A stretch of 64,000 bases of DNA. It comes from Actinomycetospora sp. TBRC 11914 (lineage in GTDB: Bacteria; Actinomycetota; Actinomycetes; Mycobacteriales; Pseudonocardiaceae). Each line of letters opens with the position of its first letter. Within the stretch, counting starts at the first letter, position 1. A model generated the notes under the pieces. That model was not told where the DNA came from. It saw only the letters and a list, made by a program, of their open reading frames with translations, and searched no databases. Shown piece by piece: positions 1 through 64,000 of this stretch. Where the stretch lies: assembly GCF_012933465.1 (NCBI RefSeq), contig NZ_JABBND010000001.1:682001-746000 (forward strand). Reading direction: 5' to 3'. The position numbers were made by a program, and so were the translations under genes.

Positions 1-1
1 G

Positions 2-1087
2 GATCTGCTCGGCGGCCCGGTCGTCGAGGGTCCCGCCGTGGCCGTCGGCCGGACCGACCCGGACGGCAGCGGCGTCGTCACCGGACTGGACGCGGCCACC
101 GGCGCGCCGGCCTGGGAGTACCGGCGGCCCGAGCCGCTCTGCACGCTGGGCAGCGGGTTCGGCGAGGTCATCGCGCTCTACCGCACGACGTCGCCGGTGG
201 GCACCTTCTGCAGCGACGTCGCCACCATCGACCCGTCCACCGGGCAGCGTGGTCCGACGCGCAACGCCGACGTCCGGCCGGGCACGCGCCTGCTCGCCGA
301 CGGCTCCCACGTCACCGCCACCGGGCGCGACTACCTCGAGGTCTGGCGCGACGACCTCGTCGCCACCCTCGAGTACGGCGCCCTGCCGACGCCGGTCCAG
401 TCGACCCCGCAGCCCCGCGCGGCCTGCCCGCACTCGTCGATCGCGGCGGGCGCCGACGCGGTCGCGGTCCTGGAGCGCTGCCCCGGCGAGACCTCGGACC
501 GGCTCTCGGTGGTGTCCGACAGCCCCGCCGAGTACGACAAGCCCGAGGACCGGTTCAGCGTGCTCTCGGGCGTCACGGGCGGCCGCCTGGTCGCGGTCGC
601 GGACGACCGCGTCGCCCTCGAGGCCCCGGACGGGACGCTGCGGCTCTACGACGGTGCCGGCACCCCGATCGGCACCGTCGGGCTCGGCCCGGCCGCGGGC
701 CCCGTCGGGCGGGCGGCGCAGGAGACCGCCACCGACCCGCCGGGCCAGACCACCGGTGTGCGGCTCGCGGGCCCGGTCCTGCTGTGGTGGACCGGGACGG
801 CGACGATCGGGCTCGACCCGTCGACGCTGCTGCCGCGCTGGACGCTGCCGGGCACGCTCGGGTCCGGCGCCGCGGTGACCTCCGACGTGCTCGGGGCCCC
901 GACGACGGTGCTCGTGCCCGTCCCGGGTGGCCTCGCGGTCGTCGACGCCGCCACCGGCGCGGCCCGCTCGACGATCCCGGTCGACCGCGGCGCCGAACCC
1001 CCCGGCCCGGTCGGGGTCGAGGTGGTCGGCAGCACCGTCGTCGAGCAGCGCGGCGCCACCGTCGTGGGCCTGCGACCCCCGCGCTGA
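2..1087 (+). CDS. PQQ-like beta-propeller protein, 5'-truncated
   Basis: The frame is open from base 2, so the real start lies upstream of the window; 361 residues are visible, ending at TGA 1085-1087. Short repeats of the PQQ/YWTD-propeller type are seen (VVTGLDAATGAPAWEY near the start, TIGLDPSTLLPRWTLPG and VVDAATGAARSTI near the end), each a beta strand followed by a D-x-x-T-G turn. Several cysteines occur in pairs, which fits an exported domain. No catalytic motif is visible. This is probably the extracytoplasmic part of a secreted or membrane-anchored sensor or scaffold protein; the N-terminus that would show an anchor is missing. Confidence 0.75.
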   Translation, partial: DLLGGPVVEGPAVAVGRTDPDGSGVVTGLDAATGAPAWEYRRPEPLCTLGSGFGEVIALYRTTSPVGTFCSDVATIDPSTGQRGPTRNADVRPGTRLLADGSHVTATGRDYLEVWRDDLVATLEYGALPTPVQSTPQPRAACPHSSIAAGADAVAVLERCPGETSDRLSVVSDSPAEYDKPEDRFSVLSGVTGGRLVAVADDRVALEAPDGTLRLYDGAGTPIGTVGLGPAAGPVGRAAQETATDPPGQTTGVRLAGPVLLWWTGTATIGLDPSTLLPRWTLPGTLGSGAAVTSDVLGAPTTVLVPVPGGLAVVDAATGAARSTIPVDRGAEPPGPVGVEVVGSTVVEQRGATVVGLRPPR

Positions 1088-1150
1088 GGCGACCCCACCG
1101 GCGACCGCTGCCACACCGCGGACCGGCCCCGATGCGGCACACTGTCGCGG

Positions 1151-2101
1151 GTGGCCCCGGCGCGTGAACCCCTCCCGGTCCGCGTCGACGAGGCGCCCCC
1201 GACCGGGCCCGGCACCGGCCAGCTGACCCCGCACCACGCCGCCCGCATCGACCTCCCCACCCCGACCGGCCCGCTCGCCGCGCTGCGCGCCGAGGCCCGC
1301 CCACGGGCCGACGACGAGCCCTGGGACGCGGTGGCGGTGCTGGTCCCGGGCTACTCCGGGTCGAAGGAGGACTTCGCGCCGCTGATCGACCCGATCGCCC
1401 ACGCCGGGATCGGGGTCCTCGCGCTCGACCTGCCCGGCCAGTACGAGTCGCCGCCGCTGCCCGGGGAGCTCGACCACCGGCCCGGCCCGCTCGGGCTGCT
1501 CGTCGCCGACGTCGTGCGGACCGAGGCCGCGGCGGGACGGACGGTCCTGTTGCTCGGGCACTCCTTCGGCGGTCTCGTGGCACGGGCCGCCGTCCTGTCC
1601 GGCGCCCCGGCCCGCGGCCTCACGCTCATGGACTCCGGGCCGGGCGAGCTGCCGATGGGACCGCGTCGCAGCCGTCTCGACATCCTCGAGCCGGTGCTGC
1701 GCCGCCGCGGGCTCGACGCCGTCGTCGCGCTGCGCGAGGAGGCGGGTGACTGGGAGGCCGCGGACCCCGCCGTCGCCGCGTTCCTGCGCCACCGGCTGGC
1801 CAGGTCGTCGCCCGCGGCGCTGCTCGGGATGGGCGACGCGCTGCGCGGCGAGCCCGACCGGGTGCCCGAGCTCGTCGCCGCGCTGCGCGGCCGCCGGCTC
1901 GCCACGCTCGTCGTCTGCGGGATGAACGACGACGCCTGGCCGGTCACCACCCAGCGCACCATGGCCGACCGCCTGGAGGCCGAGTTCGCGGCCGTGCCCC
2001 GCGCCGCGCACTCCCCCAACGTCGAGAACCCGCAGGGCCTGCTCGACGTCCTGCTCCCCACGTGGCGCACCTGGCTGCGCGAGGACACGCTGGAGCCATG
2101 A
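1151..2101 (+). CDS. alpha/beta hydrolase
   Basis: A 316-residue alpha/beta-hydrolase fold protein. The nucleophile elbow GHSFGG puts the catalytic serine at about residue 138; VLVPGYSGSKEDF is the oxyanion-hole strand, D in CGMNDDAWPV is the likely acid and H in PRAAHSPNVENP the likely base. The GTG start at 1151 lies 7 nt behind a weak CACACT box. The stop overlaps the next start as ATGA, so it is translationally coupled to the MpaB-like gene and, through it, to kynureninase. The substrate is unknown; a formamidase role is an inference from context only, because the HGGxW motif of arylformamidases is absent. Confidence 0.85.
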   Translation: MAPAREPLPVRVDEAPPTGPGTGQLTPHHAARIDLPTPTGPLAALRAEARPRADDEPWDAVAVLVPGYSGSKEDFAPLIDPIAHAGIGVLALDLPGQYESPPLPGELDHRPGPLGLLVADVVRTEAAAGRTVLLLGHSFGGLVARAAVLSGAPARGLTLMDSGPGELPMGPRRSRLDILEPVLRRRGLDAVVALREEAGDWEAADPAVAAFLRHRLARSSPAALLGMGDALRGEPDRVPELVAALRGRRLATLVVCGMNDDAWPVTTQRTMADRLEAEFAAVPRAAHSPNVENPQGLLDVLLPTWRTWLREDTLEP

Positions 2102-2943
2102 CGTCCTGCGCGCTCCCGGCGGATCCCGAGCTCGGGTACTTCGGGCCCGGCAGCGCGACGTGGAAGGTGATGGCCGACCCGGCGGCGGGCGCCGGCGGTC
2201 TCGCGGCGCTGTTCGTGCAGGCGCTGCACCCGCGGGCGATGGCCGGGGTCGCCGAGCACTCGGACTTCTCCACCGCGTTCTGGCCGCGCCTCTCGCGGAC
2301 GGCCGAGTACGTCATGACCGTGACCTTCTCGCCCCGCGACCGGGTCGACGCGGTCGCGGCGAAGGTCCGTGCGGCGCACGAGTGGGTCCGGGGCGTGGAC
2401 CCGGTGACCGGCCTGCCCTACCGGGCCTCGGACCCGGACCTGCTGCGGTGGGTCCACGTCACCGAGGTGTGGGGGTTCCTGGACGCGGTGCGCCGCGCCG
2501 GGGCGGGGCTGTCCGACGCCGAGGCCGACCGGTTCCTCGCCGAGCAGGTCCGGGCGGCGGAACTGCTGGGGGCCACCGACGTCCCGGCGAGCCGGGCCGA
2601 GGTGGCCGACTACTTCGCGGCGGTGCGCCCCGAGCTGCGGGCCTCGGGCACCAGCCGGCACGCGGTCCTGCGGCTGCTGGCTCCGCCGATGCCGACGCGG
2701 GTCCAGCTCACCACCCCCGCCCGGCCCGCGTGGACCGCGATCGCCACCCTCGGGTTCGCGCTGCAGCCGCGCTGGGCGCGCCGCATGCACGGGCTGCCCG
2801 GCCTCCCGACCACCGATCTCGCCGCCGACCTCGCCGTCCGGGCCCTCCGCACCGCCGTCCTCGCGCTGCCGGAGACCTGGCGGCACGGGCCGACCGCCCG
2901 CGAGGCCCTCGCCCGGGGACGCCCGGTCGGGGACGCGGCGTGA
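2098..2943 (+). CDS. MpaB/rubber-oxygenase family (DUF2236) protein
   Basis: A 281-residue protein with the DUF2236 signature: FVQALHPRAMAGVAEHS, a conserved RLSRTAEYVMTVTFS segment, H-x-W-V-x-G (AAHEWVRG) and LLRWVHVTEVW. Family members that have been studied (latex-clearing protein, fungal MpaB) are b-type heme or oxidative-cleavage enzymes, and the conserved histidines are candidates for heme ligands. The start is the ATG overlapping the upstream stop (ATGA); an ATG 36 nt earlier is less likely. Its own stop overlaps the kynureninase GTG. The substrate is unknown. Confidence 0.85.
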   Translation: MTSCALPADPELGYFGPGSATWKVMADPAAGAGGLAALFVQALHPRAMAGVAEHSDFSTAFWPRLSRTAEYVMTVTFSPRDRVDAVAAKVRAAHEWVRGVDPVTGLPYRASDPDLLRWVHVTEVWGFLDAVRRAGAGLSDAEADRFLAEQVRAAELLGATDVPASRAEVADYFAAVRPELRASGTSRHAVLRLLAPPMPTRVQLTTPARPAWTAIATLGFALQPRWARRMHGLPGLPTTDLAADLAVRALRTAVLALPETWRHGPTAREALARGRPVGDAA

Positions 2944-4229
2944 CCACCCCCGACGTCGGGACCCGGTTCGCGGCGCGGGCCGCGGAGCTCGACGCCGCCG
3001 ACCCGCTGCGACCGCTGCGGGACCGGTTCGTGCTCGCCGGCGACGTCGTCGCCTACTTCGACGGGAACTCCCTCGGGCGCCCGCTGCGGGTCACCGGCGA
3101 GGCGCTCGCCGCGTTCACCGCCCACGACTGGGGCGAGCGGCTGATCCGCAGCTGGGACGAGGAGGTCGGGGCGAGCGGAGCGACGGGGGGAGGCTGGGTG
3201 GATCTCCCGGCGGCGCTGGGCGACCGGCTCGGCGCGCTGCTCCTCGGCGCGGCGCCCGGCCAGACGCTGCTGGGCGACTCGACCAGCGTGTGGCTCTACA
3301 AGCTCGCGCGGGCCGCCGTCGACGCGGCCGACCCGGCCCGCGACGAGATCGTGCTCTCCGACGACGACTTCCCCACCGACCGCTACCTGCTCGAGGGCAT
3401 CGCCGCCGAGACCGGGCGGCGGCTGCGGTGGATCCCGACCGACCCCGCGGGCGGGGTCTCCCCCGAGCAGGTGGCGGCGGCCGTGGGGCCGCGCACCGCG
3501 CTCGTCGTGCTCTCCCACGTCGCCTACCGCTCCGGCTTCCTCGCCGACGCCGCGACGATCACCGGGCTGGTGCACGACGCGGGAGCGCTGGTGTGCTGGG
3601 ACCTCTGCCACTCCGTGGGGTCGGTGCCGGTGGCGCTGGACGCCTGGGGCGCCGACCTCGCCGTCGGGTGCACGTACAAGTACCTCGGCGGCGGGCCGGG
3701 CTCACCGGCGTTCGCCTACGTCGCCGCGCGCCACCACGAGGCGCTGCGCCAGCCCGTCCAGGGCTGGTTCGGGCGCGCCGACCAGTTCGCGATGGCCGCG
3801 GGCTACGTCCCGGCCCCGGGCGTGCGCCGGTTCCTCTCCGGGACGCCGCCGGTGCTCGCGCTGGTGCCGGTGCGGGCGGGGCTGGACGTGTACGCGGAGG
3901 CCGGGATCGGGGCGGTGCGGGCCAAGTCGGAGGCGCTCACGGCCTTCGCGGTGGAGATCGCCGACGAGGTCCTCGCCCCCCTCGGCGTCGAGCTCGCCTC
4001 GCCGCGGGACCCGGCCCGGCGCGGCGGCCACGTGACGCTGCGGCACCCGGACGCCGAGGCGGTGGTGGCGGAGTGCCGGCGCCGCGGGGTGGTGCCGGAC
4101 TTCCGCGCGCCGGACGGGATCCGGGTCGGGCTGGCGCCGCTGTCCACGTCGTTCACCGAGGTGGCGGCGGGGCTGTCCGAGGTGCGCTCCGCGCTCGTGA
4201 GCACCAACTGTCGGTATAGCGACAGTTAG
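2940..4229 (+). CDS. kynU: kynureninase
   Basis: A 429-residue fold-type I PLP enzyme, the usual length of kynureninase, which cleaves L-kynurenine (or 3-hydroxykynurenine) to anthranilate and alanine. FDGNSLGRP near residue 40, a Trp-Asp pair in HDWGERLIRSW, VLSHVAYRSGF, CWDLCHSVGS and CTYKYLGGGPGSPAF, which holds the PLP lysine at about residue 247, are all family hallmarks. GTG 2940 overlaps the previous stop. The last residues (ALVSTNCRYSDS) are encoded by palindromic repeat A1, so the native C-terminus may have been replaced when the repeat arrived. It is the third gene of a tightly coupled three-gene operon. Confidence 0.93.
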   Translation: MTTPDVGTRFAARAAELDAADPLRPLRDRFVLAGDVVAYFDGNSLGRPLRVTGEALAAFTAHDWGERLIRSWDEEVGASGATGGGWVDLPAALGDRLGALLLGAAPGQTLLGDSTSVWLYKLARAAVDAADPARDEIVLSDDDFPTDRYLLEGIAAETGRRLRWIPTDPAGGVSPEQVAAAVGPRTALVVLSHVAYRSGFLADAATITGLVHDAGALVCWDLCHSVGSVPVALDAWGADLAVGCTYKYLGGGPGSPAFAYVAARHHEALRQPVQGWFGRADQFAMAAGYVPAPGVRRFLSGTPPVLALVPVRAGLDVYAEAGIGAVRAKSEALTAFAVEIADEVLAPLGVELASPRDPARRGGHVTLRHPDAEAVVAECRRRGVVPDFRAPDGIRVGLAPLSTSFTEVAAGLSEVRSALVSTNCRYSDS

Positions 4230-4252
4230 TGCTCACGGGCGCGAAGCGCACC
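4181..4252. repeat. palindromic repeat family A, copy A1
   Basis: Inner arms 4197-4213 and 4220-4236 (17 bp, one mismatch) flank the hexamer gtatag; outer arms (ggtgcgct... / ...agcgcacc) extend the hairpin to about 72 nt. It contains the kynureninase stop and ends just before the stop of the convergent membrane-protein gene, so it probably acts as a bidirectional terminator. Confidence 0.85.
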
Positions 4253-4257
4253 TCTAC

Positions 4258-4782
4258 CTATCGCCACCAGAACAGCGTCAGCACCGCGAGCACGTCGACC
4301 GGCACGACGAGCGCGGCCACCGTCGCCGCCCACACCGGCGTCCGCCGCCACGCCGCGAGCCCCGTCGCGGCGAGCGCCACGACCGCCCCCACGACGTGGC
4401 CCACGAGGACGCCCCACCCCGGCCCCACCGCGCCCAGCACGAGCGGCGCGACGACCACGACGAGCGTGAGCACCATCAGCCCGCCGGTGAGCACCCGCGC
4501 GGCCTCCACGAGCCGGTGCAGCGCGGTGGGCCGGTGCTTGCCGATCGGGCGCCCGAACGCACCGGTGCGGACGCCCGTCACCACCGTCGGGTAGGCGTCC
4601 GGCACCGCCTGCAGGCGGCGCGGGGTGGCCGTGCGGGTCGCCTCGGCGGGTCGCGTCGGGTCCGTCGCGCCGCCGGTCTCCCCGGTCGACGGCGCGGGTG
4701 CCGTCGGGACGCCCGCGGGCGGCGTGGGGATGCCGTCCGGGGGCGTCGGGTCGTCCGGGGGGAGCGCGGCGTGGCCGGTCAT
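4258..4782 (-). CDS. membrane protein with proline-rich N-terminus
   Basis: A 174-residue protein: the first ~70 residues are rich in Pro/Thr/Ala and probably disordered and cytoplasmic. Three or four hydrophobic helices follow (VLTGGLMVLTLVVVVAPLVL, a GVLVGHVVGAVVALAATGL segment, then VAALVVPVDVLAVLTLFWW). I do not recognise a named family. It converges on kynureninase across repeat A1 and lies 37 bp downstream of the nuclease gene on the same strand. Confidence 0.7.
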   Translation of the reverse strand: MTGHAALPPDDPTPPDGIPTPPAGVPTAPAPSTGETGGATDPTRPAEATRTATPRRLQAVPDAYPTVVTGVRTGAFGRPIGKHRPTALHRLVEAARVLTGGLMVLTLVVVVAPLVLGAVGPGWGVLVGHVVGAVVALAATGLAAWRRTPVWAATVAALVVPVDVLAVLTLFWWR

Positions 4783-4819
4783 CGGGGGCGGGTTCCTCGC
4801 AGCGGGTTCGGGAGGGTGG

Positions 4820-5671
4820 TCAGGGGGCGAGCAGTGCCCACGGGGCGAGCGGCGGGGCGGCGGCCCGGCCCTCGGGACAGTGCCGGCGCACGTCGCAGCG
4901 GGCGCACCGCGGCCCCGGGGAGGGCGGGAAGAGCGCCTCCGGGTCGCCGCCCGCGGCGAGCGCCGCGTCCGCGGCCGCCATGTCGACCGCCGACTCCTCG
5001 GCCCGGCGCCGGTGGCGCCCGAGGGAGGCCTCGTCGTGGACGGTGCTCGCGACCGTGCCCGAGGGCAGGTGGTGCAGCTCGACCCGGCGGCACGTCCGCC
5101 GCAGCGTCCCCGCCGCGGCCAGCGCGTAGAGGGCGAGGGCGCGGGAGGACCGGGCGTCGTCGGGCGAGGGCACTCCGCGCCCGGTCTTGTAGTCCACGAC
5201 GACGGCCTCGCGGGCGCCGTCGTCGCCGGTCGCGGCGTCGATCCGGTCGACGCGGCCCTCGGCCACGATGCCGCCGATCGGGGCGGCCACCCACCGCTCG
5301 ACCCCGAGCGGCTCGCCGAGGCCGGCGCCGTGCTCCTCGACGTACCGCGAGACCCACCCGCGGGCCCGCGCGCGGTACTCGCCGGCCTGGGCGTCGTCCC
5401 GGAACCCCTCCGAGGACCAGTGCCGTTCGACGAGCCCGGCCGCCCGCTCCGGCGAGCGCCGGGCCGCGGGGAGCTCGAGGAGCGCCCGCAGCGCGTTGTG
5501 GACCACGGCGCCGAGGGTGGCGTGCGCCCAGGCGCCCCCGCGCGGCGGGGCCGGGCGGTCGAGGTAGGTCATGCGGTAGCGGCGGCGGCAGTCCTCGAAG
5601 ACGGCGAGCCGGGCGGGGGTGACCTTGACCAGAGGAGAGGGCATGTCCTGGAGAGTCAGCTGCCCGCTCAT
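4820..5671 (-). CDS. RecB/Cas4-like PD-(D/E)xK nuclease
   Basis: A 283-residue protein with the RecB-nuclease (PDDEXK_1) core: GRVDRID followed by VVVDYKTGRG carries the D...D-x-K metal-binding residues, and VVHNALRALLE is motif I (HxxL region). One Cys near the N-terminus (FEDCRRRYR) and a C-terminal CARCDVRRHC form the four-cysteine pattern that holds an Fe-S cluster in AddB and Cas4 nucleases. ATG 5671 was chosen because it begins MSGQLTLQDM, 11 nt after the upstream PHP gene; a second ATG at 5644 is possible. There is no CRISPR context, so a general DNA-repair role (actinobacterial Rv2119-type) is more likely. Confidence 0.85.
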   Translation of the reverse strand: MSGQLTLQDMPSPLVKVTPARLAVFEDCRRRYRMTYLDRPAPPRGGAWAHATLGAVVHNALRALLELPAARRSPERAAGLVERHWSSEGFRDDAQAGEYRARARGWVSRYVEEHGAGLGEPLGVERWVAAPIGGIVAEGRVDRIDAATGDDGAREAVVVDYKTGRGVPSPDDARSSRALALYALAAAGTLRRTCRRVELHHLPSGTVASTVHDEASLGRHRRRAEESAVDMAAADAALAAGGDPEALFPPSPGPRCARCDVRRHCPEGRAAAPPLAPWALLAP

Positions 5672-5682
5672 CGGTTCCGAGC

Positions 5683-6540
5683 TTATTGCCCACCGACCAC
5701 GACGTCCGCACCGGTAGCCCGCGCGACGAGCGTGTCGAGCGCCTCGGGCGCCGTCGTCTCCGCCGCGATCCGGACCGTCTTGCGGGTCCCGTGGTAGTCG
5801 CTGGACCCGGTGACGACGAGGCCGAGGTCCGCCGCGAGCGCGCGGAGCCGGTCGCGGTCGGCCAGCGAGTGGTCGGGGTGGTCGACCTCCACGCCCACCA
5901 GCCCGAGCGCGGCCATGTCGACGATCACCGACTCCTCGACGACCCCGCCCCGCTTGCGCGCCCACGGATGCGCCCACACCGGGACCCCGCCGGCCGCGCG
6001 GATGACCCCGATGGCCTCCGCGATCGGGGTGTCGGCCTTCGGCTCGTAGTAAGGCCCGTCCTTGTGCAGGAACGTCTCGAACGCCGCCGGCACCGACTCC
6101 ACGGCGCCGAGGTCGACCAGCGCCTGGGCGACGTGGGGCCGGCCGACCGGCGCGCCGGTGCGGGCGGCGATCGCCGCCGGGTCGACGTCGTACCCGGCGG
6201 CCCGCAACCGCTCGGTCATCACCCCGACGCGCCGGGACCGCTCGCCCCGCAGCCGCTCCTGGTCGGCCAGGACCGCCGGGTCCGCGGGGTCGAAGAGGTA
6301 GCCGAGCAGGTGGGCCGACACCTCGCCCCCGCGCCCGTCGGGGGAGCTCGTCGAGAACTCCGCGCCGCGCAGGAGCCGGACGCCCGCCGGGACGGCCGCC
6401 GCGGCCTCGTCCCATCCCGCCGTGGTGTCGTGGTCGGTCAGCGCGAGCGTGGTGACGCCCGCCGCGGCGGCCAGGCGAACGACGTCGGCCGGGGCGTCGG
6501 TGCCGTCGGAGGCGGACGAGTGCAGGTGGAGGTCGATCAC
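5683..6540 (-). CDS. PHP-domain metal-dependent phosphoesterase
   Basis: A 285-residue protein that starts directly with the PHP signature MIDLHLHSSASDGT and continues with LALTDHDT, GAEFST, GVPVWAHPWARK and SSDYHG, i.e. the histidine/aspartate ligands of the trinuclear metal site. Length and motifs match the YciV/RNase AM-type phosphoesterases that act on 3',5'-nucleoside bisphosphates or short 5' RNA ends; the exact substrate is inferred. GTG start. It lies 11 bp upstream of the RecB-like nuclease in the same direction, suggesting co-transcription. Confidence 0.88.
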   Translation of the reverse strand: MIDLHLHSSASDGTDAPADVVRLAAAAGVTTLALTDHDTTAGWDEAAAAVPAGVRLLRGAEFSTSSPDGRGGEVSAHLLGYLFDPADPAVLADQERLRGERSRRVGVMTERLRAAGYDVDPAAIAARTGAPVGRPHVAQALVDLGAVESVPAAFETFLHKDGPYYEPKADTPIAEAIGVIRAAGGVPVWAHPWARKRGGVVEESVIVDMAALGLVGVEVDHPDHSLADRDRLRALAADLGLVVTGSSDYHGTRKTVRIAAETTAPEALDTLVARATGADVVVGGQ

Positions 6541-6609
6541 GGGCCGGGGGTACCCGGCGTCGTCGGCGTCCTCGATGTCACGGCGTCACGGGCTCAGGGG
6601 CTCAGGGCC

Positions 6610-7119
6610 TCACGGACGGCTGGGCGTCTGCCGCTTCTCACCGAACACCAGCTCGGAGATCGCCTCGTAGACCTCTTCGGGGTCGGGGAGGAAGTCGATC
6701 CGGTTGAGCGCCTGGATCTGGCCGGCGGACTCGATGACCATCGTCCCGTAGCCGAGCATGCGGCCGTTGAGGGTGCGCTCGAACGTCAGGTCGGTGACCT
6801 TCCCGAGCGGCATCATGCCGACCTTCTGCGTGAAGACGCCCTGGGTGAGCATCACGCGCTTGTCGGTGATGACGACCTTCTCGACCCACCACTCGCTGAC
6901 CTTGTAGCAGGCCTTGACCAGCACCAGCAGGCCGCCGTACCAGAGGAGGTTGGAGAGCACCGGGCCCTCCGGGAGCAGCGCCGCGGCCACCATGAGGATC
7001 ACCATCAGGACGGTCGCCTGGATGATCTCGTTCATGATCACGACCCAGTGGCGCCGGAACCGGATGACCCGCCGCTCGGTCGGCAGGACGTACTCGTCGA
7101 CCTCACGAGGTGCCAGCAC
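6610..7119 (-). CDS. PH (bPH2) domain membrane protein
   Basis: A 169-residue protein with two N-terminal membrane helices (about residues 29-75: IIQATVLMVILMVAAALL and LLWYGGLLVLVKACYKV), then a bacterial PH-like domain (VVITDKRVMLTQGVFTQKVG... PLGKVTDLTFERTLNGRMLGYG). This is the YdbS/YdbT-like bPH2 arrangement. GTG 7119 is preceded by a strong GGAGGGGAG box. Function unknown; such proteins are thought to organise membrane complexes. Confidence 0.85.
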   Translation of the reverse strand: MLAPREVDEYVLPTERRVIRFRRHWVVIMNEIIQATVLMVILMVAAALLPEGPVLSNLLWYGGLLVLVKACYKVSEWWVEKVVITDKRVMLTQGVFTQKVGMMPLGKVTDLTFERTLNGRMLGYGTMVIESAGQIQALNRIDFLPDPEEVYEAISELVFGEKRQTPSRP

Positions 7120-7176
7120 GGCGGTCTCCCCTCCTGCCCCGACGCGGGGCCGAGGGAAGCGTACCCCGCTCCGGGG

Positions 7177-7335
7177 TCAGAACAGGTGACGCAGGAACGT
7201 GATGATCGACAGCGCGATGTCCTCGAGGAAGTGGAGGATCTCCAGGACGAAGTTCGCCGCCTGGGCCGGCGCCGAGATGATCCAGAACAGCACGAAGATC
7301 ACGACGATCGCGCCCACGACCTTCTTCACGTCCAC
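7177..7335 (-). CDS. small single-pass membrane protein
   Basis: About 52 residues if the GTG at 7335 (VDVKKVVGAIVVIFVLFWII) is used; a GTG at 7380 would add 15 Gly/Val-rich residues but has no ribosome-binding site. One N-terminal hydrophobic helix ends in SAPAQAAN, which resembles a signal-peptidase site, followed by an amphipathic helix (FLEDIALSIITFLRHLF). Similar short proteins starting with a KK-VG membrane segment occur in many actinobacteria, without known function. It sits between the PH-domain gene and maoC, all on the minus strand. Confidence 0.6.
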   Translation of the reverse strand: MDVKKVVGAIVVIFVLFWIISAPAQAANFVLEILHFLEDIALSIITFLRHLF

Positions 7336-7402
7336 GCCGCCGGAGCCTAGGCCCAGGCCGTGACCGACCGTGACCGACACACCGGAGCGGGTGGACCCCG
7401 GT

Positions 7403-7918
7403 TCAGCGCTCCTGCGGCACCGGGCGGTTCGGCTGCTCCGCGGCGAGCGCGGCCTCGGCCGACTCGGTGACCGGTCGCTTGGGGACCATCACCTTGCGCC
7501 GGTAGATGCAGACCACCACGCCGTCCTGGTTGTAGCCGATCGTCTCGACCTGGACGACCCCGCGGTCGTTCTTCGAGCTCGACTCCTTCTTGTCGAGCAC
7601 GGTGGACTCGCCGTAGATCGTGTCGCCGTGGAAGACCGGCTTCACGTGGCGCAGCGACTCGACCTCGAGGTTCGCGATGGCCTTGCCCGAGACGTCGGCG
7701 ACCGACATGCCGAGCAGCAGCGAGTAGACGTAGTTCCCGACGACGACGTTGCGCCCCTGCTGGGTGCCCTCGGCGTAGTGGCTGTCGAGGTGCAGCGGGT
7801 GGTGGTTCATCGTGATCAGGCAGAAGAGGTGGTCGTCGTACTCGGTGACCGTCTTGCCGGGCCAGTGCTTGTACGTGGCACCGACCTCGAACTCCTCGAA
7901 GTACCGACCGAACTGCAC
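7403..7918 (-). CDS. MaoC-family acyl dehydratase (enoyl-CoA hydratase type)
   Basis: A 171-residue single hot-dog domain. FGRYFEEFEVGATYKHWPG at the start, then ITMNHHPLHLDSHYAEGT (hydratase-2 motif region with catalytic Asp/His) and GVVVCIYRRKVMVPKR at the end match the actinobacterial MaoC proteins found beside FadE19 and CitE (Rv2499c type). GTG 7918 has an AGGGAG ribosome-binding site 8 nt upstream; longer readings of this frame are not supported. The acyl-CoA dehydrogenase at 12967 and CitE-like lyase at 14351 are probable pathway partners even though CorA and MFS genes intervene. Branched-chain acyl-CoA or C5-dicarboxyl-CoA breakdown is inferred. Confidence 0.88.
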   Translation of the reverse strand: MQFGRYFEEFEVGATYKHWPGKTVTEYDDHLFCLITMNHHPLHLDSHYAEGTQQGRNVVVGNYVYSLLLGMSVADVSGKAIANLEVESLRHVKPVFHGDTIYGESTVLDKKESSSKNDRGVVQVETIGYNQDGVVVCIYRRKVMVPKRPVTESAEAALAAEQPNRPVPQER

Positions 7919-7994
7919 GTGTCCACTCCCTGAACGTCGAGACGTCGTCGTCGTGCCCGGGCCGTCCGCGCAGCGCAGCGCCCGTGACGACCCG

Positions 7995-8000
7995 TAGGAT
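7995..8000 (+). promoter_or_regulatory. candidate -10 box for corA
   Basis: TAGGAT fits the actinobacterial TANNNT consensus. If transcription starts about 7 nt downstream, the corA mRNA has a leader of nearly 300 nt that contains the 22-codon ORF at 8133. No clear -35 box is seen. Confidence 0.35.
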
Positions 8001-8132
8001 GGACCATCGTGTGAACGCCCGTGTACGCACGGACGCGTGACACGTGTGACACCGGGACCACCCCGGCGACGGCCCGGCCGTCCTCGGTGGGGTCCGTCAG
8101 GAGCCCGCGGCGGGACGACCGAGGAGGTGGAC

Positions 8133-8201
8133 GTGGCCAGGACCGACCAGCAGAGCGCCGATCCCGGAAGTACCGGCCGCGTCCTCGCGAGGGGCCGCTG
8201 A
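8133..8201 (+). CDS. possible leader peptide upstream of corA
   Basis: Twenty-two codons from GTG 8133 to TGA 8201, preceded 4-5 nt upstream by GAGGAGGT, one of the best ribosome-binding sites in the window. It ends about 100 nt before the corA start. The peptide (VARTDQQSADPG...) is not notably rich in Pro or acidic residues, unlike the known Mg2+-sensing leader peptides. It may be a regulatory upstream ORF or chance. Confidence 0.3.
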   Translation: MARTDQQSADPGSTGRVLARGR

Positions 8202-8303
8202 CGACGGCACCGGCACCGTCGTGGTCCCCGCCAGCGACGCGGCGATCCGTCCGAGATCCCGCTGACCGGCCCCGGGCCGGTCGAGCCCCCACGGAGACCC
8301 ACC

Positions 8304-9392
8304 ATGCCCGCTCTCCCGTCGCTGCGCCCCACGGTCCGCGGCCGCCGTCCCCGCGCGCTCGACAAGGACGTCCACGTCCCGCACGTCCCGCTGTCGGCCT
8401 TCGTCGTCGACTGCGCGGTCTACGTCGACGGCAAGCGGCTCGAGGGGCGGTGGAACCACCGCGAGGCGATCGAGGAGGTCCGCCGCCGCGAGGAGGGCTT
8501 CGTCTGGGTCGGCCTCCACGAGCCGGACGCCGAGCAGATCGACGACATCGCCGAGGTCTACGGGCTGCACCCGCTCGCCGTCGAGGACGCGGTGCAGGCC
8601 CACCAGCGGCCGAAGATCGAGCGCTACGACGACATGGTGTTCTCGGTCTTCAAGACGGTCCGCTACGTCGCGCACGCCTCCCCCACCACCGCGAACGAGA
8701 TCGTGGAGTCCGGCGAGCTGATGTGCTTCGTCGGGAAGGACTTCGTCGTCACCGTCCGGCACGGCCAGCACTCCGGCCTGCGCCGCGTGCGGCGGATGCT
8801 CGAGGACCAGCCCGAGCACCTCGCGCTCGGTCCGGCCGTGGTGCTGCACGCGATCGCCGACCACATCGTCGACGCCTACCTCGAGGTCTCGGCCGCCGTC
8901 GAGGGCGACATCGACACCATCGAGGCCGAGGTCTTCGCGCCGTACTCCGAGCTCGGCGCCGACCAGATCTACCTGATGAAGCGCGAGGTGCTCGAGCTGC
9001 GCCGGGCCGTCCAGCCCCTGGTGGCGCCGCTACGCCGGCTCTCCGAGGGCTACTCGCCGCTCGTGCCGACCGAGGTCCGCAGCTACTTCCGCGACGTCGA
9101 CGACCACCTGGTGACGGTCTCCGAGCGGGTCGCCCAGTTCGACGAGCTCCTGACGACGCTGGTCGACGCGGTGCTCGCGAAGATCACGCTGCGGCAGAAC
9201 AACGACATGCGCAAGATCACCGCCTACGCGGCGCTGCTCGCCGTCCCGACGATGTTCGCGGGCATCTACGGCATGAACTTCGACTACATGCCCGAGCTGC
9301 ACTGGACGTTCGGCTATCCGCTGGTGATCGTCGTGATCCTCGCGATCTGCGGGTGGCTCTTCCGGACGTTCCGCCGCAACCGCTGGCTGTAG
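8304..9392 (+). CDS. corA: CorA-type magnesium/cobalt transporter
   Basis: A 362-residue CorA family protein: a large cytoplasmic N-domain (FVWVGLHEPDAEQID, HPLAVEDAVQAHQRPKIERYDD), a long helix, and two C-terminal membrane helices. The diagnostic YGMNF motif (in FAGIYGMNFDYMPEL) closes helix 1, and the short basic C-terminus FRTFRRNRWL is typical. ATG 8304 has a GGAG box 8 nt upstream. It should mediate Mg2+ influx as a pentamer. A long leader and a possible upstream ORF suggest post-transcriptional control. Confidence 0.95.
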   Translation: MPALPSLRPTVRGRRPRALDKDVHVPHVPLSAFVVDCAVYVDGKRLEGRWNHREAIEEVRRREEGFVWVGLHEPDAEQIDDIAEVYGLHPLAVEDAVQAHQRPKIERYDDMVFSVFKTVRYVAHASPTTANEIVESGELMCFVGKDFVVTVRHGQHSGLRRVRRMLEDQPEHLALGPAVVLHAIADHIVDAYLEVSAAVEGDIDTIEAEVFAPYSELGADQIYLMKREVLELRRAVQPLVAPLRRLSEGYSPLVPTEVRSYFRDVDDHLVTVSERVAQFDELLTTLVDAVLAKITLRQNNDMRKITAYAALLAVPTMFAGIYGMNFDYMPELHWTFGYPLVIVVILAICGWLFRTFRRNRWL

Positions 9393-9485
9393 CCGGGATC
9401 TTCACCGCGGCTTCACGGCTGCCCTTCACCTCTCCGTGTGGTTAAGCTCACCGCGTGTCATCGGCGGACAACGCGGGAGGCTCTC

Positions 9486-10988
9486 GTGACGGCGACTGAG
9501 GGGACCGACCAGTCGGGGAGCGTGCGCTCCCTCATCCCCGCCCGGATCGACCGATTGCCCTGGTCGCCGTTCCACACGCGGATGGTCATGGCCCTCGGGT
9601 CGTGCTGGATCCTCGACGGCCTCGAGATCACCATCGCGAGCAACGTCGGGGAGAAGCTGTCGGACTCCTCCCGGCTGGGCATCTCGACGACGGCCGTCGG
9701 CCTGCTCGCCACGGTGTACCTGATCGGACAGGTCGTCGGCGCCCTGGTGTTCGGCCAGATCTCCGACCGGCTGGGCCGCCGGAAGCTCTTCTTCATCACG
9801 CTGGCGATCTACTTCGGCGGCAGCGCGGCCACGGCACTGACCCTGGGGTCGGGGGCCGGAGCGATCACCTTCCTGTACCTGACGCGGTTCGTCGCCGGCG
9901 CCGGGATCGGCGGGGAGTACGCCGCGATCAACTCGGCGATCGACGAGCTCATCCCCGCGCCCTACCGCGGCCGCACCGACGTCATCGTCAACGGCACCTA
10001 CTGGGCGGGGGCGACCATCGCCGCGCTCATCCAGATCCCGCTGCTCTCCGGCGCGATCTCGCCGACGATCGACTGGCGCATCGCGTTCCTCGTCGGCCCC
10101 GTGCTCGCCATCGTGATCATCTTCCTGCGCCGGTCGGTGCCCGAGAGCCCGCGGTGGCAGATCATGCACGGCCGCGGTGAGCAGGCCGAGGAGTCCATCG
10201 CGTTCATCGAGCACGAGGTGCAGTCCACGACCGGCAAGGACCTCGAGCCGGTGGACGACACCCGGGCCATCGAGATCCGGCCGACGCCGCAGGCGGGCTA
10301 CCTCACCCTGCTGCGGATCCTGTTCCGCGAGTACCCGGGCCGCTCCACGCTCGGCGCGACGCTGATGATCACGCAATCGTTCCTGTACAACGCGATCTTC
10401 TTCTCGTACGCGATCGTGCTGACGCACTTCTACCTCGGCCCGGACGCCGACACGTCGATCTACTACATCCCGTTCGCCATCGGGAACTTCCTCGGCCCCC
10501 TGCTGCTCGGACGGCTGTTCGACACCTGGGGCCGACGTCAGATGATCGCGGGCACCTACCTGCTCGCCGGGGCCCTGCTGGTGATCACCGCGTTCCTGTT
10601 CCAGGCCGGGGTGCTCAACGCGACGACCCAGACGATCGCGTGGTGCATCATCTTCTTCTTCGCCTCGGCCGGGGCCAGCGCCGCCTACCTCACGGTGAGC
10701 GAGATCTTCCCCATGGAGGTGCGGGCGAAGGCCATCGCCGTGTTCTTCGCCATCGCCCAGGTCTTCGGCGCCGTCGCCCCGCTGATCTACGCACTGATGA
10801 TCGGTAGCGAGGACAACCCCAGCCGGCCGGGCCTCTTCTGGGCCTACATCCTCGGCGCGGTGGTCATGATGATCGGCGGCATCGTGGCGGCGGTGCTGGG
10901 CGTGGCCGCCGAGCAGAAGTCCCTCGAGGACATCGCCACGCCGCTGTCGGTGGTACGCGCGACCGGGGTCGGGGGCGTCGGAACGTAG
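9486..10988 (+). CDS. MFS transporter (metabolite:H+ / sugar-porter type)
   Basis: A 500-residue, 12-helix major facilitator. The loop 2-3 signature GQISDRLGRRKLFF, the helix 4-5 motif AGAGIGGEYAAINSAIDELI with PAPYRGR, and PESPRWQIMHGR between the two halves mark the metabolite:H+ symporter/sugar-porter group. Start GTG 9486 is chosen because it follows a CGGGAGG site by 5 nt; the upstream GTG at 9438 has none. A second half signature, GRLFDTWGRRQMIAG, repeats the motif. The substrate cannot be told from sequence; aromatic or organic acids are common for this branch. Confidence 0.9.
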   Translation: MTATEGTDQSGSVRSLIPARIDRLPWSPFHTRMVMALGSCWILDGLEITIASNVGEKLSDSSRLGISTTAVGLLATVYLIGQVVGALVFGQISDRLGRRKLFFITLAIYFGGSAATALTLGSGAGAITFLYLTRFVAGAGIGGEYAAINSAIDELIPAPYRGRTDVIVNGTYWAGATIAALIQIPLLSGAISPTIDWRIAFLVGPVLAIVIIFLRRSVPESPRWQIMHGRGEQAEESIAFIEHEVQSTTGKDLEPVDDTRAIEIRPTPQAGYLTLLRILFREYPGRSTLGATLMITQSFLYNAIFFSYAIVLTHFYLGPDADTSIYYIPFAIGNFLGPLLLGRLFDTWGRRQMIAGTYLLAGALLVITAFLFQAGVLNATTQTIAWCIIFFFASAGASAAYLTVSEIFPMEVRAKAIAVFFAIAQVFGAVAPLIYALMIGSEDNPSRPGLFWAYILGAVVMMIGGIVAAVLGVAAEQKSLEDIATPLSVVRATGVGGVGT

Positions 10989-11010
10989 GGCGCGCTGCCG
11001 GTCGGCGAGA

Positions 11011-11350
11011 CCCTGGAGGTCCACTCGAGGCCGGTGCCCGGGTTCGCTGCCGGCCGAGTGGGCCTCCATGGCTGCCCGCACGACCGTGGAGGTCCACTCG
11101 GATACCGGCCCCCGGGTCGCTGCCCGCCGAATGGGCCTCCATGGCTGCCCGCACGACCGTGGAGGCCCACTCGGATACCGGCGCCCGGGTCGCTGCCCGC
11201 CGAGTGGGCCTGTAGGGCTGCCCGCACGACCATGCAGGCCCACTCGACACCGGCGCGCCCCGGCGCACGACCGCCGGAGTCCACTCGACACCGGCGCCCA
11301 GCCATCCCACCCGCCGAGTGGGCCTGCACGGTGCTTGCGATCTGCCACCA
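11011..11350. repeat. 73-bp tandem repeat array of palindromic units (family E)
   Basis: Three consecutive 73-bp units (11011-11083, 11084-11156, 11157-11229) differ by only a few bases. Two decayed units follow to about 11350. Each unit carries the inverted pair ggcccactcgg / ccgagtgggcc around a central cgggtcgctgcccg, so each can fold into a hairpin. The array fills most of the 418-bp gap between the MFS and MBL genes, both on the plus strand. The units are contiguous with no unique spacers, so this is not CRISPR. It lies after a stop codon and may be a terminator or a mobile-repeat remnant. Confidence 0.9.
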
Positions 11351-11406
11351 CCCGGCACTACGGTCACCACCGAGCGGTTGCACCGTGCAACCAGTAGGGG
11401 GTTTCC

Positions 11407-12210
11407 GTGCTGACACAGGTCGCCGACGGCGTCGCCGTCCGGGAGAGCGCGTTCTGCCGGACCAGCACCGTCGTGGTGCAGGGTCGGGACGGCGTGCTGC
11501 TCGTCGACCCCGGCGTGCTCGACGCCGAGCTGGCGGCCCTCGCCGACGAGCTGACCGACGCGGACCGGACCGTGGTGGCGGGCTTCTCGACGCACCCGCA
11601 CTGGGACCACCTGCTCTGGCACCCCCGGCTCGGCGCGCCGCCCCGGTGGGCGACGCAGCGCTGCGCGGACACCATCCGGGGGGCGCTGGCGGACCCGGGG
11701 TTCGCCGATCGCGTCGCCACGATGATCCCGCCGGACATCGTCGAGCGGGTCCCGATGGACCTGCTCGGCCTGGTCGACGGCCTCCCGGCCGACGCCGCGG
11801 AGCTCCGGTGGGACGGCCCCCGGGTCCGGGTCCTCGAGCACCGGGCCCACGCCGCCGGTCACGCGGCACTGCTGGTCGAGGAGTCCGGTGTCCTCGTCGC
11901 CGGCGACATGCTCTCCGACGTGCTCGTCCCGATGCTCGACCTCGGCGCCGCGGATCCGATCGGCGACCACCTCGCGGCACTGCGGCTGCTCGAGGACGCG
12001 GCGGGCGGGGTCGACGTCGTCGTGCCCGGTCACGGCTCCGTCGGCGACGCGCAGGAGCTGCACGCCCGGATCGCGCGGGACCGCGCCTACCTGCACGCCC
12101 TGCGCGACGACGACGTCGTCGACGACCCGCGGATCGGCCCCGCGGCCCCGTTCCCGTGGGTGGCCGACGTGCACGCGGGGCAGGCCCGGCGCCTCGTCGC
12201 GCAGCGCTGA
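11407..12210 (+). CDS. MBL-fold metallo-hydrolase
   Basis: A 267-residue metallo-beta-lactamase fold protein. The metal-binding motif THPHWDH occupies residues 62-68, and further ligands are AHAAGHAALL, SGVLVAGDML and VVPGHGSVGD in the expected order. Start GTG 11407 follows AGTAGGGGG by a few nt. The substrate is unknown; it is not a class B beta-lactamase by context. It lies directly downstream of the 73-bp array and converges with a stress-type protein gene. Confidence 0.88.
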   Translation: MLTQVADGVAVRESAFCRTSTVVVQGRDGVLLVDPGVLDAELAALADELTDADRTVVAGFSTHPHWDHLLWHPRLGAPPRWATQRCADTIRGALADPGFADRVATMIPPDIVERVPMDLLGLVDGLPADAAELRWDGPRVRVLEHRAHAAGHAALLVEESGVLVAGDMLSDVLVPMLDLGAADPIGDHLAALRLLEDAAGGVDVVVPGHGSVGDAQELHARIARDRAYLHALRDDDVVDDPRIGPAAPFPWVADVHAGQARRLVAQR

Positions 12211-12241
12211 GCGCGACCCGCAGCCGCCGTCGGGAACCCGG

Positions 12242-12760
12242 CTACGTCTGTTCGGTGCCGATCGCGAGCTTGGCCAGCATGTCGCGGGCCTTCTCGGCGC
12301 TGCGCGGCTGGCAGAGGACGTCGTAGCGGCCGGCGACGAGCTGGCTGGACGACGTGAAGTCGCGGCGGCCCCGGCTGGCGCCGTAGGTGATCGCGCCGGA
12401 CACGATGCCGAACACGATGCCCATGCCGAGGCCGAGCAGGATCGCGCCGATCGAGCCGGTCGCGCTGAACAGCGAGAGCACCACGCCGACGAACAGGCCG
12501 AGCCACGCCCCGGACGCCGCGCCGGTGGCGAGCACCCGACCCCAGGTCAGCCGGCCGATCACCCGCTCGACCAGCATCAGGTCGACCCCGACGATGGTGA
12601 CGTCCGCGACGGGGAAGTCGTTGTCGGCGAGGTGGTCGACCGCGCGCTGCGCCTCCTCGTACTTCGCGTACGACCCCACCGGCCACCCCGACGGCGGCTC
12701 GGGCAGGTTGGGCAGCCCGGGGGCTGCCCCGGGACGGTTCCCGAGGAACGGCGAGCTCAC
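12242..12760 (-). CDS. general-stress-protein 17M-like membrane protein
   Basis: A 172-residue protein. After a Pro-rich start comes a YflT/GSP17M-type N-domain (GSYAKYEEAQRAVDHLADNDFPVADVTIVG). A glycine-rich double membrane hairpin (about residues 78-125: ATGAASGAWLGLFVGVVLSL and GAILLGLGMGIVFGIVSGAI) and a C-terminal globular piece (LVAGRYDVLCQPRSAEKA) follow. The architecture is common in actinobacteria; the function is not known, and the stress link comes from the family name only. Confidence 0.82.
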   Translation of the reverse strand: MSSPFLGNRPGAAPGLPNLPEPPSGWPVGSYAKYEEAQRAVDHLADNDFPVADVTIVGVDLMLVERVIGRLTWGRVLATGAASGAWLGLFVGVVLSLFSATGSIGAILLGLGMGIVFGIVSGAITYGASRGRRDFTSSSQLVAGRYDVLCQPRSAEKARDMLAKLAIGTEQT

Positions 12761-12862
12761 GACTTCCTCCGCTGGCTGGCTGGTCCGAGCATCCTGTCAA
12801 CGGACCGCAGCGGACGAAAGTGCCCGAAGACCCTGTGTCGTCCCTCGCTCACTGGGCCGGAC

Positions 12863-12894
12863 GGCGGCGCGCACTGGTTCGGGTGCGCGCCGCC
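12863..12894. terminator. GC hairpin downstream of the acyl-CoA dehydrogenase gene
   Basis: Perfect 12-bp arms (ggcggcgcgcac at 12863-12874 and its complement at 12883-12894) surround an 8-nt loop. It lies between the acyl-CoA dehydrogenase stop and the next minus-strand gene, so it is a plausible intrinsic terminator without a U-tract. Confidence 0.6.
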
Positions 12895-12923
12895 ATCGGG
12901 TCGGCGACGGGGCTTTCCTGTCA

Positions 12924-12959
12924 CTGGATGCAAGCAACGACGCTCCGCTTGCACTCCAG
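12924..12959. terminator. second hairpin downstream of the acyl-CoA dehydrogenase gene
   Basis: Arms ctggatgcaagc (12924-12935) and gcttgcactccag (12947-12959) pair with one bulge. The hairpin starts only 7 bp after the acyl-CoA dehydrogenase stop codon at 12967-12969. Confidence 0.55.
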
Positions 12960-12966
12960 GGACGGA

Positions 12967-14160
12967 TCAGCGGATCTTGTAGTCCTTCAGCAGCCCCCGA
13001 CTGATGATCGTCTTCTGGATCTCCGACGTGCCCTCGCCGATGAGCAGGAACGGCGCCTCGCGCATGAGCCGCTCGATCTCGTACTCCTTCGAGTACCCGT
13101 AGCCGCCGTGGATGCGGAACGACTCCTCGGTGACCTCCTTGCAGTACTCCGAGGCGATCATCTTGGCCATCCCGGCCTCGACGTCGTTGCGCTCGCCGCG
13201 GTCCTTGAGCCGCGCGGCGTTGACCATCATGAGGTGGGCCGCCTCGACCTTGGTGGCCATCTCGGCGAGCTTGAACGCGATCGCCTGGTGCTGGGCGATC
13301 GGCTTGCCGAAGGTCGATCGCTGCTGGGCGTACTCGATGCCGAGCTCGAAGGCGCGGATCGCGATGCCGCAGGCGCGGGCGGCCACGTTGACGCGGCCGA
13401 CCTCGACGCCGTCCATCATCTGGGCGAAGCCCTTGCCCGACTGCCCGCCGAGCACCTGCGTCCGCGGGATCCGGAAGCCGTCGAACACCATCTCGGTGGT
13501 GTCGACGCCCTTGTAGCCCATCTTGTCGATCTTGCCGGGGACCGAGAGGCCCTCGGCGACCTTGCCGAACCCACGCGGCTTGTCCACCAGCAGCGTCGTC
13601 AGGTTCTGGTAGGGCTTCTCGGCGCCCTCGTCGGTCTTGACGAGCACGGCGGTGAGGTTCGACGAGCCGCCGTTGGTCAGCCACATCTTCGCGCCGTCGA
13701 CGACGTAGTCGTCGCCGTCGACCTTCGCGCGGGTCTTGATCGCGGCCACGTCGGAACCCAGCTCGGGCTCGGACATCGAGAACGAGCCGGTGACCTCACC
13801 CGTGGCGAGCTTCGGCAGGTAGTACTGCTTCTGCTCCTCGGTGCCGTGGTGGATCAGCATGTAGCTGACGATGAAGTGGGTGTTGATGACGCCCGAGACG
13901 CTCATCCACCCGCGCGCGATCTGCTCGACGGTCAGCGCGTACGTCAGCAGCGACTCGCCCAGGCCGCCGTACTCCTCCGGGATCATGAGCCCGAACAGGC
14001 CCATCTCCTTCATCCCGTCGACGATCTCCTGGGGGTACTCGTCGGCGTGCTCGAGCTCCTGGGCGTGCGGGATGATCTCCTTGTCCACGTAGTCGCGGAC
14101 GGTGGAGAGGATCTCCTCCTGGACGTCGGTGAGTCCCGCGGTCTGGGCGAGGCGTGCCAT
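12967..14160 (-). CDS. acyl-CoA dehydrogenase (FadE19-like)
   Basis: A 397-residue flavoprotein that should introduce a 2,3-double bond into an acyl-CoA. Family signatures are GSFSMSEPELGSDVAAIKT (FAD/substrate loop), WLTNGGSSNLTAVLV, QRSTFGKPIAQHQAI, and RIHGGYGYSKEYEIER with IGEGTSEIQ, which holds the catalytic glutamate. Length is normal. ATG 14160 sits 190 bp from the CitE-like lyase gene, with two hairpins between them. With MaoC (7403) and CitE (14351) it makes the three-step set seen around Rv2498c-Rv2500c, proposed to act in leucine-type acyl-CoA breakdown. Confidence 0.93.
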   Translation of the reverse strand: MARLAQTAGLTDVQEEILSTVRDYVDKEIIPHAQELEHADEYPQEIVDGMKEMGLFGLMIPEEYGGLGESLLTYALTVEQIARGWMSVSGVINTHFIVSYMLIHHGTEEQKQYYLPKLATGEVTGSFSMSEPELGSDVAAIKTRAKVDGDDYVVDGAKMWLTNGGSSNLTAVLVKTDEGAEKPYQNLTTLLVDKPRGFGKVAEGLSVPGKIDKMGYKGVDTTEMVFDGFRIPRTQVLGGQSGKGFAQMMDGVEVGRVNVAARACGIAIRAFELGIEYAQQRSTFGKPIAQHQAIAFKLAEMATKVEAAHLMMVNAARLKDRGERNDVEAGMAKMIASEYCKEVTEESFRIHGGYGYSKEYEIERLMREAPFLLIGEGTSEIQKTIISRGLLKDYKIR

Positions 14161-14234
14161 GTGAACGCTCCTGATGATGTTTGTTACCGGCGAGTATGCC
14201 CTGGGACCTCCGCGCGAGGGGACCCTTCGGTCGG

Positions 14235-14313
14235 CTAGAGCGACGGTTCCTTCCCCTCGCGGACGGGCCAGCGGTGGGGTCGCCGTCCGCGAGGGAAGGA
14301 TCCGGTCGCTCTA
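14235..14313. terminator. large palindrome downstream of the CitE-like gene
   Basis: Outer arms tagagcgac (14236-14244) and gtcgctcta (14305-14313) and inner arms cttcccctcgcggacgg / ccgtccgcgagggaag form a long, slightly bulged hairpin. It lies between the lyase stop (14351) and the acyl-CoA dehydrogenase start. Confidence 0.65.
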
Positions 14314-14315
14314 GG

Positions 14316-14338
14316 CGCACGAGGGTTCCCCTCGTGCG
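14316..14338. terminator. short hairpin just after the CitE-like stop
   Basis: Arms cgcacgaggg (14316-14325) and ccctcgtgcg (14329-14338) with a 3-nt loop, 12 bp beyond the lyase stop codon on the minus strand. Confidence 0.6.
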
Positions 14339-14350
14339 GGAGAGGCGGGG

Positions 14351-15310
14351 TCAGCTCTCCGGCGGGGTCCAGCGCTCGCCGCGGGTCATCCCCGCCGCGC
14401 GGCCCTTCCCCGCGATGACCAGCGCCATCTTGCGGGAGGCCTCGTCGATCATCTCGTCGCCGAGCATCGCCGAGCCCTTCGCTCCCCCGGCCTCCGAGGT
14501 GAACCACTCGTAGGCGTCGAGGATGTTCTCGGCGTGGTCGTAGTCCTCCTGCGACGGCGAGAACGTCTCGTTGGCGGCGTCGATCTGGCCGGGGTGGAGC
14601 ACCCACTTGCCGTCGTAGCCCAGCGCGGCGGCGCGGCCGGCGACGCGGCGGAAGGCCTCGACGTCGCGGATCTGCAGGTAGGGCCCGTCGATGGCCTGCA
14701 GGTCGTACGCCCGCGCGGCCATGAGGATCTGCATGAGGATGTAGTGGTACGCGTCGCCCTCGGTGTAGCCGGGGGGCTGCTCGCCGACCACCAGCGACTT
14801 CATGTTGATCGAGGCCATGAAGTCCGCCGGCCCGAAGACGATGGTCTCCAGGCGGGGGGACGCCGCGGCGATGTCGTTGACGTTCGTCAGGCCCAGGGCG
14901 TTCTCGATCTGGGCCTCGATCCCGATCCGCCCGACCTCGAGCCCCATCGTCTTCTCGATCTGGGTGAGCAGGAAGTCCAGGGCGTGCACCTGCGCCGCGG
15001 TCTGCACCTTCGGCAGCATGATCGCGTCCAGGTTCGCCCCGGCGCCCTCGACGACCTCGGTGACGTCCCGGTAGGTCCACTCGGTCGTCCAGTCGTTGAC
15101 GCGGACGACGCGGGTCTTGCCCTCCCAGCCGCCCTCGTTGAGCGCGGCCACGATCGTCTTGCGCGCCTCCGGCTTCACCAGGGGGGCGCACGCGTCCTCC
15201 AGATCCAGGAAGATCTGGTCGGCCGGCAGCGTCCGGGCCTTGTCGATGAACTTCTGGCTCGAGCCGGGCACCGCGAGACACGACCGGCGCGGACGGTTCT
15301 CGACACTCAC
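14351..15310 (-). CDS. CitE-like CoA-ester lyase (HpcH/HpaI aldolase family)
   Basis: A 319-residue TIM-barrel lyase. SCLAVPGSSQKFIDKA, DQIFLDLEDACAPLVKPEAR (metal-binding Glu/Asp), IMLPKVQTAAQVHALD, IEAQIENALGL and GYDGKWVLHPGQIDAANETF are the CitE/malyl-CoA lyase motifs. GTG 15310 (VSVENRPRRS) was chosen because GAGGAGGT lies 8 nt upstream; the GTG at 15316 is too close. It should cleave a 3-hydroxyacyl-CoA of the malyl, citramalyl or HMG type; the mycobacterial relative Rv2498c was reported as an HMG-CoA lyase. Confidence 0.9.
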   Translation of the reverse strand: MSVENRPRRSCLAVPGSSQKFIDKARTLPADQIFLDLEDACAPLVKPEARKTIVAALNEGGWEGKTRVVRVNDWTTEWTYRDVTEVVEGAGANLDAIMLPKVQTAAQVHALDFLLTQIEKTMGLEVGRIGIEAQIENALGLTNVNDIAAASPRLETIVFGPADFMASINMKSLVVGEQPPGYTEGDAYHYILMQILMAARAYDLQAIDGPYLQIRDVEAFRRVAGRAAALGYDGKWVLHPGQIDAANETFSPSQEDYDHAENILDAYEWFTSEAGGAKGSAMLGDEMIDEASRKMALVIAGKGRAAGMTRGERWTPPES

Positions 15311-15480
15311 TCGCACTGACCTCCTCGAGGGCCTCCACGTCGTCATCGCGGAGACATGTGGTTGCCCGGGATGCTGACACGGCCGGGCCCGGCTGTGCCG
15401 ATTCAGGTGAAGACGCTCTCAGCCGCCGTCCCCGCCGGGTCGTGCCACCCTCTCAGCACCGACAACACTCCCCGCGCCGC

Positions 15481-15486
15481 TAACCT
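15481..15486 (+). promoter_or_regulatory. -10 box, leaderless start of the MgtE-like gene
   Basis: TAACCT followed by 6 nt and then the GTG start at 15493 is the typical actinobacterial leaderless arrangement. No ribosome-binding site precedes the start. Confidence 0.55.
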
Positions 15487-15492
15487 CGGCGC

Positions 15493-16863
15493 GTGACCCG
15501 CGCCGCCACCACACCGATGACCAGGGTGTTCGTCGCCCGGATGGTCGGTCTGCCCGTTCTGGGGCCCGACGGGGAGAACATCGGCCGGGTCCGCGACGCG
15601 GTGTCGGCGGTGTCGGTGGGGCCACGACCACCCCGCGTGCTCGGCCTCGTCGTCGGGGTCGGGTCGCGGCGGCGCATCTTCGTGCCGATGCTGCGGGTCA
15701 CCGCGATCGACGCGGGCGCGGTGACGCTGTCGACGGGCCAGGTGAACCTGCGGCCGTTCGCGCAGCGCCCCAACGAGGTCCTCGTCGTCGGCGAGATGCT
15801 CGACGCGCACGTCCGCGTCGTCGACCACGACGCCGACGCCACCGTCGCCGACGTCCTCATGGAGCACACCCGCAGCCGCGACTGGCTCATCACCCGGCTC
15901 GCCGTCACCGAACGCCACGGGCGCCTGGGACGACGCGGCCCGGTGCAGGTCCTGCCCTGGGCCGCGGTGAGCGGGCTCTCGCTCGCCGAGGAGGGCCAGG
16001 GCACCGAGCAGCTGCTGGCCACCTTCGAGGACATGCGCCCGGCCGACGTCGCGCAGGCGCTGCTCGACCTGCCCCTGCGCCGGCGCCACGACGTGGCCGA
16101 CGGGCTCGACGACGAGCGCCTCGCCGACGTCCTCGAGGAGCTGCCCGCGGTCGACCAGCGCGACCTGCTGCGCCACCTCGCCTCCGAGCGCGCGGCCGAC
16201 GTCCTCGAGGCCATGGACCCCGACGACGCGGCCGACCTGCTCGCCGACCTGCCCGACCCGGAGTCCGAGCAGCTCCTCGGCCTCATGGAGCCCGAGGACT
16301 CGCAGTCGGTGCGGCGGCTGCTGACCTACTCGGCCGACACGGCGGGCGGCATGATGACCCCGGAGCCGATCGTGCTCTCGCCCGACTCCACGGTCGCCGA
16401 GGCCCTCGCCCGCGTCCGCAACCCCGACATCACCCCGGCACTCGCCTCGATGGTGTTCGTCGCCCGCCCGCCCTCGGCCACCCCGACCGGGCGGTACCTC
16501 GGCTGCGTGCACTCCCAGCGACTGCTGCGGGAGGCGCCCTTCGAGCTCGTCGCGGGCGTGCTCGACGCCGAGCTCACCCGCCTGCACCCCGACGCCTCGC
16601 TCACCGAAGTCACCCGCTACTTCGCGACGTACAACCTCGTCTGCGGGCCGGTGATCGACGACAACGACCACCTGCTCGGCGCGGTCACCGTCGACGACGT
16701 GCTCGACCACCTGCTCCCCGAGGACTGGCGCACCCAGGACCCGGAGCCCACGACGACGGGTGGGCTCCGGATCCCGCCCTCCGCGCTGCCCCCGTCGGCT
16801 GCTCCGGCGGCCGCGTCCCCCAGGTCCGCCAGCCGCCCGACCCGCGGAGGCCGCCGTGCCTGA
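15493..16863 (+). CDS. soluble MgtE-N/CBS protein with PRC-barrel domains
   Basis: A 456-residue protein. PRC-barrel-like segments (about residues 10-170) are followed by the MgtE N superhelix (about 175-290: DMRPADVAQALLDLPLRRRH, LADVLEELPAVDQRDLLRHL, AADVLEAMDPDDAADLLADL) and two CBS domains (about 300-420). The membrane channel domain of MgtE Mg2+ channels is absent, so it cannot transport alone; it is probably a Mg2+ or nucleotide sensor. The stop overlaps the DUF1003 start by 8 bp and Mrp follows; the same trio is found in mycobacteria (Rv1232c, Rv1231c region, mrp). Confidence 0.88.
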   Translation: MTRAATTPMTRVFVARMVGLPVLGPDGENIGRVRDAVSAVSVGPRPPRVLGLVVGVGSRRRIFVPMLRVTAIDAGAVTLSTGQVNLRPFAQRPNEVLVVGEMLDAHVRVVDHDADATVADVLMEHTRSRDWLITRLAVTERHGRLGRRGPVQVLPWAAVSGLSLAEEGQGTEQLLATFEDMRPADVAQALLDLPLRRRHDVADGLDDERLADVLEELPAVDQRDLLRHLASERAADVLEAMDPDDAADLLADLPDPESEQLLGLMEPEDSQSVRRLLTYSADTAGGMMTPEPIVLSPDSTVAEALARVRNPDITPALASMVFVARPPSATPTGRYLGCVHSQRLLREAPFELVAGVLDAELTRLHPDASLTEVTRYFATYNLVCGPVIDDNDHLLGAVTVDDVLDHLLPEDWRTQDPEPTTTGGLRIPPSALPPSAAPAAASPRSASRPTRGGRRA

Positions 16864-17527
16864 ACGCACCACCCGCAACCGGCTCGACACCCCGGCCGGC
16901 CCGCAGCGGCGCCTGCGCGTCGACCTCGACACCGAGGCGTTCGGCCGGCTCTCCGAGCGGCTCGCCCGGTTCCTCGGAACGGGCACCTACCTGTTCTGGC
17001 AGACGGTGTTCGTCATCGTGTGGATCGCCCTGAACCTCATCGGGATCCTCGGGCAGTGGGACCCCTACCCGTTCATCCTGCTGAACCTCGCGTTCTCGAC
17101 CCAGGCCGCGTACGCCGCGCCCCTGATCCTGCTCGCCCAGAACCGGCAGGACGACCGCGACCGCGTCGCGCTCGACGAGGACCGCTCGCGGGCCCAGCGG
17201 ACCATCGCCGACACCGAGTACCTCTCCCGCGAGCTGGCCGCGGTCCGCCTGGCCGTCGGCGAGATGGTCACCCGCGACTTCCTGCGCAGCGAGCTCTCCG
17301 AGCGCGGCGCCGAGCGCAGCGGGGTGGACCGCGAGCTGCAGAAGGAGCTCAGCCGCGCCGTCGACCGCGCCCTGGACAAGACGCTGCAGAAGTCCCTGGA
17401 CCGCGTCGTCGACCGAGCGGTCGACAAGGCCGTCGACCAGGCCCTCGAGCGCGTCCTGGAGCGCACGGGAGCCGCGGGACGTGGGACGAACCACGCGGGG
17501 CCCGGTGCCGGGGACGGCGCGACGTAA
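16856..17527 (+). CDS. DUF1003 membrane protein with repeated C-terminal helix
   Basis: A 223-residue protein from GTG 16856, which overlaps the upstream stop. The DUF1003 core has FLGTGTYLFWQTVFVIVWIA, WDPYPFILLNLAFSTQAAYA and PLILLAQNRQDDRDR: two membrane helices joined by the conserved D-PYPF loop. The C-terminal ~100 residues are a charged coiled helix with near-repeats (RAVDRALDKTLQKSLDRVVD, RAVDKAVDQALERVLERT). Function unknown; context suggests a partner of the MgtE-like sensor. Confidence 0.88.
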   Translation: MPERTTRNRLDTPAGPQRRLRVDLDTEAFGRLSERLARFLGTGTYLFWQTVFVIVWIALNLIGILGQWDPYPFILLNLAFSTQAAYAAPLILLAQNRQDDRDRVALDEDRSRAQRTIADTEYLSRELAAVRLAVGEMVTRDFLRSELSERGAERSGVDRELQKELSRAVDRALDKTLQKSLDRVVDRAVDKAVDQALERVLERTGAAGRGTNHAGPGAGDGAT

Positions 17528-17530
17528 CAT
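17525..17530 (+). promoter_or_regulatory. -10 box, leaderless start of mrp
   Basis: TAACAT, which includes the stop codon of the upstream gene, lies 6 nt before ATG 17537. It would give mrp its own leaderless transcript within the operon. Confidence 0.5.
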
Positions 17531-17536
17531 CGGGTC

Positions 17537-18673
17537 ATGGCTGGTTCACCGTCGGTCGAGGCGATCCGCACCGCGCTGTCCGGTGTCGAGGATCCCGAGA
17601 TCCACCGTCCGATCACCGAGCTCGGGATGGTCAAGGACATCCGCGTGCTCGACCACGGCAAGGTCGAGATCGCGGTCTACCTGACGGTGTCGGGCTGCCC
17701 GATGAAGGACACCATCACGAGCCGGGTGACCACGGCCGTGTCGGGGGTCTCGGGCGTCTCCGCGGTGTCGGTCGAGCTCGACGTCATGAACGACGAGCAG
17801 CGCAAGGAACTGCGCCGCAAGGTCAAGGGCGACGCCGACGAGCCGGTCATCCCCTTCGCGCAGCCGGGCTCGATGACGCGGGTGTACGCGGTCGCGTCGG
17901 GCAAGGGCGGCGTCGGGAAGTCGTCGGTGACGGTCAACCTCGCCGCGGCCATGGCGAACAAGGGCCTGAAGGTCGGCGTGGTCGACGCCGACATCTACGG
18001 CCACTCCGTGCCGCGCATGCTCGGCGCCGACGACCTGCCCACCAAGGTCGACGAGATGATCCTGCCGCCGCAGGCCCACGGGGTGAAGGTCATCTCCATC
18101 GGGATGTTCACCCCCGGCAACACGCCGGTCGTCTGGCGCGGGCCGATGCTGCACCGCGCCCTGCAGCAGTTCCTCGCCGACGTCTTCTGGGGCGACCTCG
18201 ACGTGCTGCTCCTCGACCTGCCGCCCGGCACCGGCGACATCGCGATCTCGGTCGCGCAGCTCATCCCCAACGCCGAGCTGCTGGTGGTCACCACCCCGCA
18301 GCAGGCCGCCGCCGAGGTCGCCGAGCGCGCCGGCGCGATCTCGCTGCAGACCCGGCAGCGCCTGGTCGGCGTCGTCGAGAACATGTCGTGGATGGACCTG
18401 CCCGACGGGTCGCGGATGGACCTGTTCGGCACCGGCGGCGGGCAGCAGGTGGCGGACTCGCTGACGAAGTCGGTGGGCTCGGACGTCCCGCTGCTCGGCC
18501 AGATCCCGATCGACACCCGGCTGCGCGAGGGCGGGGACGCCGGGGTGCCGCTGGTGCTCTCGGCGCCGCAGTCGGCGGCCGGGGAGGCGCTGCGCGGGGT
18601 GGCCGACCGGCTCACGGTCCGGGCGCGCGGGCTCGCGGGGATGTCGCTGAACATCTCGCCGGCCGGCCGCTGA
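17537..18673 (+). CDS. mrp: Mrp/NBP35-family iron-sulfur carrier ATPase
   Basis: A 378-residue protein. An N-terminal MIP18/DUF59 domain (about 1-95: SVEAIRTALSGVEDPEIHRP, SGCPMKDTI) is fused to a deviant P-loop ATPase (ASGKGGVGKSSVTVNLA, VDADIYGHSVPRMLG, LDLPPGTGDIAISV). Mrp/ApbC proteins carry and transfer Fe-S clusters. The segment where many Mrp proteins have CPxC reads VENMSWMDLPDGSRMDLFG here, so the usual C-terminal cluster ligands are missing. It converges with a GNAT gene across a degenerate family B palindrome. Confidence 0.93.
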   Translation: MAGSPSVEAIRTALSGVEDPEIHRPITELGMVKDIRVLDHGKVEIAVYLTVSGCPMKDTITSRVTTAVSGVSGVSAVSVELDVMNDEQRKELRRKVKGDADEPVIPFAQPGSMTRVYAVASGKGGVGKSSVTVNLAAAMANKGLKVGVVDADIYGHSVPRMLGADDLPTKVDEMILPPQAHGVKVISIGMFTPGNTPVVWRGPMLHRALQQFLADVFWGDLDVLLLDLPPGTGDIAISVAQLIPNAELLVVTTPQQAAAEVAERAGAISLQTRQRLVGVVENMSWMDLPDGSRMDLFGTGGGQQVADSLTKSVGSDVPLLGQIPIDTRLREGGDAGVPLVLSAPQSAAGEALRGVADRLTVRARGLAGMSLNISPAGR

Positions 18674-18674
18674 G

Positions 18675-18720
18675 GTCCAGCGTCCGGAACGACTCTTTCC
18701 TGACACTGGACGTCCGGAAC
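18675..18720. repeat. degenerate palindromic repeat, family B (copy B1)
   Basis: The stretch aacgactctttcctgaca (18688-18705) matches one arm of family B. It is flanked by a direct repeat GTCCGGAAC (18682-18690 and 18712-18720) and by GTCCAG / CTGGAC, the family's central motif. It lies between the converging mrp and GNAT genes. Confidence 0.65.
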
Positions 18721-18730
18721 TCGGCGTTGA

Positions 18731-19213
18731 TCACCCGAGGTCGCGCTGCATCCACGCGACGTCGTGCCAGGCGTCGAACTTCCGGCCGATGCGGGGGAAG
18801 GTGCCGACCGGCTCGAAGCCCATCGCCGTGTGCAGCCCGACGCTCGCGTCGTTGGGCAGCGTGATGCCGGCGGCGGCGCGCCGGTAGCCGAGGTCGGCCA
18901 GCCGCGCGAAGAGGGCCTCGTAGAGCGCGCGCCCGGCCCCGGTACGACGGCGGCCGGGCTCGAGGTAGACGCTCACGCTGCACGACCACCGGTAGGCCTC
19001 GCGCGGGTTGAACTCCCCGCCGTAGGCGAACCCGACCGGTCGCCCGCCGTCCTCGGCCACCAGCCAGACGTGGGCCGCGGCGATGCGGGCGGCCATCGCG
19101 TCGGCGTCGGGCGCGACGGCCTCGAAGCTGATGACGGTGTCGGTCACGTAGGGCGCGTAGATCGCGGCGCAGGCCGCGGCATCCGCGGGTGTGGCGTCGC
19201 GGATCGTCGGCAC
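18731..19213 (-). CDS. GNAT N-acetyltransferase (phosphinothricin/methionine sulfone type)
   Basis: A 160-residue GNAT protein: IRDATPADAAACAAIYAPYV, ISFEAVAPDADAMAARIA, YRWSCSVSVYLEPGRRRTGA, then GRALYEALFARL (acetyl-CoA pyrophosphate loop) and LPNDASVGLHTAMGFEPVGT. This order is typical of the Pat/Bar and MddA family, which acetylates phosphinothricin, methionine sulfone or sulfoximine. Start GTG 19213 lies 8 nt behind a TACCGT box. Substrate preference cannot be read from the sequence. Confidence 0.88.
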   Translation of the reverse strand: MPTIRDATPADAAACAAIYAPYVTDTVISFEAVAPDADAMAARIAAAHVWLVAEDGGRPVGFAYGGEFNPREAYRWSCSVSVYLEPGRRRTGAGRALYEALFARLADLGYRRAAAGITLPNDASVGLHTAMGFEPVGTFPRIGRKFDAWHDVAWMQRDLG

Positions 19214-19221
19214 GGTCGATC

Positions 19222-19227
19222 ACGGTA
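19222..19227 (-). promoter_or_regulatory. -10 box, leaderless start of the GNAT gene
   Basis: On the minus strand TACCGT is followed by 8 nt and GTG 19213, without a ribosome-binding site. Confidence 0.4.
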
Positions 19228-19250
19228 GCCGCGCCCGACGGCGGGTCGGC

Positions 19251-20126
19251 TCAGGCCAGCGAGAACGAGCGCCGCGAGAGGCCCCACATCATGCCGTCGA
19301 TCTCCGTGGTGGCCGGGACCTCGGGGTCGGCCGCCGCGCCGAGGGTGACGAACAGCGGGACGTAGTGCTCCGCCGTGGGGTGCGCGTAGGGCATGCCCGG
19401 CGCCTCCCGGAAGCGGCGCAGGGTCTCGACGTCGCCCCGTCCGAGGGCGTCGGCGACCCAGGCGTCGAAGTCGTCGGTCCAGCCCGGCACCGCGTCCCCG
19501 CGCAGCATGTCGCGGGTGAGGAACGGCAGCCCGTGGGTCATGAACCCGGACCCGACGACCAGGACGCCCTCGGAGCGCAGCTCCCGCATGCGCGCGCCGA
19601 TGCGCATCAGCCGGTCGGGGTCCTCGTCGGGCATGCTGACCTGCAGCACCGGCACGTCGGCGTTCGGGTACATCACCGAGAGCGGCACCCAGGCCCCGTG
19701 GTCGAGCCCGCGCGGCGACCGGTGCACCGGCTCGCCCTCGGCGAGCATCCCCGCGACCCGGTCGGCGAGCGCCGTCGCGTCCGGCGTCGCGTAGGTCATC
19801 CGGTAGTAGCGCTCGGCGAAGCCGCCGAAGTCGTACACCAGCGGGGTGCCGGCGTCCGGCGCGGACAGCGTCAGGGGCGCGGTCTCCCAGTGCGCCGAGA
19901 CGATGACGATCGCCCGCGGCTGCGGCATGCGGTGGGCCCAGCCGAAGAGCTCGCGCATCCACTCGGCGTCGTCGTAGAGCGGCGGCGCCCCGTGCGACAG
20001 GTAGATCGCCGGGAGCGGGCCGTCCTCGGGCGTCCAGGGCCGGCGGCCGGCGGCCGTGGCGCGCGCCGGGCCGACGAAGGCGTCGAAGGCGGCCCCCGGG
20101 GCGGCGGTGGCGAAGGACGAGCTCAT
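19251..20126 (-). CDS. DODA-type extradiol ring-cleavage dioxygenase (LigB family)
   Basis: A 291-residue protein of the 4,5-DOPA-dioxygenase group. LPAIYLSHGAPPLYDD (first His ligand), AIVIVSAHWET (second), GLDHGAWVPLSVMYP and VVGSGFMTHGLP supply the conserved metal-binding and acid-base histidines of class III enzymes. ATG 20126 has a GAGGAG box 5 nt upstream; an ATG at 20171 has none. The gene is divergent from a MarR regulator with a palindromic operator between them. The natural substrate is unknown. Confidence 0.9.
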   Translation of the reverse strand: MSSSFATAAPGAAFDAFVGPARATAAGRRPWTPEDGPLPAIYLSHGAPPLYDDAEWMRELFGWAHRMPQPRAIVIVSAHWETAPLTLSAPDAGTPLVYDFGGFAERYYRMTYATPDATALADRVAGMLAEGEPVHRSPRGLDHGAWVPLSVMYPNADVPVLQVSMPDEDPDRLMRIGARMRELRSEGVLVVGSGFMTHGLPFLTRDMLRGDAVPGWTDDFDAWVADALGRGDVETLRRFREAPGMPYAHPTAEHYVPLFVTLGAAADPEVPATTEIDGMMWGLSRRSFSLA

Positions 20127-20169
20127 GGTGCTCCTCGGGTGACGGTTCGACCCTGACGCTACACGCTGC

Positions 20170-20189
20170 ACAGTTGAAGCATCAAGTGT
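20170..20189. promoter_or_regulatory. MarR-type operator candidate
   Basis: The palindrome acagttga-agca-tcaagtgt has 8-bp arms with one mismatch and a TTGA-N4-TCAA core, the spacing common for MarR dimers. It abuts the -10 box of the marR gene (20189-20194) and lies about 45 bp upstream of the DODA gene, so it can control both. Confidence 0.6.
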
Positions 20190-20194
20190 AGGCT
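20189..20194 (+). promoter_or_regulatory. -10 box, leaderless start of marR
   Basis: TAGGCT followed by 6 nt and ATG 20201. It touches the operator-like palindrome, which suggests autorepression. Confidence 0.55.
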
Positions 20195-20200
20195 GGGGTC

Positions 20201-20701
20201 ATGGCCGAGTGGTTGACCGCCGAGGAGCAGCACGCCTGGCGTCGCACGGCCGCCGTCATGACGCTGCTCCCCGCCGCCCTGGACGCCCAGCTGCAGCGCG
20301 ACGCCGGGCTGACCCAGTTCTCCTACCTCGTGCTCGCCATGCTGTCGGAGTCCGACGGCCGCGTCATGCCGATGAGCGAGCTCGCGTCCACCGTCAGCTC
20401 GTCGCTCTCCCGCCTCTCCCACGTGGTCTCGCGATTGGAGCAGCAGGGCTGGGTCGCGCGCGAGCCCTGTGCGGGCAACGGGCGGGTCACGATGGCCCGG
20501 CTGACCGACGCGGGGTGGGAGAAGGTCGTCGCGACCGCCCCCGGCCACGCCGCCGAGGTGCGGCGGCTGGTGATCGACGCGGTGGGCCCCGACCGGATCG
20601 GGGACCTCGACGCCATCACCGGCGCGATCCTCCGGCGCCTCGACCCGGGCGGCCGGATGCGCGCGAACCCGATGGCGCAGGAAGGTGCCTCCGGCCTGTG
20701 A
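20201..20701 (+). CDS. MarR-family transcriptional regulator
   Basis: A 166-residue winged-helix protein. LDAQLQRDAGLTQFSYLVLA, MPMSELASTVSSSLSRLSHV (recognition helix), RLEQQGWVAREPCAGNGRVT and ARLTDAGWEKV are the standard MarR order. It is divergent from the DODA dioxygenase gene with a shared operator-like site, so it probably senses a phenolic ligand and represses that gene. The stop codon (20699-20701) lies inside repeat A2. Confidence 0.92.
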   Translation: MAEWLTAEEQHAWRRTAAVMTLLPAALDAQLQRDAGLTQFSYLVLAMLSESDGRVMPMSELASTVSSSLSRLSHVVSRLEQQGWVAREPCAGNGRVTMARLTDAGWEKVVATAPGHAAEVRRLVIDAVGPDRIGDLDAITGAILRRLDPGGRMRANPMAQEGASGL

Positions 20702-20754
20702 GCACTAAGTGTCGCTATACCGACATTTGGTGCTCACGGGCGCGAAGCGCACCT
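20683..20754. repeat. palindromic repeat family A, copy A2
   Basis: Inner arms 20698-20714 and 20721-20737 flank ctatac. The outer right flank (gggcgcgaagcgcacct) is the same as in copy A1. It spans the stop of marR and ends at the stop of tatB, again a tail-to-tail junction. Confidence 0.85.
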
Positions 20755-21242
20755 TAGGTGGCGTCCGGATCGAACGGTGCTGCCTCACCCGGCGCGAGCG
20801 GCGTCCCGCGGTCCGACTGGCCCTTGACCACGCCGCCCGGCCCCGCGGCCGGCACCCCGTGCCCGTTGGTGCCCGACGTGCCGTTGCCGGACGGGAGTGC
20901 CGCGGCCGCGCCGGCCGCCGTCGCCGCCGGGTCGGGCGACGCGGGGGTGGCGGCGCCGCTCCACGTGCCGTCCGCGACCGGGTCGAACAGGGTGCGGCGC
21001 ACCGCGCGCCGCGGGTCGAGGTCGCGGATCGTGCGCAGGTCCTCGAGCGGTTTGCGCAGCTCCTCGAACTCCGGGCCGATCTCCTGACGGAGCTGGTCGC
21101 GGGCGCCGGCGGCGTACTCGCGCACCGTGCGGACCGTGTCCGCGACCCAGCGCACGGCCCCGGGCAGCCGCTCCGGCCCCAGCACGAAGAGCCCGACCAG
21201 CGCGAGGACCAGGATCTCGCCCCACCCGACGCTCTCGAACAC
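20754..21242 (-). CDS. tatB: Sec-independent protein translocase TatB
   Basis: A 162-residue protein. [20 protein letters not shown] followed by GPERLPG is the TatA/B membrane helix and hinge, with the TatB-type Glu near the start. An amphipathic helix ([19 protein letters not shown]) and a long Pro/Gly-rich tail follow. It should pair with TatC to recognise twin-arginine signals. The GTG start has an AGGAGGAG site. The position behind htrA, rseA and sigE is the conserved actinobacterial order. Confidence 0.92.
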
Positions 21243-21250
21243 CGCTCCTC

Positions 21251-22984
21251 CTACAGCTGCGCCTGCAGCGACAGCGGCCGTCCGCCACGGACGACGCCGA
21301 GGGTCACGGTCTCACCCGGCCGGTGCTCGCGGATCGCCACGGTCAGTTCGTCGGCCGAGGCGATCGGCCGGTCGTCCACCCGCGTCACGACGTCGCCCTC
21401 GAGCACCCCGGCACGGTCGGCCGGACCGCCCTGGCGCACGTTGAGGATCTGTGCGCCGTCCGAGGTCCCGTCGGTGACCGACTTGGCGTTCACCCCGAGG
21501 TCGGTGTGGGCGAACCCGCCCGTCTGGATGAGCGACTGCGCGATGGTGCGGACGTCGTCGATCGGGATCGCGAACCCCAGCCCGATCGACCCGCCCTGCC
21601 CGGAGCTGTCGGTCCCGCCGAGGGTGCGGATCGCGGTGTTGATCCCGACGACGGCCCCGGTCGAGTCCACGAGCGCGCCCCCGGAGTTGCCGGGGTTGAT
21701 CGCGGCGTCGGTCTGGATGGCGTCGATGACGGGGTTGGCGTCGGCGGACTCGGCGTCCAGGCGCACCGGCCGGCGCAGCGCGCTGACGATGCCGGTGGTC
21801 ACCGTCCCGGCGAGGCCCAGCGGCGAGCCGATCGCGATGACGCCGTCGCCGACCCGCAGGTCCGACGACCGGCCCAGCTGCGCGACCGTCGGGTTCGCGA
21901 CGTCGACCTTCACCACCGCGATGTCGGTCTGCGGGTCGCGCCCGACGATCCGCGCCGTCGCCCGCTGCCCGGACGAGAAGACCGCCTCGAGCGTCGCCCG
22001 CGGGTCGGTCGCGGCCAGCGAGACGACGTGGTTGTTGGTGACGATGTCGCCGCGCGGGTCGATCACGACGCCGGACCCGGTCCCGCCCGTGGTGCCCGAC
22101 CGGACCTCGATCGAGACGACGGCGGGCACCACCCGCCCCGCGACGTCGGAGACCGACCCGGCGGGCCGTTCCTTGCCCGCGTCGACCTGCGCGAGGGTGG
22201 CGCCGGGGTCGATCAGCGTGTCCGAGCCCTCGGCGGTCAGGTGGCCGACCACCCCGCCGACCGCGCCCACCAGCAGCGCCACGACCGCCAGCAGGACCAG
22301 CGCGCCCGGCGCCACCCGCCGCCCGAACAGCAGCTCGCGGGCGGAGAGCCGCGGCCCCGTGCCCCGTCGGTCGGGACCCGGCTCCGCCTCGCGGACCGCC
22401 GGCGCGCCGAGCTCGACGGGGGCCGCCGGGTCGCGCCACGGGTCGCGCTCGGTCGTCTCGGCGTCCCAGAGGTCGTCGGCGGTGTGCTCGGCGGGCGCGT
22501 GGCCCTCGGCCGGGCGCTGCAGCGTCTCCGGGGCGCCCTGGGGGCGTCCGAAGGCGCTGGCGAGCGCGACCGACGGCTCCCGCGACCCGGCCTGGTCCCG
22601 ACGACGGGTGCCGGCGCCGGCCGTGGCGTCGTCGCCCGTGTCATGGCCCGTGTCGTGGTCCCGGCGCGGGGTGTGCCCGTCCGGGGGACGCCCGAAGGCG
22701 GCCGCCATCTCGCCGTCGTCGAGGGGCCGGACGTCGGTGTCCGTCGACGCCGGCCCGGCGTGCTCGAGCGGCCCGGCGTGCTCCTGCCCGGCCTGCTCCG
22801 GCCCGGCCTGCTCCACCCGGTCCGGGTGCTCCGCCGGCCGGGCGTGCCCGTTGCTGCGGTGGCCGTTGGTGGACGCGGCGGCCTCCGGCGGCGTGGGGTC
22901 GTCCGGAGGGGCGTCGGACTCGGCGTCCTCGTCGGGCGCGCCGGGGCGCTCCGTCGTCGCGTGTCGCGACCAGGGGCTGCTCAT
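21251..22984 (-). CDS. htrA: HtrA/DegP-type serine protease with PDZ domain
   Basis: A 577-residue S1C protease. A Pro/Glu/Asp-rich cytoplasmic region of about 215 residues precedes one membrane helix ([20 protein letters not shown]). Then comes the trypsin-like domain with triad H319 (TNNHVVS), D354 (QTDIAVV) and S434 (GNSGGA), and a C-terminal PDZ domain (about 485-575: [16 protein letters not shown]). The membrane-bound, periplasm-facing form matches mycobacterial HtrA, which works with RseA and SigE in envelope stress. ATG 22984 has GGAG 8 nt upstream. Confidence 0.94.
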
Positions 22985-23113
22985 GGCTGCGCTCCGGTGA
23001 GCGCCCTACTCGCCGTGCGCGCGCGGTGGGTGGTCATCGTCCTTCCACGGTAGAGCGCGCGGGACGGCGTTGCGACACCACCCGATCCTCGGGGGTCCGG
23101 GGTGAAGGAGCGG

Positions 23114-23788
23114 TCAGGCGGGGGGTCGCCCGGGAGTGCCGGGTGACGGCGGCCGCGTCGTGGTCGGCGGGCCGACCACCGGCACCGCGCCGGCCGGCCC
23201 GGCGTGCTCGGAGGCGCCGGCGAGCGGACCCCGGTCGCCCACCGGGGGCGTCGGGACGGCGGCGGTGAGCGAGGCGCCCGCGCCGGGGGCCTGGTCGGTG
23301 CCGGGAGCCACCGCGGCGGGGACGGCCCCGGCCGCGACCACGGGCCCGACGACGACCGCCGCGCCCGCGACCAGCCCGGAGGCGACCACCACCGGCAGCC
23401 GCCGGCGCCGGGCGCGGCGGCGCCCGGCCGTGCCGGGCGAACCCGACGGCACGACGAAGGCCCCGTCCGCGTCGAGCGTGAGCCCCGCGGGGGCCTCGGG
23501 CAGCTCGGCGACCTCGGGGATGGCCCGCAGCGAGGACAGCAGCGAGGCCGGGACACCCGGCGTGTCGGCGCCGCGCAGGCGTCGGCGGGCCTGGCGCTGG
23601 GCCATGACCTCGCCGGCACAGGCCGGGCAGCGGTCGACGTGCGCGGCCGCGCGGGCCGCCGGACCCGGCGGGAGCTCGCCGTCGACGTGCGCGACCACCG
23701 CGTCGAGCGAGAGGTGCCCGCCGGGCAGGGCCTCGGAGACCGCACCCACCCAGCGCGACCACGGGGTGCTGCGGCGCCGGCCGATCAC
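23114..23788 (-). CDS. rseA: anti-sigma factor RseA (zinc-associated type)
   Basis: A 224-residue protein with the ZAS anti-sigma motif in its N-terminal domain: H50-x3-C54-x2-C57 in [10 protein letters not shown], after [17 protein letters not shown] hydrophobic helix (about 131-160, [20 protein letters not shown]) and a Pro-rich extracytoplasmic tail follow. GTG 23788 overlaps the sigE stop (GTGA), so sigma and anti-sigma factor are translationally coupled. In mycobacteria the homologue is redox-sensitive and degraded after phosphorylation; that is family knowledge. Confidence 0.9.
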
Positions 23789-24447
23789 GGCGTCGTCCCG
23801 GCGCCGAGCGTCACCGGCGAGCGACCGCCGGCCCTCTCCTCGGCGGCCCGCTCCGCGCGGCGCCGCTCGAGCGCGCTGCGGAGCGCCTGACGTCCCCGGT
23901 GGATGCGACTGCGCACGGTCCCCAGTTTGACATCCAGCGTGGCCGCGATCTCCTCGTACGAGAGTCCCTCCACGTCACACAGCACGACCGCGGCCCGGAA
24001 CTCGGGCGCCAGCTCGTCGAGCGCGCCCTGCAGGTCGGGGTCGAGGTGGGCCTCGGAGAACACCTGCTCCGGGTCCGGACCGCCGCCGGGCAGCCGGTCG
24101 GTGTCCTCCGGGAGGCCCTCCATCCGCAGCCGGCCGCGGCGCCGCACCATGTCGAGGAACAGGTTCGTCGTGATGCGGTGCAGCCAGCCCTCGAAGGTGC
24201 CGGGCTGGTAGGCCGCGAGCGAGCGGAAGACCCGGATGAAGGTCTCCTGGGTGAGGTCCTCGGCGTCGTGCGCGTCGCCGGTGAGCCGGTAGGCCAGGCG
24301 GTACACGCGGTCGGCGTGCTCGCGCACCACGTCGTCCCACGACGGCGGGGTCCAGCCCTCGGCGGCGTCGGTGAAGCCCGCGCGCGTGCCGGTCGCGTCG
24401 ATGTCCGCGTCGGGTCCGACGGGGCGCGCGGCGAGCGTCTCGGTCAT
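23785..24447 (-). CDS. sigE: ECF RNA polymerase sigma factor SigE
   Basis: A 220-residue ECF sigma factor. Region 2 ([52 protein letters not shown]) and region 4 ([39 protein letters not shown]) are intact. ATG 24447 is the only sensible start; the ORF extends further upstream but overlaps the promoter region of the divergent methyltransferase. It should direct envelope-stress genes including htrA. The order sigE-rseA-htrA-tatB and the divergent O-methyltransferase match the Rv1220c-Rv1224 block. Confidence 0.94.
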
Positions 24448-24584
24448 GTGCTCACTCTCGCCGAGGGGGATGACACCCGGGTGAGGGTCGTCTGAGAGGG
24501 GCCTGAGGAAGTACGGGAGCGGAGGGGTCGACCCATCGGGGACGACGGCGGCGCGGCGCGTTCTCCGGCGGCACGCTCGCGATC

Positions 24585-24590
24585 TAGCCT
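24585..24590 (+). promoter_or_regulatory. -10 box, leaderless start of the O-methyltransferase gene
   Basis: TAGCCT followed by 7 nt and GTG 24598; no ribosome-binding site. This supports the long version of the protein. Confidence 0.55.
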
Positions 24591-24597
24591 GGGCCGC

Positions 24598-25731
24598 GTG
24601 ACGGAGGACGGGGGTCGCCGCGGCCGGGGGGACGGCGAACGTCGTGCTCGCGCCACCCTGCGCGTCGTCGACTCCACCACGTCCCCCTCGTCCCCGTCCA
24701 GCCCGCCGGCCTCGTCGGCCGACGCGTCCCGGGGCGGCTCCCGGCCCCCCGCGGACAGGACGACGCCGACGCCCGCCGATGACGCGGGCGCGTCGATGTC
24801 CGCGCCGGGCCTCGCCGGCCGCCGCCGCGGCGCCGCCCGCCCGCCGGCGGCGCGCGGGGCGCACACCCGCATCCCGGTCTACCCGCGGGTGCCGACCGGC
24901 CCGCTGCGCTCCCCGGCCACGGCCACCCCGCCCGGCCGCCGCGGCTCCGGCGCCGCCGCTCCGCCCCCCGAGCCGGCGCGGCCCCGCGTCGTCGACGACG
25001 TCCCCGACGACGCGGCCGACACCGACGTCGCGCCCGCCGGGGAGCGCCCCGACGACGCCGCCGTCACCGTCGCGCTCGCGGACCCCGCCGGCGAGGCGGG
25101 AGCAACCGAGCAGCTCCGGGCCCGCGCGGAACGCTTCGGTGACGAGGACGAGGTGCTCACCGCCGCGCGGGAGCGGGCCGCCGAGCACGGCATCGTCCCG
25201 ATCGGTGCGGGGGCGTGCGCGGCGCTGACGTTCCTCGCGTCGGCCACCCGGGCCCGCCACGTCGTCGAGATCGGGACCGGCGCCGGGCTGGGCACCGTGA
25301 GCCTGCTGCGCGGGATGCCCCGCGAGGGCCTCCTGACCAGCATCGACACCGAGGCCGCCCACCAGGGCCTGGCCCGCCGCGCGTGCGTGGACGCCGGGTT
25401 CCCCGCCGGCCGGGTTCGCATGATCACCGGGCGGGCGCTCGAGGTGCTGCCGCGCCTGTCCGACGCCGGGTACGACCTCGTCCTGGTCGACGCCCTCACC
25501 GTCGAGTACCCGCGCTACCTCGAGGAGGCCGTCCGGCTGCTGCGCCCGGGCGGGGTGGTGGCGCTGGACAACGTGCTGTGGACGGGTCGGGTCACCGATG
25601 CGGCGCGCCGGGAGGCCATCTCGACGGCGCTGCGGGAGACGGTGCGCGCGGTCCGCACCGACGAGCGGTTGGCCCCACTGCTGCTCCCGGTGTCCGACGG
25701 GCTGCTCTGCGCGTCGGTGCTCGCTCGCTGA
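24598..25731 (+). CDS. O-methyltransferase (family 3, CCoAOMT-like) with long disordered N-terminus
   Basis: 377 residues from GTG 24598. The last ~220 are a SAM-dependent methyltransferase: [20 protein letters not shown] (motif I), [49 protein letters not shown] (metal/substrate motif). The first ~155 residues are Pro/Ala/Arg-rich and low in complexity. Homologues such as Rv1220c are about 215 residues, so the extension is unusual. A start at ATG 24796 would shorten it, but that ATG lacks a ribosome-binding site, whereas GTG 24598 has a leaderless promoter. The substrate is unknown. Confidence 0.87.
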
Positions 25732-25744
25732 CCCCCACCTCTCG

Positions 25745-25801
25745 ATGTCAGGAAAGAGTCGTTGCAGACGTCCAGTGTCTGCAACGACTCGTTCCTGACA
25801 T
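25745..25801. repeat. palindromic repeat family B, copy B2
   Basis: 25-bp arms at 25745-25769 and 25777-25801 with one mismatch and the 7-nt centre gtccagt. It begins 13 bp after the O-methyltransferase stop and overlaps the first base of the pepA stop codon, filling a tail-to-tail junction. Confidence 0.9.
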
Positions 25802-27342
25802 CAGTAGGCCGCGCAGAACTCCACCAGCGTCCGCGCCGCGAACCCGGTGGCGCCCTTGGCGACCTCCTCGTGCGGGGAGTCGCAGCGGGCGGGCCCGGCG
25901 ATGTCGAGGTGCACCCACGGCAGGCCGGCGGTGAAGCGCTGCAGGAACAGCGCCGCGACGATCCCGCCCGGTCCGGGTGGGGCCTGGCGCACGTCGGCGA
26001 GCGTGGAGTCGACGTCGGAGGTGTGCGCGTCCGCCAGCGGCATCGGCCACCACGCCTCGCCGGTCGACGACCCGGCGTCGACGATCCGGCGCCGGAGGTC
26101 CTCCGAGGTCGCGAACAGCCCGCCGGTGCGCGTCCCGAGGGCCACCTTCATCGCCCCGGTCAGCGTCGCCACGTCGACCATGACGTCGGGGGCGAGGGTC
26201 GCGACGGCCCAGCCCAGGGCGTCGGCGAGCACCATCCGGCCCTCGGCGTCGGTGTTGGTGACCTCGGAGGTCCGGCCGTCGTAGTGGCGGACCACGTCGC
26301 CCGGCCGGTACGCCGAGCCCGAGACGTGGTTCTCGGCGAGCGGGACCAGTCCGGTGACCCGCACCGGCAGCTCCAGGGTCGCGACCGCCGCGAGCGCCCC
26401 GACGACGGCGGCGCCGCCGGAGCAGTCGGTGCGCATGTCCGCCATGCCGGCGTTCGGCTTGATCGAGATGCCGCCGGTGTCGAAGGTGATGCCCTTGCCG
26501 ACGAGCACCACGTGCCGGCCGGCGCCCGCCGGGGACCAGGAGATCTCGAGGAACCGCGGGGGGCGCGACGAGCCGCCGCCGACGGCGAGCACGCCGCCGA
26601 AGCCCTGCTCGGCCAGCCACGACTCGTCCCGCACGGCGAGCTCGAGCCCCGGTACGGCGCCGAGCAGTGCCGTCGCCTCGTCGGCGAACCAGGCCGGCGA
26701 CTTCGCACCCGACGGGGTGTCGGCGAGGTCGCGCGCGGTGGCCGTGGCGCGGGCGAGGACGAGCGCGCGCTCGACGGCGGGCCGGGACGCGTCGGGGACG
26801 GCGACGCGAACCGTCGGTGGTGCCGCCTGCGGGCTCGACTTCACCCCGAAGCGGTGCGACCCGAGCAGCAGCCCGGTGGCCAGGGAGGCCCAGGCGGCGT
26901 CGTCGTCGGGACCGGGCTGGCCGTCGTCGGGGGTGACGAGCACGCGGGCGACGGCGTCGTCGTCGCCCTCGACGGCGCCGTAGAGCGCGCCGGGGTCGGT
27001 CCGCCCGGACACCACGCGGACCGCGGCGGCCCCCGCGGCACGCCAGTCGGACGCCGACCCCGCGCCGGCGCCGACCAGCCAGCGCCCCGCGCCGTCGTCG
27101 GGAGGCAGGGCGGCGACCGCGCCCGCGGAGGCGACCCAGCCGCTGGGCGTCGCCTCCGGGGCGGCCACGGACTCCCCGGCGGCGTCCGCGGTGCGGCGCA
27201 GCAGGACGACCGCGTCGCCGGCCGGGCCGGTGCCCGGGTCGACGCAGACGACGTCGGCGAGCGGTGTCGGGAGGGAGGGCTGCGCGAAGGGCGTGCCGGG
27301 GGCCGGGCCGCCGGTCACGTCCGGGCCCGTCGTGGTGGTCAC
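25801..27342 (-). CDS. pepA: leucyl aminopeptidase (M17)
   Basis: A 513-residue M17 peptidase. The catalytic C-domain has VVLVGKGITFDTGGISIKP (metal-binding Lys and Asp), MRTDCSGGAAVVGAL, and NTDAEGRMVLADAL (the M17 signature NTDAEGR with metal Asp/Glu and catalytic Arg). The N-domain is poorly conserved, as usual. It should remove N-terminal residues from peptides in the cytoplasm as a hexamer. Start GTG 27342 lies 4 nt after the DUF3117 stop, suggesting coupling; an upstream start would overlap that gene. Confidence 0.92.
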   Translation of the reverse strand: MTTTTGPDVTGGPAPGTPFAQPSLPTPLADVVCVDPGTGPAGDAVVLLRRTADAAGESVAAPEATPSGWVASAGAVAALPPDDGAGRWLVGAGAGSASDWRAAGAAAVRVVSGRTDPGALYGAVEGDDDAVARVLVTPDDGQPGPDDDAAWASLATGLLLGSHRFGVKSSPQAAPPTVRVAVPDASRPAVERALVLARATATARDLADTPSGAKSPAWFADEATALLGAVPGLELAVRDESWLAEQGFGGVLAVGGGSSRPPRFLEISWSPAGAGRHVVLVGKGITFDTGGISIKPNAGMADMRTDCSGGAAVVGALAAVATLELPVRVTGLVPLAENHVSGSAYRPGDVVRHYDGRTSEVTNTDAEGRMVLADALGWAVATLAPDVMVDVATLTGAMKVALGTRTGGLFATSEDLRRRIVDAGSSTGEAWWPMPLADAHTSDVDSTLADVRQAPPGPGGIVAALFLQRFTAGLPWVHLDIAGPARCDSPHEEVAKGATGFAARTLVEFCAAY

Positions 27343-27346
27343 CCGA

Positions 27347-27514
27347 TCAGGAGGAGACGGAGGTGAGCGCCTCCCGCAGGTCACTCGCCTCGTCGGCGGT
27401 CATCTCCACGACGAGCCGGCCCCCACCCTCGAGCGGCACGCGCATGACGATGCCGCGCCCCTCCTTGGTGACCTCGAGGGGACCGTCACCGGTCCGGGGC
27501 TTCATGGCCGCCAT
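27347..27514 (-). CDS. DUF3117 protein (Rv1211-like)
   Basis: A 55-residue protein, MAAMKPRTGDGPLEVTKEGR..., almost invariant across actinobacteria. ATG 27514 is set by a GGAGGGAG site 8 nt upstream; the longer reading from 27613 adds an Arg/Trp-rich piece that is not conserved. The function is unknown. It is followed directly by pepA and lies downstream of tag, as in mycobacteria. Confidence 0.9.
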   Translation of the reverse strand: MAAMKPRTGDGPLEVTKEGRGIVMRVPLEGGGRLVVEMTADEASDLREALTSVSS

Positions 27515-27647
27515 AGTCGTACTCCCTCCACACGGTCGACGGCGGCGCCCGCGCCACCAGCGGTGGGCGTCGTACGCCGCGCGGTGATTCTTCCCCATCC
27601 GGCCGACGCGCACGACACCGGAGCGATCATCGGGCGTGGCGCGGCGG

Positions 27648-28256
27648 TCAGGCGGTCGCCCGGACCCCGCTGCGGAAGCACCCGGCGAGGTGTTCGTCGA
27701 CCATGCCGGTGGCCTGCATCAACGCGTGGGCGGTGGTCGGGCCGACGAAGCGCAGCCCGCGCCGGCGCAGCTCCTTGGCCATCGCCTCGGAGGCGGGCGT
27801 GGTCGCGTTGACGTCGCCGAGGGTCGCCGGTGGAGCGGGCCGCGGGTCGGGTGCGAACGACCACAGCAGCGCGTCGAGTCCCGGGCCCTCGCGCTCGAGC
27901 TCGAGGACGGCCCGGGCGTTGGCGATCGCGGCCTCGATCTTGCGGCGGTTCCGGACGATGCCGGGGTCGGCGAGGAGGCGCTCGACGTCGGCGTCGTCGA
28001 ACGCCGCGACCGCGTCGGCGTCGAACCCCGCGAACGCGGTCCGGAACGTCGGGCGCTTGCGCAGGATGATCAACCACGACAGGCCGGACTGGAACGCCTC
28101 CAGGCACAGCCGCTCGTAGAGCGCGTCGCGGCCGTGGAGCTCGAGGCCCCACTCGGTGTCGTGGTACTCCCGCAGCAGCGGGTCCCCCGAGCCCCAGGGG
28201 CAGCGGGCGACGCCGTCCTCGCCGAGCACGGCACCGTCGGGAACCGCCGCGCTCAC
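27648..28256 (-). CDS. tag: DNA-3-methyladenine glycosylase I
   Basis: A 202-residue HhH-superfamily glycosylase. RCPWGSGDPLLREYHDTEWG (zinc-site Cys and the conserved Y-H-D-x-E-W-G), FEAFQSGLSW-type helix LCLEAFQSGLSWLIILRKR, FRTAFAGFD, GIVRNRRKIEA, and RFVGPTTAHALMQATGMV with the C-terminal His/Cys ligands (VDEHLAGCF). It excises 3-methyladenine from alkylated DNA. GTG 28256 overlaps the SRPBCC stop (GTGA). Confidence 0.93.
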   Translation of the reverse strand: MSAAVPDGAVLGEDGVARCPWGSGDPLLREYHDTEWGLELHGRDALYERLCLEAFQSGLSWLIILRKRPTFRTAFAGFDADAVAAFDDADVERLLADPGIVRNRRKIEAAIANARAVLELEREGPGLDALLWSFAPDPRPAPPATLGDVNATTPASEAMAKELRRRGLRFVGPTTAHALMQATGMVDEHLAGCFRSGVRATA

Positions 28257-28711
28257 GCCCGCCCCGCTTCCGCCGCGCACCGCCGGGCGAGGCGCCGCAG
28301 CGACAGCGCCAGACCGAACCGGAAGAGCGGCGCCACGATCGGCCAGCCCAGCGCCCCCAGCGGGCCCAGCGGCAGGTCCAGCCGCTCGCCCCACTCGAAG
28401 CGCGACGCGTCCGGCCCCCGCTCGACGACGGTGAACGTGCCGGAGCCGCGCACGACGGCGCCGGTGTGCACGACGGTGGCCCGGTGGGGTGGGTCCCACC
28501 CGACCAGGCGCATCGAGTCGGTGACGCCGAGCGGACCGATCCCGGTGGTCGCGGCGAGCTCCGAGCCCACCCCGACCCCGTTCCCGCGGGTGACCCGGAC
28601 CGTGGTGCCCAGCATCCACTCGCCCTGGCCCTCCCAGTCGGTCACCGCCTTCCAGACGAGGTCCTGCGGCGCGTCGATGTCGACGCCGACGGTGATGTCA
28701 CGCGTGGCCAT
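28253..28711 (-). CDS. SRPBCC (START-like) family protein
   Basis: A 152-residue polyketide-cyclase/dehydrase-type fold: ITVGVDIDAPQDLVWKAVTD, WMLGTTVRV, SRFEWGERLDLPLGPLG and a long C-terminal helix. These form hydrophobic ligand pockets; no catalytic residues are evident. It overlaps the DivIVA-like gene by 14 bp upstream and tag by 4 bp downstream, so it is translated in a coupled series. Confidence 0.85.
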   Translation of the reverse strand: MATRDITVGVDIDAPQDLVWKAVTDWEGQGEWMLGTTVRVTRGNGVGVGSELAATTGIGPLGVTDSMRLVGWDPPHRATVVHTGAVVRGSGTFTVVERGPDASRFEWGERLDLPLGPLGALGWPIVAPLFRFGLALSLRRLARRCAAEAGRA

Positions 28712-29132
28712 GGGCGCTGCCCTCCGAGCTGGACGCGGTGCCCGACGGCGTCGCGACGCCGGCGGTGGGGTCGGTGGGCGAGGGGTCGGACGGCGGGCCG
28801 ACGACGTCGGTGAGCGGCTCGGCGTCGTCCTCCGGCGGGGCGGGCGCCGCTCCCTCGTGGACCGCGAGGCGGGCGCGCAGCGCGTCGACCTCGGCGGCGA
28901 GGCGGTCCAGCGCCCAGTCCACCTCGCTCATGCGGTAGCCGCGGAACGCCTGCTGGAAGCGCAGCCCGCGGACGTCGACCGCCGTGAGGTCCCGCGCCGG
29001 CAGGCGCGTCGGTGTGGCGCCCGGCGGCATCGGCTCGAGCTCCTCCCCCCGCCCGGCCAGGAACGCCGTCGCGGCGTAGACGACGGCCGCGACGACCCCG
29101 ACGACGAGGACGTAGACCAGCGCGCTCCCCAT
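28698..29132 (-). CDS. DivIVA-domain membrane protein (Rv1209-like)
   Basis: A 144-residue protein. One N-terminal membrane helix (ALVYVLVVGVVAAVVYAATA) precedes a short DivIVA-type module (LRFQQAFRGYRMSEVDWALD, then a predicted coiled coil LAAEVDALRARL) and a Pro/Ser/Thr-rich tail. The FR-GY-x-x-x-EVD pattern is the DivIVA hallmark that targets curved membranes. Start ATG 29132 is chosen because the longer frame upstream runs through repeat C1. The neighbours gpgS and tag are the same as in mycobacteria. Confidence 0.85.
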   Translation of the reverse strand: MGSALVYVLVVGVVAAVVYAATAFLAGRGEELEPMPPGATPTRLPARDLTAVDVRGLRFQQAFRGYRMSEVDWALDRLAAEVDALRARLAVHEGAAPAPPEDDAEPLTDVVGPPSDPSPTDPTAGVATPSGTASSSEGSAHGHA

Positions 29133-29190
29133 GGGTCGATCGTGGCACGGGGGCCCGACACCCACCGTCAGGTGGCCGGGCCACCCCGCC

Positions 29191-29329
29191 GGCAGCAATG
29201 GCGCATTGCTGCCACCAGATGCCAGGACGGCGCCGCTCACCCACCCGCGGGCCTCGCCCCAGCCGTGGCAGCAATGGCGCATTGCTGCCACCAGATGCCA
29301 GGACGGCGCCGTTCACCGACCCGCGGGCC
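29191..29329. repeat. palindromic repeat family C, two-unit array C1
   Basis: Two ~63-bp units, starting at 29191 and 29267 (76 bp apart), are almost identical. Each has the hairpin ggcagcaat-ggcgc-attgctgcc followed by a shared ggacggcgccg and cccgcgggcc. The second unit contains the gpgS stop codon (29313-29315). The array separates gpgS from the DivIVA-like gene on the minus strand. The same two-unit layout occurs inside the hpnG-ispH gene. Confidence 0.9.
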
Positions 29330-30260
29330 GGCCCGCCGCGGCCGACAGTTCCCGCATCGGGGGCCGGTCGCCGGTGGCGACGTCGTGGACCTCCGGCAGC
29401 CACTGCCCCGCGACCGGCACGAACTGCGTGAGCGGCCGCGGGCCGTCGTCGAGACCCCCGCAGCGGCGCAGGGCGACGTCGAGGACCTCCGCGGCGGTGA
29501 CGCCGAGCGCGCGCAGGCTGCGGTGGCGGTGCTTGCGGACCCCGAGGTCGACCTGGGCGATCGCGTCCAGCCCCCGGGTGGCGTGGGTGTCGAGCAGCAG
29601 CCCGAGCTCGACGCCGTACCCGCCGGCGAACGGCAGCGACTCCAGCAGCGCCCGGCTGCCGGCGTACTCCCCGCCGAGGGGCTGGACGATCCCGGCGAGC
29701 TCCGGGCGCAGCGCGGCCAGGGCCGGGCGGGCGACCAGCTCGGTGACTCGCCCGCCGCCGGTGGCCAGCACGTCGTCCTCGGAGAGGCGCAGCGGGCGGT
29801 GGTAGAAGCCCTTGACCAGCTCGACGCCGGGCACCGTGAGCAGCGGGCCGAGCAGCGAGGTGACGAAGCGGGCGTCGACGTCGACCAGGTCGGAGTCGAG
29901 GTAGACGACGAGGTCGCCGGCGGTCGCGGCGAGCGCCCGCCAGAGCACCTCGCCCTTGCCCGGGCGGACCGCGACGCCGGGGAGCGCCTCCTCCCGGGTC
30001 ACCACCCGGGCGCCGGCGGCCCGGGCCCGCGCGGCGGTGCGGTCGGTGGAGCCCGAGTCCACGACGACGACCTCGTCGACCAGCGCCGGCACCAGCGGCG
30101 TCACCGCGGCGACCACCCCGGCGACGGTGGCCTCCTCGTCGAGCGCGGGCAGCACCACCGCGACGCGCCGCCCGGCCTTCGCCGCGACGAGCTCCGCCGG
30201 GCTCCAGGGCGGGTCGGCCCACGTCCGCGCGGAGAACCACGGCTCGTGGCGGGCCGTCAC
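29313..30260 (-). CDS. gpgS: glucosyl-3-phosphoglycerate synthase
   Basis: A 315-residue GT81 glycosyltransferase that joins glucose from NDP-glucose to 3-phosphoglycerate, the first step of methylglucose lipopolysaccharide synthesis. Features: VAVVLPALDEEATVAGVVAA, VVVDSGSTDRT, RPGKGEVLWRAL, VVYLDSDLVDVD (DXD metal site), and KGFYHRPL with GGGRVTELVARP. GTG 30260 overlaps the stop of the LOG-2 gene (GTGA). The last residues are encoded by repeat C1. Confidence 0.93.
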   Translation of the reverse strand: MTARHEPWFSARTWADPPWSPAELVAAKAGRRVAVVLPALDEEATVAGVVAAVTPLVPALVDEVVVVDSGSTDRTAARARAAGARVVTREEALPGVAVRPGKGEVLWRALAATAGDLVVYLDSDLVDVDARFVTSLLGPLLTVPGVELVKGFYHRPLRLSEDDVLATGGGRVTELVARPALAALRPELAGIVQPLGGEYAGSRALLESLPFAGGYGVELGLLLDTHATRGLDAIAQVDLGVRKHRHRSLRALGVTAAEVLDVALRRCGGLDDGPRPLTQFVPVAGQWLPEVHDVATGDRPPMRELSAAAGRPAGR

Positions 30261-30804
30261 GTCGGCGCCGGCAGCGCCGCCGCGACGGCGTCGAGGGCCG
30301 CGCACGGCGTCGTCGTGCGGACCACCGCGTCCAGCGAGCGTGCCGAGACGAAGCCGGTGCCGGTCAGGTCCTCGACCCAGCGGAGCAGCCCGTCGTAGTG
30401 GCCGCCGGGGTCGCAGAGCACCACCGGCTTGGCGTGCATGCCGAGGTAGCGCGCGGTCCAGGCCTCGAAGAGCTCCTCGAGCGTGCCGAGCCCGCCGGGG
30501 AGCGCGACGACGGCGTCGCAGCGCGCGTCCATCGCGGCCTTGCGCTCGCGCATCCCGTCGACGACGACGAGCTCGTCGGACTCGGTGTCGGCGACCTCGC
30601 GGTCCACGAGGCCCGTCGGGATCACCCCGACGGTGTGCGCGCCCCCGGCCCGGGCCGCCCGCGCGACCTCGCCCATCATCCCGACGCGGCCCCCGCCCGA
30701 GACCAGCGTCCAGCCCCGGGCGGCGAGGTCGGTGCCGAGATCGCGGGCGAGCGCCAGGTGCTCGGGCGCGACCGGCCCGGACGCGCAGAAGACGCAGACC
30801 GCGG

Positions 30805-30808
<4 letters not shown>
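30257..30808 (-). CDS. LOG-family protein, short paralogue
   Basis: A 183-residue Rossmann-fold protein of the lysine-decarboxylase-like/LOG family (TIGR00730): VCVFCASGP, LVSGGGRVGMMGEVARAA (GGG-x-GxM) and ALPGGLGTLEELFEAW (PGGxGTxxE). Such enzymes release the base from cytokinin or purine nucleoside 5'-monophosphates. The longer reading of this frame to 31726 is a shadow of the upstream gene; GTG 30808 overlaps the upstream stop. It is one of two LOG genes in tandem. Confidence 0.9.
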
Positions 30809-31605
<797 letters not shown>

Positions 31606-31716
31606 GGTCGCCAGGGTAGGGACGCACGACCGTGGCGCATGCCCGTGGTCGTCGGTTGGTCACCCGGTGTTGGCCGCATCGCAGTGTGTCCGACCGCCCT
31701 CGACGGGTAACCGGTT

Positions 31717-31736
31717 GAAGAAGCAACTACTTCTTC
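31717..31736. promoter_or_regulatory. inverted repeat upstream of wrbA
   Basis: GAAGAAG-N6-CTTCTTC (31717-31723 / 31730-31736), just downstream of another palindrome AACCGGTT (31709-31716). It is 19 bp before the wrbA ATG. A candidate operator for a redox or quinone-responsive regulator. Confidence 0.4.
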
Positions 31737-31755
31737 GTCTCGGAGGTCCCGCCTG

Positions 31756-32382
31756 ATGGCCACGAAGGTCGCCGTCATCTACTACAGCCAGACCGGCACG
31801 ATCCACCAACTGGCCCAGGAGTACGCGGCCGGCGCCGAGAAGGCCGGCGCCGAGGTGCGCCTGCGCCAGGTCGCCGAGCTCGCCCCGCAGCAGGCGGTCG
31901 ACTCGAACGAGAAGTGGAAGGCCCACCGCGAGGAGTCCGCGAGTGTGCCCGAGGCCACGGCGGACGACGTCCTCTGGGCCGACGCGGTGGTCTTCGGGAC
32001 GCCGACGCGGTACGGGAACGTGGCCGCGCAGCTCAAGCAGTTCATCGACCAGCTCGGGCCGCAGTGGGCGCAGGGCCTGCTCGCCGACAAGGTCTACAGC
32101 GGCTTCACGTCGTCGGCCACGCTGCACGGCGGCCAGGAGTCGACGCTGCTCGCGCTCTACAACACCATCCACCACTTCGGCGGCTTCATCGTCTCGCCGG
32201 GGTACACGGACCCGGTGATGTTCCAGGTCGGGAACCCGTACGGCGTCTCCCACGTCGACGGCCAGGGCGCCATCCCGATCGCCGACGAGACCCGGCAGGC
32301 CGCCCGGTTCGCCGGCGAGCGGGTCACCGGGGTCACCTCGCAGCTGCTCGCCGGGCGGGACGCGGCGCTCGCGGCCAGCTGA
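31756..32382 (+). CDS. wrbA: NAD(P)H:quinone oxidoreductase, WrbA type
   Basis: A 208-residue flavodoxin-like protein: VAVIYYSQTGTIHQLAQEYA (FMN phosphate loop), VVFGTPTRYGNVAAQLKQFI, SGFTSSATLHGGQESTLLAL, HFGGFIVSPGYTDP and YGVSHVDG. These match type IV quinone reductases, which reduce quinones by two electrons with FMN. ATG 31756 has CGGAGGT 8 nt upstream. It converges with dapE across the perfect palindrome D1. Confidence 0.93.
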   Translation: MATKVAVIYYSQTGTIHQLAQEYAAGAEKAGAEVRLRQVAELAPQQAVDSNEKWKAHREESASVPEATADDVLWADAVVFGTPTRYGNVAAQLKQFIDQLGPQWAQGLLADKVYSGFTSSATLHGGQESTLLALYNTIHHFGGFIVSPGYTDPVMFQVGNPYGVSHVDGQGAIPIADETRQAARFAGERVTGVTSQLLAGRDAALAAS

Positions 32383-32396
32383 GCCCCTTCCCCCCG

Positions 32397-32450
32397 CGCA
32401 CGAACGGCCGGTTCGTGACCCTCGATGGTCACGAACCGGCCGTTCGTGCG
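32397..32450. repeat. palindromic repeat family D, copy D1
   Basis: A perfect palindrome with 24-bp arms (32397-32420 and 32427-32450) and a 6-nt loop ctcgat. Each arm is itself near-palindromic around cacgaac-ggccg-gttcgtg. It lies 14 bp after wrbA and 9 bp before the dapE stop: a clear bidirectional terminator candidate. Confidence 0.92.
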
Positions 32451-32459
32451 TTCCCGGGC

Positions 32460-33521
32460 CTACGCCAGATAGCGGCGCAGCGTCTCCGCGCCCGCCGTGA
32501 TGCGGCGGACGTCCACGTGCTCGTCGCGGGTGTGGGCGAGGTTGGGGTCGCCCGGCCCGAAGTTGACCGCGGGGATGCCGAGCGCGGAGAACCGGGAGAC
32601 GTCGGTCCAGCCGTACTTGGCGACCGGCGTCTCCCCGCTCGCCGCCACGAACTTCGCCGCGGCCGGCGCCGACAGCCCCGGCAGCGCGCCCGGCGCGGCG
32701 TCGGTCACGCGGAGCGCGAACCCCGCGAGGACCGCCCGGACGTGGGCCTCGGCGTCGGCGAGCGACCGGTCCGGGGCGAAGCGGAAGTTGACCGTCACCT
32801 CGGCTTCGTCGGGGACGACGTTGCCCGCGACCCCGCCCCCGATGCGCACCGCCTGCAGGCCCTCGCGGTAGACGCAGCCGTCGATGTCGACCTCGCGCGC
32901 CTCGTAGGCCGCCAGCCGGGCCAGCACCGGCGCCGCCGCGTGGATGGCGTTCTCCCCCAGCCACCAGCGGGCCGAGTGGGCGCGCCGCCCGTGCAGGGTC
33001 ACGACGACGCGCATGGTGCCCTGGCAGCCGCCCTCCACCAGGCCCGACGTCGGCTCCCCGAGGATCGCGAGGTCGGCGTCCAGCCAGTCCCGCCGCTCCC
33101 GCTCGACCCGGTTCAGCCCGTTGCGGACGGCCTCGACCTCCTCGCAGTCGTAGAGCACGAGCGTGACGTCGTGCGCCGGCTCGGCCAGGGCCGCCGTCAG
33201 GTGCGCCATGACCGCGACGCCGGCCTTCATGTCGGAGGTCCCGCAGCCGTAGAGGAGGTCGCCCTCGCGGCGGGAGGGCACGTTGTCGGCGATCGGCACG
33301 GTGTCGAGGTGCCCGGCGAGCAGGACGCGCCGGTCGCGCCCGAGGGCGGTGCGCGCGAGCACCGTCTCCCCGCAGCGCACGACCTCGAGGTGCGGCTCCC
33401 GGCGCAGGGCGGTCTCGACGGCGTCGGCGAGCACCTTCTCCTCCCCCGACACGCTGGCGACGTCGACGAGCGCCGCGGTGAGGTCGACGGGATCGGCGTG
33501 CAGGTCGAGGGCGGCGCTCAC
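32460..33521 (-). CDS. dapE: succinyl-diaminopimelate desuccinylase
   Basis: A 353-residue M20 metallopeptidase. [14 protein letters not shown] (first metal His/Asp), [14 protein letters not shown] (bridging Asp), [12 protein letters not shown] (catalytic and metal Glu), AILGEPTSG and HTRDEHVDV (last His) are in order. It should remove succinate from N-succinyl-LL-diaminopimelate in lysine and cell-wall synthesis. GTG start. It is divergent from dapD with a 38-bp gap, as in mycobacteria. Confidence 0.94.
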
Positions 33522-33546
33522 GGCGCCACCCTAGGAGCCCGGTCGA

Positions 33547-33552
33547 TAGGCT
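33547..33552 (+). promoter_or_regulatory. -10 box, leaderless start of dapD
   Basis: TAGGCT followed by 7 nt and ATG 33560. It lies in the 38-bp gap between divergent dapE and dapD. Confidence 0.55.
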
Positions 33553-33559
33553 GGACGCG

Positions 33560-34540
33560 ATGAGCACCCCGACCGCCCAGACCCCCACCCGCGCCCTCGG
33601 TGTCGGCCTCGCGACCGTGGCGCTCGACGGCACCGTCCTCGACACCTGGTACCCCCTGCCCGAGCTGGCGCAGGACGATCCGGTGAGCGAGGAGCCCGGC
33701 ACCGTCGTGGTCCCCGCCGGAGACCTGGAGCCGTCGCTGGTCGACGCGCTGGGCACGGACGAGGACCGGGGGGTCGAGGTCGTCGCCGTGCGCACCGTCG
33801 CCGACCTCACCGGGCCGCCGGCCAGCGCCCATGACGTGTACCTGCGCCTGCACCTGCTCTCGCACCGTCTCGTCCGGCCGCACGGCGTCGACCTGACCGG
33901 CATCTTCGGGTTGCTCGCGAACGTGGTGTGGACCAACCACGGGCCGTGCCCGGTGCCGGACTTCGAGCGGGTCCGCGCGCGGCTGCGGGGCCGGGGGCCG
34001 GTCACGGTGTACTCGGTGGACAAGTTCCCGCGGATGGTCGACTACGTGATCCCGTCCGGGGTCCGCATCGGCGACGCCGACCGGGTCCGCCTGGGCGCGC
34101 ACCTCGCCGAGGGCACCACCGTGATGCACGAGGGCTTCGTCAACTTCAACGCCGGGACGCTGGGCCACTCGATGGTCGAGGGCCGGGTGTCGGGCGGCGT
34201 GGTCGTGGGGGACGGGACCGACGTGGGTGGCGGCGCGTCGATCATGGGCACGCTCTCCGGCGGCGGCAAGGAGGTCATCTCGCTGGGCGAGCGCTGCCTG
34301 CTCGGCGCGAACGCCGGCGTCGGGATCTCCCTCGGCGACGACTGCGTGGTCGAGGCGGGGCTCTACGTCACCGCCGGGACGCGCGTGACCCTCGACGACC
34401 ACAGCGTCGTGAAGGCGGTGGACCTCTCCGGGCGCTCCGGGCTGCTCTTCCGCCGCAACTCCACGAGCGGCGCCGTCGAGGCGCTGCCGCGCACCGAGGG
34501 CGCGCAGGTCGAGCTGAACGCGGCCCTGCACGCCAACTAG
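33560..34540 (+). CDS. dapD: tetrahydrodipicolinate N-succinyltransferase
   Basis: A 326-residue protein of the actinobacterial DapD type. A unique N-domain ([20 protein letters not shown]) is followed by the [14 protein letters not shown] region and the left-handed beta-helix (hexapeptide repeats: [54 protein letters not shown]). It transfers succinate from succinyl-CoA to tetrahydrodipicolinate. Its stop codon directly abuts repeat A3. Confidence 0.95.
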
Positions 34541-34612
34541 GTGGCCTCCGGCCTTGTGAGCACAAAGTGTCGCTATACCGACACTTAGTGCTCACGAGGC
34601 CGAAGGCCACCT
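34539..34612. repeat. palindromic repeat family A, copy A3
   Basis: Inner arms 34556-34572 and 34579-34595 flank ctatac. The outer arms (aggtggcctccggcctt / aggccgaaggccacct) differ from those of A1 and A2 although the core is the same. It starts at the dapD stop and ends at the stop of the PucR gene. Confidence 0.88.
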
Positions 34613-35768
34613 AATCGCGCCAGGCCAGCGCCAGCATCAACCGCGCCCGCACCGCCGGGTCGTCCAGCGAGTCCCCGAACAGCTCCTGCAGCCGTCCCAT
34701 CCGGTACCGGACGGTCTGCGGGTGCACGTGGAGCTCCTCGGCCATCGCCCGGCGGTCGCCCATGTGCCGCAGCCAGGAGCGCAACGTCTCCCGCAGCCGT
34801 TCCCGCGACGACGGCGCGGACTGCTCGAGCGGGGCGAGGACCTGGTCGCCGAGCGCGTCGAGCAGCCGGCGGTCGCGGTGCACGATGATCGCGTCGAGGT
34901 GGTCGGCGACGAAGACCGGGTCGTCGGAGAGCAGGTGCTCCTTGGTGAGCCGCGCCGCGATCTCGGCGAGGTCGAGGCTGCGGCCCAGCTGCTCGGGCGG
35001 CACGGCGGCGCCGACGGTGGCGTGGGCGCCGCGCAGCAGGCCGGTGAGCGCCGCCCGCTCGGCCGAGCGGGCCCCGTTCGGGACGACCGCGCCGAGCAGC
35101 GGCGGGCGCCGGATCGGCAGTGACCGGGAGTCGAGCCGGGAGAGCGCCCGGCGCCCGGACGCGTCGTCGGGCTCGACGAGCACCACCGACACCTTCTCCG
35201 GCACCGGCCAGTCCGCCCGCCGGGCCGCCGCGCGCACGGCGGCCGGGTCGGTCGACTCGGAGAGCATGAGGTCGACGAGCTCCTCGCGGTGACGCTCGCG
35301 CAGCGCCCCGGCCTCCTCCTGCTCGAGGACGTAGCCGTGGGCGGAGGCCGAGGAGAGCTGGTCGACGAAGAAGAACACCGTCTCGGCCAGGGCGGCGAGC
35401 GCGTCCGGGGCCAGCCCGACCTCGAGCGCCGCCGCGGACACGTGCCGCCAGAAGACCCGGACCCCGATCTGGTAGACGGCGAGCAGGTCCGGGAGGTCGC
35501 GGCCCTCGCGCCACTGCGAGCGGCCGAGGTCCTCGAAGAACTCCCGCTCCGCCGTGCGGTCGGTGGTGTGGTCGTTCGCCTGCGAGACGACACGGCCGAG
35601 CATCGCGAGGACGCCCGCGGTCACCTCCTGCTCGTGCTCGGCGAGGAAGTCCGCGTAGTCGGGCACCCGCTCGGCGAGCGCGTCGCGCACCTCGACCATG
35701 AGAGCAGGGACACGCCGTCCGACGGCCGCGGTGAGGGCGTCGAGCGACGGTGCCGAGATCTCGGACAA
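34611..35768 (-). CDS. PucR/CdaR-type transcriptional regulator
   Basis: A 385-residue protein. An N-terminal helical sensory region (DYADFLAEHEQEVTAGVLAM, FFEDLGRSQWREGRDLPDLL, a RsbT co-antagonist-like module), a GGDEF-like middle, and a C-terminal PucR helix-turn-helix (LRSWLRHMGDRRAMAEELHV, HPQTVRYRMGRLQELFG). It appears to use a TTG start at 35768, with an AGGGTGAGG box overlapping it; the next in-frame start is ATG 35699. It is divergent from the hopanoid operon (158-bp gap) and could regulate it; this is inference. Confidence 0.85.
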   Translation of the reverse strand: MSEISAPSLDALTAAVGRRVPALMVEVRDALAERVPDYADFLAEHEQEVTAGVLAMLGRVVSQANDHTTDRTAEREFFEDLGRSQWREGRDLPDLLAVYQIGVRVFWRHVSAAALEVGLAPDALAALAETVFFFVDQLSSASAHGYVLEQEEAGALRERHREELVDLMLSESTDPAAVRAAARRADWPVPEKVSVVLVEPDDASGRRALSRLDSRSLPIRRPPLLGAVVPNGARSAERAALTGLLRGAHATVGAAVPPEQLGRSLDLAEIAARLTKEHLLSDDPVFVADHLDAIIVHRDRRLLDALGDQVLAPLEQSAPSSRERLRETLRSWLRHMGDRRAMAEELHVHPQTVRYRMGRLQELFGDSLDDPAVRARLMLALAWRD

Positions 35769-35926
35769 ACCTCACCCTGCCTTCTCCACGAGCCGTGGAC
35801 TGCCGGCGCCCCCGCCGCGATCGACGATAATCCGGTGCCTCCTGTGCCGCGATGACAAAAACGAACGATCGAACTGATCGTCCGGGTCAAGACTTGTCGC
35901 GTCCCCCACAAGCAACATCGGGTGCC

Positions 35927-36820
35927 ATGGACGACCGCGTGTCGGCCCTGGTCGACGGCGAGACGCGATTACGGGGTGCGGAACGGGCAGAGAACTTCCC
36001 GGTCGCGCTGCGTGTCCTCCCCGCCGGGCGGCGCGCCGTGTTGCGAAGCATCTACGACGTGGTGCGGACCATCGACGACGTCGGCGACGAGGGTGACCTC
36101 GCTCCCGGCGAGCGCCTGGCGACGCTCGACGCACTCGACGAGGACCTCGACCGGGTGTTCTCCGGCGCCCCGGCCCACGTCGGGGTGATCGGCGCGCTCG
36201 CCCCGCACACCGGGCTGCTGCCCGTGGCGCCGTTCCACGACCTGGTCGCGGCGAACCGCGCCGACCAGACCGTCACCCGCTACGCCACCCGCGACGAGCT
36301 CCTCGGCTACTGCCGGCTCTCCGCGGTCCCCATCGGGCGCCTCGTCCTGGCCGCGTTCGAGGTCGACGCCACCCCCGGGATGCTCGATGGGTCCGACCGC
36401 GTCTGCACCGCCCTGCAGCTGCTCGAGCACCTCCAGGACGTCGCCGAGGACCGCGCCCGCGGCCGGGTCTACCTCCCCGCCGACGCCCGCGACGCGGCCG
36501 GCGTCACCGAGACCGACCTCGACGCCCCCACCGCGTCCCCGGCGCTGCGCGGGCTCGTCCTGCGCGAGTGCGCCGCGGCCCGCGCCCTGCTCGCCGACGG
36601 CGCCCCGCTGATCGGGCGCCTGCGCGGCGCGGCCCGCCTCGCCGTCACCGGCTACGTCGCCGGTGGGGCGGCCGCGGCCGACGCGGTCGACCGCACCGGC
36701 GGCGACGTGCTCGGCCGGACGGCCCGGACCCGTCGTCGTGACGTCGTGCGTCATCTGGCCCGGCTCGCGGCGTCACCCCGCCGGGTCCATGCCCCCAGAC
36801 GAGGAGGTCCCCGCCCGTGA
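35927..36820 (+). CDS. hpnC: squalene synthase HpnC (hopanoid)
   Basis: A 297-residue trans-isoprenyl diphosphate synthase, squalene/phytoene type: ENFPVALRVLP (the HpnC hallmark), YDVVRTIDDVGDEGD (first Asp-rich motif), LLGYCRLSAVPIGRLVL and LLEHLQDVAEDRARGRVYLP (second). HpnC turns presqualene diphosphate into hydroxysqualene. ATG 35927 was chosen because CAACAT lies 8 nt upstream (leaderless-like) and the protein then starts close to its homologues; an ATG at 35852 would add 25 polar residues. First gene of the hopanoid operon. Confidence 0.92.
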   Translation: MDDRVSALVDGETRLRGAERAENFPVALRVLPAGRRAVLRSIYDVVRTIDDVGDEGDLAPGERLATLDALDEDLDRVFSGAPAHVGVIGALAPHTGLLPVAPFHDLVAANRADQTVTRYATRDELLGYCRLSAVPIGRLVLAAFEVDATPGMLDGSDRVCTALQLLEHLQDVAEDRARGRVYLPADARDAAGVTETDLDAPTASPALRGLVLRECAAARALLADGAPLIGRLRGAARLAVTGYVAGGAAAADAVDRTGGDVLGRTARTRRRDVVRHLARLAASPRRVHAPRRGGPRP

Positions 36821-37785
36821 CCGCCGTCGTGTCCGACCCCCGTACCGCGCGCGCCTACGCCACCTGCGAGGCCATCACCCGGACCCAGGCGCGCAACTTC
36901 CACTACGGCATCCGGCTGCTGCCCCCGGACCGTCGGGCCGCGCTCTGCGCGGTGTACGCGCTCGCGCGCCGCATCGACGACCTCGGCGACGAGCGCGGCG
37001 ACACCGCGGCGAAGCAGGCCGCGCTGGCCGAGCTGCGGGTCCGGCTCGCGACGCTGCGGGACACCGACGACGGTGCCGACGGCGACGACGGCGACCCCGT
37101 CCTGGCCGCGGTCGCCGACGCGTCCCGACGCTTCCCGATCCCGCTCGGCGCGTTCGACGAGCTGGTGGACGGCGTCGAGGCCGACGTCACCGCCGACGAC
37201 GAGCACGCCCGGACCGGGGTCCCCTCGGCGCCGTACCGGACGTTCTCCGACCTGCTCTGGTACTGCCGGTGCGTCGCCGGGTCGGTCGGGCGGCTCTGCC
37301 TCGGGGTGTTCGGCACCCGACCGGGCGCCGACCCCGAGGGACGCGCGCCGCGGCTCGCCGACGCGCTCGGGCTCGCGCTGCAGCAGACGAACATCCTGCG
37401 CGACGTCCGCGAGGACCTCCTCAACGGACGGATCTACCTGCCGACCGCCGAGCTCGAGGCCGCCGGTGTGGTGCTGCGGCTGCGCTCCGACGGTGCCCTC
37501 GACGACCCCGGCGGCGCCCTCGCCGACCTGCTGCGCGACGCCGCCGTCCGGGCCCGCGGGTACTACGACGAGGGCCTGCAGCTGGTGCCGCTGCTCGACC
37601 GGCGCAGCGCGGCCTGCACGACCGCGATGGCCGGCATCTACCGGCGCCTGCTCGACGACATCACCGCCGACCCCCGCGCGGTCTACGACCGGCGCCTGTC
37701 GCTGTCCGCGCCGAAGAAGGCGCTGGTCGCGGTGCGCGCCCTGACCGGCCTGGACGCGGCGGCCGGCCCGGGGAGGCGTCGGTGA
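36817..37785 (+). CDS. hpnD: presqualene diphosphate synthase HpnD
   Basis: A 322-residue enzyme of the same fold: RTQARNFHYGIRLLPPDRRA, YALARRIDDLGDERGD (Asp-rich 1), LLWYCRCVAGSVGRLCLGVF, QQTNILRDVREDLLNGRIYL (Asp-rich 2), RLSLSAPKKALVA. HpnD condenses two farnesyl diphosphates to presqualene diphosphate. GTG 36817 overlaps the hpnC stop (GTGA), so the two are translated together. Confidence 0.94.
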   Translation: MTAVVSDPRTARAYATCEAITRTQARNFHYGIRLLPPDRRAALCAVYALARRIDDLGDERGDTAAKQAALAELRVRLATLRDTDDGADGDDGDPVLAAVADASRRFPIPLGAFDELVDGVEADVTADDEHARTGVPSAPYRTFSDLLWYCRCVAGSVGRLCLGVFGTRPGADPEGRAPRLADALGLALQQTNILRDVREDLLNGRIYLPTAELEAAGVVLRLRSDGALDDPGGALADLLRDAAVRARGYYDEGLQLVPLLDRRSAACTTAMAGIYRRLLDDITADPRAVYDRRLSLSAPKKALVAVRALTGLDAAAGPGRRR

Positions 37786-39176
37786 CGGGCCCGCGGGTCG
37801 CCGTCCTGGGCGGCGGGCTGGCCGGGATCGCCGCCGCCCTGCGCGCCGCCGACTCCGGCGCCGAGGTCACCCTGCTCGAGCGGCGGGCGCGCCTGGGCGG
37901 GCTCGCCGGCTCGTTCCGCCGCGGGGACGCGCACGTCGACACCGGCCAGCACGTGTTCCTGCGCTGCTGCGACGCCTACCGGGGGCTGCTGGACCGGCTC
38001 GGCGTGGCGGGGTCGACGACACTGCAGGAGCGCCTCGACGTGACCGTCCTGCGGCCGGGCCGGCCCCCGGCCCGGCTGCGCCGCGATGCCCCACCCGCCG
38101 TCGTCGGCCGGATCCCGGGCGCCCACCTCGCCCGGGCCCTGCTGCGCTACGACGCCGTGCCCTGGCGGGAGCGGCTCGCCCTGCCCCGCGCCGCGGCCGC
38201 GCTGCGCCGCCTCGACCCGGCCGACCCCGCCGTCGACACCCAGGCGTTCGGGGACTGGCTGCGCCGCCACGGCCAGGGGCCGGCCGCGATCCGCGCGCTG
38301 TGGGACCTCATCGGCACGCCCACGCTCAACGCCGGCGCCGACGAGGCATCGCTCGCGCTCGCCGCGACCGTCTTCCACATCGGGCTGCTCGGCGACGCCG
38401 GCGCCGCCGACATCGGGTGGGCGTCGGTGCCCCTCGGCGAGCTCCACGACACCGCCGCCCGCCGCGCCCTCGAGGCGGCCGGCGTGCGGGTGGCGCTCGC
38501 GACGAAGGTCGGCGACGTGGCCCGCGCCGACGGCGGGTGGCGGGTCGCCGCGACCGGCCGTGACGGGGCCCGGGAGGCCCTCGACGTGGACGCCGTGGTG
38601 TGTGCCCTGCCACCGGAGGCGGCCGCCGCGGTACTGCCGGACCCCGTGCGGACCCCGGTCGCGGCCGCGGCCGACGCGCTCGGCGCGAGCCCGATCGTCG
38701 ACGTCCACCTGGTCTTCGACCGTCCCGTGCTGCCGGTCCCGTTCGCCGCGGGCACCGACACCGAGGTGCAATGGGTGTTCGACCGATCGGGTGCGCACGG
38801 GGCCCTGCCAACGGGCGCACAGTACGTCGTCGTGTCACTGTCGGCCGCCGACGCCTACCTCCCGGTAGGGGCCGAGGCACTCGTCGACCGGTTCACGACC
38901 GAGCTGGGTCGGCTCCTGCCCACCGTGGCCGGGGCGCGACTCCTCGACGGCTTCGTCACCCGGGAACCCCGGGCGACGTTCCGGCCGGCTCCGGGCACCG
39001 CCGCCCACCGCCCGGCCGCCAGGACCGCGCTGCCCGCCCTCGCGCTGGCGGGCGCGTGGACCGACACCGGATGGCCCGCGACGATGGAGGGTGCCGTGCG
39101 CAGTGGAGACGACGCGGCGGCGGTGGTGACCAGTGCCCGGTGGGGTGCCGGCGACCGGACGGGGGCGGCGGCGTGA
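37782..39176 (+). CDS. hpnE: hydroxysqualene dehydroxylase HpnE
   Basis: A 464-residue FAD-dependent amine-oxidase-like protein: VAVLGGGLAGIAAALRAADS (dinucleotide fold), LLERRARLGGLAGSFRRGD, DTGQHVFLRCCDAYRGLLDR, GTPTLNAGADEASLALAA, and near the C-terminus LALAGAWTDTGWPATMEGAV (FAD-binding). HpnE reduces hydroxysqualene to squalene. GTG 37782 overlaps the hpnD stop. The long open frame upstream (from 36663) is a shadow. Confidence 0.93.
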   Translation: MTGPRVAVLGGGLAGIAAALRAADSGAEVTLLERRARLGGLAGSFRRGDAHVDTGQHVFLRCCDAYRGLLDRLGVAGSTTLQERLDVTVLRPGRPPARLRRDAPPAVVGRIPGAHLARALLRYDAVPWRERLALPRAAAALRRLDPADPAVDTQAFGDWLRRHGQGPAAIRALWDLIGTPTLNAGADEASLALAATVFHIGLLGDAGAADIGWASVPLGELHDTAARRALEAAGVRVALATKVGDVARADGGWRVAATGRDGAREALDVDAVVCALPPEAAAAVLPDPVRTPVAAAADALGASPIVDVHLVFDRPVLPVPFAAGTDTEVQWVFDRSGAHGALPTGAQYVVVSLSAADAYLPVGAEALVDRFTTELGRLLPTVAGARLLDGFVTREPRATFRPAPGTAAHRPAARTALPALALAGAWTDTGWPATMEGAVRSGDDAAAVVTSARWGAGDRTGAAA

Positions 39177-40261
39177 CGGCCGCCCCGCGGGAGGACCGCT
39201 CCCGCCAGCGCACCGACCCGACGACGGTCGACGTGGCCGCGGTGCTGCGCCGCTGCCGGGACCTGGTGGACCCGGCGCTGCGGGCCGCGGTCGCCCGCCT
39301 CGACCCGGCCAGCGCCGCGCAGAGCGCCTACCACCTGGGCTGGACCGACCGGGACGGCAACCCCTCGCGCGGCGGGGGCAAGGCGCTCCGGCCCGCGCTG
39401 GCGCTGCTGGCGGCCGAGGCCTGCGGTGCGCCGGCCGCCGTCGCAGTGCCCGGCGGGGCGGCCGTCGAGCTGGTGCACAACTTCTCGCTGCTGCACGACG
39501 ACCTCATCGACGGCGACACCGAGCGCCGCCACCGTCCCACGGTGTGGGCGGTCTGGGGCGCACCGTCCGCGGTCCTCGCCGGCGACGCGATGCTGGCGCT
39601 CGCGCAGGAGGTGCTGCTCGAGGATCCCTCCTCGGGCGCCCCGGCCGCCGCGCTGCTGCTCACCCGCACCGTGCGGGAGCTGGTCGGCGGCCAGGTCGCC
39701 GACGTCGCGTTCGCCGACCGCGACGACGTGGGCGTCGACGAGTGCCTCGCGATGGCCCACGGCAAGACCGGGACGCTGCTCGGCGCGAGCACCGAGGTCG
39801 GCGCCGTCCTCGCCGGGGCCCCGGCGGCCGCGTGCGCCGCGCTGCGCACCTTCGGCGAGCAGCTGGGGCTGGCGTTCCAGCTCGTCGACGACCTGCTCGG
39901 CATCTGGGGCGACCCGTCGGTCACCGGCAAGCCGGTCCTGGCCGACCTGCGGGAGCGCAAGAAGTCCCTGCCGGTCACCTGGGCCGTCGTCCACGGCGGC
40001 GACGCCGGGCGGGACCTGGCGGCCTGGCTCGCGCGTCCCGAGGACGGGGACGACGAACTGACCCTGCGCCGCGGCGCCGCCCTCGTGGAGGCGGGCGGCG
40101 GGCGCGCGTGGGCCGGGGACGAGGCCCGTCGTCGGCTCGCCGCCGCCGAGACCGCCCTCGCGACCCTCGCCGAGCACCTGCCCACCACCGACCCCGCGAC
40201 GACGCGGGCCCGTGCCGAGCTCGTCGCGCTCGGCCGTCACCTCGCCGACCGGGAGGCCTGA
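39173..40261 (+). CDS. polyprenyl (farnesyl/geranylgeranyl) diphosphate synthase
   Basis: A 362-residue trans-prenyltransferase: GGGKALRPALALLAAEA, VELVHNFSLLHDDLIDGDTE (first DDxxD), RRHRPTVWAVWG, GKTGTLLGASTEVGAVLAG, FQLVDDLLGIWGDPSVTGKP (second Asp-rich) and ERKKSLPVTWAVVHG. It should supply farnesyl diphosphate for HpnD; the small residues before the first motif do not allow a firm chain-length call. GTG 39173 overlaps the hpnE stop (GTGA). Confidence 0.92.
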   Translation: MTAAPREDRSRQRTDPTTVDVAAVLRRCRDLVDPALRAAVARLDPASAAQSAYHLGWTDRDGNPSRGGGKALRPALALLAAEACGAPAAVAVPGGAAVELVHNFSLLHDDLIDGDTERRHRPTVWAVWGAPSAVLAGDAMLALAQEVLLEDPSSGAPAAALLLTRTVRELVGGQVADVAFADRDDVGVDECLAMAHGKTGTLLGASTEVGAVLAGAPAAACAALRTFGEQLGLAFQLVDDLLGIWGDPSVTGKPVLADLRERKKSLPVTWAVVHGGDAGRDLAAWLARPEDGDDELTLRRGAALVEAGGGRAWAGDEARRRLAAAETALATLAEHLPTTDPATTRARAELVALGRHLADREA

Positions 40262-40263
40262 GC

Positions 40264-42207
40264 ATGACGCTGTCGGTGCCCGCGACCGACACCACCACCC
40301 GCACCACCCGCACCGTCGAGGAGGCCCTCGACGCCGGGATCGCGCACCTGCGCTCCCGCCAGGACGCCGCCGGGTGGTGGAAGGGCGACCTGGACACCAA
40401 CGTGACCATGGACGCCGAGGACCTCCTCCTGCGGCACGTCCTGGAGATCTCCGACCCGGAGCGCACCGCGGGCGCCGCCCGCTGGATCCGCTCGCAGCAG
40501 CGCGCCGACGGCACGTGGGCCACGTTCGCCGGCGGCCCGGGCGACCTGTCGACGACGGCCGAGGCGTGGGTGGCGCTGCGGCTGGCCGGCGACCACCCGG
40601 GCGCGCCGCACATGCTCTCGGCGGCGGAGTTCGTCCGCGAGCAGGGCGGGGTGGAGCGCACCCGCGTGTTCACCCGCGTCTGGCTGGCGCTCGTCGGGCT
40701 GTGGTCCTGGGACGACCTGCCCGCCATGCCGCCCGAGCTCATCCACCTCCCGCGGTGGTTCCCGCTCAACGTGTCCGACTGGGCGTGCTGGGCCCGCCAG
40801 ACCGTCGTCCCGCTGACGGTCGTGTCGACCCTGCGCCCCTCCCATCCGGTCGACTTCGACATCGCCGAGCTGCGGACCGGGGCCGCGCCCGCGGCGTTCG
40901 ACCCGGTCTGGACCTGGTCGGGCTTCTTCTCCCGCCTCGACGTCGGGCTGCACGCCTACGCCCGCGCCGCCCGCCGCGGCCCGCTGGCGTGGATCCGGCG
41001 CGGCGCGATGCGCAAGGCCGGCGAGTGGATCCTCGCCCGGCAGGAGGCCGACGGCGGGTGGGGCGGCATCCAGCCGCCGTGGGTGTACTCGCTGATGGCG
41101 CTCGTGCTGCTCGGCTACCCCCGCGAGCACCCGTCGGTGGTCGCCGCGATCCGCGGCCTCGACGGGTTCACCCTCACCACCGACTCCCCCGACGGCCCGG
41201 TGATCCGGCTCGAGGCCTGCCAGTCGCCGGTGTGGGACACCTGCCTGGCGGTCAACGCGCTGCACGACGCCCGCGTCCCGGCCGACGACCCGGCCGTCGT
41301 CGCGGGCACCCGCTGGCTGCTCGACGAGCAGGTCACCCTGACCGGCGACTGGGCGGTGCAGCGCCCGACGCTGGCCCCCGGCGGCTGGTCCTTCGAGTTC
41401 GCCAACGACGTCTACCCCGACACCGACGACACCGCCGAGGTCGTGCTCGCGCTGCGCCGGTCCGAGCACGCGGGCCTGTCCGAGGCCGAGCGGGCGGAGC
41501 TGCGTCACGCCGTCGACCGGGGCCTCGACTGGGCGGCCGGCATGGTGTCCGCTGACGGCGGGTGGGGCGCCTTCGACGCCGACAACACCCGCGAGCTGGT
41601 CAACAAGCTCCCGTTCTGCGACTTCGGCGAGGTGATCGACCCGCCGTCGGCGGACGTCACCGCGCACGTGGTGGAGGCGCTCGCCAGCGAAGGGCGCAGC
41701 GGGACGGTCGAATGCCGGCGCGGGGTGCGCTGGCTGCTCGGTGCCCAGGAGGCCGACGGGTCGTGGTTCGGGCGCTGGGGCGCGAACCACCTCTACGGCA
41801 CCGGCGGCGTCGTTCCCGCGCTGGTCGCGGCCGGGATCGACCCGGGGTCGACGCCGATCCGCCGTGCCGTGCGCTGGCTGCACGACCACCAGAACGACGA
41901 CGGCGGGTGGGGCGAGGACCTGCGCTCCTACGTCGACCCGGCGTGGATCGGCCGCGGGGCCTCGACGCCGTCGCAGACCGCGTGGGCGCTGCTCGCGCTG
42001 ATCGCGGCCGGCGACCGGTCGGCGGCCACCGAGCGCGGCGTGCGGTGGCTGGTCGACGCCCAACGCCCCGACGGTGGCTGGGACGAGGAGCAGTTCACCG
42101 GCACCGGCTTCCCCGGCGACTTCTACATCGCCTACCACCTCTACCGGGTCGTGTTCCCGATCTCGGCCCTCGGGCGGTGGGTCCACGGGTGGGACGGCGT
42201 CGCATGA
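40264..42207 (+). CDS. shc: squalene-hopene cyclase
   Basis: A 647-residue class II terpene cyclase. The catalytic DxDD motif is D386-T-D388-D389 in NDVYPDTDDTAEVVL; QW-type repeats are plentiful (QDAAGWWKGDLDTN, QEADGGWGGIQPPWV, ADGGWGAFDADNT, QNDDGGWGEDL, RPDGGWDEEQF). It cyclises squalene to hopene/hopanol at the membrane. ATG 40264 starts 2 nt after the upstream stop, and its own stop overlaps the next start (ATGA). Confidence 0.96.
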   Translation: MTLSVPATDTTTRTTRTVEEALDAGIAHLRSRQDAAGWWKGDLDTNVTMDAEDLLLRHVLEISDPERTAGAARWIRSQQRADGTWATFAGGPGDLSTTAEAWVALRLAGDHPGAPHMLSAAEFVREQGGVERTRVFTRVWLALVGLWSWDDLPAMPPELIHLPRWFPLNVSDWACWARQTVVPLTVVSTLRPSHPVDFDIAELRTGAAPAAFDPVWTWSGFFSRLDVGLHAYARAARRGPLAWIRRGAMRKAGEWILARQEADGGWGGIQPPWVYSLMALVLLGYPREHPSVVAAIRGLDGFTLTTDSPDGPVIRLEACQSPVWDTCLAVNALHDARVPADDPAVVAGTRWLLDEQVTLTGDWAVQRPTLAPGGWSFEFANDVYPDTDDTAEVVLALRRSEHAGLSEAERAELRHAVDRGLDWAAGMVSADGGWGAFDADNTRELVNKLPFCDFGEVIDPPSADVTAHVVEALASEGRSGTVECRRGVRWLLGAQEADGSWFGRWGANHLYGTGGVVPALVAAGIDPGSTPIRRAVRWLHDHQNDDGGWGEDLRSYVDPAWIGRGASTPSQTAWALLALIAAGDRSAATERGVRWLVDAQRPDGGWDEEQFTGTGFPGDFYIAYHLYRVVFPISALGRWVHGWDGVA

Positions 42208-43868
42208 CCGGCACCGGTCCCGTCGTCGCCACGCCGCTCGCGATCGAGCGGCGGGCCCTCGCGGGCGCGGGCGACGTCCGGGTCCCGACGGCGGAGGTGG
42301 TCACCACCGGCTCCGGGCCGCGGCGCTCGGTCGCGGCGGCCCGGGGGCTCGGGGACCGGCCGCGGCTGGTCGCCGGAGTGGCCGGGGCGCTGGCGCGGGG
42401 CCTCGCGCCGGGCGACCTCGTGGTGGCCGACGAGGTCCGCGACCCCGCCGGCCGGTCGGTGCGGGTGGCGAGCGCGCCGCTGCTGGCCGCCGTGCTGCGG
42501 GCGGCCGGGCTGACGGTGCACGTCGGGCCGGTGGTCTCGGCCGAGCGCGTGGTGACCGGGGCGGCCCGGACGGCGCTGGCCTCGGGGCCGCGGGCGAACG
42601 GCGCCGTCCTCGCGTCGGATGGGAGCAATGCGCCATTGCTGGCGCGGGGCGGGGCGGCCCCGACGCGGGTGAACGGCGCCGTCCTCGCGTCGGATGGGAG
42701 CAATGCGCCATTGCTGGCGCACCGGCCACCCCTCGCCGTCGACACCGAATCGGCCTGGCTGGCCCCGGACGACGACGCCGTCCCGTTCGCGGTCGTCCGG
42801 GCCGTCGTCGACACCCCCGACCACCCGCTGGTCCACCCCGGCACCGTCACCCGCGGGATCGCCGCGCTCACCTCGCTGCGTCGCGCCGCCCCCGCCGTCG
42901 CCGCCTGGTGCGCGGCCCTCGGGCCCCGCGAGGTCCTGCTCGCCGAGCCCCGGTCGTTCTGCGCGGGCGTGGACCGGGCCATCGCCACCGTCGAGCAGGC
43001 CCTCGAGCGCCACGGGCCGCCGGTCTACGTGCGGCGCCAGATCGTGCACAACAGCCACGTCGTCGCCGACCTCGAGCGCCGCGGGGCGGTGTTCGTCCAG
43101 GAGGCCGACGAGGTGCCGACGGGCGCGACGCTGGTGCTCGCCGCGCACGGCGTCGCGCCCGCGGTGCGGCGCACCGCCGCCTCGCGCCACCTCACCGTCG
43201 TCGACGCCACCTGTCCGCTGGTGACCAAGGTGCACGCCGGCGTGCGCCGCCAGGCCGACCGCGGCGCCACTGTCTTCCTCATCGGCCACGCCGAGCACGA
43301 GGAGGTCGAGGGCACCGTGGGCGAAGCCGAGGAGGCGCGCGGCACCGTGATCGTCGTGGGCAGCGAGGCGGAGGCCGAGACGGTCACCGCCCCGGACCCC
43401 GGCCGGGTCGCCTCCGCGGTGCAGACCACGCTCGCCGTCGACGAGGCCGAGGCGATCGCGGCGGTGCTGCGCCGCCGGTTCCCCGCGCTGTCCGAGCCCC
43501 GCTCGGCGGACATCTGCTACGCCACCACCAACCGCCAGGCCGCGGTGCGGGCGGTGGCGTCCGAGGCCGACCGGCTCGTCGTCGTCGGCTCGGCGAACTC
43601 CTCGAACTCGGTGCGGCTGGCGGAGGTCGGCGTCCGCGCCGGGACCGACGCCCGCCGCGTCGACCGCCCCGACGAGCTGGACCTGTCCTGGCTCTCCGGG
43701 GCGCGGCGCGTCGCGGTCACCGCGGGCGCCTCGGCTCCCGACCACCTCGTGGACGGCGGGGTCGGCAGCGTCGTCGACCTCCTGCGCGGGCTCGGGCCCG
43801 TGACCGTCACCCCCCGGCCGACCACGACCGAGGACGTCCACTTCACCCTTCCCAAGGAAGTGAGCTGA
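42204..43868 (+). CDS. fusion of hopanoid phosphorylase HpnG and HMB-PP reductase IspH
   Basis: 554 residues in two domains. Residues 1-235 form an HpnG-like nucleoside-phosphorylase fold (PVVATPLAIERRALAGAG, GLAPGDLVVADEV, then AVDTESA matching the usual AVDMES motif), which trims adenosylhopane. Residues 240-554 are a complete IspH: FCAGVDRAI (C253), IVHNSHVV, DATCPLVTKVH (C337), HAEHEEVEGT, ICYATTNRQ (C438) and SANSSNSVRL, i.e. all three Fe-S cysteines. Residues about 130-172 come from a two-unit family C repeat inserted in the HpnG part, giving a twice-repeated NGAVLASDGSNAPLLA. The start overlaps the shc stop. Confidence 0.9.
   Translation: MTGTGPVVATPLAIERRALAGAGDVRVPTAEVVTTGSGPRRSVAAARGLGDRPRLVAGVAGALARGLAPGDLVVADEVRDPAGRSVRVASAPLLAAVLRAAGLTVHVGPVVSAERVVTGAARTALASGPRANGAVLASDGSNAPLLARGGAAPTRVNGAVLASDGSNAPLLAHRPPLAVDTESAWLAPDDDAVPFAVVRAVVDTPDHPLVHPGTVTRGIAALTSLRRAAPAVAAWCAALGPREVLLAEPRSFCAGVDRAIATVEQALERHGPPVYVRRQIVHNSHVVADLERRGAVFVQEADEVPTGATLVLAAHGVAPAVRRTAASRHLTVVDATCPLVTKVHAGVRRQADRGATVFLIGHAEHEEVEGTVGEAEEARGTVIVVGSEAEAETVTAPDPGRVASAVQTTLAVDEAEAIAAVLRRRFPALSEPRSADICYATTNRQAAVRAVASEADRLVVVGSANSSNSVRLAEVGVRAGTDARRVDRPDELDLSWLSGARRVAVTAGASAPDHLVDGGVGSVVDLLRGLGPVTVTPRPTTTEDVHFTLPKEVS
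42590..42720. repeat. family C repeat array inside hpnG-ispH (C2)
   Basis: Two 56-bp units (42590-42645 and 42665-42720; 75 bp apart) are nearly identical and contain the hairpin agcaatg-cgc-cattgct preceded by ggcgccgtcct. They read in frame through the gene. The same motif in reverse forms array C1 at 29191-29329 with the same spacing. Confidence 0.9.
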
Positions 43869-43870
43869 CG

Positions 43871-44887
43871 ATGGGTTTCCCCCTGCGCCAGAGCATCAAG
43901 CTCGGCACCTACCTCATGGAGCAGCGGATCCGGGGGCGGAAGAAGTTCCCCATCCTGGTCGAGCTCGAGCCGCTGTTCGCCTGCAACCTCAAGTGCGCGG
44001 GCTGCGGCAAGATCGCCCAGCCGGCGTCGCTGCTCAAGCAGCGGATGCCGGTCGAGCAGGCGGTCGGCGCCATCGAGGAGGCCGGCGCGCCGATGGTCTC
44101 CATCGCCGGCGGTGAGCCGCTGATGCACCCGCAGATCGACGAGATCGTCCGGCAGCTGCTGGACCGCGGCAAGATCGTCTTCCTCTGCACGAACGCGCTG
44201 CTGCTGCCCAAGCACCTCCACAAGTTCTCGCCGCACAAGAACTTCGCGTGGATGGTGCACATCGACGGGCTGCGCGAGCGCCACGACGCGTCGGTGCGCA
44301 AGGTCGGCGGATTCGACGCCGCCGTCGACGCGATCAAGCAGGCCCAGGCGGCGGGATTCAAGGTCTACACGAACACCACGTTCTTCGACACCGACACCCC
44401 GCAGGACGTCATCGACGTCCTCGACTACCTCAACGACGACCTCGGCGTCGACAACATGCAGATCTCGCCGGCCTACGCCTACGAGCGGGCCCCCGACCAG
44501 GAGCACTGGCTGGGCGTCGACCAGACCCGCGAGCTCTTCCGCAAGGCCTTCGCCGACGGGCGCCGCAAGAAGTGGCGGCTCAACCACTCGCCGCTCTTCC
44601 TCGACTTCCTCGAGGGCAAGCAGGACTTCGACTGCACCGCCTGGGCGATCCCGTCGTACTCCCTGCTCGGGTGGCAGAAGCCCTGCTACCTGCTCGACGA
44701 CGGGTACGTGGCGACGTACCGGGAGCTGATCGAGGAGACCGACTGGGACTCCTACGGCCGGGGCCGCAACTCCAAGTGCGAGAACTGCATGGCCCACTGC
44801 GGGTACGAGCCGTCCGCCGTCTTCGCCACCATGGGGTCACTGCGGGAGTCGATCCGGGCGGCCACGGATACGGTCGGTGTTCGATAA
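43871..44887 (+). CDS. hpnH: adenosyl-hopene transferase HpnH (radical SAM)
   Basis: A 338-residue radical SAM protein. The cluster motif C38-x3-C42-x2-C45 (FACNLKCAGCGK) is followed by SIAGGEPLMHPQID, MVHIDGLRERHDASV and a C-terminal cysteine set (SKCENCMAHCGYEPSA, SPASM-like). HpnH adds the 5'-deoxyadenosyl radical of SAM to hopene to give adenosylhopane, the entry to C35 hopanoids. It starts 2 nt after the upstream stop, the last gene of the operon. A weak CCCCG...CGGGG hairpin lies about 20 bp downstream. Confidence 0.96.
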   Translation: MGFPLRQSIKLGTYLMEQRIRGRKKFPILVELEPLFACNLKCAGCGKIAQPASLLKQRMPVEQAVGAIEEAGAPMVSIAGGEPLMHPQIDEIVRQLLDRGKIVFLCTNALLLPKHLHKFSPHKNFAWMVHIDGLRERHDASVRKVGGFDAAVDAIKQAQAAGFKVYTNTTFFDTDTPQDVIDVLDYLNDDLGVDNMQISPAYAYERAPDQEHWLGVDQTRELFRKAFADGRRKKWRLNHSPLFLDFLEGKQDFDCTAWAIPSYSLLGWQKPCYLLDDGYVATYRELIEETDWDSYGRGRNSKCENCMAHCGYEPSAVFATMGSLRESIRAATDTVGVR

Positions 44888-44989
44888 CACGTGAATGCCC
44901 CGTGAAATCGGGGGGTCCGGGCACCCGCCGTCATCCTGGTCGCTACCGTCGACGACGACCGTTCCCCGGCGAAGAGGCGGCGCACCCGT

Positions 44990-45649
44990 ATGGCGCACCA
45001 CCACGGCACGACGATCCACCTCCCGCACTGGCGGGACATGGCCCGGCACGCCGTGGTGCCGCTGCTCGAGTCGATCCTGATCCCGCTCGGGCTCTTCGCG
45101 CTGCTGCTCCACACCGCGGGCTTCGACGCCGGCCTCTGGGCCGCCCTGGGCTGGTCGGCGCTCGCGGTGCTGGCGCGCCTGCTGTGGCGCCGCGCGCTGC
45201 CGGCGATCCTGCTGATCTCCACGGCGATCCTCGTGGTGCGCACGGTCGTCGGGCTCTGGACCGGCAGCGCGCTGGTGTACTTCCTCGAGCCCTCCGCGCA
45301 GAACTTCATCTTCGCGGCGGCGCTGCTGGTCACGCTGTTCGGCGGCGGGCGACCGCTGCTGGCCCGGCTCGCGGACGACTTCGTGGCGTTCCCGGAGGCG
45401 CTGACCTCGCGACCGAAGGTCCAGCAGTTCTTCCGGCGGGTGTCGCTGCTGTGGGCGCTGGTGTTCCTGATCAACGGCGCCACCACGCTGCTGGCGCTGG
45501 CGGTGGCCACCGTCGAGGCCTACCTGGTGGTGGCCACCGCGGGGTCGTTCGCGCTGGTGGGGGTCGGGATCGCCGTGTCGTTGTGGTGGTTCCGGTCGTC
45601 GCTGGCCGGGGAGGGTGTGCGGCTGCGCTGGGGCCCGGCGACGGCCTGA
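44990..45649 (+). CDS. VC0807-like integral membrane protein
   Basis: A 219-residue protein with a His-rich start (MAHHHGTTIHLPHWRDMAR) and about six membrane helices, among them ESILIPLGLFALLLH, LWAALGWSALAVLARLLW, AILLISTAILVVRTVVGLW and LLWALVFLINGATTLLALAV. The layout, with SAQNFIFAAALLVTLF and two halves each starting with a charged patch, resembles VC0807-type proteins. Function unknown. It follows the hopanoid operon in the same direction after a 102-bp gap and may be independent. Confidence 0.75.
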   Translation: MAHHHGTTIHLPHWRDMARHAVVPLLESILIPLGLFALLLHTAGFDAGLWAALGWSALAVLARLLWRRALPAILLISTAILVVRTVVGLWTGSALVYFLEPSAQNFIFAAALLVTLFGGGRPLLARLADDFVAFPEALTSRPKVQQFFRRVSLLWALVFLINGATTLLALAVATVEAYLVVATAGSFALVGVGIAVSLWWFRSSLAGEGVRLRWGPATA

Positions 45650-45660
45650 GCCCGCGCGCC

Positions 45661-46839
45661 TCAGCCGGCGGCGCCCGCGGTCCGGGCCGCCAGCCCGGCC
45701 AGGGCCGCGTCGAGGTCCCGCGCGGAGAACGCCCGGGCCGCCGCGGCGAGGGTCTCCCGGTGCTCCGGGGCGTCGCGCAGGTCGACGACGGCCGCGGTGA
45801 CGTCGCCCGGGCGCGGGCAGACGACGGCGAGGCCCGCGCGGGCGAGCGCGGCGGCGCCGGCGCGGCCATGGCCGGGCACCGGGGTCGCGAAGAGCACCGG
45901 GCGTCCGACGGCGAGCGCCTCGTTGGCGATCATCCCGCCGCCGGTGGTCAGCACGACGTCGGCCGCGGCCATCTCCGCGGGCACCGCGTCGGTCCAGCCG
46001 AGGGCGCGCAGCCGCGGGTCGTGCCGGGCCTCGAGGCGGGCGCGAAGGGTGGCGTTGCGCCCGCACAGCACGACCGCCCGGACGCCGTCGCCCGCGGCGA
46101 GCACGGCGTCCACCGCGTCCTCGAGCCCGCCGAAGCCCAGCGAGCCGCCGGTGACGAGGACGGTGAGCCCGTCGTGCTCCGGGGCACCGGTCGGGGCGAA
46201 GCGGGGGTCGACGGCCGGCGGGACGACCCGCACGTCCGCGGCGCCCAGCCCGCGGGCCGCGTCGGCGGCCTCGTCGAGCATCACCCAGGTCTCGTCGACG
46301 TCGGGCCAGACCCAGAACGGGTGCACGGCCGGGTCGGTGACGACGGCGACGGTGCGGGCGGTGAGCTCGCCGCGGCGGCGCAGCAGGGCGAGCCCGCCCG
46401 AGGTCACCGGGTAGGTGCACACCACCAGGTCGGGGGCGTGGCGGCGCAGCACCGGGCGCAGCGCGCGGGCGGTGGCCGGCGCGCCGCGGCGCTGGAAGAG
46501 CGCGGCGAGCCGGGGCAGCCGGCCCAGCACGTCGTAGGCGAGGCCGTACAGCGCCGGTCCGGCGCGCATGACGACGCGGTAGGCGTCGGCGAGCAGCCGG
46601 GTACGGCGCGGCCCGCCCGCGACGGTCTCCACCTCGTCGACGACGGCGTCGGGCCAGGCGGCGCGCATCCGGGTCGCGAGCGCCCGCGCGCCGGCGACGT
46701 GGCCCTCGCCCACGGGGGCCGACAGCACCAGCACACGCGAGGGGGTCCGTGGTGACGGAGACGGCGCAGACCGGGTCGACGGGGACGCGACCCACGGCGA
46801 CCAGCGCCGGTGCTCCGACGTCCGCTGCCTCCGGCTCAC
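45661..46839 (-). CDS. MGDG-synthase-like glycosyltransferase
   Basis: A 392-residue GT28/MurG-like glycosyltransferase: RVLVLSAPVGEGHVAGARAL (N-domain acceptor loop), VVCTYPVTSGGLALL, VAVVTDPAVHPFWVWPDVD, LTVLVTGGSLGFGG and VLTTGGGMIANEALAVGRPV (UDP-sugar site). It is a paralogue of the N-half of the divergent gene at 46749. Start GTG 46839 has a leaderless TAGCGT box but overlaps that gene by 91 bp; GTG 46734 would avoid the overlap and begin right at the domain. It probably glycosylates a lipid. Confidence 0.85.
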   Translation of the reverse strand: MSRRQRTSEHRRWSPWVASPSTRSAPSPSPRTPSRVLVLSAPVGEGHVAGARALATRMRAAWPDAVVDEVETVAGGPRRTRLLADAYRVVMRAGPALYGLAYDVLGRLPRLAALFQRRGAPATARALRPVLRRHAPDLVVCTYPVTSGGLALLRRRGELTARTVAVVTDPAVHPFWVWPDVDETWVMLDEAADAARGLGAADVRVVPPAVDPRFAPTGAPEHDGLTVLVTGGSLGFGGLEDAVDAVLAAGDGVRAVVLCGRNATLRARLEARHDPRLRALGWTDAVPAEMAAADVVLTTGGGMIANEALAVGRPVLFATPVPGHGRAGAAALARAGLAVVCPRPGDVTAAVVDLRDAPEHRETLAAAARAFSARDLDAALAGLAARTAGAAG

Positions 46840-49289
46840 CGACGCACGCTAGCGCCACCCGGGGCGGGCGCGCCGCCGGAGCACCCCGCCGGGTGCTCGT
46901 GCTCTCCGGGTCGATCGGGGCCGGGCACCACGCCGCGGCGGCCGCCGTCGCCGAGGCGGTCGGGACGGCGTGGCCCGGGGCCGAGGTGGTGACGAGCGAC
47001 GTCCTCGCCGGGATGGGCGCCGGCGCCCCGCGGACGTTCTCGGACATCTACGCCACCTGCGTGCGGGCGCTGCCGTGGCTCTATGGGCTCTACTACGGGC
47101 TGCTGGTGCACGTCGGGTTCTTCCGCGTGGGGACGCGGGCGGTGCTCGGCCGGTGGAGCGCCCGCTCGATCGCGCCGCTGCTCGCCGCCCACCGGCCCGA
47201 CCTCGTCGTCGCCACCTTCCCCGAAGGAGTTGCGGGGCTCGGTCACCTGCGGCGGACCGGGCGGCTGCCGGCGCGGGCCGTCGTCGTGCTCTCCGACCCC
47301 GCCCCGCAGCCGCTGTGGTGCGACGCCGACCTCGACGCCGTGCTCGTCACCACCGAGGAGGCGGCCCGGCGGGTGCGGCGCTCGGCACCCGGGACGGCGG
47401 TGCGCGTCGTGCGGTGGCCGGTGCGGTCCGGGTTCCGCCCTCCGTCGGGATGTCAGGAAAGTGGCGTTGCAGACACTGGACGTCAGCAACGCCACTTTCC
47501 TGACACCGGGACCGGACGGCTCCGCGTCCTCGTCGCCGCCGGGTCGCTCGGGTTCGGCGACCTCCCCACGGTGGTGAACGCCGTGCTCGCCGCCGGCGCG
47601 GACGCCGTCGTCGCCACCACCGAGGACCACGTCCGCGCCCGGATCGACGCGCTCGCCGCCGCCCGCCCGGGCCGGGTCGAGGTGCACCGCTGGATCGACG
47701 ACCCGGTCACCGCGACGCGCACCGCCGACGTCGTCGTCACCACCGGCGGTGGCGCCAGCGCGTTCGAGGCGCTGGCGTGCGCGCGCCCGCTGCTCGTCGT
47801 CGACCCCATCCCCGGCCACGGCCGCGACAACGCCCGCCTGCTCCACCGCGCCGGACTCGCCCGGCTCTGCCGCGGGCCGAGCGCCCTCACCGCGGCGCTG
47901 CGCCGCCTCGCCGAGCCGGGCGTCCACGCGGCGACGGTCGCGGCCCTGCGCGCCCGACCGGCCGGCGAGGACCTCGCCGACGCCCTCGCCGGGACCGGTC
48001 GCACCACGCGGATGCGCTCCGAGGACGCGCTCTTCTGGCACGCCTCCACCGAGCGGGTCCCCCAGGTGCTCGGCGCCCGGATCACCATCGCGACCCCGCC
48101 CGGCGACACCACCGACTGGCCCGCCCTCGTCGCCGACCGTGTCCGCACCCGGGCCGCCGACATCCCCCTGCTGGCCCGGCGCCTGGAGGACCGCGGCGCC
48201 CTGCGGTGGGTGCCCGCCGTCCCGGACCCGACCCGCCACGTCGACCCCGTCCTGCGCGAGGGCGACGAGGACACCGCGACCACGGCCCACGTCGTCGGCG
48301 CCGCCGTGGATCCCCGCGACGTCGGGTGGTTCCTCACCGTCGCCCGGCACGGCCCCGACCGGGTGTCCGTGCTCGCCGCGGTGCACCACAGCCTCGGGGA
48401 CGGGCTCGCCGTCACCGACGCCCTGGTGCGCCTGTTCTCCGACGAGGCCGCGTCGGTGCCGGTGAGCGGGCGTGGCGGAGACGACGCGGCCCCGGACCGG
48501 GCCTCGCGGCGTGCCCTGGCCCGCCGTCGGGTGGCCGGGATCGCCACGCTCGCCCGCGCCGGGGGTGCCCGCCGCGGCGCCCTCGGCGACCGGGCCCGGG
48601 GCGGCGCCGCGAGCACCCGGATCGTGAGCCGGGTCCGCGACGCCGCCGAGGTCCGCGCCCTGGCGCGGGCCCTGGGGACCAGCACCACCGTCGTCGTCGT
48701 GGCCGCCGTCGCCGAGGCCCTCGCCACGCCGGGCGCCACGACGGTGCGCGCGATGGTGCCGCTCACCGTGCGGCTGCGCGCCGGCGCCGACCACGCGGAC
48801 ACCGGCAACCGCACGGCCGCCGTCGCCGTCGACCTGCCGGTCGCCCCCGGCCCGGTGCGACGGCGGGTGGAGGTGGTCGCGGAGGCCCTGGAGCGCGGCC
48901 GGGCCTCCGGGCAGGCGGAGGGCTCCGCAGCGGTGCTCGCGGTCCTGGGGCGCTTCCCGCGGTGGGCGCAGCGGGTGTTCGCGCGCCTGACCTACGGTGG
49001 CCGGTTCTTCCACCTCATCGTCTCGGTCATGCCGGGCGTGCGGCGCCCGATCCACATCGGCGGCGGCCTGGTGGCCGAGGTCGTGCCGGTGCTGCCGCTG
49101 GCCGAGGGCGTCGGGGTGGCGGTCGGGGCCATCGCGTGGGGCCGCACGCTCGGGCTCGGACTGGCCGTCGACGACGCCGTCCTGGGTGGGTCCGACCTCA
49201 CCGAACGTGTGGACGCGGCGTGGGCGGCACTGATTCGTGAAGCAGGTGTTGCGTCCGAGGAGGAGAATGGTGACCACACGAAGCATTGA
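46749..49289 (+). CDS. fusion of GT28-type glycosyltransferase and WS/DGAT acyltransferase
   Basis: 846 residues. After a Thr/Ala-rich lead, residues ~48-410 are an MGDG-synthase-like glycosyltransferase (RVLVLSGSIGAGHHAAAAAV, VVATFPEGVAGLGHL, VVTTGGGASAFEALACARPL, IPGHGRDNARLL). Residues ~415-840 are a wax-ester synthase/DGAT-type acyltransferase: SEDALFWHASTE at its start, the catalytic HHxxxDG motif as H546-H-SLG-DG, MVPLTVRLRAG, TGNRTAAVAVDLPV and HLIVSVMPGVRRPIHIGGG. Residues ~235-252 (CQESGVADTGRQQRHFPD) come from in-frame repeat B3. GTG 46749 or 46752 follows GAGGGGGT. It likely makes an acylated glycolipid; this is inference. Confidence 0.87.
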   Translation: MVTETAQTGSTGTRPTATSAGAPTSAASGSPTHASATRGGRAAGAPRRVLVLSGSIGAGHHAAAAAVAEAVGTAWPGAEVVTSDVLAGMGAGAPRTFSDIYATCVRALPWLYGLYYGLLVHVGFFRVGTRAVLGRWSARSIAPLLAAHRPDLVVATFPEGVAGLGHLRRTGRLPARAVVVLSDPAPQPLWCDADLDAVLVTTEEAARRVRRSAPGTAVRVVRWPVRSGFRPPSGCQESGVADTGRQQRHFPDTGTGRLRVLVAAGSLGFGDLPTVVNAVLAAGADAVVATTEDHVRARIDALAAARPGRVEVHRWIDDPVTATRTADVVVTTGGGASAFEALACARPLLVVDPIPGHGRDNARLLHRAGLARLCRGPSALTAALRRLAEPGVHAATVAALRARPAGEDLADALAGTGRTTRMRSEDALFWHASTERVPQVLGARITIATPPGDTTDWPALVADRVRTRAADIPLLARRLEDRGALRWVPAVPDPTRHVDPVLREGDEDTATTAHVVGAAVDPRDVGWFLTVARHGPDRVSVLAAVHHSLGDGLAVTDALVRLFSDEAASVPVSGRGGDDAAPDRASRRALARRRVAGIATLARAGGARRGALGDRARGGAASTRIVSRVRDAAEVRALARALGTSTTVVVVAAVAEALATPGATTVRAMVPLTVRLRAGADHADTGNRTAAVAVDLPVAPGPVRRRVEVVAEALERGRASGQAEGSAAVLAVLGRFPRWAQRVFARLTYGGRFFHLIVSVMPGVRRPIHIGGGLVAEVVPVLPLAEGVGVAVGAIAWGRTLGLGLAVDDAVLGGSDLTERVDAAWAALIREAGVASEEENGDHTKH
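46846..46851 (-). promoter_or_regulatory. -10 box for the minus-strand glycosyltransferase
   Basis: On the minus strand TAGCGT is followed by 6 nt and GTG 46839. It lies inside the beginning of the divergent gene. Confidence 0.4.
47451..47505. repeat. palindromic repeat family B inside the GT-acyltransferase gene (B3)
   Basis: Perfect 20-bp arms tgtcaggaaagtggcgttgc (47451-47470) and its complement (47486-47505) with a 15-nt centre containing cactggacgt. The core matches copy B2 at 25745. It is read in frame as codons 235-253 in the inter-lobe linker of the glycosyltransferase, where the divergent paralogue has only a short loop. Confidence 0.92.
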
Positions 49290-49336
49290 CGTGGCCTCGT
49301 GAGGACTGCCCGGGGCCGGCACGGAGGCGTATCGCG

Positions 49337-50296
49337 GTGACCGAAGCCGTCTCGCTGCTGGTCGCCGTCCCCGCCGCGGTCGTCGGAGCCGCCGGGTTCG
49401 GGATGGCCAGCGCCGCGCAGCAGCGCGCCACGCACGAGGTACCGGTGTCGTCGACGCTGAGCCCGCGGCTCGTCGTCGACCTCCTCCGCCATCCGTGGTG
49501 GCTGCTCGGCCTGGTGATGACGGTGCTCGCGCTGTCGATGCAGCTCGTCGCGCTCGCCTTCGGGCCGCTGGCCGTCGTGCAGCCCCTCCTGGTCACCGGC
49601 GTCGTGTTCGCCGGCGTCTTCTCCGCCCTGCTGCACCACCGCACCCCGGACCGGTGGGTGCTCGTCGGCGGCCTGCTGACCGCGGCCGGTCTCGCGGCGT
49701 TCCTGCTGCAGGCCCGGCCGGTCGCCGGGCCGGGCTCGGAGCACCTCGACGTCACCGACTCCGTGCCGTTCCTCGTGACGATCGTGGTGCTGGTGGTCGC
49801 CTGCCTCGTCTTCGCCCGGCTCTCGACCCACCCCCTGCGCATCCTCGCGCTGGCCCTCGCCACCGGCATCCTGTTCGGGATCACCGCGGCGCTGATGAAG
49901 GCCGTGACCACCGCGGTGCGCGGCGGGCTGGGCGAGCTGTTCACCACGCCCGCGCTCTACGCCGCCTGCGTGGTCGGGCCCATGGGCTTCCTGCTCAGCC
50001 AGAACACCTTCCAGCAGGGCCGGCTGGTCTCGCCGTCGGTCGCGGTGATCACCACGGCCGACCCGATCGTCGGGGTCTTCGCCGGCATCGCGTGGCTCGG
50101 CGAGGACCTGGACACGACGGCGCCGCTGCTCGCCGGGCAGGCGCTGGCCGGCGTCGTCGTCCTGCTCGGGATCGCCTTCGTCACCCTGCGCAGCACGATC
50201 CTGCTGCGCCGGGGCGAGGCCCCCGAGGACGCCGCGATCTGGGAGAAGCACGACCCCGCCCCCGAGTCCTCGGCGTCCAGCAGCTGCCCCGGATGA
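49337..50296 (+). CDS. DMT-superfamily (EamA/NIPA-like) transporter
   Basis: A 319-residue membrane protein with about nine or ten helices: VSLLVAVPAAVVGAAGFGMA, LLGLVMTVLALSMQLVALAF, LAVVQPLLVTGVVFAGVFSA, VGPMGFLLSQNTFQQGRL and SPSVAVITTADPIVGVFAGI. This is the EamA/DUF-type DMT pattern, similar to NIPA-like Mg2+ transporters. GTG 49337 is selected by a CGGAGG site 9 nt upstream; the earlier start at 49286 has none. The stop overlaps the SDR start (ATGA). Confidence 0.87.
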   Translation: MTEAVSLLVAVPAAVVGAAGFGMASAAQQRATHEVPVSSTLSPRLVVDLLRHPWWLLGLVMTVLALSMQLVALAFGPLAVVQPLLVTGVVFAGVFSALLHHRTPDRWVLVGGLLTAAGLAAFLLQARPVAGPGSEHLDVTDSVPFLVTIVVLVVACLVFARLSTHPLRILALALATGILFGITAALMKAVTTAVRGGLGELFTTPALYAACVVGPMGFLLSQNTFQQGRLVSPSVAVITTADPIVGVFAGIAWLGEDLDTTAPLLAGQALAGVVVLLGIAFVTLRSTILLRRGEAPEDAAIWEKHDPAPESSASSSCPG

Positions 50297-51039
50297 CGCA
50301 CGGCCCTCAGCGGAGCCGGGTACCCGACGGCGCGCCCGCCCTGGTGACGGGGGCCTCGTCGGGGATCGGGGAGGCGATCGCGCGGCGGCTCGCCGGCCGG
50401 GCGTCGCCGCTGGTCGTGACCGGGCGCGACCCCGGCCGTCTCGACGCGGTGGCCGGCGCGACCGGCGCGCACGGCGTCGTCGCCGACCTCACGACGACGG
50501 CGGGCCGCGCGGCCGTCGTCGCCGCCTGCGGCGCGCACGGGGTGGGGCTGGTGGTGCACGCCGCCGGCGTCGGGGCGGCCGGGCCGTTCTCGGGCGTGGA
50601 CCCCGACACCGTGGACGCGGTGCTCGCCGCCGACCTCGTCGCCCCCGTGCAGCTCACCCGCGCGCTGTGGCCCGACGTCGTGCGGGCCCGGGGCCACGTG
50701 GTGTTCGTGGCGTCGATCGCGGCGCTCGGGGTGGCCGGCGAGGCGACGTACTCGGCGGCCAAGGCCGGCCTGCGGACGTTCGCCGACGCGCTGCGCCTCG
50801 AGGAGCCGGACGTCGGGGTCACCACCGTGCTGCCCGGCGTCGTCGACACCCCGTTCCTGGCGCGGCGGGGCTACGACCGGTCGGTCCCCCGCCCGGTATC
50901 GGCCGACCGGGTCGCGGCGGCGACGCTGCGGGCGGTGGAGCGGGGCCGGGCCGAGGTGTTCGTGCCGCGCTGGCTGCAGGTGGCCTCGGTGGTGCAGGGC
51001 GCGGCGCCGGCGGTGTTCCGGTGGGCTTCGCCCTCGTGA
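50293..51039 (+). CDS. short-chain dehydrogenase/reductase
   Basis: A 248-residue classical SDR: ALVTGASSGIGEAIARRLAG (NADP-binding TGxxxGIG), VVHAAGVGAAGPF (the NNAG equivalent), VFVASIAALGVAGEATYSAA with Y-x3-K (YSAAKAG), and VLPGVVDTPFL. Substrate unknown. It is coupled to the DMT transporter by ATGA. The last codons and stop are provided by repeat A4. Confidence 0.9.
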   Translation: MTHGPQRSRVPDGAPALVTGASSGIGEAIARRLAGRASPLVVTGRDPGRLDAVAGATGAHGVVADLTTTAGRAAVVAACGAHGVGLVVHAAGVGAAGPFSGVDPDTVDAVLAADLVAPVQLTRALWPDVVRARGHVVFVASIAALGVAGEATYSAAKAGLRTFADALRLEEPDVGVTTVLPGVVDTPFLARRGYDRSVPRPVSADRVAAATLRAVERGRAEVFVPRWLQVASVVQGAAPAVFRWASPS

Positions 51040-51092
51040 GCACTAAAGGTCGGTATACCGACATTTAGTGCTCACAAGCGCGCAGCGCACCT
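51020..51092. repeat. palindromic repeat family A, copy A4
   Basis: Inner arms 51036-51052 and 51059-51075 flank gtatac. It contains the stop codons of both the SDR gene (51037-51039) and the convergent dapC gene (51072-51074). Confidence 0.88.
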
Positions 51093-52172
51093 CGCGATCC
51101 GCTCGTCCGACGCGGTCAGCGCGATCCGCACGTGCCGCGCCCCCGCCGGCCCGTAGAACTCGCCCGGCGCCACCAGGATCCCGCGCTCGGCGAGCCAGCC
51201 CACCGTCTCCCGGCACGGCCGGTCCGCCGTCGCCCACAGGTAGAGACCCGCCTCGGAGTGGTCCACCCGCAGGCCCGCCGCCTCGAGCGCCGGGCGCAGC
51301 AGGGCCCGGCGGGCGTCGTAGCGCTGCCGGGTCTCGGCGACGTGGGCGTCGTCGGACAGCGCCGCCGTCATCGCCTCCTGCACCGGCCGCGGCACGATCA
51401 TCCCGGCGTGCTTGCGGACGGCGAGCAGCCCGGCGACCAGGGCCGGGTCGCCGGCGACGAACCCCGCCCGGTACCCGGCGAGCTGCGAGGTCTTCGACAG
51501 CGAGTGCACCGCGAGCAGCGCGTCGACCGACCCGCCGTGCACCCGGGGATCGAGCACCGACACCGGGTCGGCCCCGGGGGCGGGCAGCCCGAGGTAGCAC
51601 TCGTCGGAGGCCACGACGGCGCCCAGCCCGCGCGCCTCCGCCACCCGCGCGGCCAGGGCCTCGACGCCGAGCACCCGGCCCGTCGGGTTCGACGGCGAGT
51701 TCAGCCAGACCAGCCGCACGCCCGCGGGCAGCGGCTCGTCGTCGGCCACGCGGACCGGCTTCGCCCCCGCCAGCAGCGCGCCCACCTCGTACGTCGGGTA
51801 GGCGAGGTCGGGGATGGCGACGACGTCACCCGCGCCCAGCCCGAGCAGCGTCGGGAGCCACGCCACCAGTTCCTTGGAGCCGATGGTGGGCAGCACCGCG
51901 TCCGCGACGACGCCCGCGGCGCCGTAGCGGCGCTCCAGGGCGTCGACGGCGGCCGCGCGCAGCCGGGGCGTGCCCCAGGTCTGCGGGTAGCCCGGCGAGT
52001 TCCAGGCCTCCCGCAGCGCCTCCGCGACGACCGCCGGCACGGGGTCGACGGGGGTGCCGACGGAGAGGTCGACGACGCCGTCGGGGTGCGACCGCGCCGT
52101 CGCCGTCTCCGCCGCCAGGCTGTCCCACGGGAAGTCGGGCAGCTCCGGGAACCGGACTCCGGAGCTCGTCAC
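51072..52172 (-). CDS. dapC: succinyldiaminopimelate transaminase
   Basis: A 366-residue fold-type I aminotransferase: [57 protein letters not shown] and [16 protein letters not shown] with the PLP lysine. Together with dapD and dapE in this window it supplies the lysine/diaminopimelate branch. GTG 52172 overlaps the ferredoxin stop (GTGA), the fdxC-aminotransferase pairing seen in mycobacteria. Its C-terminal codons overlap repeat A4. Confidence 0.9.
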
Positions 52173-52489
52173 TCCCCCTGCGGCGGGAGGTCCGGCACCG
52201 GGCCGGCGTCGCGGTCGACCTTGCCGACCTTCGAGGCCCCGCCCGGCGAGCCGAGCTCGTCGAAGAAGTCCACGTTGGCCTGGGTGTAGACCGACCACTG
52301 GTCGGGGACGTCGTCCTCGTAGTAGATGGCCTCGACCGGGCACACCGGCTCACAGGCACCGCAGTCGACGCACTCGTCGGGGTGGATGTACATCATCCGA
52401 CCGCCTTCGTAGATGCAGTCGACCGGGCACTCCTCGATGCACGCCTTGTCGAGCACGTCCACACACGGTTCGGCGATCACGTACGTCAC
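52169..52489 (-). CDS. fdxA: 7Fe ferredoxin
   Basis: A 106-residue ferredoxin. C9, C17 and C50 can hold a 3Fe-4S cluster, and C21, C40, C43 and C46 a 4Fe-4S cluster ([34 protein letters not shown]). The extended C-terminal tail ([14 protein letters not shown]) is typical of actinobacterial FdxA/FdxC electron carriers. It is coupled to dapC. Confidence 0.95.
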
Positions 52490-52673
52490 GTCGGCTCCTG
52501 CTCCTCGCTCTCGTCACCGTCACGGCACCCGGAGAAGACCCGCCGGTGGTGGTCGGCGCGCCCTGCGGTCCCGCGACGTCGGTGAAACCGCCACGCAGTA
52601 TTCCGTTCGGCGGCGCGTCGCGCCCGGGCGGGTCGACCCCGGGACGACGTGGGTGACGCCACACCCGTGGCGG

Positions 52674-53522
52674 TCAGCCGCCCGCGCGCCCCGACCCGCC
52701 CTGCGACGCCAGCGCGGCTGCCCGCCGGGCCGCCCGCTTCAACCCCGAGCGCTCACTCTTGTACGAGGCGAGCGCTCCGACGACGGGCACGTTGGCGAGG
52801 GTGCGCCACCACCACCGGCCCTGCGGGCGGCGGTCGAGCTCCTCGTGCAGCGCGAACAGCGACCGCCCCATCCGCCACACCGCCCGGGCCAGCGCCCGCA
52901 GCTTCCCGTCGTGGGGTTCGGGGGTCCCGGTCGAGAGCTCGCCGGTCAGGTCGCGCGCGTCGCGCTCGACGCCCTCGGCGTGCGGGTCGCCGTACTCGCC
53001 CGGGCGCAGGTCGCGCCCGAAGAGCACCGTGCCCAGCAGCCGGACCTGGTCGTCGCGCGTGGTCACCCCGTGCTCGCCCGCGATCGCGCAGACGACGAGG
53101 CCCTGCGCGGCCAGCCCGAGGATGTCCGAGACCGGCAGCCGCCGGGCCAGCGCACCCCCGATCCCGGGGATCGACGCGATCGCGGAGGTGAACCGGCCCA
53201 CCCGGCCGACCCACCAGTCGTCGCGCTCCTCCGGCGACATCACCGACCAGCGCGGCGTGCCGGGCAGCCGGGAGGTCGCGAGCCGGTCGAGGGCCCGGTG
53301 GCGGAACGTGCGGACCCCGCGCCGCACCTTCTGGACCCGCGTCCGGGCCGGGGGCTCCGGCGCCGGGTCCGACGGGGCGTTCTCGAGCTGGATCGCCCGC
53401 CGTCGGGCGAGGCGCCCCAGCCGGAACGGATCCGCGTCGCGCAGCCCGCCCAGCACCGGGCCGGTCGCCGCGACGAACGGGCGCAGCACGCTGATCATGT
53501 ACTGGTCGGAGACGTGGGCCAT
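52674..53522 (-). CDS. conserved protein of unknown function
   Basis: About 282 residues from ATG 53522, which has a GAGG box 6 nt upstream; starts at 53546 and 53612 are also possible. It is basic at the N-terminal third (RLGRLARRRAIQLENAP). It then has an amphipathic region with a glycine-rich stretch (AIASIPGIGGALARRLPVSD, ILGLAAQGLVVCAIAGEHGV) and RDDQVRLLGTVLFGRDL, and ends in a basic Ala-rich helix. A membrane-associated helical domain is possible. I do not recognise the family. Confidence 0.65.
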   Translation of the reverse strand: MAHVSDQYMISVLRPFVAATGPVLGGLRDADPFRLGRLARRRAIQLENAPSDPAPEPPARTRVQKVRRGVRTFRHRALDRLATSRLPGTPRWSVMSPEERDDWWVGRVGRFTSAIASIPGIGGALARRLPVSDILGLAAQGLVVCAIAGEHGVTTRDDQVRLLGTVLFGRDLRPGEYGDPHAEGVERDARDLTGELSTGTPEPHDGKLRALARAVWRMGRSLFALHEELDRRPQGRWWWRTLANVPVVGALASYKSERSGLKRAARRAAALASQGGSGRAGG

Positions 53523-53647
53523 GCCCGCCTCGTTCCCGGTCCGCATTCCTCCTGAACCGTCGCGAACCGGCCGATCCGTCGGGTCCGCCCGGCGCGCCTG
53601 GTCCTGCGCCATGACGCGTGTCACAGTGCAGGCCGGGGGTGGGCGGG

Positions 53648-54283
53648 ATGACGGGTGGCCCGTGGGCGAACGCGGTGCGCGCGGAGGTCGGAGGGCAGCT
53701 GGTCGCGCTCGGCGCGCACTACGGGGCCTGCCGGACCGGCCGCGACGGCACCCGCTCGGTGTCCTGGTGGTTCCCGCCCGGCGGCCGGCGCCGGGAACGG
53801 CGCCTGGTCTTCCGCGCGCTGGGCGGCCGGCTCGACGCGTGGGAGGTCGAGTACGCCGAGCTCGCCGCGGCCGACCACGGCCGGGACTCCCTGGTGCACG
53901 CCTCCCGGGCGGTCCGCACCGACCGCGACGGCCTCGGCCCGGCGGTGTCCCAGCTGCTGGGCACGGGGCTGCCCGCCCGCGGCCGGGCACGGCGGGTTCC
54001 CGACGACGCCGGCCGCGATCCGGTCCCGACGACGCCCGACGGTCCCCTCCCGGGCCCCCACGCGGCCCGGGCCGCCGCCGCGGCACGGCGCCCGCCACCC
54101 CCGCCGCGGGGCGTCCGGGTCGCCGACGGGCTGCTCGGGGTCGTCGTCGCGGTCGCGCTGCTGCTGGCCTGCCGGGTCGACATCGACCTGGCGCCCTCGA
54201 TCGCGTCGTTCGCGGTGCCGCTGCTCGGCGTCTCGGCGACGTGGACGGTGATCGGGCTGGTCGGCGCCGAACGTCGCCGGTGA
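53648..54283 (+). CDS. hypothetical protein with C-terminal membrane helices
   Basis: 211 residues from ATG 53648. A globular N-half (QLVALGAHYGACRTGRDGTR, SVSWWFPPGG) is followed by a Pro/Arg-rich linker and two C-terminal hydrophobic helices (GLLGVVVAVALLLACRV and FAVPLLGVSATWTVIGLVGA). No family recognised. It converges with the Rv1171-like gene; the stop codon lies in a 9-bp inverted repeat. Confidence 0.6.
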   Translation: MTGGPWANAVRAEVGGQLVALGAHYGACRTGRDGTRSVSWWFPPGGRRRERRLVFRALGGRLDAWEVEYAELAAADHGRDSLVHASRAVRTDRDGLGPAVSQLLGTGLPARGRARRVPDDAGRDPVPTTPDGPLPGPHAARAAAAARRPPPPPRGVRVADGLLGVVVAVALLLACRVDIDLAPSIASFAVPLLGVSATWTVIGLVGAERRR

Positions 54284-54354
54284 TCAGGGCTCGGTGAGGG
54301 GCACGGCAGACTTGCGGGCCGGCCTCCGCCGCTGCCCCACGTCCTCCTGATCAC
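54280..54354. terminator. weak stem at a convergent junction
   Basis: GTGATCAGG (54280-54288) and CCTGATCAC (54346-54354) are perfect complements with a 57-nt interior that can partly pair (gaggggcacgg / ccgctgcccc). It joins the stops of the two flanking genes. Confidence 0.4.
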
Positions 54355-54749
54355 GCACCGGGCCCCGCCGCCGTGTCCGCGGGCGCCCGCGGCACCCGCG
54401 CGGGGCGCGCGGCCGCCCACGCGCTCGGCAGCAGCCCGGCGCCCACCAGCGCGATGCCGCGCCAGTCCGTCGGGAACATCCCGGGGCCCGCCGGGCTCCA
54501 CAGCCCCGGCACCACCACGACGAGCAGCCACACCACCAGCGGGACGAACGCCACGCGGGTCCCGGGCCGCACCCGGTCGGCGGCCACGACCAGCAGCGGC
54601 GTCGTCACCGCCGCGACCAGTACCGACACCGGCACCGGCACCGTCCCGACCCGCAGCGACAGCCACGCGACCTCGGTCCACGCGAGCAGGGCCGCGTCGA
54701 GCGCCAGGACGGCGACCGCGACGCCCTGCCACGCGGTCCTCGCCCTCAT
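54351..54749 (-). CDS. Rv1171-like integral membrane protein
   Basis: A 132-residue protein with about four helices (VAVAVLALDAALLAWTEVAW, VPVPVSVLVAAVTTPLLVVA, VAFVPLVVWLLVVVVPGLW, IALVGAGLLPSAWAAA). It lies 24 bp downstream of mshB; a small membrane protein occupies the same place in mycobacteria (Rv1171). Function unknown. Confidence 0.75.
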   Translation of the reverse strand: MRARTAWQGVAVAVLALDAALLAWTEVAWLSLRVGTVPVPVSVLVAAVTTPLLVVAADRVRPGTRVAFVPLVVWLLVVVVPGLWSPAGPGMFPTDWRGIALVGAGLLPSAWAAARPARVPRAPADTAAGPGA

Positions 54750-54773
54750 GCCACCGCCCTCATGCCCCCACCC

Positions 54774-55643
54774 TCACGCCGACAGCGCCTCCAGCGCCTC
54801 GTCCGCCCCGCTCGGGCCCCGCAGCAGCACGAAGCCCTCGGACGCGAGGACGGGCTGGGCGAGCTCGTTGGACAGGGCGTAGGCGGGCGGCTCGCTGCCG
54901 TCGTCGAACACCTGGATCTGCGTCGCGTGCGCCCGCAGCGCGGCGAGCTTGCGCACCCGGGCGGGCCCGAGCGCGAGGCGGACGGTGATGGTCTCGTCGG
55001 GCACCGTCGGGAGGTCCTCCACCGTCGGGACCGGCAGCGGCAGCCACGGCCGACGACGCAGCGATTCGAGCCCGGCGGCGACCTCGCCGCGGGCGGCCGC
55101 GGTCGCCCACAGCGCGATCCGCTCGCCCAGCGGGTCCAGCTTCTCGACGGCGCCGCCGGCGATCTCGTGGGCGCGCACGTGGTCGGGGTGGCCGTAGCCG
55201 CCGGCGGCGTCGTAGCTGACGACGACGTCGGGGTCCACCTCGGTCAGGACGTCCGCGAGCTGCGCGACCTGGAGGTCGACCTCGGCGCGGTCGGCGAACG
55301 CGCCGCTGGAGAGGTGCGCGGGGGCGGCGGCGAGGATGCCCCGGCCCGCGGACACCATCCCGGAGTCGACCCAGCGGCCGCGGCCGCCGAGGAACCGGTG
55401 GTCGGTGACGCCGAGGGCGGCGCAGGCCGCCGCGAGCTCGCCCGCGCGGTGCTCGGCCAGCTCCGGGCGCCCCTCGAGGTGCTTGAGGTCGGGCGGGATG
55501 ACCTCGCCCAGCTCGCCGAGGCTGCACGTCACCAGCGTGACCCCGACCCCCGCGTCCACCGCCCGTGCCATGAGCCCACCGGAGGTGATCGTCTCGTCGT
55601 CCGGGTGGGCATGGACCAGGACGATCCGGCGGGGAGCGGGCAC
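54774..55643 (-). CDS. mshB: GlcNAc-Ins deacetylase (mycothiol synthesis)
   Basis: A 289-residue zinc deacetylase of the LmbE/PIG-L family: VHAHPDDETITSGGLMARA holds ligands H13 and D16, and YGHPDHVRAHE the third His. It removes acetyl from GlcNAc-inositol, the second enzymatic step of mycothiol synthesis. GTG 55643 lies 6 nt behind a TAGGGT box. The neighbouring mycothiol-dependent-type enzyme gene upstream fits the pathway. Confidence 0.95.
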   Translation of the reverse strand: MPAPRRIVLVHAHPDDETITSGGLMARAVDAGVGVTLVTCSLGELGEVIPPDLKHLEGRPELAEHRAGELAAACAALGVTDHRFLGGRGRWVDSGMVSAGRGILAAAPAHLSSGAFADRAEVDLQVAQLADVLTEVDPDVVVSYDAAGGYGHPDHVRAHEIAGGAVEKLDPLGERIALWATAAARGEVAAGLESLRRRPWLPLPVPTVEDLPTVPDETITVRLALGPARVRKLAALRAHATQIQVFDDGSEPPAYALSNELAQPVLASEGFVLLRGPSGADEALEALSA

Positions 55644-55649
55644 CCGCGC

Positions 55650-55655
55650 ACCCTA
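55650..55655 (-). promoter_or_regulatory. -10 box, leaderless start of mshB
   Basis: On the minus strand TAGGGT is followed by 6 nt and GTG 55643, with no ribosome-binding site. Confidence 0.5.
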
Positions 55656-55683
55656 GCCGCGGGGAGATCGGGCGGCCGGGCGC

Positions 55684-56370
55684 CTACTCGTGACGTTCGT
55701 CGTGCGGGAGGGAGCCGAGGGTGGCGAAGGCGTCGAGCACCGGCTCGACGTCACCGGAGCGGGTCCACGACCGGAGCTGGTCGGCCGACCGCCGCGCCAG
55801 CAGCGCCCGGGCGAGCTCGAAGTCCGGGGCCGCGAGGACGACGTCGGCCTCCTCCGGGTCCCCGCCGTCGGAGGCCCACGACCAGGAGTCCCCGACGAGG
55901 CCGAGCGTGGTGCCCTCGGGCAGCCGCGCGCCGACCCGCGGCGCGAACCGGTCCCGGATCAGCGCGACCCCGACGCTGTCCTGGCCCCCGGACACACCGA
56001 GGGCGCCGCGGAGGTCCTGCTCGTGGATGACCACGTCGCCGAGCGGGCGGGTGCCGTGCTCGGCCATCCACGCCCGCAGCGGCTCGGCGGTCTCGCGCCA
56101 CTCGGCCACGAGGTCGGCGACCGAGCGGTCCCGGCGCTCCTCGACGTGCTTGGCGGTCCACTCCGCGTTGTGGTCGTCGGGCTCGTCGCCGGCGACGACG
56201 TCGGTGCCCAGCCCGACCATGTGGGAGAACAGGTCCCGCACCGTCCAGTCCGGGCAGGCGGGAACGGTCGTCTCCACCTGCTCGTCGGTCGCGCCCTGCA
56301 CCAGGGCGATCACCCGCGCCTGGGCCCGGCTCCACTCGGCGATCTCGTCCTCGGCGGTGATCTCGTCCAC
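55684..56370 (-). CDS. mycothiol-dependent maleylpyruvate-isomerase-family protein
   Basis: A 228-residue DinB-like protein with an MDMPI N-domain: VPACPDWTVRDLFSHMVGLG (metal His in FSHM), GDVVIHEQDLRGALGV (second metal His), then a SCP2-like C-half (TLGLVGDSWSWASDGG). GTG 56370 starts at VDEITAEDEIAEW, the usual family start; the longer frame lacks support. Family members use mycothiol as cofactor in isomerisation or transfer; the substrate is unknown. It sits directly upstream of mshB. Confidence 0.87.
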   Translation of the reverse strand: MDEITAEDEIAEWSRAQARVIALVQGATDEQVETTVPACPDWTVRDLFSHMVGLGTDVVAGDEPDDHNAEWTAKHVEERRDRSVADLVAEWRETAEPLRAWMAEHGTRPLGDVVIHEQDLRGALGVSGGQDSVGVALIRDRFAPRVGARLPEGTTLGLVGDSWSWASDGGDPEEADVVLAAPDFELARALLARRSADQLRSWTRSGDVEPVLDAFATLGSLPHDERHE

Positions 56371-56485
56371 GCCTGCCCCTGTACCCGTTCCGGGGTCCGG
56401 TACCTCGTCCCGCCCACCGTGGACGACGCGACCAGGAGCCGGAAACCGCGTCGCCGCCACGGGCCCGTCACGTCACCCTGGCCCG

Positions 56486-57343
56486 GTGTTCGAGATCCCC
56501 GACGAGGCCCGGCGCCGGCTCACCGTCCGCTTCGGCGACGGCGTCGCGGCGTGGCTCGACGAGGTCCCGGCGCGCGTCGAGGGCCTGGCCCGGCGGTGGG
56601 GCCTGCGGTGCGACGGCGTCGTGCTCTCCGGCAACTCGGCGCTGGTGCTCCCCGCCGACCGCGGCGTGCTCAAGCTGCACCCCGTCCCCGCGATCGCCGC
56701 CGCCGAGGCCGCCGCGCTCACGCACTGGGCGCCCGTGGCCCACGTCGTCGACCTGCTCGACCACGAGGACGACGGCGGGCTCCTGCTGGCACGCGTGCGT
56801 CCGGGCACCGTGCTGACCGGCAGCGGGGCGCTCGACGTCCTGCCCGCCGTCGTCGACCTCTGGTCCGCCGCTCCGGACCCGCCCGCGGTGCCACCACTGC
56901 GCGAGCGCGTCGCCGACTGGCTCCGCCGGGTGCGCGAGCAGGTCGCCGCCGAGCCCCGCCTGCGCGCCCGGGTGCCGCTCGAGGCCCTCGACCGCGGGGA
57001 GGCCGACGCCCTCGGGCTCGCGGGACGTCGCGGTCACCACGGCCTCGTCCACGGCGACCTGCACCCGGCCAACCTGCTCGCCGGTGCCGCCGGCCCCGTC
57101 GTGATCGACCCGCGCCCGCACGTCGGGGACCGGACGTTCGACCTCGTCGACCTCGTGCTCGTCGACCCGTCCGGCGTGGACGCCACCGTCGCGGCGCTCG
57201 CGCGGGCACTTCCCGGCCTCGACCCCGACCTCCTCCACGCCTGGTGCCGCGCCCTCGCCCCGGCGAACGCGGTCGCCGCGCTGCGGGGCGCGCCCGACGC
57301 CGGGCGCACGCGCCGGCTGGTCGCCCTCGCCGTCGGGACCTGA
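56486..57343 (+). CDS. APH(6)-like aminoglycoside/hydroxyurea kinase family protein
   Basis: A 285-residue protein kinase-fold phosphotransferase. SALVLPADRGVLKLHP holds the ATP lysine, LLLARVRPGTVL the hinge, HHGLVHGDLHPANLL the catalytic loop and VVIDPRPHVGDRTFD the metal motif. The IDPRP variant is typical of streptomycin 6-kinases. Start GTG 56486; no ribosome-binding site. It may confer low-level resistance or act on a native sugar; resistance is not proven by sequence. Confidence 0.87.
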   Translation: MFEIPDEARRRLTVRFGDGVAAWLDEVPARVEGLARRWGLRCDGVVLSGNSALVLPADRGVLKLHPVPAIAAAEAAALTHWAPVAHVVDLLDHEDDGGLLLARVRPGTVLTGSGALDVLPAVVDLWSAAPDPPAVPPLRERVADWLRRVREQVAAEPRLRARVPLEALDRGEADALGLAGRRGHHGLVHGDLHPANLLAGAAGPVVIDPRPHVGDRTFDLVDLVLVDPSGVDATVAALARALPGLDPDLLHAWCRALAPANAVAALRGAPDAGRTRRLVALAVGT

Positions 57344-57390
57344 GGCCGGTCGGAGCAGCCCCGGCGACCGTCCGCGCACCGGCCGTCCGG

Positions 57391-57439
57391 GACGAACGAC
57401 CCGTTCGTGGCTTCTACGCGCACGAACGACCCGTTCGTC
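57391..57439. repeat. palindromic repeat family D, copy D2
   Basis: Two 19-bp units (57391-57409 and 57421-57439), each containing acgaac-gaccc-gttcgt, which is palindromic itself, and paired with each other across an 11-nt loop with a few mismatches. It lies between the convergent APH-like and dppF genes. Same core as D1. Confidence 0.85.
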
Positions 57440-57469
57440 ACGAGAAGGCCGACCGACGGCGGAGCGGAA

Positions 57470-58531
57470 CTACGCCGCCGAGTCCGCGTCGCCCTCCGGG
57501 AAGTGGCAGGCGAACGTGTGACGCCCCACCGGGTCGGACGGCCGCAGCACCGGGACCTCGTCCGCACACCGCTGCTGCGCCTTGGGGCAGCGGGTGCGGA
57601 ACCGGCAGCCCGACGGCGGGTCCGCCGGGCTGGGGATCTCGCCGGAGAGCACCACGCGGGACCTGCGGCGACGCCGTTCCGCCGCCGGGTCGGGCAGCGG
57701 CACCGCCGAGAGCAGTGCCCGGGTGTAGGGGTGGCGCGGGTTGTCGTAGACCGAGGCCGCGTCACCCACCTCGACGACCTTCCCGAGGTACATCACCGCG
57801 ACCCGGTCGGAGATGTGGCGCACCACCGACAGGTCGTGGGCGATGAACAGGTAGGAGAGGCCCAGCCGCTCCTGGAGGTCCTCGAGCAGGTTGACCACGC
57901 CGGCCTGCACCGAGACGTCCAGCGCGGACACCGGCTCGTCGAGCACGATCACCCGCGGCTCGGCCGCGAGGGCCCGGGCGATCCCGATGCGCTGCCGCTG
58001 CCCGCCGGAGAACTCGTGGGAGTACCGGCTGCGGTGCTCGGGCTTGAGCCCGACGAGCCCGAGCAGCTCGTCCACGCGGGCCCGCAGCGACGCCTCGTCG
58101 GAGTACACCCGGTGGATGCGCAGCGGCTCGGCGATGAGCTCGGACACCGGCAGACGCGGGTCGAGGGAGCCGAACGGGTCCTGGAAGACCATCGCCAGCT
58201 CGCGGCGCAGCGGCCGCATCTCCTTCGGCGACAGCCCGACGAGCTCGCGGCCGTCGTAGCGCACCGAGCCCGAGTCGGGCCGGACCAGCTGGAGGACCGA
58301 GCGGCCGGTCGTCGACTTGCCGCAGCCCGACTCCCCGACGAGCCCGAGGGTCTCCCCCTCGTCGACGTCGAGCGACACCTCGGTGACGGCCTGGACCCGC
58401 CCGACGGTCCGGCGAATCACGCCCTGGCTGCGGACCGGGAACGTCGTGGTCAGGTCCCGGACCTGCAGCAGGGCGCCGTCGTGCGCGCCGTCGGTCACGG
58501 GCGCCGGGGTCCCGGTGGGGGCGGAGCTCAT
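57470..58531 (-). CDS. dppF: oligopeptide ABC transporter ATP-binding protein DppF-type
   Basis: A 353-residue ABC ATPase: [18 protein letters not shown] (Walker A), [14 protein letters not shown] (Q-loop), [18 protein letters not shown] (signature), [17 protein letters not shown] (Walker B), IAHDLSVV (H-loop), then the oligo-ABC C-terminal cysteine segment ([16 protein letters not shown]). ATG 58531 overlaps the dppD stop (ATGA). Last gene of a five-gene peptide importer operon. Confidence 0.93.
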
Positions 58532-59586
58532 GCGGACACCTCGATGTCGTTCCCCGTCGCTCCGCCGCGGGCGAACAGGTCGGTGGTGGAGCCGTCGGCG
58601 AGCACCGGCCAGCGGCGGCAGCGGGTCTGGTGCGCCGGTCCCGCCTCCCCGCCGGCGACGGTCTCCAGCGGCGGTTCGGCCTCGCGGCAGGCGTCCTCGA
58701 CGAGCGGGCAGCGCGGCGCGAAGGAGCACCCGGCCGGCAGGGCCACCAGCGACGGCGGGGCGCCCGGGATCGGCTGCAGGCGCCCGCCGAGCTGGTCGAC
58801 GGCGGGCAGCGAGGACAGCAGGCCGACGGTGTAGGGCATCCGGGGCCGGTCGAAGACCTCCTCGGTCGGGCCGGTCTCGACGATCGTGCCGCCGTACATG
58901 ACCTGGACCCGGTCGGCCGTGCCGGCGACGACGCCGAGGTCGTGGCTGACCAGCACCATCGACGCGCCCGACTCCACCCGCACCTGGTCGAGGACCTCGA
59001 GCACCTGGGCCTGGACGGTGACGTCGAGGGCGGTGGTCGGTTCGTCGGCGATGATCAGGCGGGGCTTGTTGACCATCGCCATGGCGATCATGGCGCGCTG
59101 ACGCATGCCGCCGGAGAACTCGTGCGGGTACTGCTTGGCCCGGGTCTCGGGCTGCGGGATGTCGACGAGGGCGAGCGCGGCGACGGCGTCGGCCCACGCC
59201 TCGTCCTTCGACACCTTCCCGTGCGCCCGCCGGGCCTCGGCGATCTGCCGGCCCACGGTGTGCACCGGGTTCAGTGAGCTCATCGGGTCCTGGAAGATCA
59301 CCGCGACGTCGGCGCCGCGCAGGCTCCGCAGGGTGTCCTGGTCCGCGCCGACCAGCTCGGTCCCGTCGAAGCGGACCGAGCCGGTGACCCGGGCGGAGGT
59401 CGGCAGGAGCCGGGGCACGGCCATCAGCGAGACCGACTTGCCCGACCCGGACTCGCCGACGACGCCGAGCACCTCGCCGGCCGCCACGGCGAACGAGACG
59501 TCGCGGACGGCGTGGACGTCGCCCTCCTCGGACGGGAAGGTGACCGAGAGGCCCTCGACCTCGAGCAGCGGTGCGGCTTCGCTCAT
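58528..59586 (-). CDS. dppD: oligopeptide ABC transporter ATP-binding protein DppD-type
   Basis: A 352-residue ABC ATPase: [20 protein letters not shown] (Walker A), [53 protein letters not shown] and SHDLGVVAG. The C-terminal [14 protein letters not shown] is the oligo-ABC tail. ATG 59586 has GGAGGT about 10 nt upstream; 8 bp separate it from dppC. Confidence 0.93.
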
Positions 59587-59594
59587 GGGCCACG

Positions 59595-60533
59595 TCACCT
59601 CCGCGTCTGGCGCGGGTCGAACGCGTCGCGCAGCCCGTCGCCGATGAAGTTGATGGTCAGGGAGATCAGCACGATCGCGACGAACGGGGCCCAGAACAGC
59701 CACGGCCGCGTCGCGAGCTGGGTGTAGTTCTGGTTGAGCACCAGGCCCAGCGAGGTGTCGGGGATCTGCACGCCGAGCCCGATGAACGACAGCGCGGCCT
59801 CGGTCAGCACCGCCAGGGCGAGCGTGAGCGTCGCGTTGACGACGATCGTGCCGACCATGTTCGGGACGAGGTGCTTGGTGACGATCCGGCCGGTCGTCGC
59901 GCCGCTCGCCCGCGCCGCCTCGACGAACTCGCGCTGGGACAGCGAGAGCGACTCGGCGCGGGTGACGCGGGCGATCGGCATCCAGAGGAAGAACCCGAGG
60001 ACCAGGCCGACGAGCCACCACGAGCCGCCGAAGCCGGCGATGAGGATGGCGGCGACCGCCTGCAGCGGCACGACGAGGAACAGGTCGGTGACCCGGGAGA
60101 CCGCGGTGTCCGTGCCCCGGCGCAGGTACCCGGCGACGGTGCCGAGGAGCACGCCGAGGACCGTCGCGATGGCGGCGGCGAGCAGACCGATCTGCAGCGA
60201 GTACTGCGACCCCCTCATCACCAGCGAGAACACGTCGGCGCCGACCTGGTCGGTACCGAAGATGTGGGCGGGGCTGGGGTCCTCGTACGACCCGGCCGAG
60301 AGGTTCGTCAGCGAGTAGCCGAGGAAGTACGGCGCGATGTAGACGAACAGCACGAACACCACGAAGATCGTCAGGCTCGTCATCGCGGCCTTGTGCCGCA
60401 GGAAGCGCCGTCGGACCAGCTGCCCCTGGGTCAGGTAGACGCTCTCGGGCTCGCCGCCGTCAGGTCGCGCCGACGGCGGGACCTTCCCCGGGTGCGTCGT
60501 CGTCCGCGGGTCCGTGTCGGTGATCTCAGCCAA
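59595..60533 (-). CDS. dppC: oligopeptide ABC transporter permease DppC-type
   Basis: A 312-residue permease with six helices. A cytoplasmic N-terminus is followed by [19 protein letters not shown], then the [20 protein letters not shown] periplasmic signature and the EAA loop ([20 protein letters not shown]). It overlaps the dppB stop by 8 bp. It forms the translocation channel with DppB. Confidence 0.93.
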
Positions 60534-61524
60534 GGCGGATCCTCGGGTCGAGGTAGCTGTACGCGATGTCGGCGAGCAGGTTGAACAGCACCACGATGAC
60601 CGCGGTGACCATCAGCCACCCCATGAGCATGTTCGGGTCGTACTGCTGGATCGAGCGCACGAGCAGCGAGCCCATCCCGTTCCAGCCGAACACCTGCTCG
60701 GTGACGATCGCGCCGCCGAACACCGCCGCGAAGTTGTAGGCGAAGTAGGTCGTGACGGGGAGCAGCGCGTTGCGCAGCGCGTGCCGGAGCACCACCTGCC
60801 GCTCGGACAGGCCCTTCGCGCGGGCGGTGCGCACGTAGTCCGAGCGCATCGTCTCGAGCATGGAGGCCCGCTGGAACCGGCTGTACGCGGCGAAGCTGAT
60901 CGCCGCCAGCGCGATCGTCGGGAGGAGGTACGCCCCGGTGAACTTGAACAGCACCTCGCCCGGCGAGCCGGTGAACCCGCCGTCGGGAGGACCCGCCGTC
61001 GTGAGCCAGCGCCCCACGCCGAGGTCGATCAGCAGCAGGTTCAGCTGGATGCCGTAGACCTTGAGGATGATGCCGATGCAGAACACCGGCATCGCGAACA
61101 GCACGAACGCGAGCGTCGTCGCGACGTAGTCGGTGATCGAGTACTGGCGCAGCGCGGCGACCGCCCCGACCGCACAGCCGACGAGCAGGGCCAGGAGCTC
61201 GGCGATGACGACCAGCCGGATGGTCACCCACAGCGCGTGGGCGACCGCCGGGAAGACCTCGGCCCGCGCGGCGCCGAGCGCGACGCTGGTGCCCCAGTTG
61301 CCGGTGAGGACGCCGGTGAGCCAGTGCCACCAGCGCACCACCACGGGCTGGTCGAGCCCGAGGGAGTGGGCGGTGGCCTCGATGGTCGCCGGGCTGATCC
61401 CGGGCCGCGCCTTCAGGGCCGCCAGCGGGTCACCCGAGCTCGCCACCGCCACGTACAGCAGGAACGTGGCGACGAAGAGCACGCCGATCGAGATCAGGAC
61501 GCGCCGCACGATGTACGCGGCCAC
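60526..61524 (-). CDS. dppB: oligopeptide ABC transporter permease DppB-type
   Basis: A 332-residue permease: MAAYIVRRVLISIGVLFVAT (typical DppB first helix), WLTGVLTGNWGTSVA, EAA loop DYVRTARAKGLSERQVVLRH and a C-terminal helix pair ending in [11 protein letters not shown] somewhat long periplasmic loop surrounds PPDGGFTGSPGEVLFKFT. It lies 71 bp downstream of the solute-binding protein gene. Confidence 0.93.
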   Translation of the reverse strand: MAAYIVRRVLISIGVLFVATFLLYVAVASSGDPLAALKARPGISPATIEATAHSLGLDQPVVVRWWHWLTGVLTGNWGTSVALGAARAEVFPAVAHALWVTIRLVVIAELLALLVGCAVGAVAALRQYSITDYVATTLAFVLFAMPVFCIGIILKVYGIQLNLLLIDLGVGRWLTTAGPPDGGFTGSPGEVLFKFTGAYLLPTIALAAISFAAYSRFQRASMLETMRSDYVRTARAKGLSERQVVLRHALRNALLPVTTYFAYNFAAVFGGAIVTEQVFGWNGMGSLLVRSIQQYDPNMLMGWLMVTAVIVVLFNLLADIAYSYLDPRIRLG

Positions 61525-61595
61525 GTGTCACCTCCTGCTCGTGCGCCCGCCGGACCGAGGTCGCCGGCCCGGCGGGCACCGGGAGTCGGGGCGGG

Positions 61596-63377
61596 TCAGC
61601 CGCCCTGGACGACCCACTCGTTCGCGTTGTAGAGCGGACCGAAGTTCGGCTGGTAGTAGACGTTGTCGATCCGGTCGGTGTACCCGACCATGTTCGGCTG
61701 CACGAACAACGGGATCGACGGCAGGTCCGCCGCGATCGCGCGGTCGACGTCCTGCCAGGTCTGCCGGAAGCCGTTCGGGTCGAGGTTCGACACCGCCTGG
61801 TCCATCATCTGGTCGACCTTCGGGTCCGAGTAGCCCTGCCAGTTCTGCCCGCCGCCGGTCTTGTAGATCGACTGGTGGGAGGAGATGAACGGGTCGTTGA
61901 TCCAGCCGAACAGGGCCACGTCGTAGTCGCCCTGGCTGACCCGCTGGTCGAGGAAGTTCGGGTCGTTGTCGTCGACGACCTGCATCCCCGCCTGCTGGCA
62001 CTCGGCCTGGATCAGCTGCACCGTCTGGACCCGGCGCGGCACGTTGGTGTGGCTGATCCGGAACTGCAGCCGCTGGCCGTTCTTGGTGTAGATGCCGTCC
62101 GGTCCCTTGACCCAGCCGTCCTGGGTGAGGGTCTGGTTGGACTGCGCGGCGTTGCCGGTCGCGATCTGCGAGTAGGTGTCCTGGTAGCCCTGCTGATTGG
62201 GCAGGTAGATCAGGCTCTGCAGCGGCGCGGCGTCGGGCTGGACGCCGCGCACCAGCTTGTCGACGATCTCCTGGCGGTTCACGCACTGCGCGAACGCCTG
62301 GCGCACCGCCTTGTCGGCGAAGAGCGGGTTCTTGAAGTTCATGTCCAGGTGCTCGTAGGTGGACCCCGTCGTCGCCTGGAACTTCACGCCCTGGGCGGCG
62401 AGCCCGCGCAGCAGGTTCGCCGCGTTGACGTCGACCTGCGGCGCGGCGACCTGGACCTCGTTGTTCTGCAGTGCCTGGGCCTCGGCCGTCGCGTCGGCGA
62501 TGTTGCGGTAGGTGATGCTCTCCGGCCCGCCCGGGTTCCCCTTCCAGGCCGGGTTGCGGGTCAGCTTCACCGACTGGTCCTGCACCCAGCTGTCGAGCTG
62601 GTAGGGGCCCGACGACAGGTCGACCGACTTGTCGAAGCCGTTCCAGCCCTTGTTCCAGAAGTTGGTGATCGCCGCGATCTGCGCGGGCGGCGACTGCGGG
62701 GTGATCTGGCGGATGTCCGGGACGCCGGTCTTGGCCTCGAGGACGTGCGCCGGCAGCAGGTCGAGGTTGCCCTGCCCGAACAGGCCCATGTAGTCGGCGT
62801 AGGGCTTGGCGAACGTCGCCTGGAAGGTCTGGTCGTTGAGGCACTGGGCCTGACCGATCTGGTCGTAGCCGTTGGTGCCGGCCGGCGTGAAGCCCGGGAT
62901 CTTGCCGCTGCCCACCAGGTAGGCGAGGTAGAAGTCCTTGCAGTTCCAGGGCTGCCCGTCGGACCAGGTCACGCCCGGCTTGATGCGCCACTGCACGGTC
63001 TGCGGGTTCGTCGAGGTCTGGACGATCCCGTCCATCACGTCGCCGTTGACCAGCACCTGACCGTTCGCGTCGACCCAGGTGGCGGTGGAGAGCACCTGGG
63101 TGAGGACGTAGGTGTTGTAGAGCGAGTTCGCGTCCGCGGCATCGTTGTTGTACGCGGTGTACGCCGTGTCCGCGGTGAAGGTCACGCCGGGCCCGGCCTG
63201 CACCTGGGGCGCGTGGTAGACGCCGTTCTGGCTGCCCTTGGCCGTCGGGGCCGAGGTGGAGCCGAAGTTGTCGCCGCCACCGCCCCCACCGCACGCGGCC
63301 ACGAGGGCGAGGAGTGCCGCGGCCGCCGCGGCGAGCATCCAGCGCGAGCGACCGCGCCCGGTGATCCTGGTCACCAC
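61596..63377 (-). CDS. dppA: oligopeptide-binding lipoprotein (solute-binding family 5)
   Basis: A 593-residue SBP_bac_5 protein. The signal peptide ends in a lipobox LVAAC with Cys at residue 29, followed by a glycine run. The body has PQTVQWRIKPGVTWSDGQPW (family signature), LNDQTFQATFAKPYADYMGL, VRQAFAQCVNRQEIVDKLVR and WLNDPFISS-like GWINDPFISSHQSIYKTGGG. GGAGGT lies directly before two adjacent GTG codons (63377 and 63374), so the start is uncertain by one codon. First gene of the dpp operon. Confidence 0.93.
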   Translation of the reverse strand: MVTRITGRGRSRWMLAAAAAALLALVAACGGGGGGDNFGSTSAPTAKGSQNGVYHAPQVQAGPGVTFTADTAYTAYNNDAADANSLYNTYVLTQVLSTATWVDANGQVLVNGDVMDGIVQTSTNPQTVQWRIKPGVTWSDGQPWNCKDFYLAYLVGSGKIPGFTPAGTNGYDQIGQAQCLNDQTFQATFAKPYADYMGLFGQGNLDLLPAHVLEAKTGVPDIRQITPQSPPAQIAAITNFWNKGWNGFDKSVDLSSGPYQLDSWVQDQSVKLTRNPAWKGNPGGPESITYRNIADATAEAQALQNNEVQVAAPQVDVNAANLLRGLAAQGVKFQATTGSTYEHLDMNFKNPLFADKAVRQAFAQCVNRQEIVDKLVRGVQPDAAPLQSLIYLPNQQGYQDTYSQIATGNAAQSNQTLTQDGWVKGPDGIYTKNGQRLQFRISHTNVPRRVQTVQLIQAECQQAGMQVVDDNDPNFLDQRVSQGDYDVALFGWINDPFISSHQSIYKTGGGQNWQGYSDPKVDQMMDQAVSNLDPNGFRQTWQDVDRAIAADLPSIPLFVQPNMVGYTDRIDNVYYQPNFGPLYNANEWVVQGG

Positions 63378-63547
63378 ACCTCCAGAGGACGTTTGCGGCG
63401 ACGAGATCGTCTCCTCGCCGCGAGGAACCTAAGTGGTCCAGACCTGTACCGCCACCCCGTGACGTTTCCGCACTGTGACGAGATCCTCGCCCGGAGTACA
63501 CGTCGCACCCGAACGGGCGCTTCACTCCTCAACGACCGCGGACGCGG

Positions 63548-64000
63548 TCAGTTGTTGGCGTCACCGTTGGCCTGTGCCTGGCGCGCCGGCGGGTTCCACC
63601 GGTTCGCCGACGCGAAGGGGCTGACGCCGAGCGGTGGCACCACGACCTCGGTGCGCCCGACCGGGCTCACCAGCGTCGACGCGGCCTGGAACAGCGGCAC
63701 CAGCGGGGTCTCGCGCCAGAGCAGCGGCTCGGCCAGCGCCAGCGCCGTGTCCTCCCCGATCGCGCCCGACGAGGCGCCGTCCAGCACGGACTGCAGCGTC
63801 GGGTCGCAGAAGCCCGTCACCGACAGGGCCTCCGAGGTCTCCGGCGTGCCGTCGCTGTCCAGCGGCGTGGTGGTGGTCGCCCCGGCGCCGCCCGACGGGG
63901 TCGCCGCGGGGGTCGTGCTCGTCGGCGCCGCGGCCGTCGTCGGCTGCCCCGGCGGCGGGGCGGGCGCCGCGGGCGCGACGGTGGTCGTCGTGGGCGGGGC
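63548..64000 (-). CDS. second solute-binding lipoprotein, C-terminal part (LpqW-like)
   Basis: The frame is open from the stop at 63548 to the window edge, so only about the last 150 residues are seen. They comprise a Pro/Thr/Ala-rich linker (TTTTVAPAAPAPPPGQP) and a C-terminal lobe (FCDPTLQSVLDGASSGAIGE, EPLLWRETPLVPLFQ, SPFASANRWNPP), like the end of SBP_bac_5 proteins. In mycobacteria the DppA-like lipoprotein LpqW (Rv1166) lies close to mshB, so this is probably its counterpart; inference from position. Confidence 0.65.
   Translation of the reverse strand, partial: APPTTTTVAPAAPAPPPGQPTTAAAPTSTTPAATPSGGAGATTTTPLDSDGTPETSEALSVTGFCDPTLQSVLDGASSGAIGEDTALALAEPLLWRETPLVPLFQAASTLVSPVGRTEVVVPPLGVSPFASANRWNPPARQAQANGDANN

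What the first reader, a model, noticed from the sequence alone, without database searches (positions are those of the whole stretch)
46749..49289. Glycosyltransferase fused to a WS/DGAT acyltransferase
One frame encodes a MurG/MGDG-synthase-like glycosyltransferase (about residues 48-410) and a wax-ester/DGAT acyltransferase with an intact HHxxxDG motif (546-552). I do not know this combination from characterised enzymes. Together with the divergent paralogous glycosyltransferase it suggests a two-step route to an acylated glycolipid, perhaps acylated hopanoid or glycosyl diacylglycerol.
Basis: partly seen in the sequence, partly recalled or inferred. Interest (0 to 1): 0.72.

Follow-up and report, generated by a model that had tools for sequence, protein, structure and literature searches.

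The report
Hopanoid-cluster glycosyltransferase–acyltransferase fusion enzyme
One bacterial protein joins a sugar-transferring enzyme to a fatty-acid-transferring enzyme and sits beside the genes for hopanoids (bacterial sterol-like lipids) in many related bacteria, which suggests an undescribed step that decorates these membrane lipids with sugar and fatty acid.

Summary
Confirmed: one unbroken 846-codon frame (46749-49289, +) encodes an MGDG-synthase/MurG-like glycosyltransferase (GT, residues ~46-415) fused to a WS/DGAT-type acyltransferase (AT, ~424-834) with HHSLGDG at 546-552. Not an artefact: 22 fused relatives align without a stop, both domains are under purifying selection, and an AlphaFold2 model (pLDDT 83.5) matches MGD1 and WS/DGAT crystal structures.

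New here: the fusion belongs to hopanoid gene clusters. In 100 Pseudonocardiaceae genomes, 34 carry an unbroken junction (16 genera); 33 of these have a strong squalene-hopene cyclase (Fisher p 1.9e-16), in 32 of 33 at 4-10 kb, in rearranged orders. One genome of another family has the same arrangement. Where the intact fusion is missing, the AT still sits in the hopanoid cluster: in one genus with a decayed GT, in another fused to PAP2.

Most likely the enzyme glycosylates and acylates a hopanoid, giving an acylated glyco-hopanoid, a bacterial counterpart of acyl steryl glycosides. The product is inferred; I found no chemistry. New variant of known domain families.

The parts
46749..49289 (+). 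GT::AT fusion gene, 846 aa
46884..47993 (+). GT domain, residues ~46-415, MGDG-synthase/MurG-like (GT-B fold)
48018..49286 (+). AT domain, residues ~424-846, WS/DGAT-type
48384..48404 (+). HHSLGDG acyltransferase motif (residues 546-552)
   Evidence: read from the sequence; full HHxxxDG in 21 of 22, second His in 22 of 22
47451..47505 (+). In-frame palindrome (20-bp perfect arms, 15-bp loop) encoding residues ~235-253 between the two GT lobes; low confidence (pLDDT < 50) in the model at 235-254
45661..46839 (-). Divergent paralogous GT (392 aa as listed; start uncertain, overlaps the fusion's 5' end); among 22 mapped loci only in Actinomycetospora and one other genus
44990..45649 (+). VC0807-family membrane protein; in the same 5 of 18 genus genomes as the fusion
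   Evidence: NF041646 94.5 bits, cut-off 65
49286..50296 (+). DMT-family transporter (true start probably some 50 bases inside); in 21 of 22 mapped fusion loci
   Evidence: NF038012 106.9 bits, cut-off 50
50293..51039 (+). Short-chain dehydrogenase/reductase; in 21 of 22 mapped fusion loci
   Evidence: PF00106 E 1e-30
35852..36820 (+). HpnC, squalene synthase
   Evidence: TIGR03464 251.8 bits, cut-off 250.45
36817..37785 (+). HpnD-like presqualene diphosphate synthase
   Evidence: TIGR03465 258.8 bits, best match but below cut-off 278.6
37794..39176 (+). HpnE, hydroxysqualene dehydroxylase (start approximate)
   Evidence: TIGR03467 390.8 bits, cut-off 283.05
39320..40261 (+). Polyprenyl diphosphate synthase (start approximate)
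   Evidence: PF00348 E 4.5e-53
40318..42207 (+). Squalene-hopene cyclase (start approximate)
   Evidence: TIGR01507 693.4 bits, cut-off 431.1
42147..43868 (+). HpnG-like phosphorylase and IspH in one open frame (start approximate)
   Evidence: TIGR00216 282.6 bits, cut-off 187.85; TIGR03468 49.6 bits, below cut-off 187.1
43871..44887 (+). HpnH, adenosyl-hopene transferase (radical SAM)
   Evidence: TIGR03470 499.6 bits, cut-off 225.05 (searched from 43880); start read

Best explanation
A bifunctional tailoring enzyme of hopanoid biosynthesis. SHOWN by sequence: one polypeptide with a GT-B glycosyltransferase of the MGDG-synthase/MurG kind and a WS/DGAT-type acyltransferase with its HHxxxDG motif, linked by gene neighbourhood and co-occurrence to the hopanoid genes HpnC/D/E-SHC-HpnG/H. 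[quoted passage not shown] The result would be an O-acylated glyco-hopanoid, analogous to acyl steryl glycosides. The DMT transporter, which tends to go with the GT, may move the glycoside across the membrane; the SDR, which tends to go with the AT and hopanoid genes, may reduce the opened ribosyl group. In one genus the GT has decayed while the AT stays, so acylation is the more constant step. Likelihoods: hopanoid-dedicated enzyme about 0.7; acylated glyco-hopanoid as the product about 0.5.
For: (1) Genus: of 18 Actinomycetospora genomes the same five have the fusion, the VC0807 protein and squalene-hopene cyclase; the other 13 have none of the three (three of the 18 are under 90% complete). 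(2) Family: of 100 genomes 34 have an unbroken junction and 43 a strong SHC (E < 1e-100); 33 have both (Fisher p 1.9e-16). At the looser tool threshold (E <= 1e-10, 65 genomes, which takes in weak cyclase-like matches) all 34 have a match (p 6.5e-9). In 32 of 33 both are on one contig, 4.0-9.9 kb between match starts; the 33rd is on small fragments. (3) Orders and orientations differ among the 22 mapped loci, yet DMT (21 of 22), SDR (21 of 22) and SHC (21 of 22) stay with the fusion. (4) A genome of another family, G325, has the same arrangement. (5) Of the ten SHC genomes without an intact fusion, three (one genus) keep the AT in the hopanoid cluster with a remnant GT; three (another genus) have a PAP2_3::AT fusion there; three have an SHC without hpn hits in 18-19 kb; one contig is too short to tell. 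(6) Catalytic motifs conserved; dN/dS 0.14-0.31 (GT) and 0.23-0.42 (AT) in four pairs. (7) Fold and profile matches on both halves.
Against: No product, substrate or expression data. GT relatives with known function act on diacylglycerol or lipid II. The AT is far below the curated WS/DGAT cut-off, and the Asn-Asp and NVPGP-like motifs of classical enzymes (motifs recalled) read TT and SVMPG in the window. The best structural match to the AT is tied with a condensation-superfamily dehydratase, 8s6l, so the fold does not fix the reaction. One genome (G102) has the fusion without a strong SHC. Genomes are related and the genes are linked, so the p values overstate independence; the 1e-100 line for SHC was drawn after seeing the gap between 3e-113 and 3e-55. 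The GT-less genus shows that a sugar is not always needed, and in genus g27 the GT sits away from the hopanoid genes. Three of four PAP2_3::AT relatives outside the family show no hopanoid genes in the 8-11 kb fetched, so this wider AT group is not hopanoid-only.
Confidence: 0.55

Rival explanations
1. The fusion makes an acylated glycosyl-diacylglycerol (or another polar glycolipid) and lies with hopanoid genes because both remodel the same membrane, not because hopanoids are its substrate.
For: Nearest characterised GTs are MGD1 and processive diacylglycerol glucosyltransferases. G102 carries the fusion without a strong SHC. In g27 a GT of this clade lies away from the hopanoid genes.
Against: 33 of 34 fusion genomes have a strong SHC and 32 of 33 are within 10 kb in rearranged orders; a general glycolipid enzyme should occur in many genomes without hopanoids. 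In one genus the AT stays beside hopanoid genes after the GT decayed.
Confidence: 0.2
2. Two separate jobs in one chain: the AT esterifies hopanoids directly, while the GT (with the DMT transporter) acts on another lipid; the fusion only co-localises or co-regulates them.
For: AT with a remnant GT stays in the hopanoid cluster in genus g25 (3 of 3 sampled), with the SDR but with no DMT hit; in g27 (3 of 3) the AT of the hopanoid cluster is fused to PAP2_3 and a GT of this clade lies elsewhere beside a DMT transporter. So GT goes with DMT, and AT with the hopanoid genes. (Odds raised from 0.15 and the diacylglycerol rival lowered from 0.22 after the DMT check.)
Against: The fused frame is kept in 16 sampled genera and the 22 fused ATs form one clade (100/100), which favours coupled steps. 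L081 has an intact fusion without a DMT hit.
Confidence: 0.17
3. The AT is catalytically dead or does a different reaction of the condensation superfamily (for example binding, dehydration or another acyl transfer).
For: TIGR02946 100.7 bits against cut-off 309.95; PF03007 not matched in the window; classical secondary motifs changed; the structural match to AzeD dehydratase is tied with WS/DGAT.
Against: Second His, Asp and Gly of the motif invariant in 22 of 22 and full HHxxxDG in 21 of 22; purifying selection.
Confidence: 0.06
4. Artefact: two proteins read as one through a sequencing or frame error.
For: None found.
Against: Unbroken junction in independent genomes of 16 genera and in one genome of a second family; border start codon not conserved.
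Confidence: 0.02

Closest known systems
Plant MGDG synthase MGD1 (PDB 4wyi/4x1t) and bacterial processive diacylglycerol glucosyltransferases (9wde; NF010135)
   Different: No fused acyltransferase in these chains; far below the NF010135 equivalog cut-off (59.6 against 500); genes of hopanoid synthesis next door
WS/DGAT wax ester synthases (Marinobacter 6chj, Acinetobacter AbWSD1 7nxg; TIGR02946)
   Different: TIGR02946 score a third of its cut-off; separate clade from the 17 stand-alone WS/DGATs of Actinomycetospora that I put in the tree (100/100); secondary motifs changed; fused behind a GT
PAP2_3::WS/DGAT fusions: beside hopanoid genes in genus g27 (L101-L103) and in G135 (L106); also in G153, G169, G354 (L109, L110, L108) without hopanoid genes in the fetched 8-11 kb
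   Same: Related AT; in g27 it is sister to the GT-fused ATs (98/94) and sits at the hopanoid cluster
   Different: Partner domain is a PAP2-superfamily membrane domain instead of a GT; not confined to hopanoid loci
Known hopanoid tailoring: HpnI/HpnK/HpnJ (BHT N-acetylglucosamine to cyclitol ether; PMC12583986, passage seen) and N-acyl-glucosaminyl BHT of Alicyclobacillus (PMC8537080, passage seen)
   Same: Sugar, and in Alicyclobacillus also a fatty acyl group, on the hopanoid side chain
   Different: HpnI is, from recall, a different (GT2-type) glycosyltransferase; the N-acyl link is an amide. The listings (titles and abstract starts) name no hopanoid acyltransferase
Acyl steryl glycosides of plants, Helicobacter and Borrelia (recalled)
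   Same: Idea of a sugar plus fatty acid on a sterol-like lipid
   Different: Sterol substrate, unrelated enzymes; analogy only

Membership tests
WS/DGAT (wax ester synthase/diacylglycerol acyltransferase) | HHxxxDG active-site motif | tested here: met
   HHSLGDG 546-552; 21 of 22 fused relatives full motif, 22 of 22 second His
WS/DGAT (wax ester synthase/diacylglycerol acyltransferase) | WS_DGAT_C (PF06974) above gathering score | tested here: met
   42.4 against 20.7 bits; all 22 members match at E<=1e-3
WS/DGAT (wax ester synthase/diacylglycerol acyltransferase) | PF03007 catalytic-domain profile | tested here: not met
   No hit in the window protein; 17 of 22 members match at E<=1e-3
WS/DGAT (wax ester synthase/diacylglycerol acyltransferase) | TIGR02946 curated subfamily cut-off | tested here: not met
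   100.7 against 309.95 bits. So filed as WS/DGAT-type, not as a wax ester synthase
WS/DGAT (wax ester synthase/diacylglycerol acyltransferase) | Fold | tested here: met
WS/DGAT (wax ester synthase/diacylglycerol acyltransferase) | Acyl-CoA: alcohol or diacylglycerol acyltransferase activity | not testable with these tools
   Needs enzyme assay
MGDG-synthase/MurG-like (GT28) glycosyltransferase | MGDG_synth (PF06925) above gathering score | tested here: met
   41.2 against 25 bits; 22 of 22 members match at E<=1e-3
MGDG-synthase/MurG-like (GT28) glycosyltransferase | Glyco_tran_28_C (PF04101) above gathering score | tested here: not met
   21.4 against 22 bits in the window; 20 of 22 members match at E<=1e-3; fold of this lobe agrees
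MGDG-synthase/MurG-like (GT28) glycosyltransferase | Diglucosyl-diacylglycerol synthase equivalog NF010135 | tested here: not met
   59.6 against 500 bits
Hopanoid biosynthesis gene cluster component | Physical linkage to SHC and hpn genes, conserved across taxa | tested here: met
   32 of 33 genomes within 10 kb; 21 of 22 mapped loci; one genome of another family
Hopanoid biosynthesis gene cluster component | Hopanoid as substrate or product | not testable with these tools
   No lipid data found in the library searches made

The most novel reading that the evidence does not exclude
Pseudonocardiaceae and at least one other actinobacterial family make an undescribed lipid class, O-acylated glyco-hopanoids, by a single bifunctional glycosyltransferase-acyltransferase. 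The acyltransferase would be the first hopanoid O-acyltransferase, and its partner domain has been swapped (GT, decayed GT, PAP2) in different genera.
Probability: 0.45. Interest if true: 0.75.

Novelty: new variant of a known kind. Interest (0 to 1): 0.62.

Why it matters
Hopanoids are used as molecular fossils and as bacterial stand-ins for sterols, but the enzymes that decorate them are known mainly from proteobacteria (recalled). A conserved, uncharacterised tailoring cassette (GT::AT, DMT transporter, SDR) in an actinobacterial family predicts a lipid class that intact-lipid methods could look for and gives a defined gene to delete. Such esters could be lost in saponifying work-ups, which might explain why I found none described (inference). 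The SDR, present in 21 of 22 mapped loci, is also a candidate for the step from ribosylhopane to bacteriohopanetetrol, whose enzyme PMC12583986 (passage seen) calls not yet established.

Tried and rejected
Artefact or two proteins: rejected on conservation and non-conserved border start codon. Paralogous GT as an essential second step: rejected as general (6 of 22). Search for the fusion outside the family: the junction of the window protein in 246 class genomes at E<=1e-12 was found only in the own genome (at most 16 candidates scored per genome). A 22-row profile of the junction matched 151 of 246, but in the printed list, which was cut, only the own genome and G325 span GT and AT; most others match one half. 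At most 11 candidates were scored per genome, so this is a lower bound. I fetched five of the next-best matches that cover the AT part (G135, G153, G166, G169, G354): none has a GT hit; four are PAP2_3::WS/DGAT fusions and one (G166) is a plain WS/DGAT. Whole-protein searches of 120-300 family genomes failed on the server. Literature: in the open PMC library listed no paper whose title or abstract start names a hopanoid acyltransferase or this fusion; others (11 papers holding all four words; 10 of 88 listed) were seen as listings only. Passages were read from PMC8537080, PMC4210621 (a hopanoid cluster predicted in Kutzneria, no detail) and PMC12583986. The Foldseek search itself never ran; only the VIA-align second look was obtained. 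Names of the unnamed G genomes (genera, the second family) could not be had.
Full report
OBSERVATION. ORF 46749-49289 (+) is one unbroken frame of 846 aa. Pfam finds MGDG_synth (60-211) and WS_DGAT_C (686-812) above their cut-offs and Glyco_tran_28_C just below; the catalytic WS/DGAT model PF03007 is not matched. TIGR02946 covers 424-828 (E 9e-29) but at 100.7 bits against a cut-off of 309.95, and the GT half matches diglucosyl-diacylglycerol synthase models weakly. HHSLGDG stands at residues 546-552.

SURROUNDINGS. Upstream on the same strand is a hopanoid cluster: HpnC, an HpnD-like enzyme (best match, below cut-off), HpnE, a prenyl diphosphate synthase, squalene-hopene cyclase, an HpnG-like phosphorylase in one frame with IspH, and HpnH. 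Then come a VC0807-family membrane protein, the divergent paralogous GT, the fusion, a DMT transporter and an SDR. DapC on the other strand looks like ordinary neighbouring chromosome.

CO-OCCURRENCE. In 18 genus genomes the fusion, the VC0807 protein and squalene-hopene cyclase are in the same five genomes and in none of the other 13; three of the 18 are under 90% complete. In a sample of 100 family genomes I counted as fusion an unbroken match crossing the junction: 34 genomes in 16 of 46 genera. I left out G107 and G080 (a stop in the match) and G043 (match does not reach the AT). The whole AT was checked in 20 of the 34 (three Actinomycetospora and 17 others); the other 14 rest on the junction match and an open frame of 800 aa or more. 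SHC with E below 1e-100: 43 genomes; this line falls in a gap between 3e-113 and 3e-55 and was drawn after seeing the list. Both: 33; fusion only: 1 (G102, which has a weak match, E 3e-21); SHC only: 10; neither: 56; Fisher p 1.9e-16. At the tool's own threshold (E <= 1e-10, 65 genomes) all 34 fusion genomes have a match, p 6.5e-9. Genomes are related and the genes are linked, so these p values overstate independence; the better argument is that linkage survives rearrangement. In 32 of 33 genomes fusion and SHC are on one contig with match starts 4.0-9.9 kb apart; in G064 they are on two small fragments. I mapped 22 loci in detail (17 of the 31 non-Actinomycetospora fusions of the sample, and five Actinomycetospora): SHC 21 of 22, DMT 21 of 22, SDR 21 of 22, VC0807 12 of 22 (one of them split over two frames), separate paralogous GT 6 of 22. 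In five loci the GT half of the fusion scored slightly better against the paralog than against the fused GT of the window.

THE EXCEPTIONS ARE INFORMATIVE. Around the ten SHC-only genomes: three of genus g25 have the AT in the hopanoid cluster behind a remnant GT (125, 139 and 247 residues before the AT, starts uncertain) that matches no GT Pfam model, with the SDR but no DMT hit. Three of genus g27 have an AT fused to a PAP2_3 domain at the cluster, and a GT of this clade with a DMT transporter elsewhere. Three (g43 twice, g32) have an SHC without HpnC/D/E/H hits in the 18-19 kb fetched. G028 has only a 6.9-kb contig. So 39 of the 40 SHC genomes left after setting those three aside have an AT of this kind, in 38 of them on the SHC contig and within the region; G028 cannot be judged. 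In trees the 22 fused ATs form one clade against 17 stand-alone WS/DGATs (100/100); with the exceptions added, the g25 ATs nest inside the fused clade (GT decay) and the g27 ATs are its sister (98/94). The fused GTs are not one clade: an unfused Actinomycetospora paralog group and the g27 GTs fall among them, which fits one fusion and later losses but does not prove it. GT tends to travel with DMT, AT with SDR and the hopanoid genes; L081 (intact fusion, no DMT hit) is a counter-example.

BEYOND THE FAMILY. Of 246 class genomes the profile search listed one more spanning fusion, G325 of another family. Its neighbourhood is fusion, DMT, SDR and, on the other strand, HpnH, HpnG-IspH, SHC, prenyl synthase, HpnE, HpnD, HpnC, with HHCAGDG kept. 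The search scored at most 11 candidates per genome and its list was cut, so the true spread is unknown. Of five further AT matches that I fetched, four are PAP2_3::AT fusions (G135, G153, G169, G354); one of these, in G135, lies beside two HpnC/D-type squalene-synthase genes, and three show no hopanoid genes in the 8-11 kb fetched; G166 is a plain WS/DGAT. The AT therefore belongs to a wider, partly hopanoid-linked group, of which the GT-fused clade is the strictly hopanoid-linked branch in this sample.

MECHANISM. Shown: one polypeptide, two enzyme folds, conserved motifs, hopanoid linkage. Inferred: nucleotide-sugar to a hopanoid side-chain hydroxyl, then acyl-CoA to a hydroxyl of the sugar or the side chain. 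The AT is the constant part, the GT the usual but dispensable partner. Known hopanoid chemistry makes such products plausible: N-acyl-glucosaminyl bacteriohopanetetrol in Alicyclobacillus and acylated side chains 'in some species' (PMC8537080, passages), glycosylation by HpnI (PMC12583986, passage). In the open library my searches listed no paper whose title or abstract start names a hopanoid acyltransferase or this fusion.

VERDICT.

Noticed in passing
window 47451-47505; L009 6650-6702; L010 6582-6623: Three Actinomycetospora species have a long perfect palindrome (arms 20, 21, 18 bp) inside the coding frame at the same linker of the GT, with different arm sequences but full pairing; in the window the encoded peptide is of low model confidence. 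The other two species show none there. It resembles protein-coding palindromic elements (recalled: Rickettsia RPE). The window's arm has five further matches at four other places of the genome (up to 2 mismatches) and, with up to 3 mismatches, at two intergenic places of the window.
   Followed up: partly
window 42596-42720: A 50-bp exact direct repeat, starts 75 bp apart, inside the HpnG-like part; each copy holds a short palindrome (AGCAATG CGC CATTGCT) within the frame.
   Followed up: no
window 42147-43868; L009, L010, L011, L071, L078-L080, L082, L095, L101-L103: HpnG-like phosphorylase and IspH lie in one open frame (e.g. L071, 503 aa), a second apparent fusion in these hopanoid clusters.
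   Followed up: partly
window 50293-51039: The SDR is in 21 of 22 mapped fusion loci and stays in g25 where GT and DMT are gone; a candidate for the unestablished ribosylhopane-to-bacteriohopanetetrol step (PMC12583986 passage).
   Followed up: partly
L101 621-2630; L102 825-2885; L103 16394-18394 (-); L106 3874-6975 (-): PAP2_3::WS/DGAT fusions beside hopanoid genes (genus g27; G135 of another family next to two squalene-synthase genes); similar fusions in L108, L109, L110 without hopanoid genes in the fetched stretch, two of them next to a DMT-like transporter.
   Followed up: partly
window 51036-51075; L009 10216-10257: Palindromes after the SDR with the same outer end (GTGAGCACTAA) and different inner arms that still pair (one mismatch in the window); possibly terminators.
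   Followed up: no
G000:C6:26384-28853 (L032, L046): A second divergent pair of unfused GTs of this superfamily elsewhere in the genome, also in six other genus genomes (G002, G005, G006, G009, G013, G017).
   Followed up: partly
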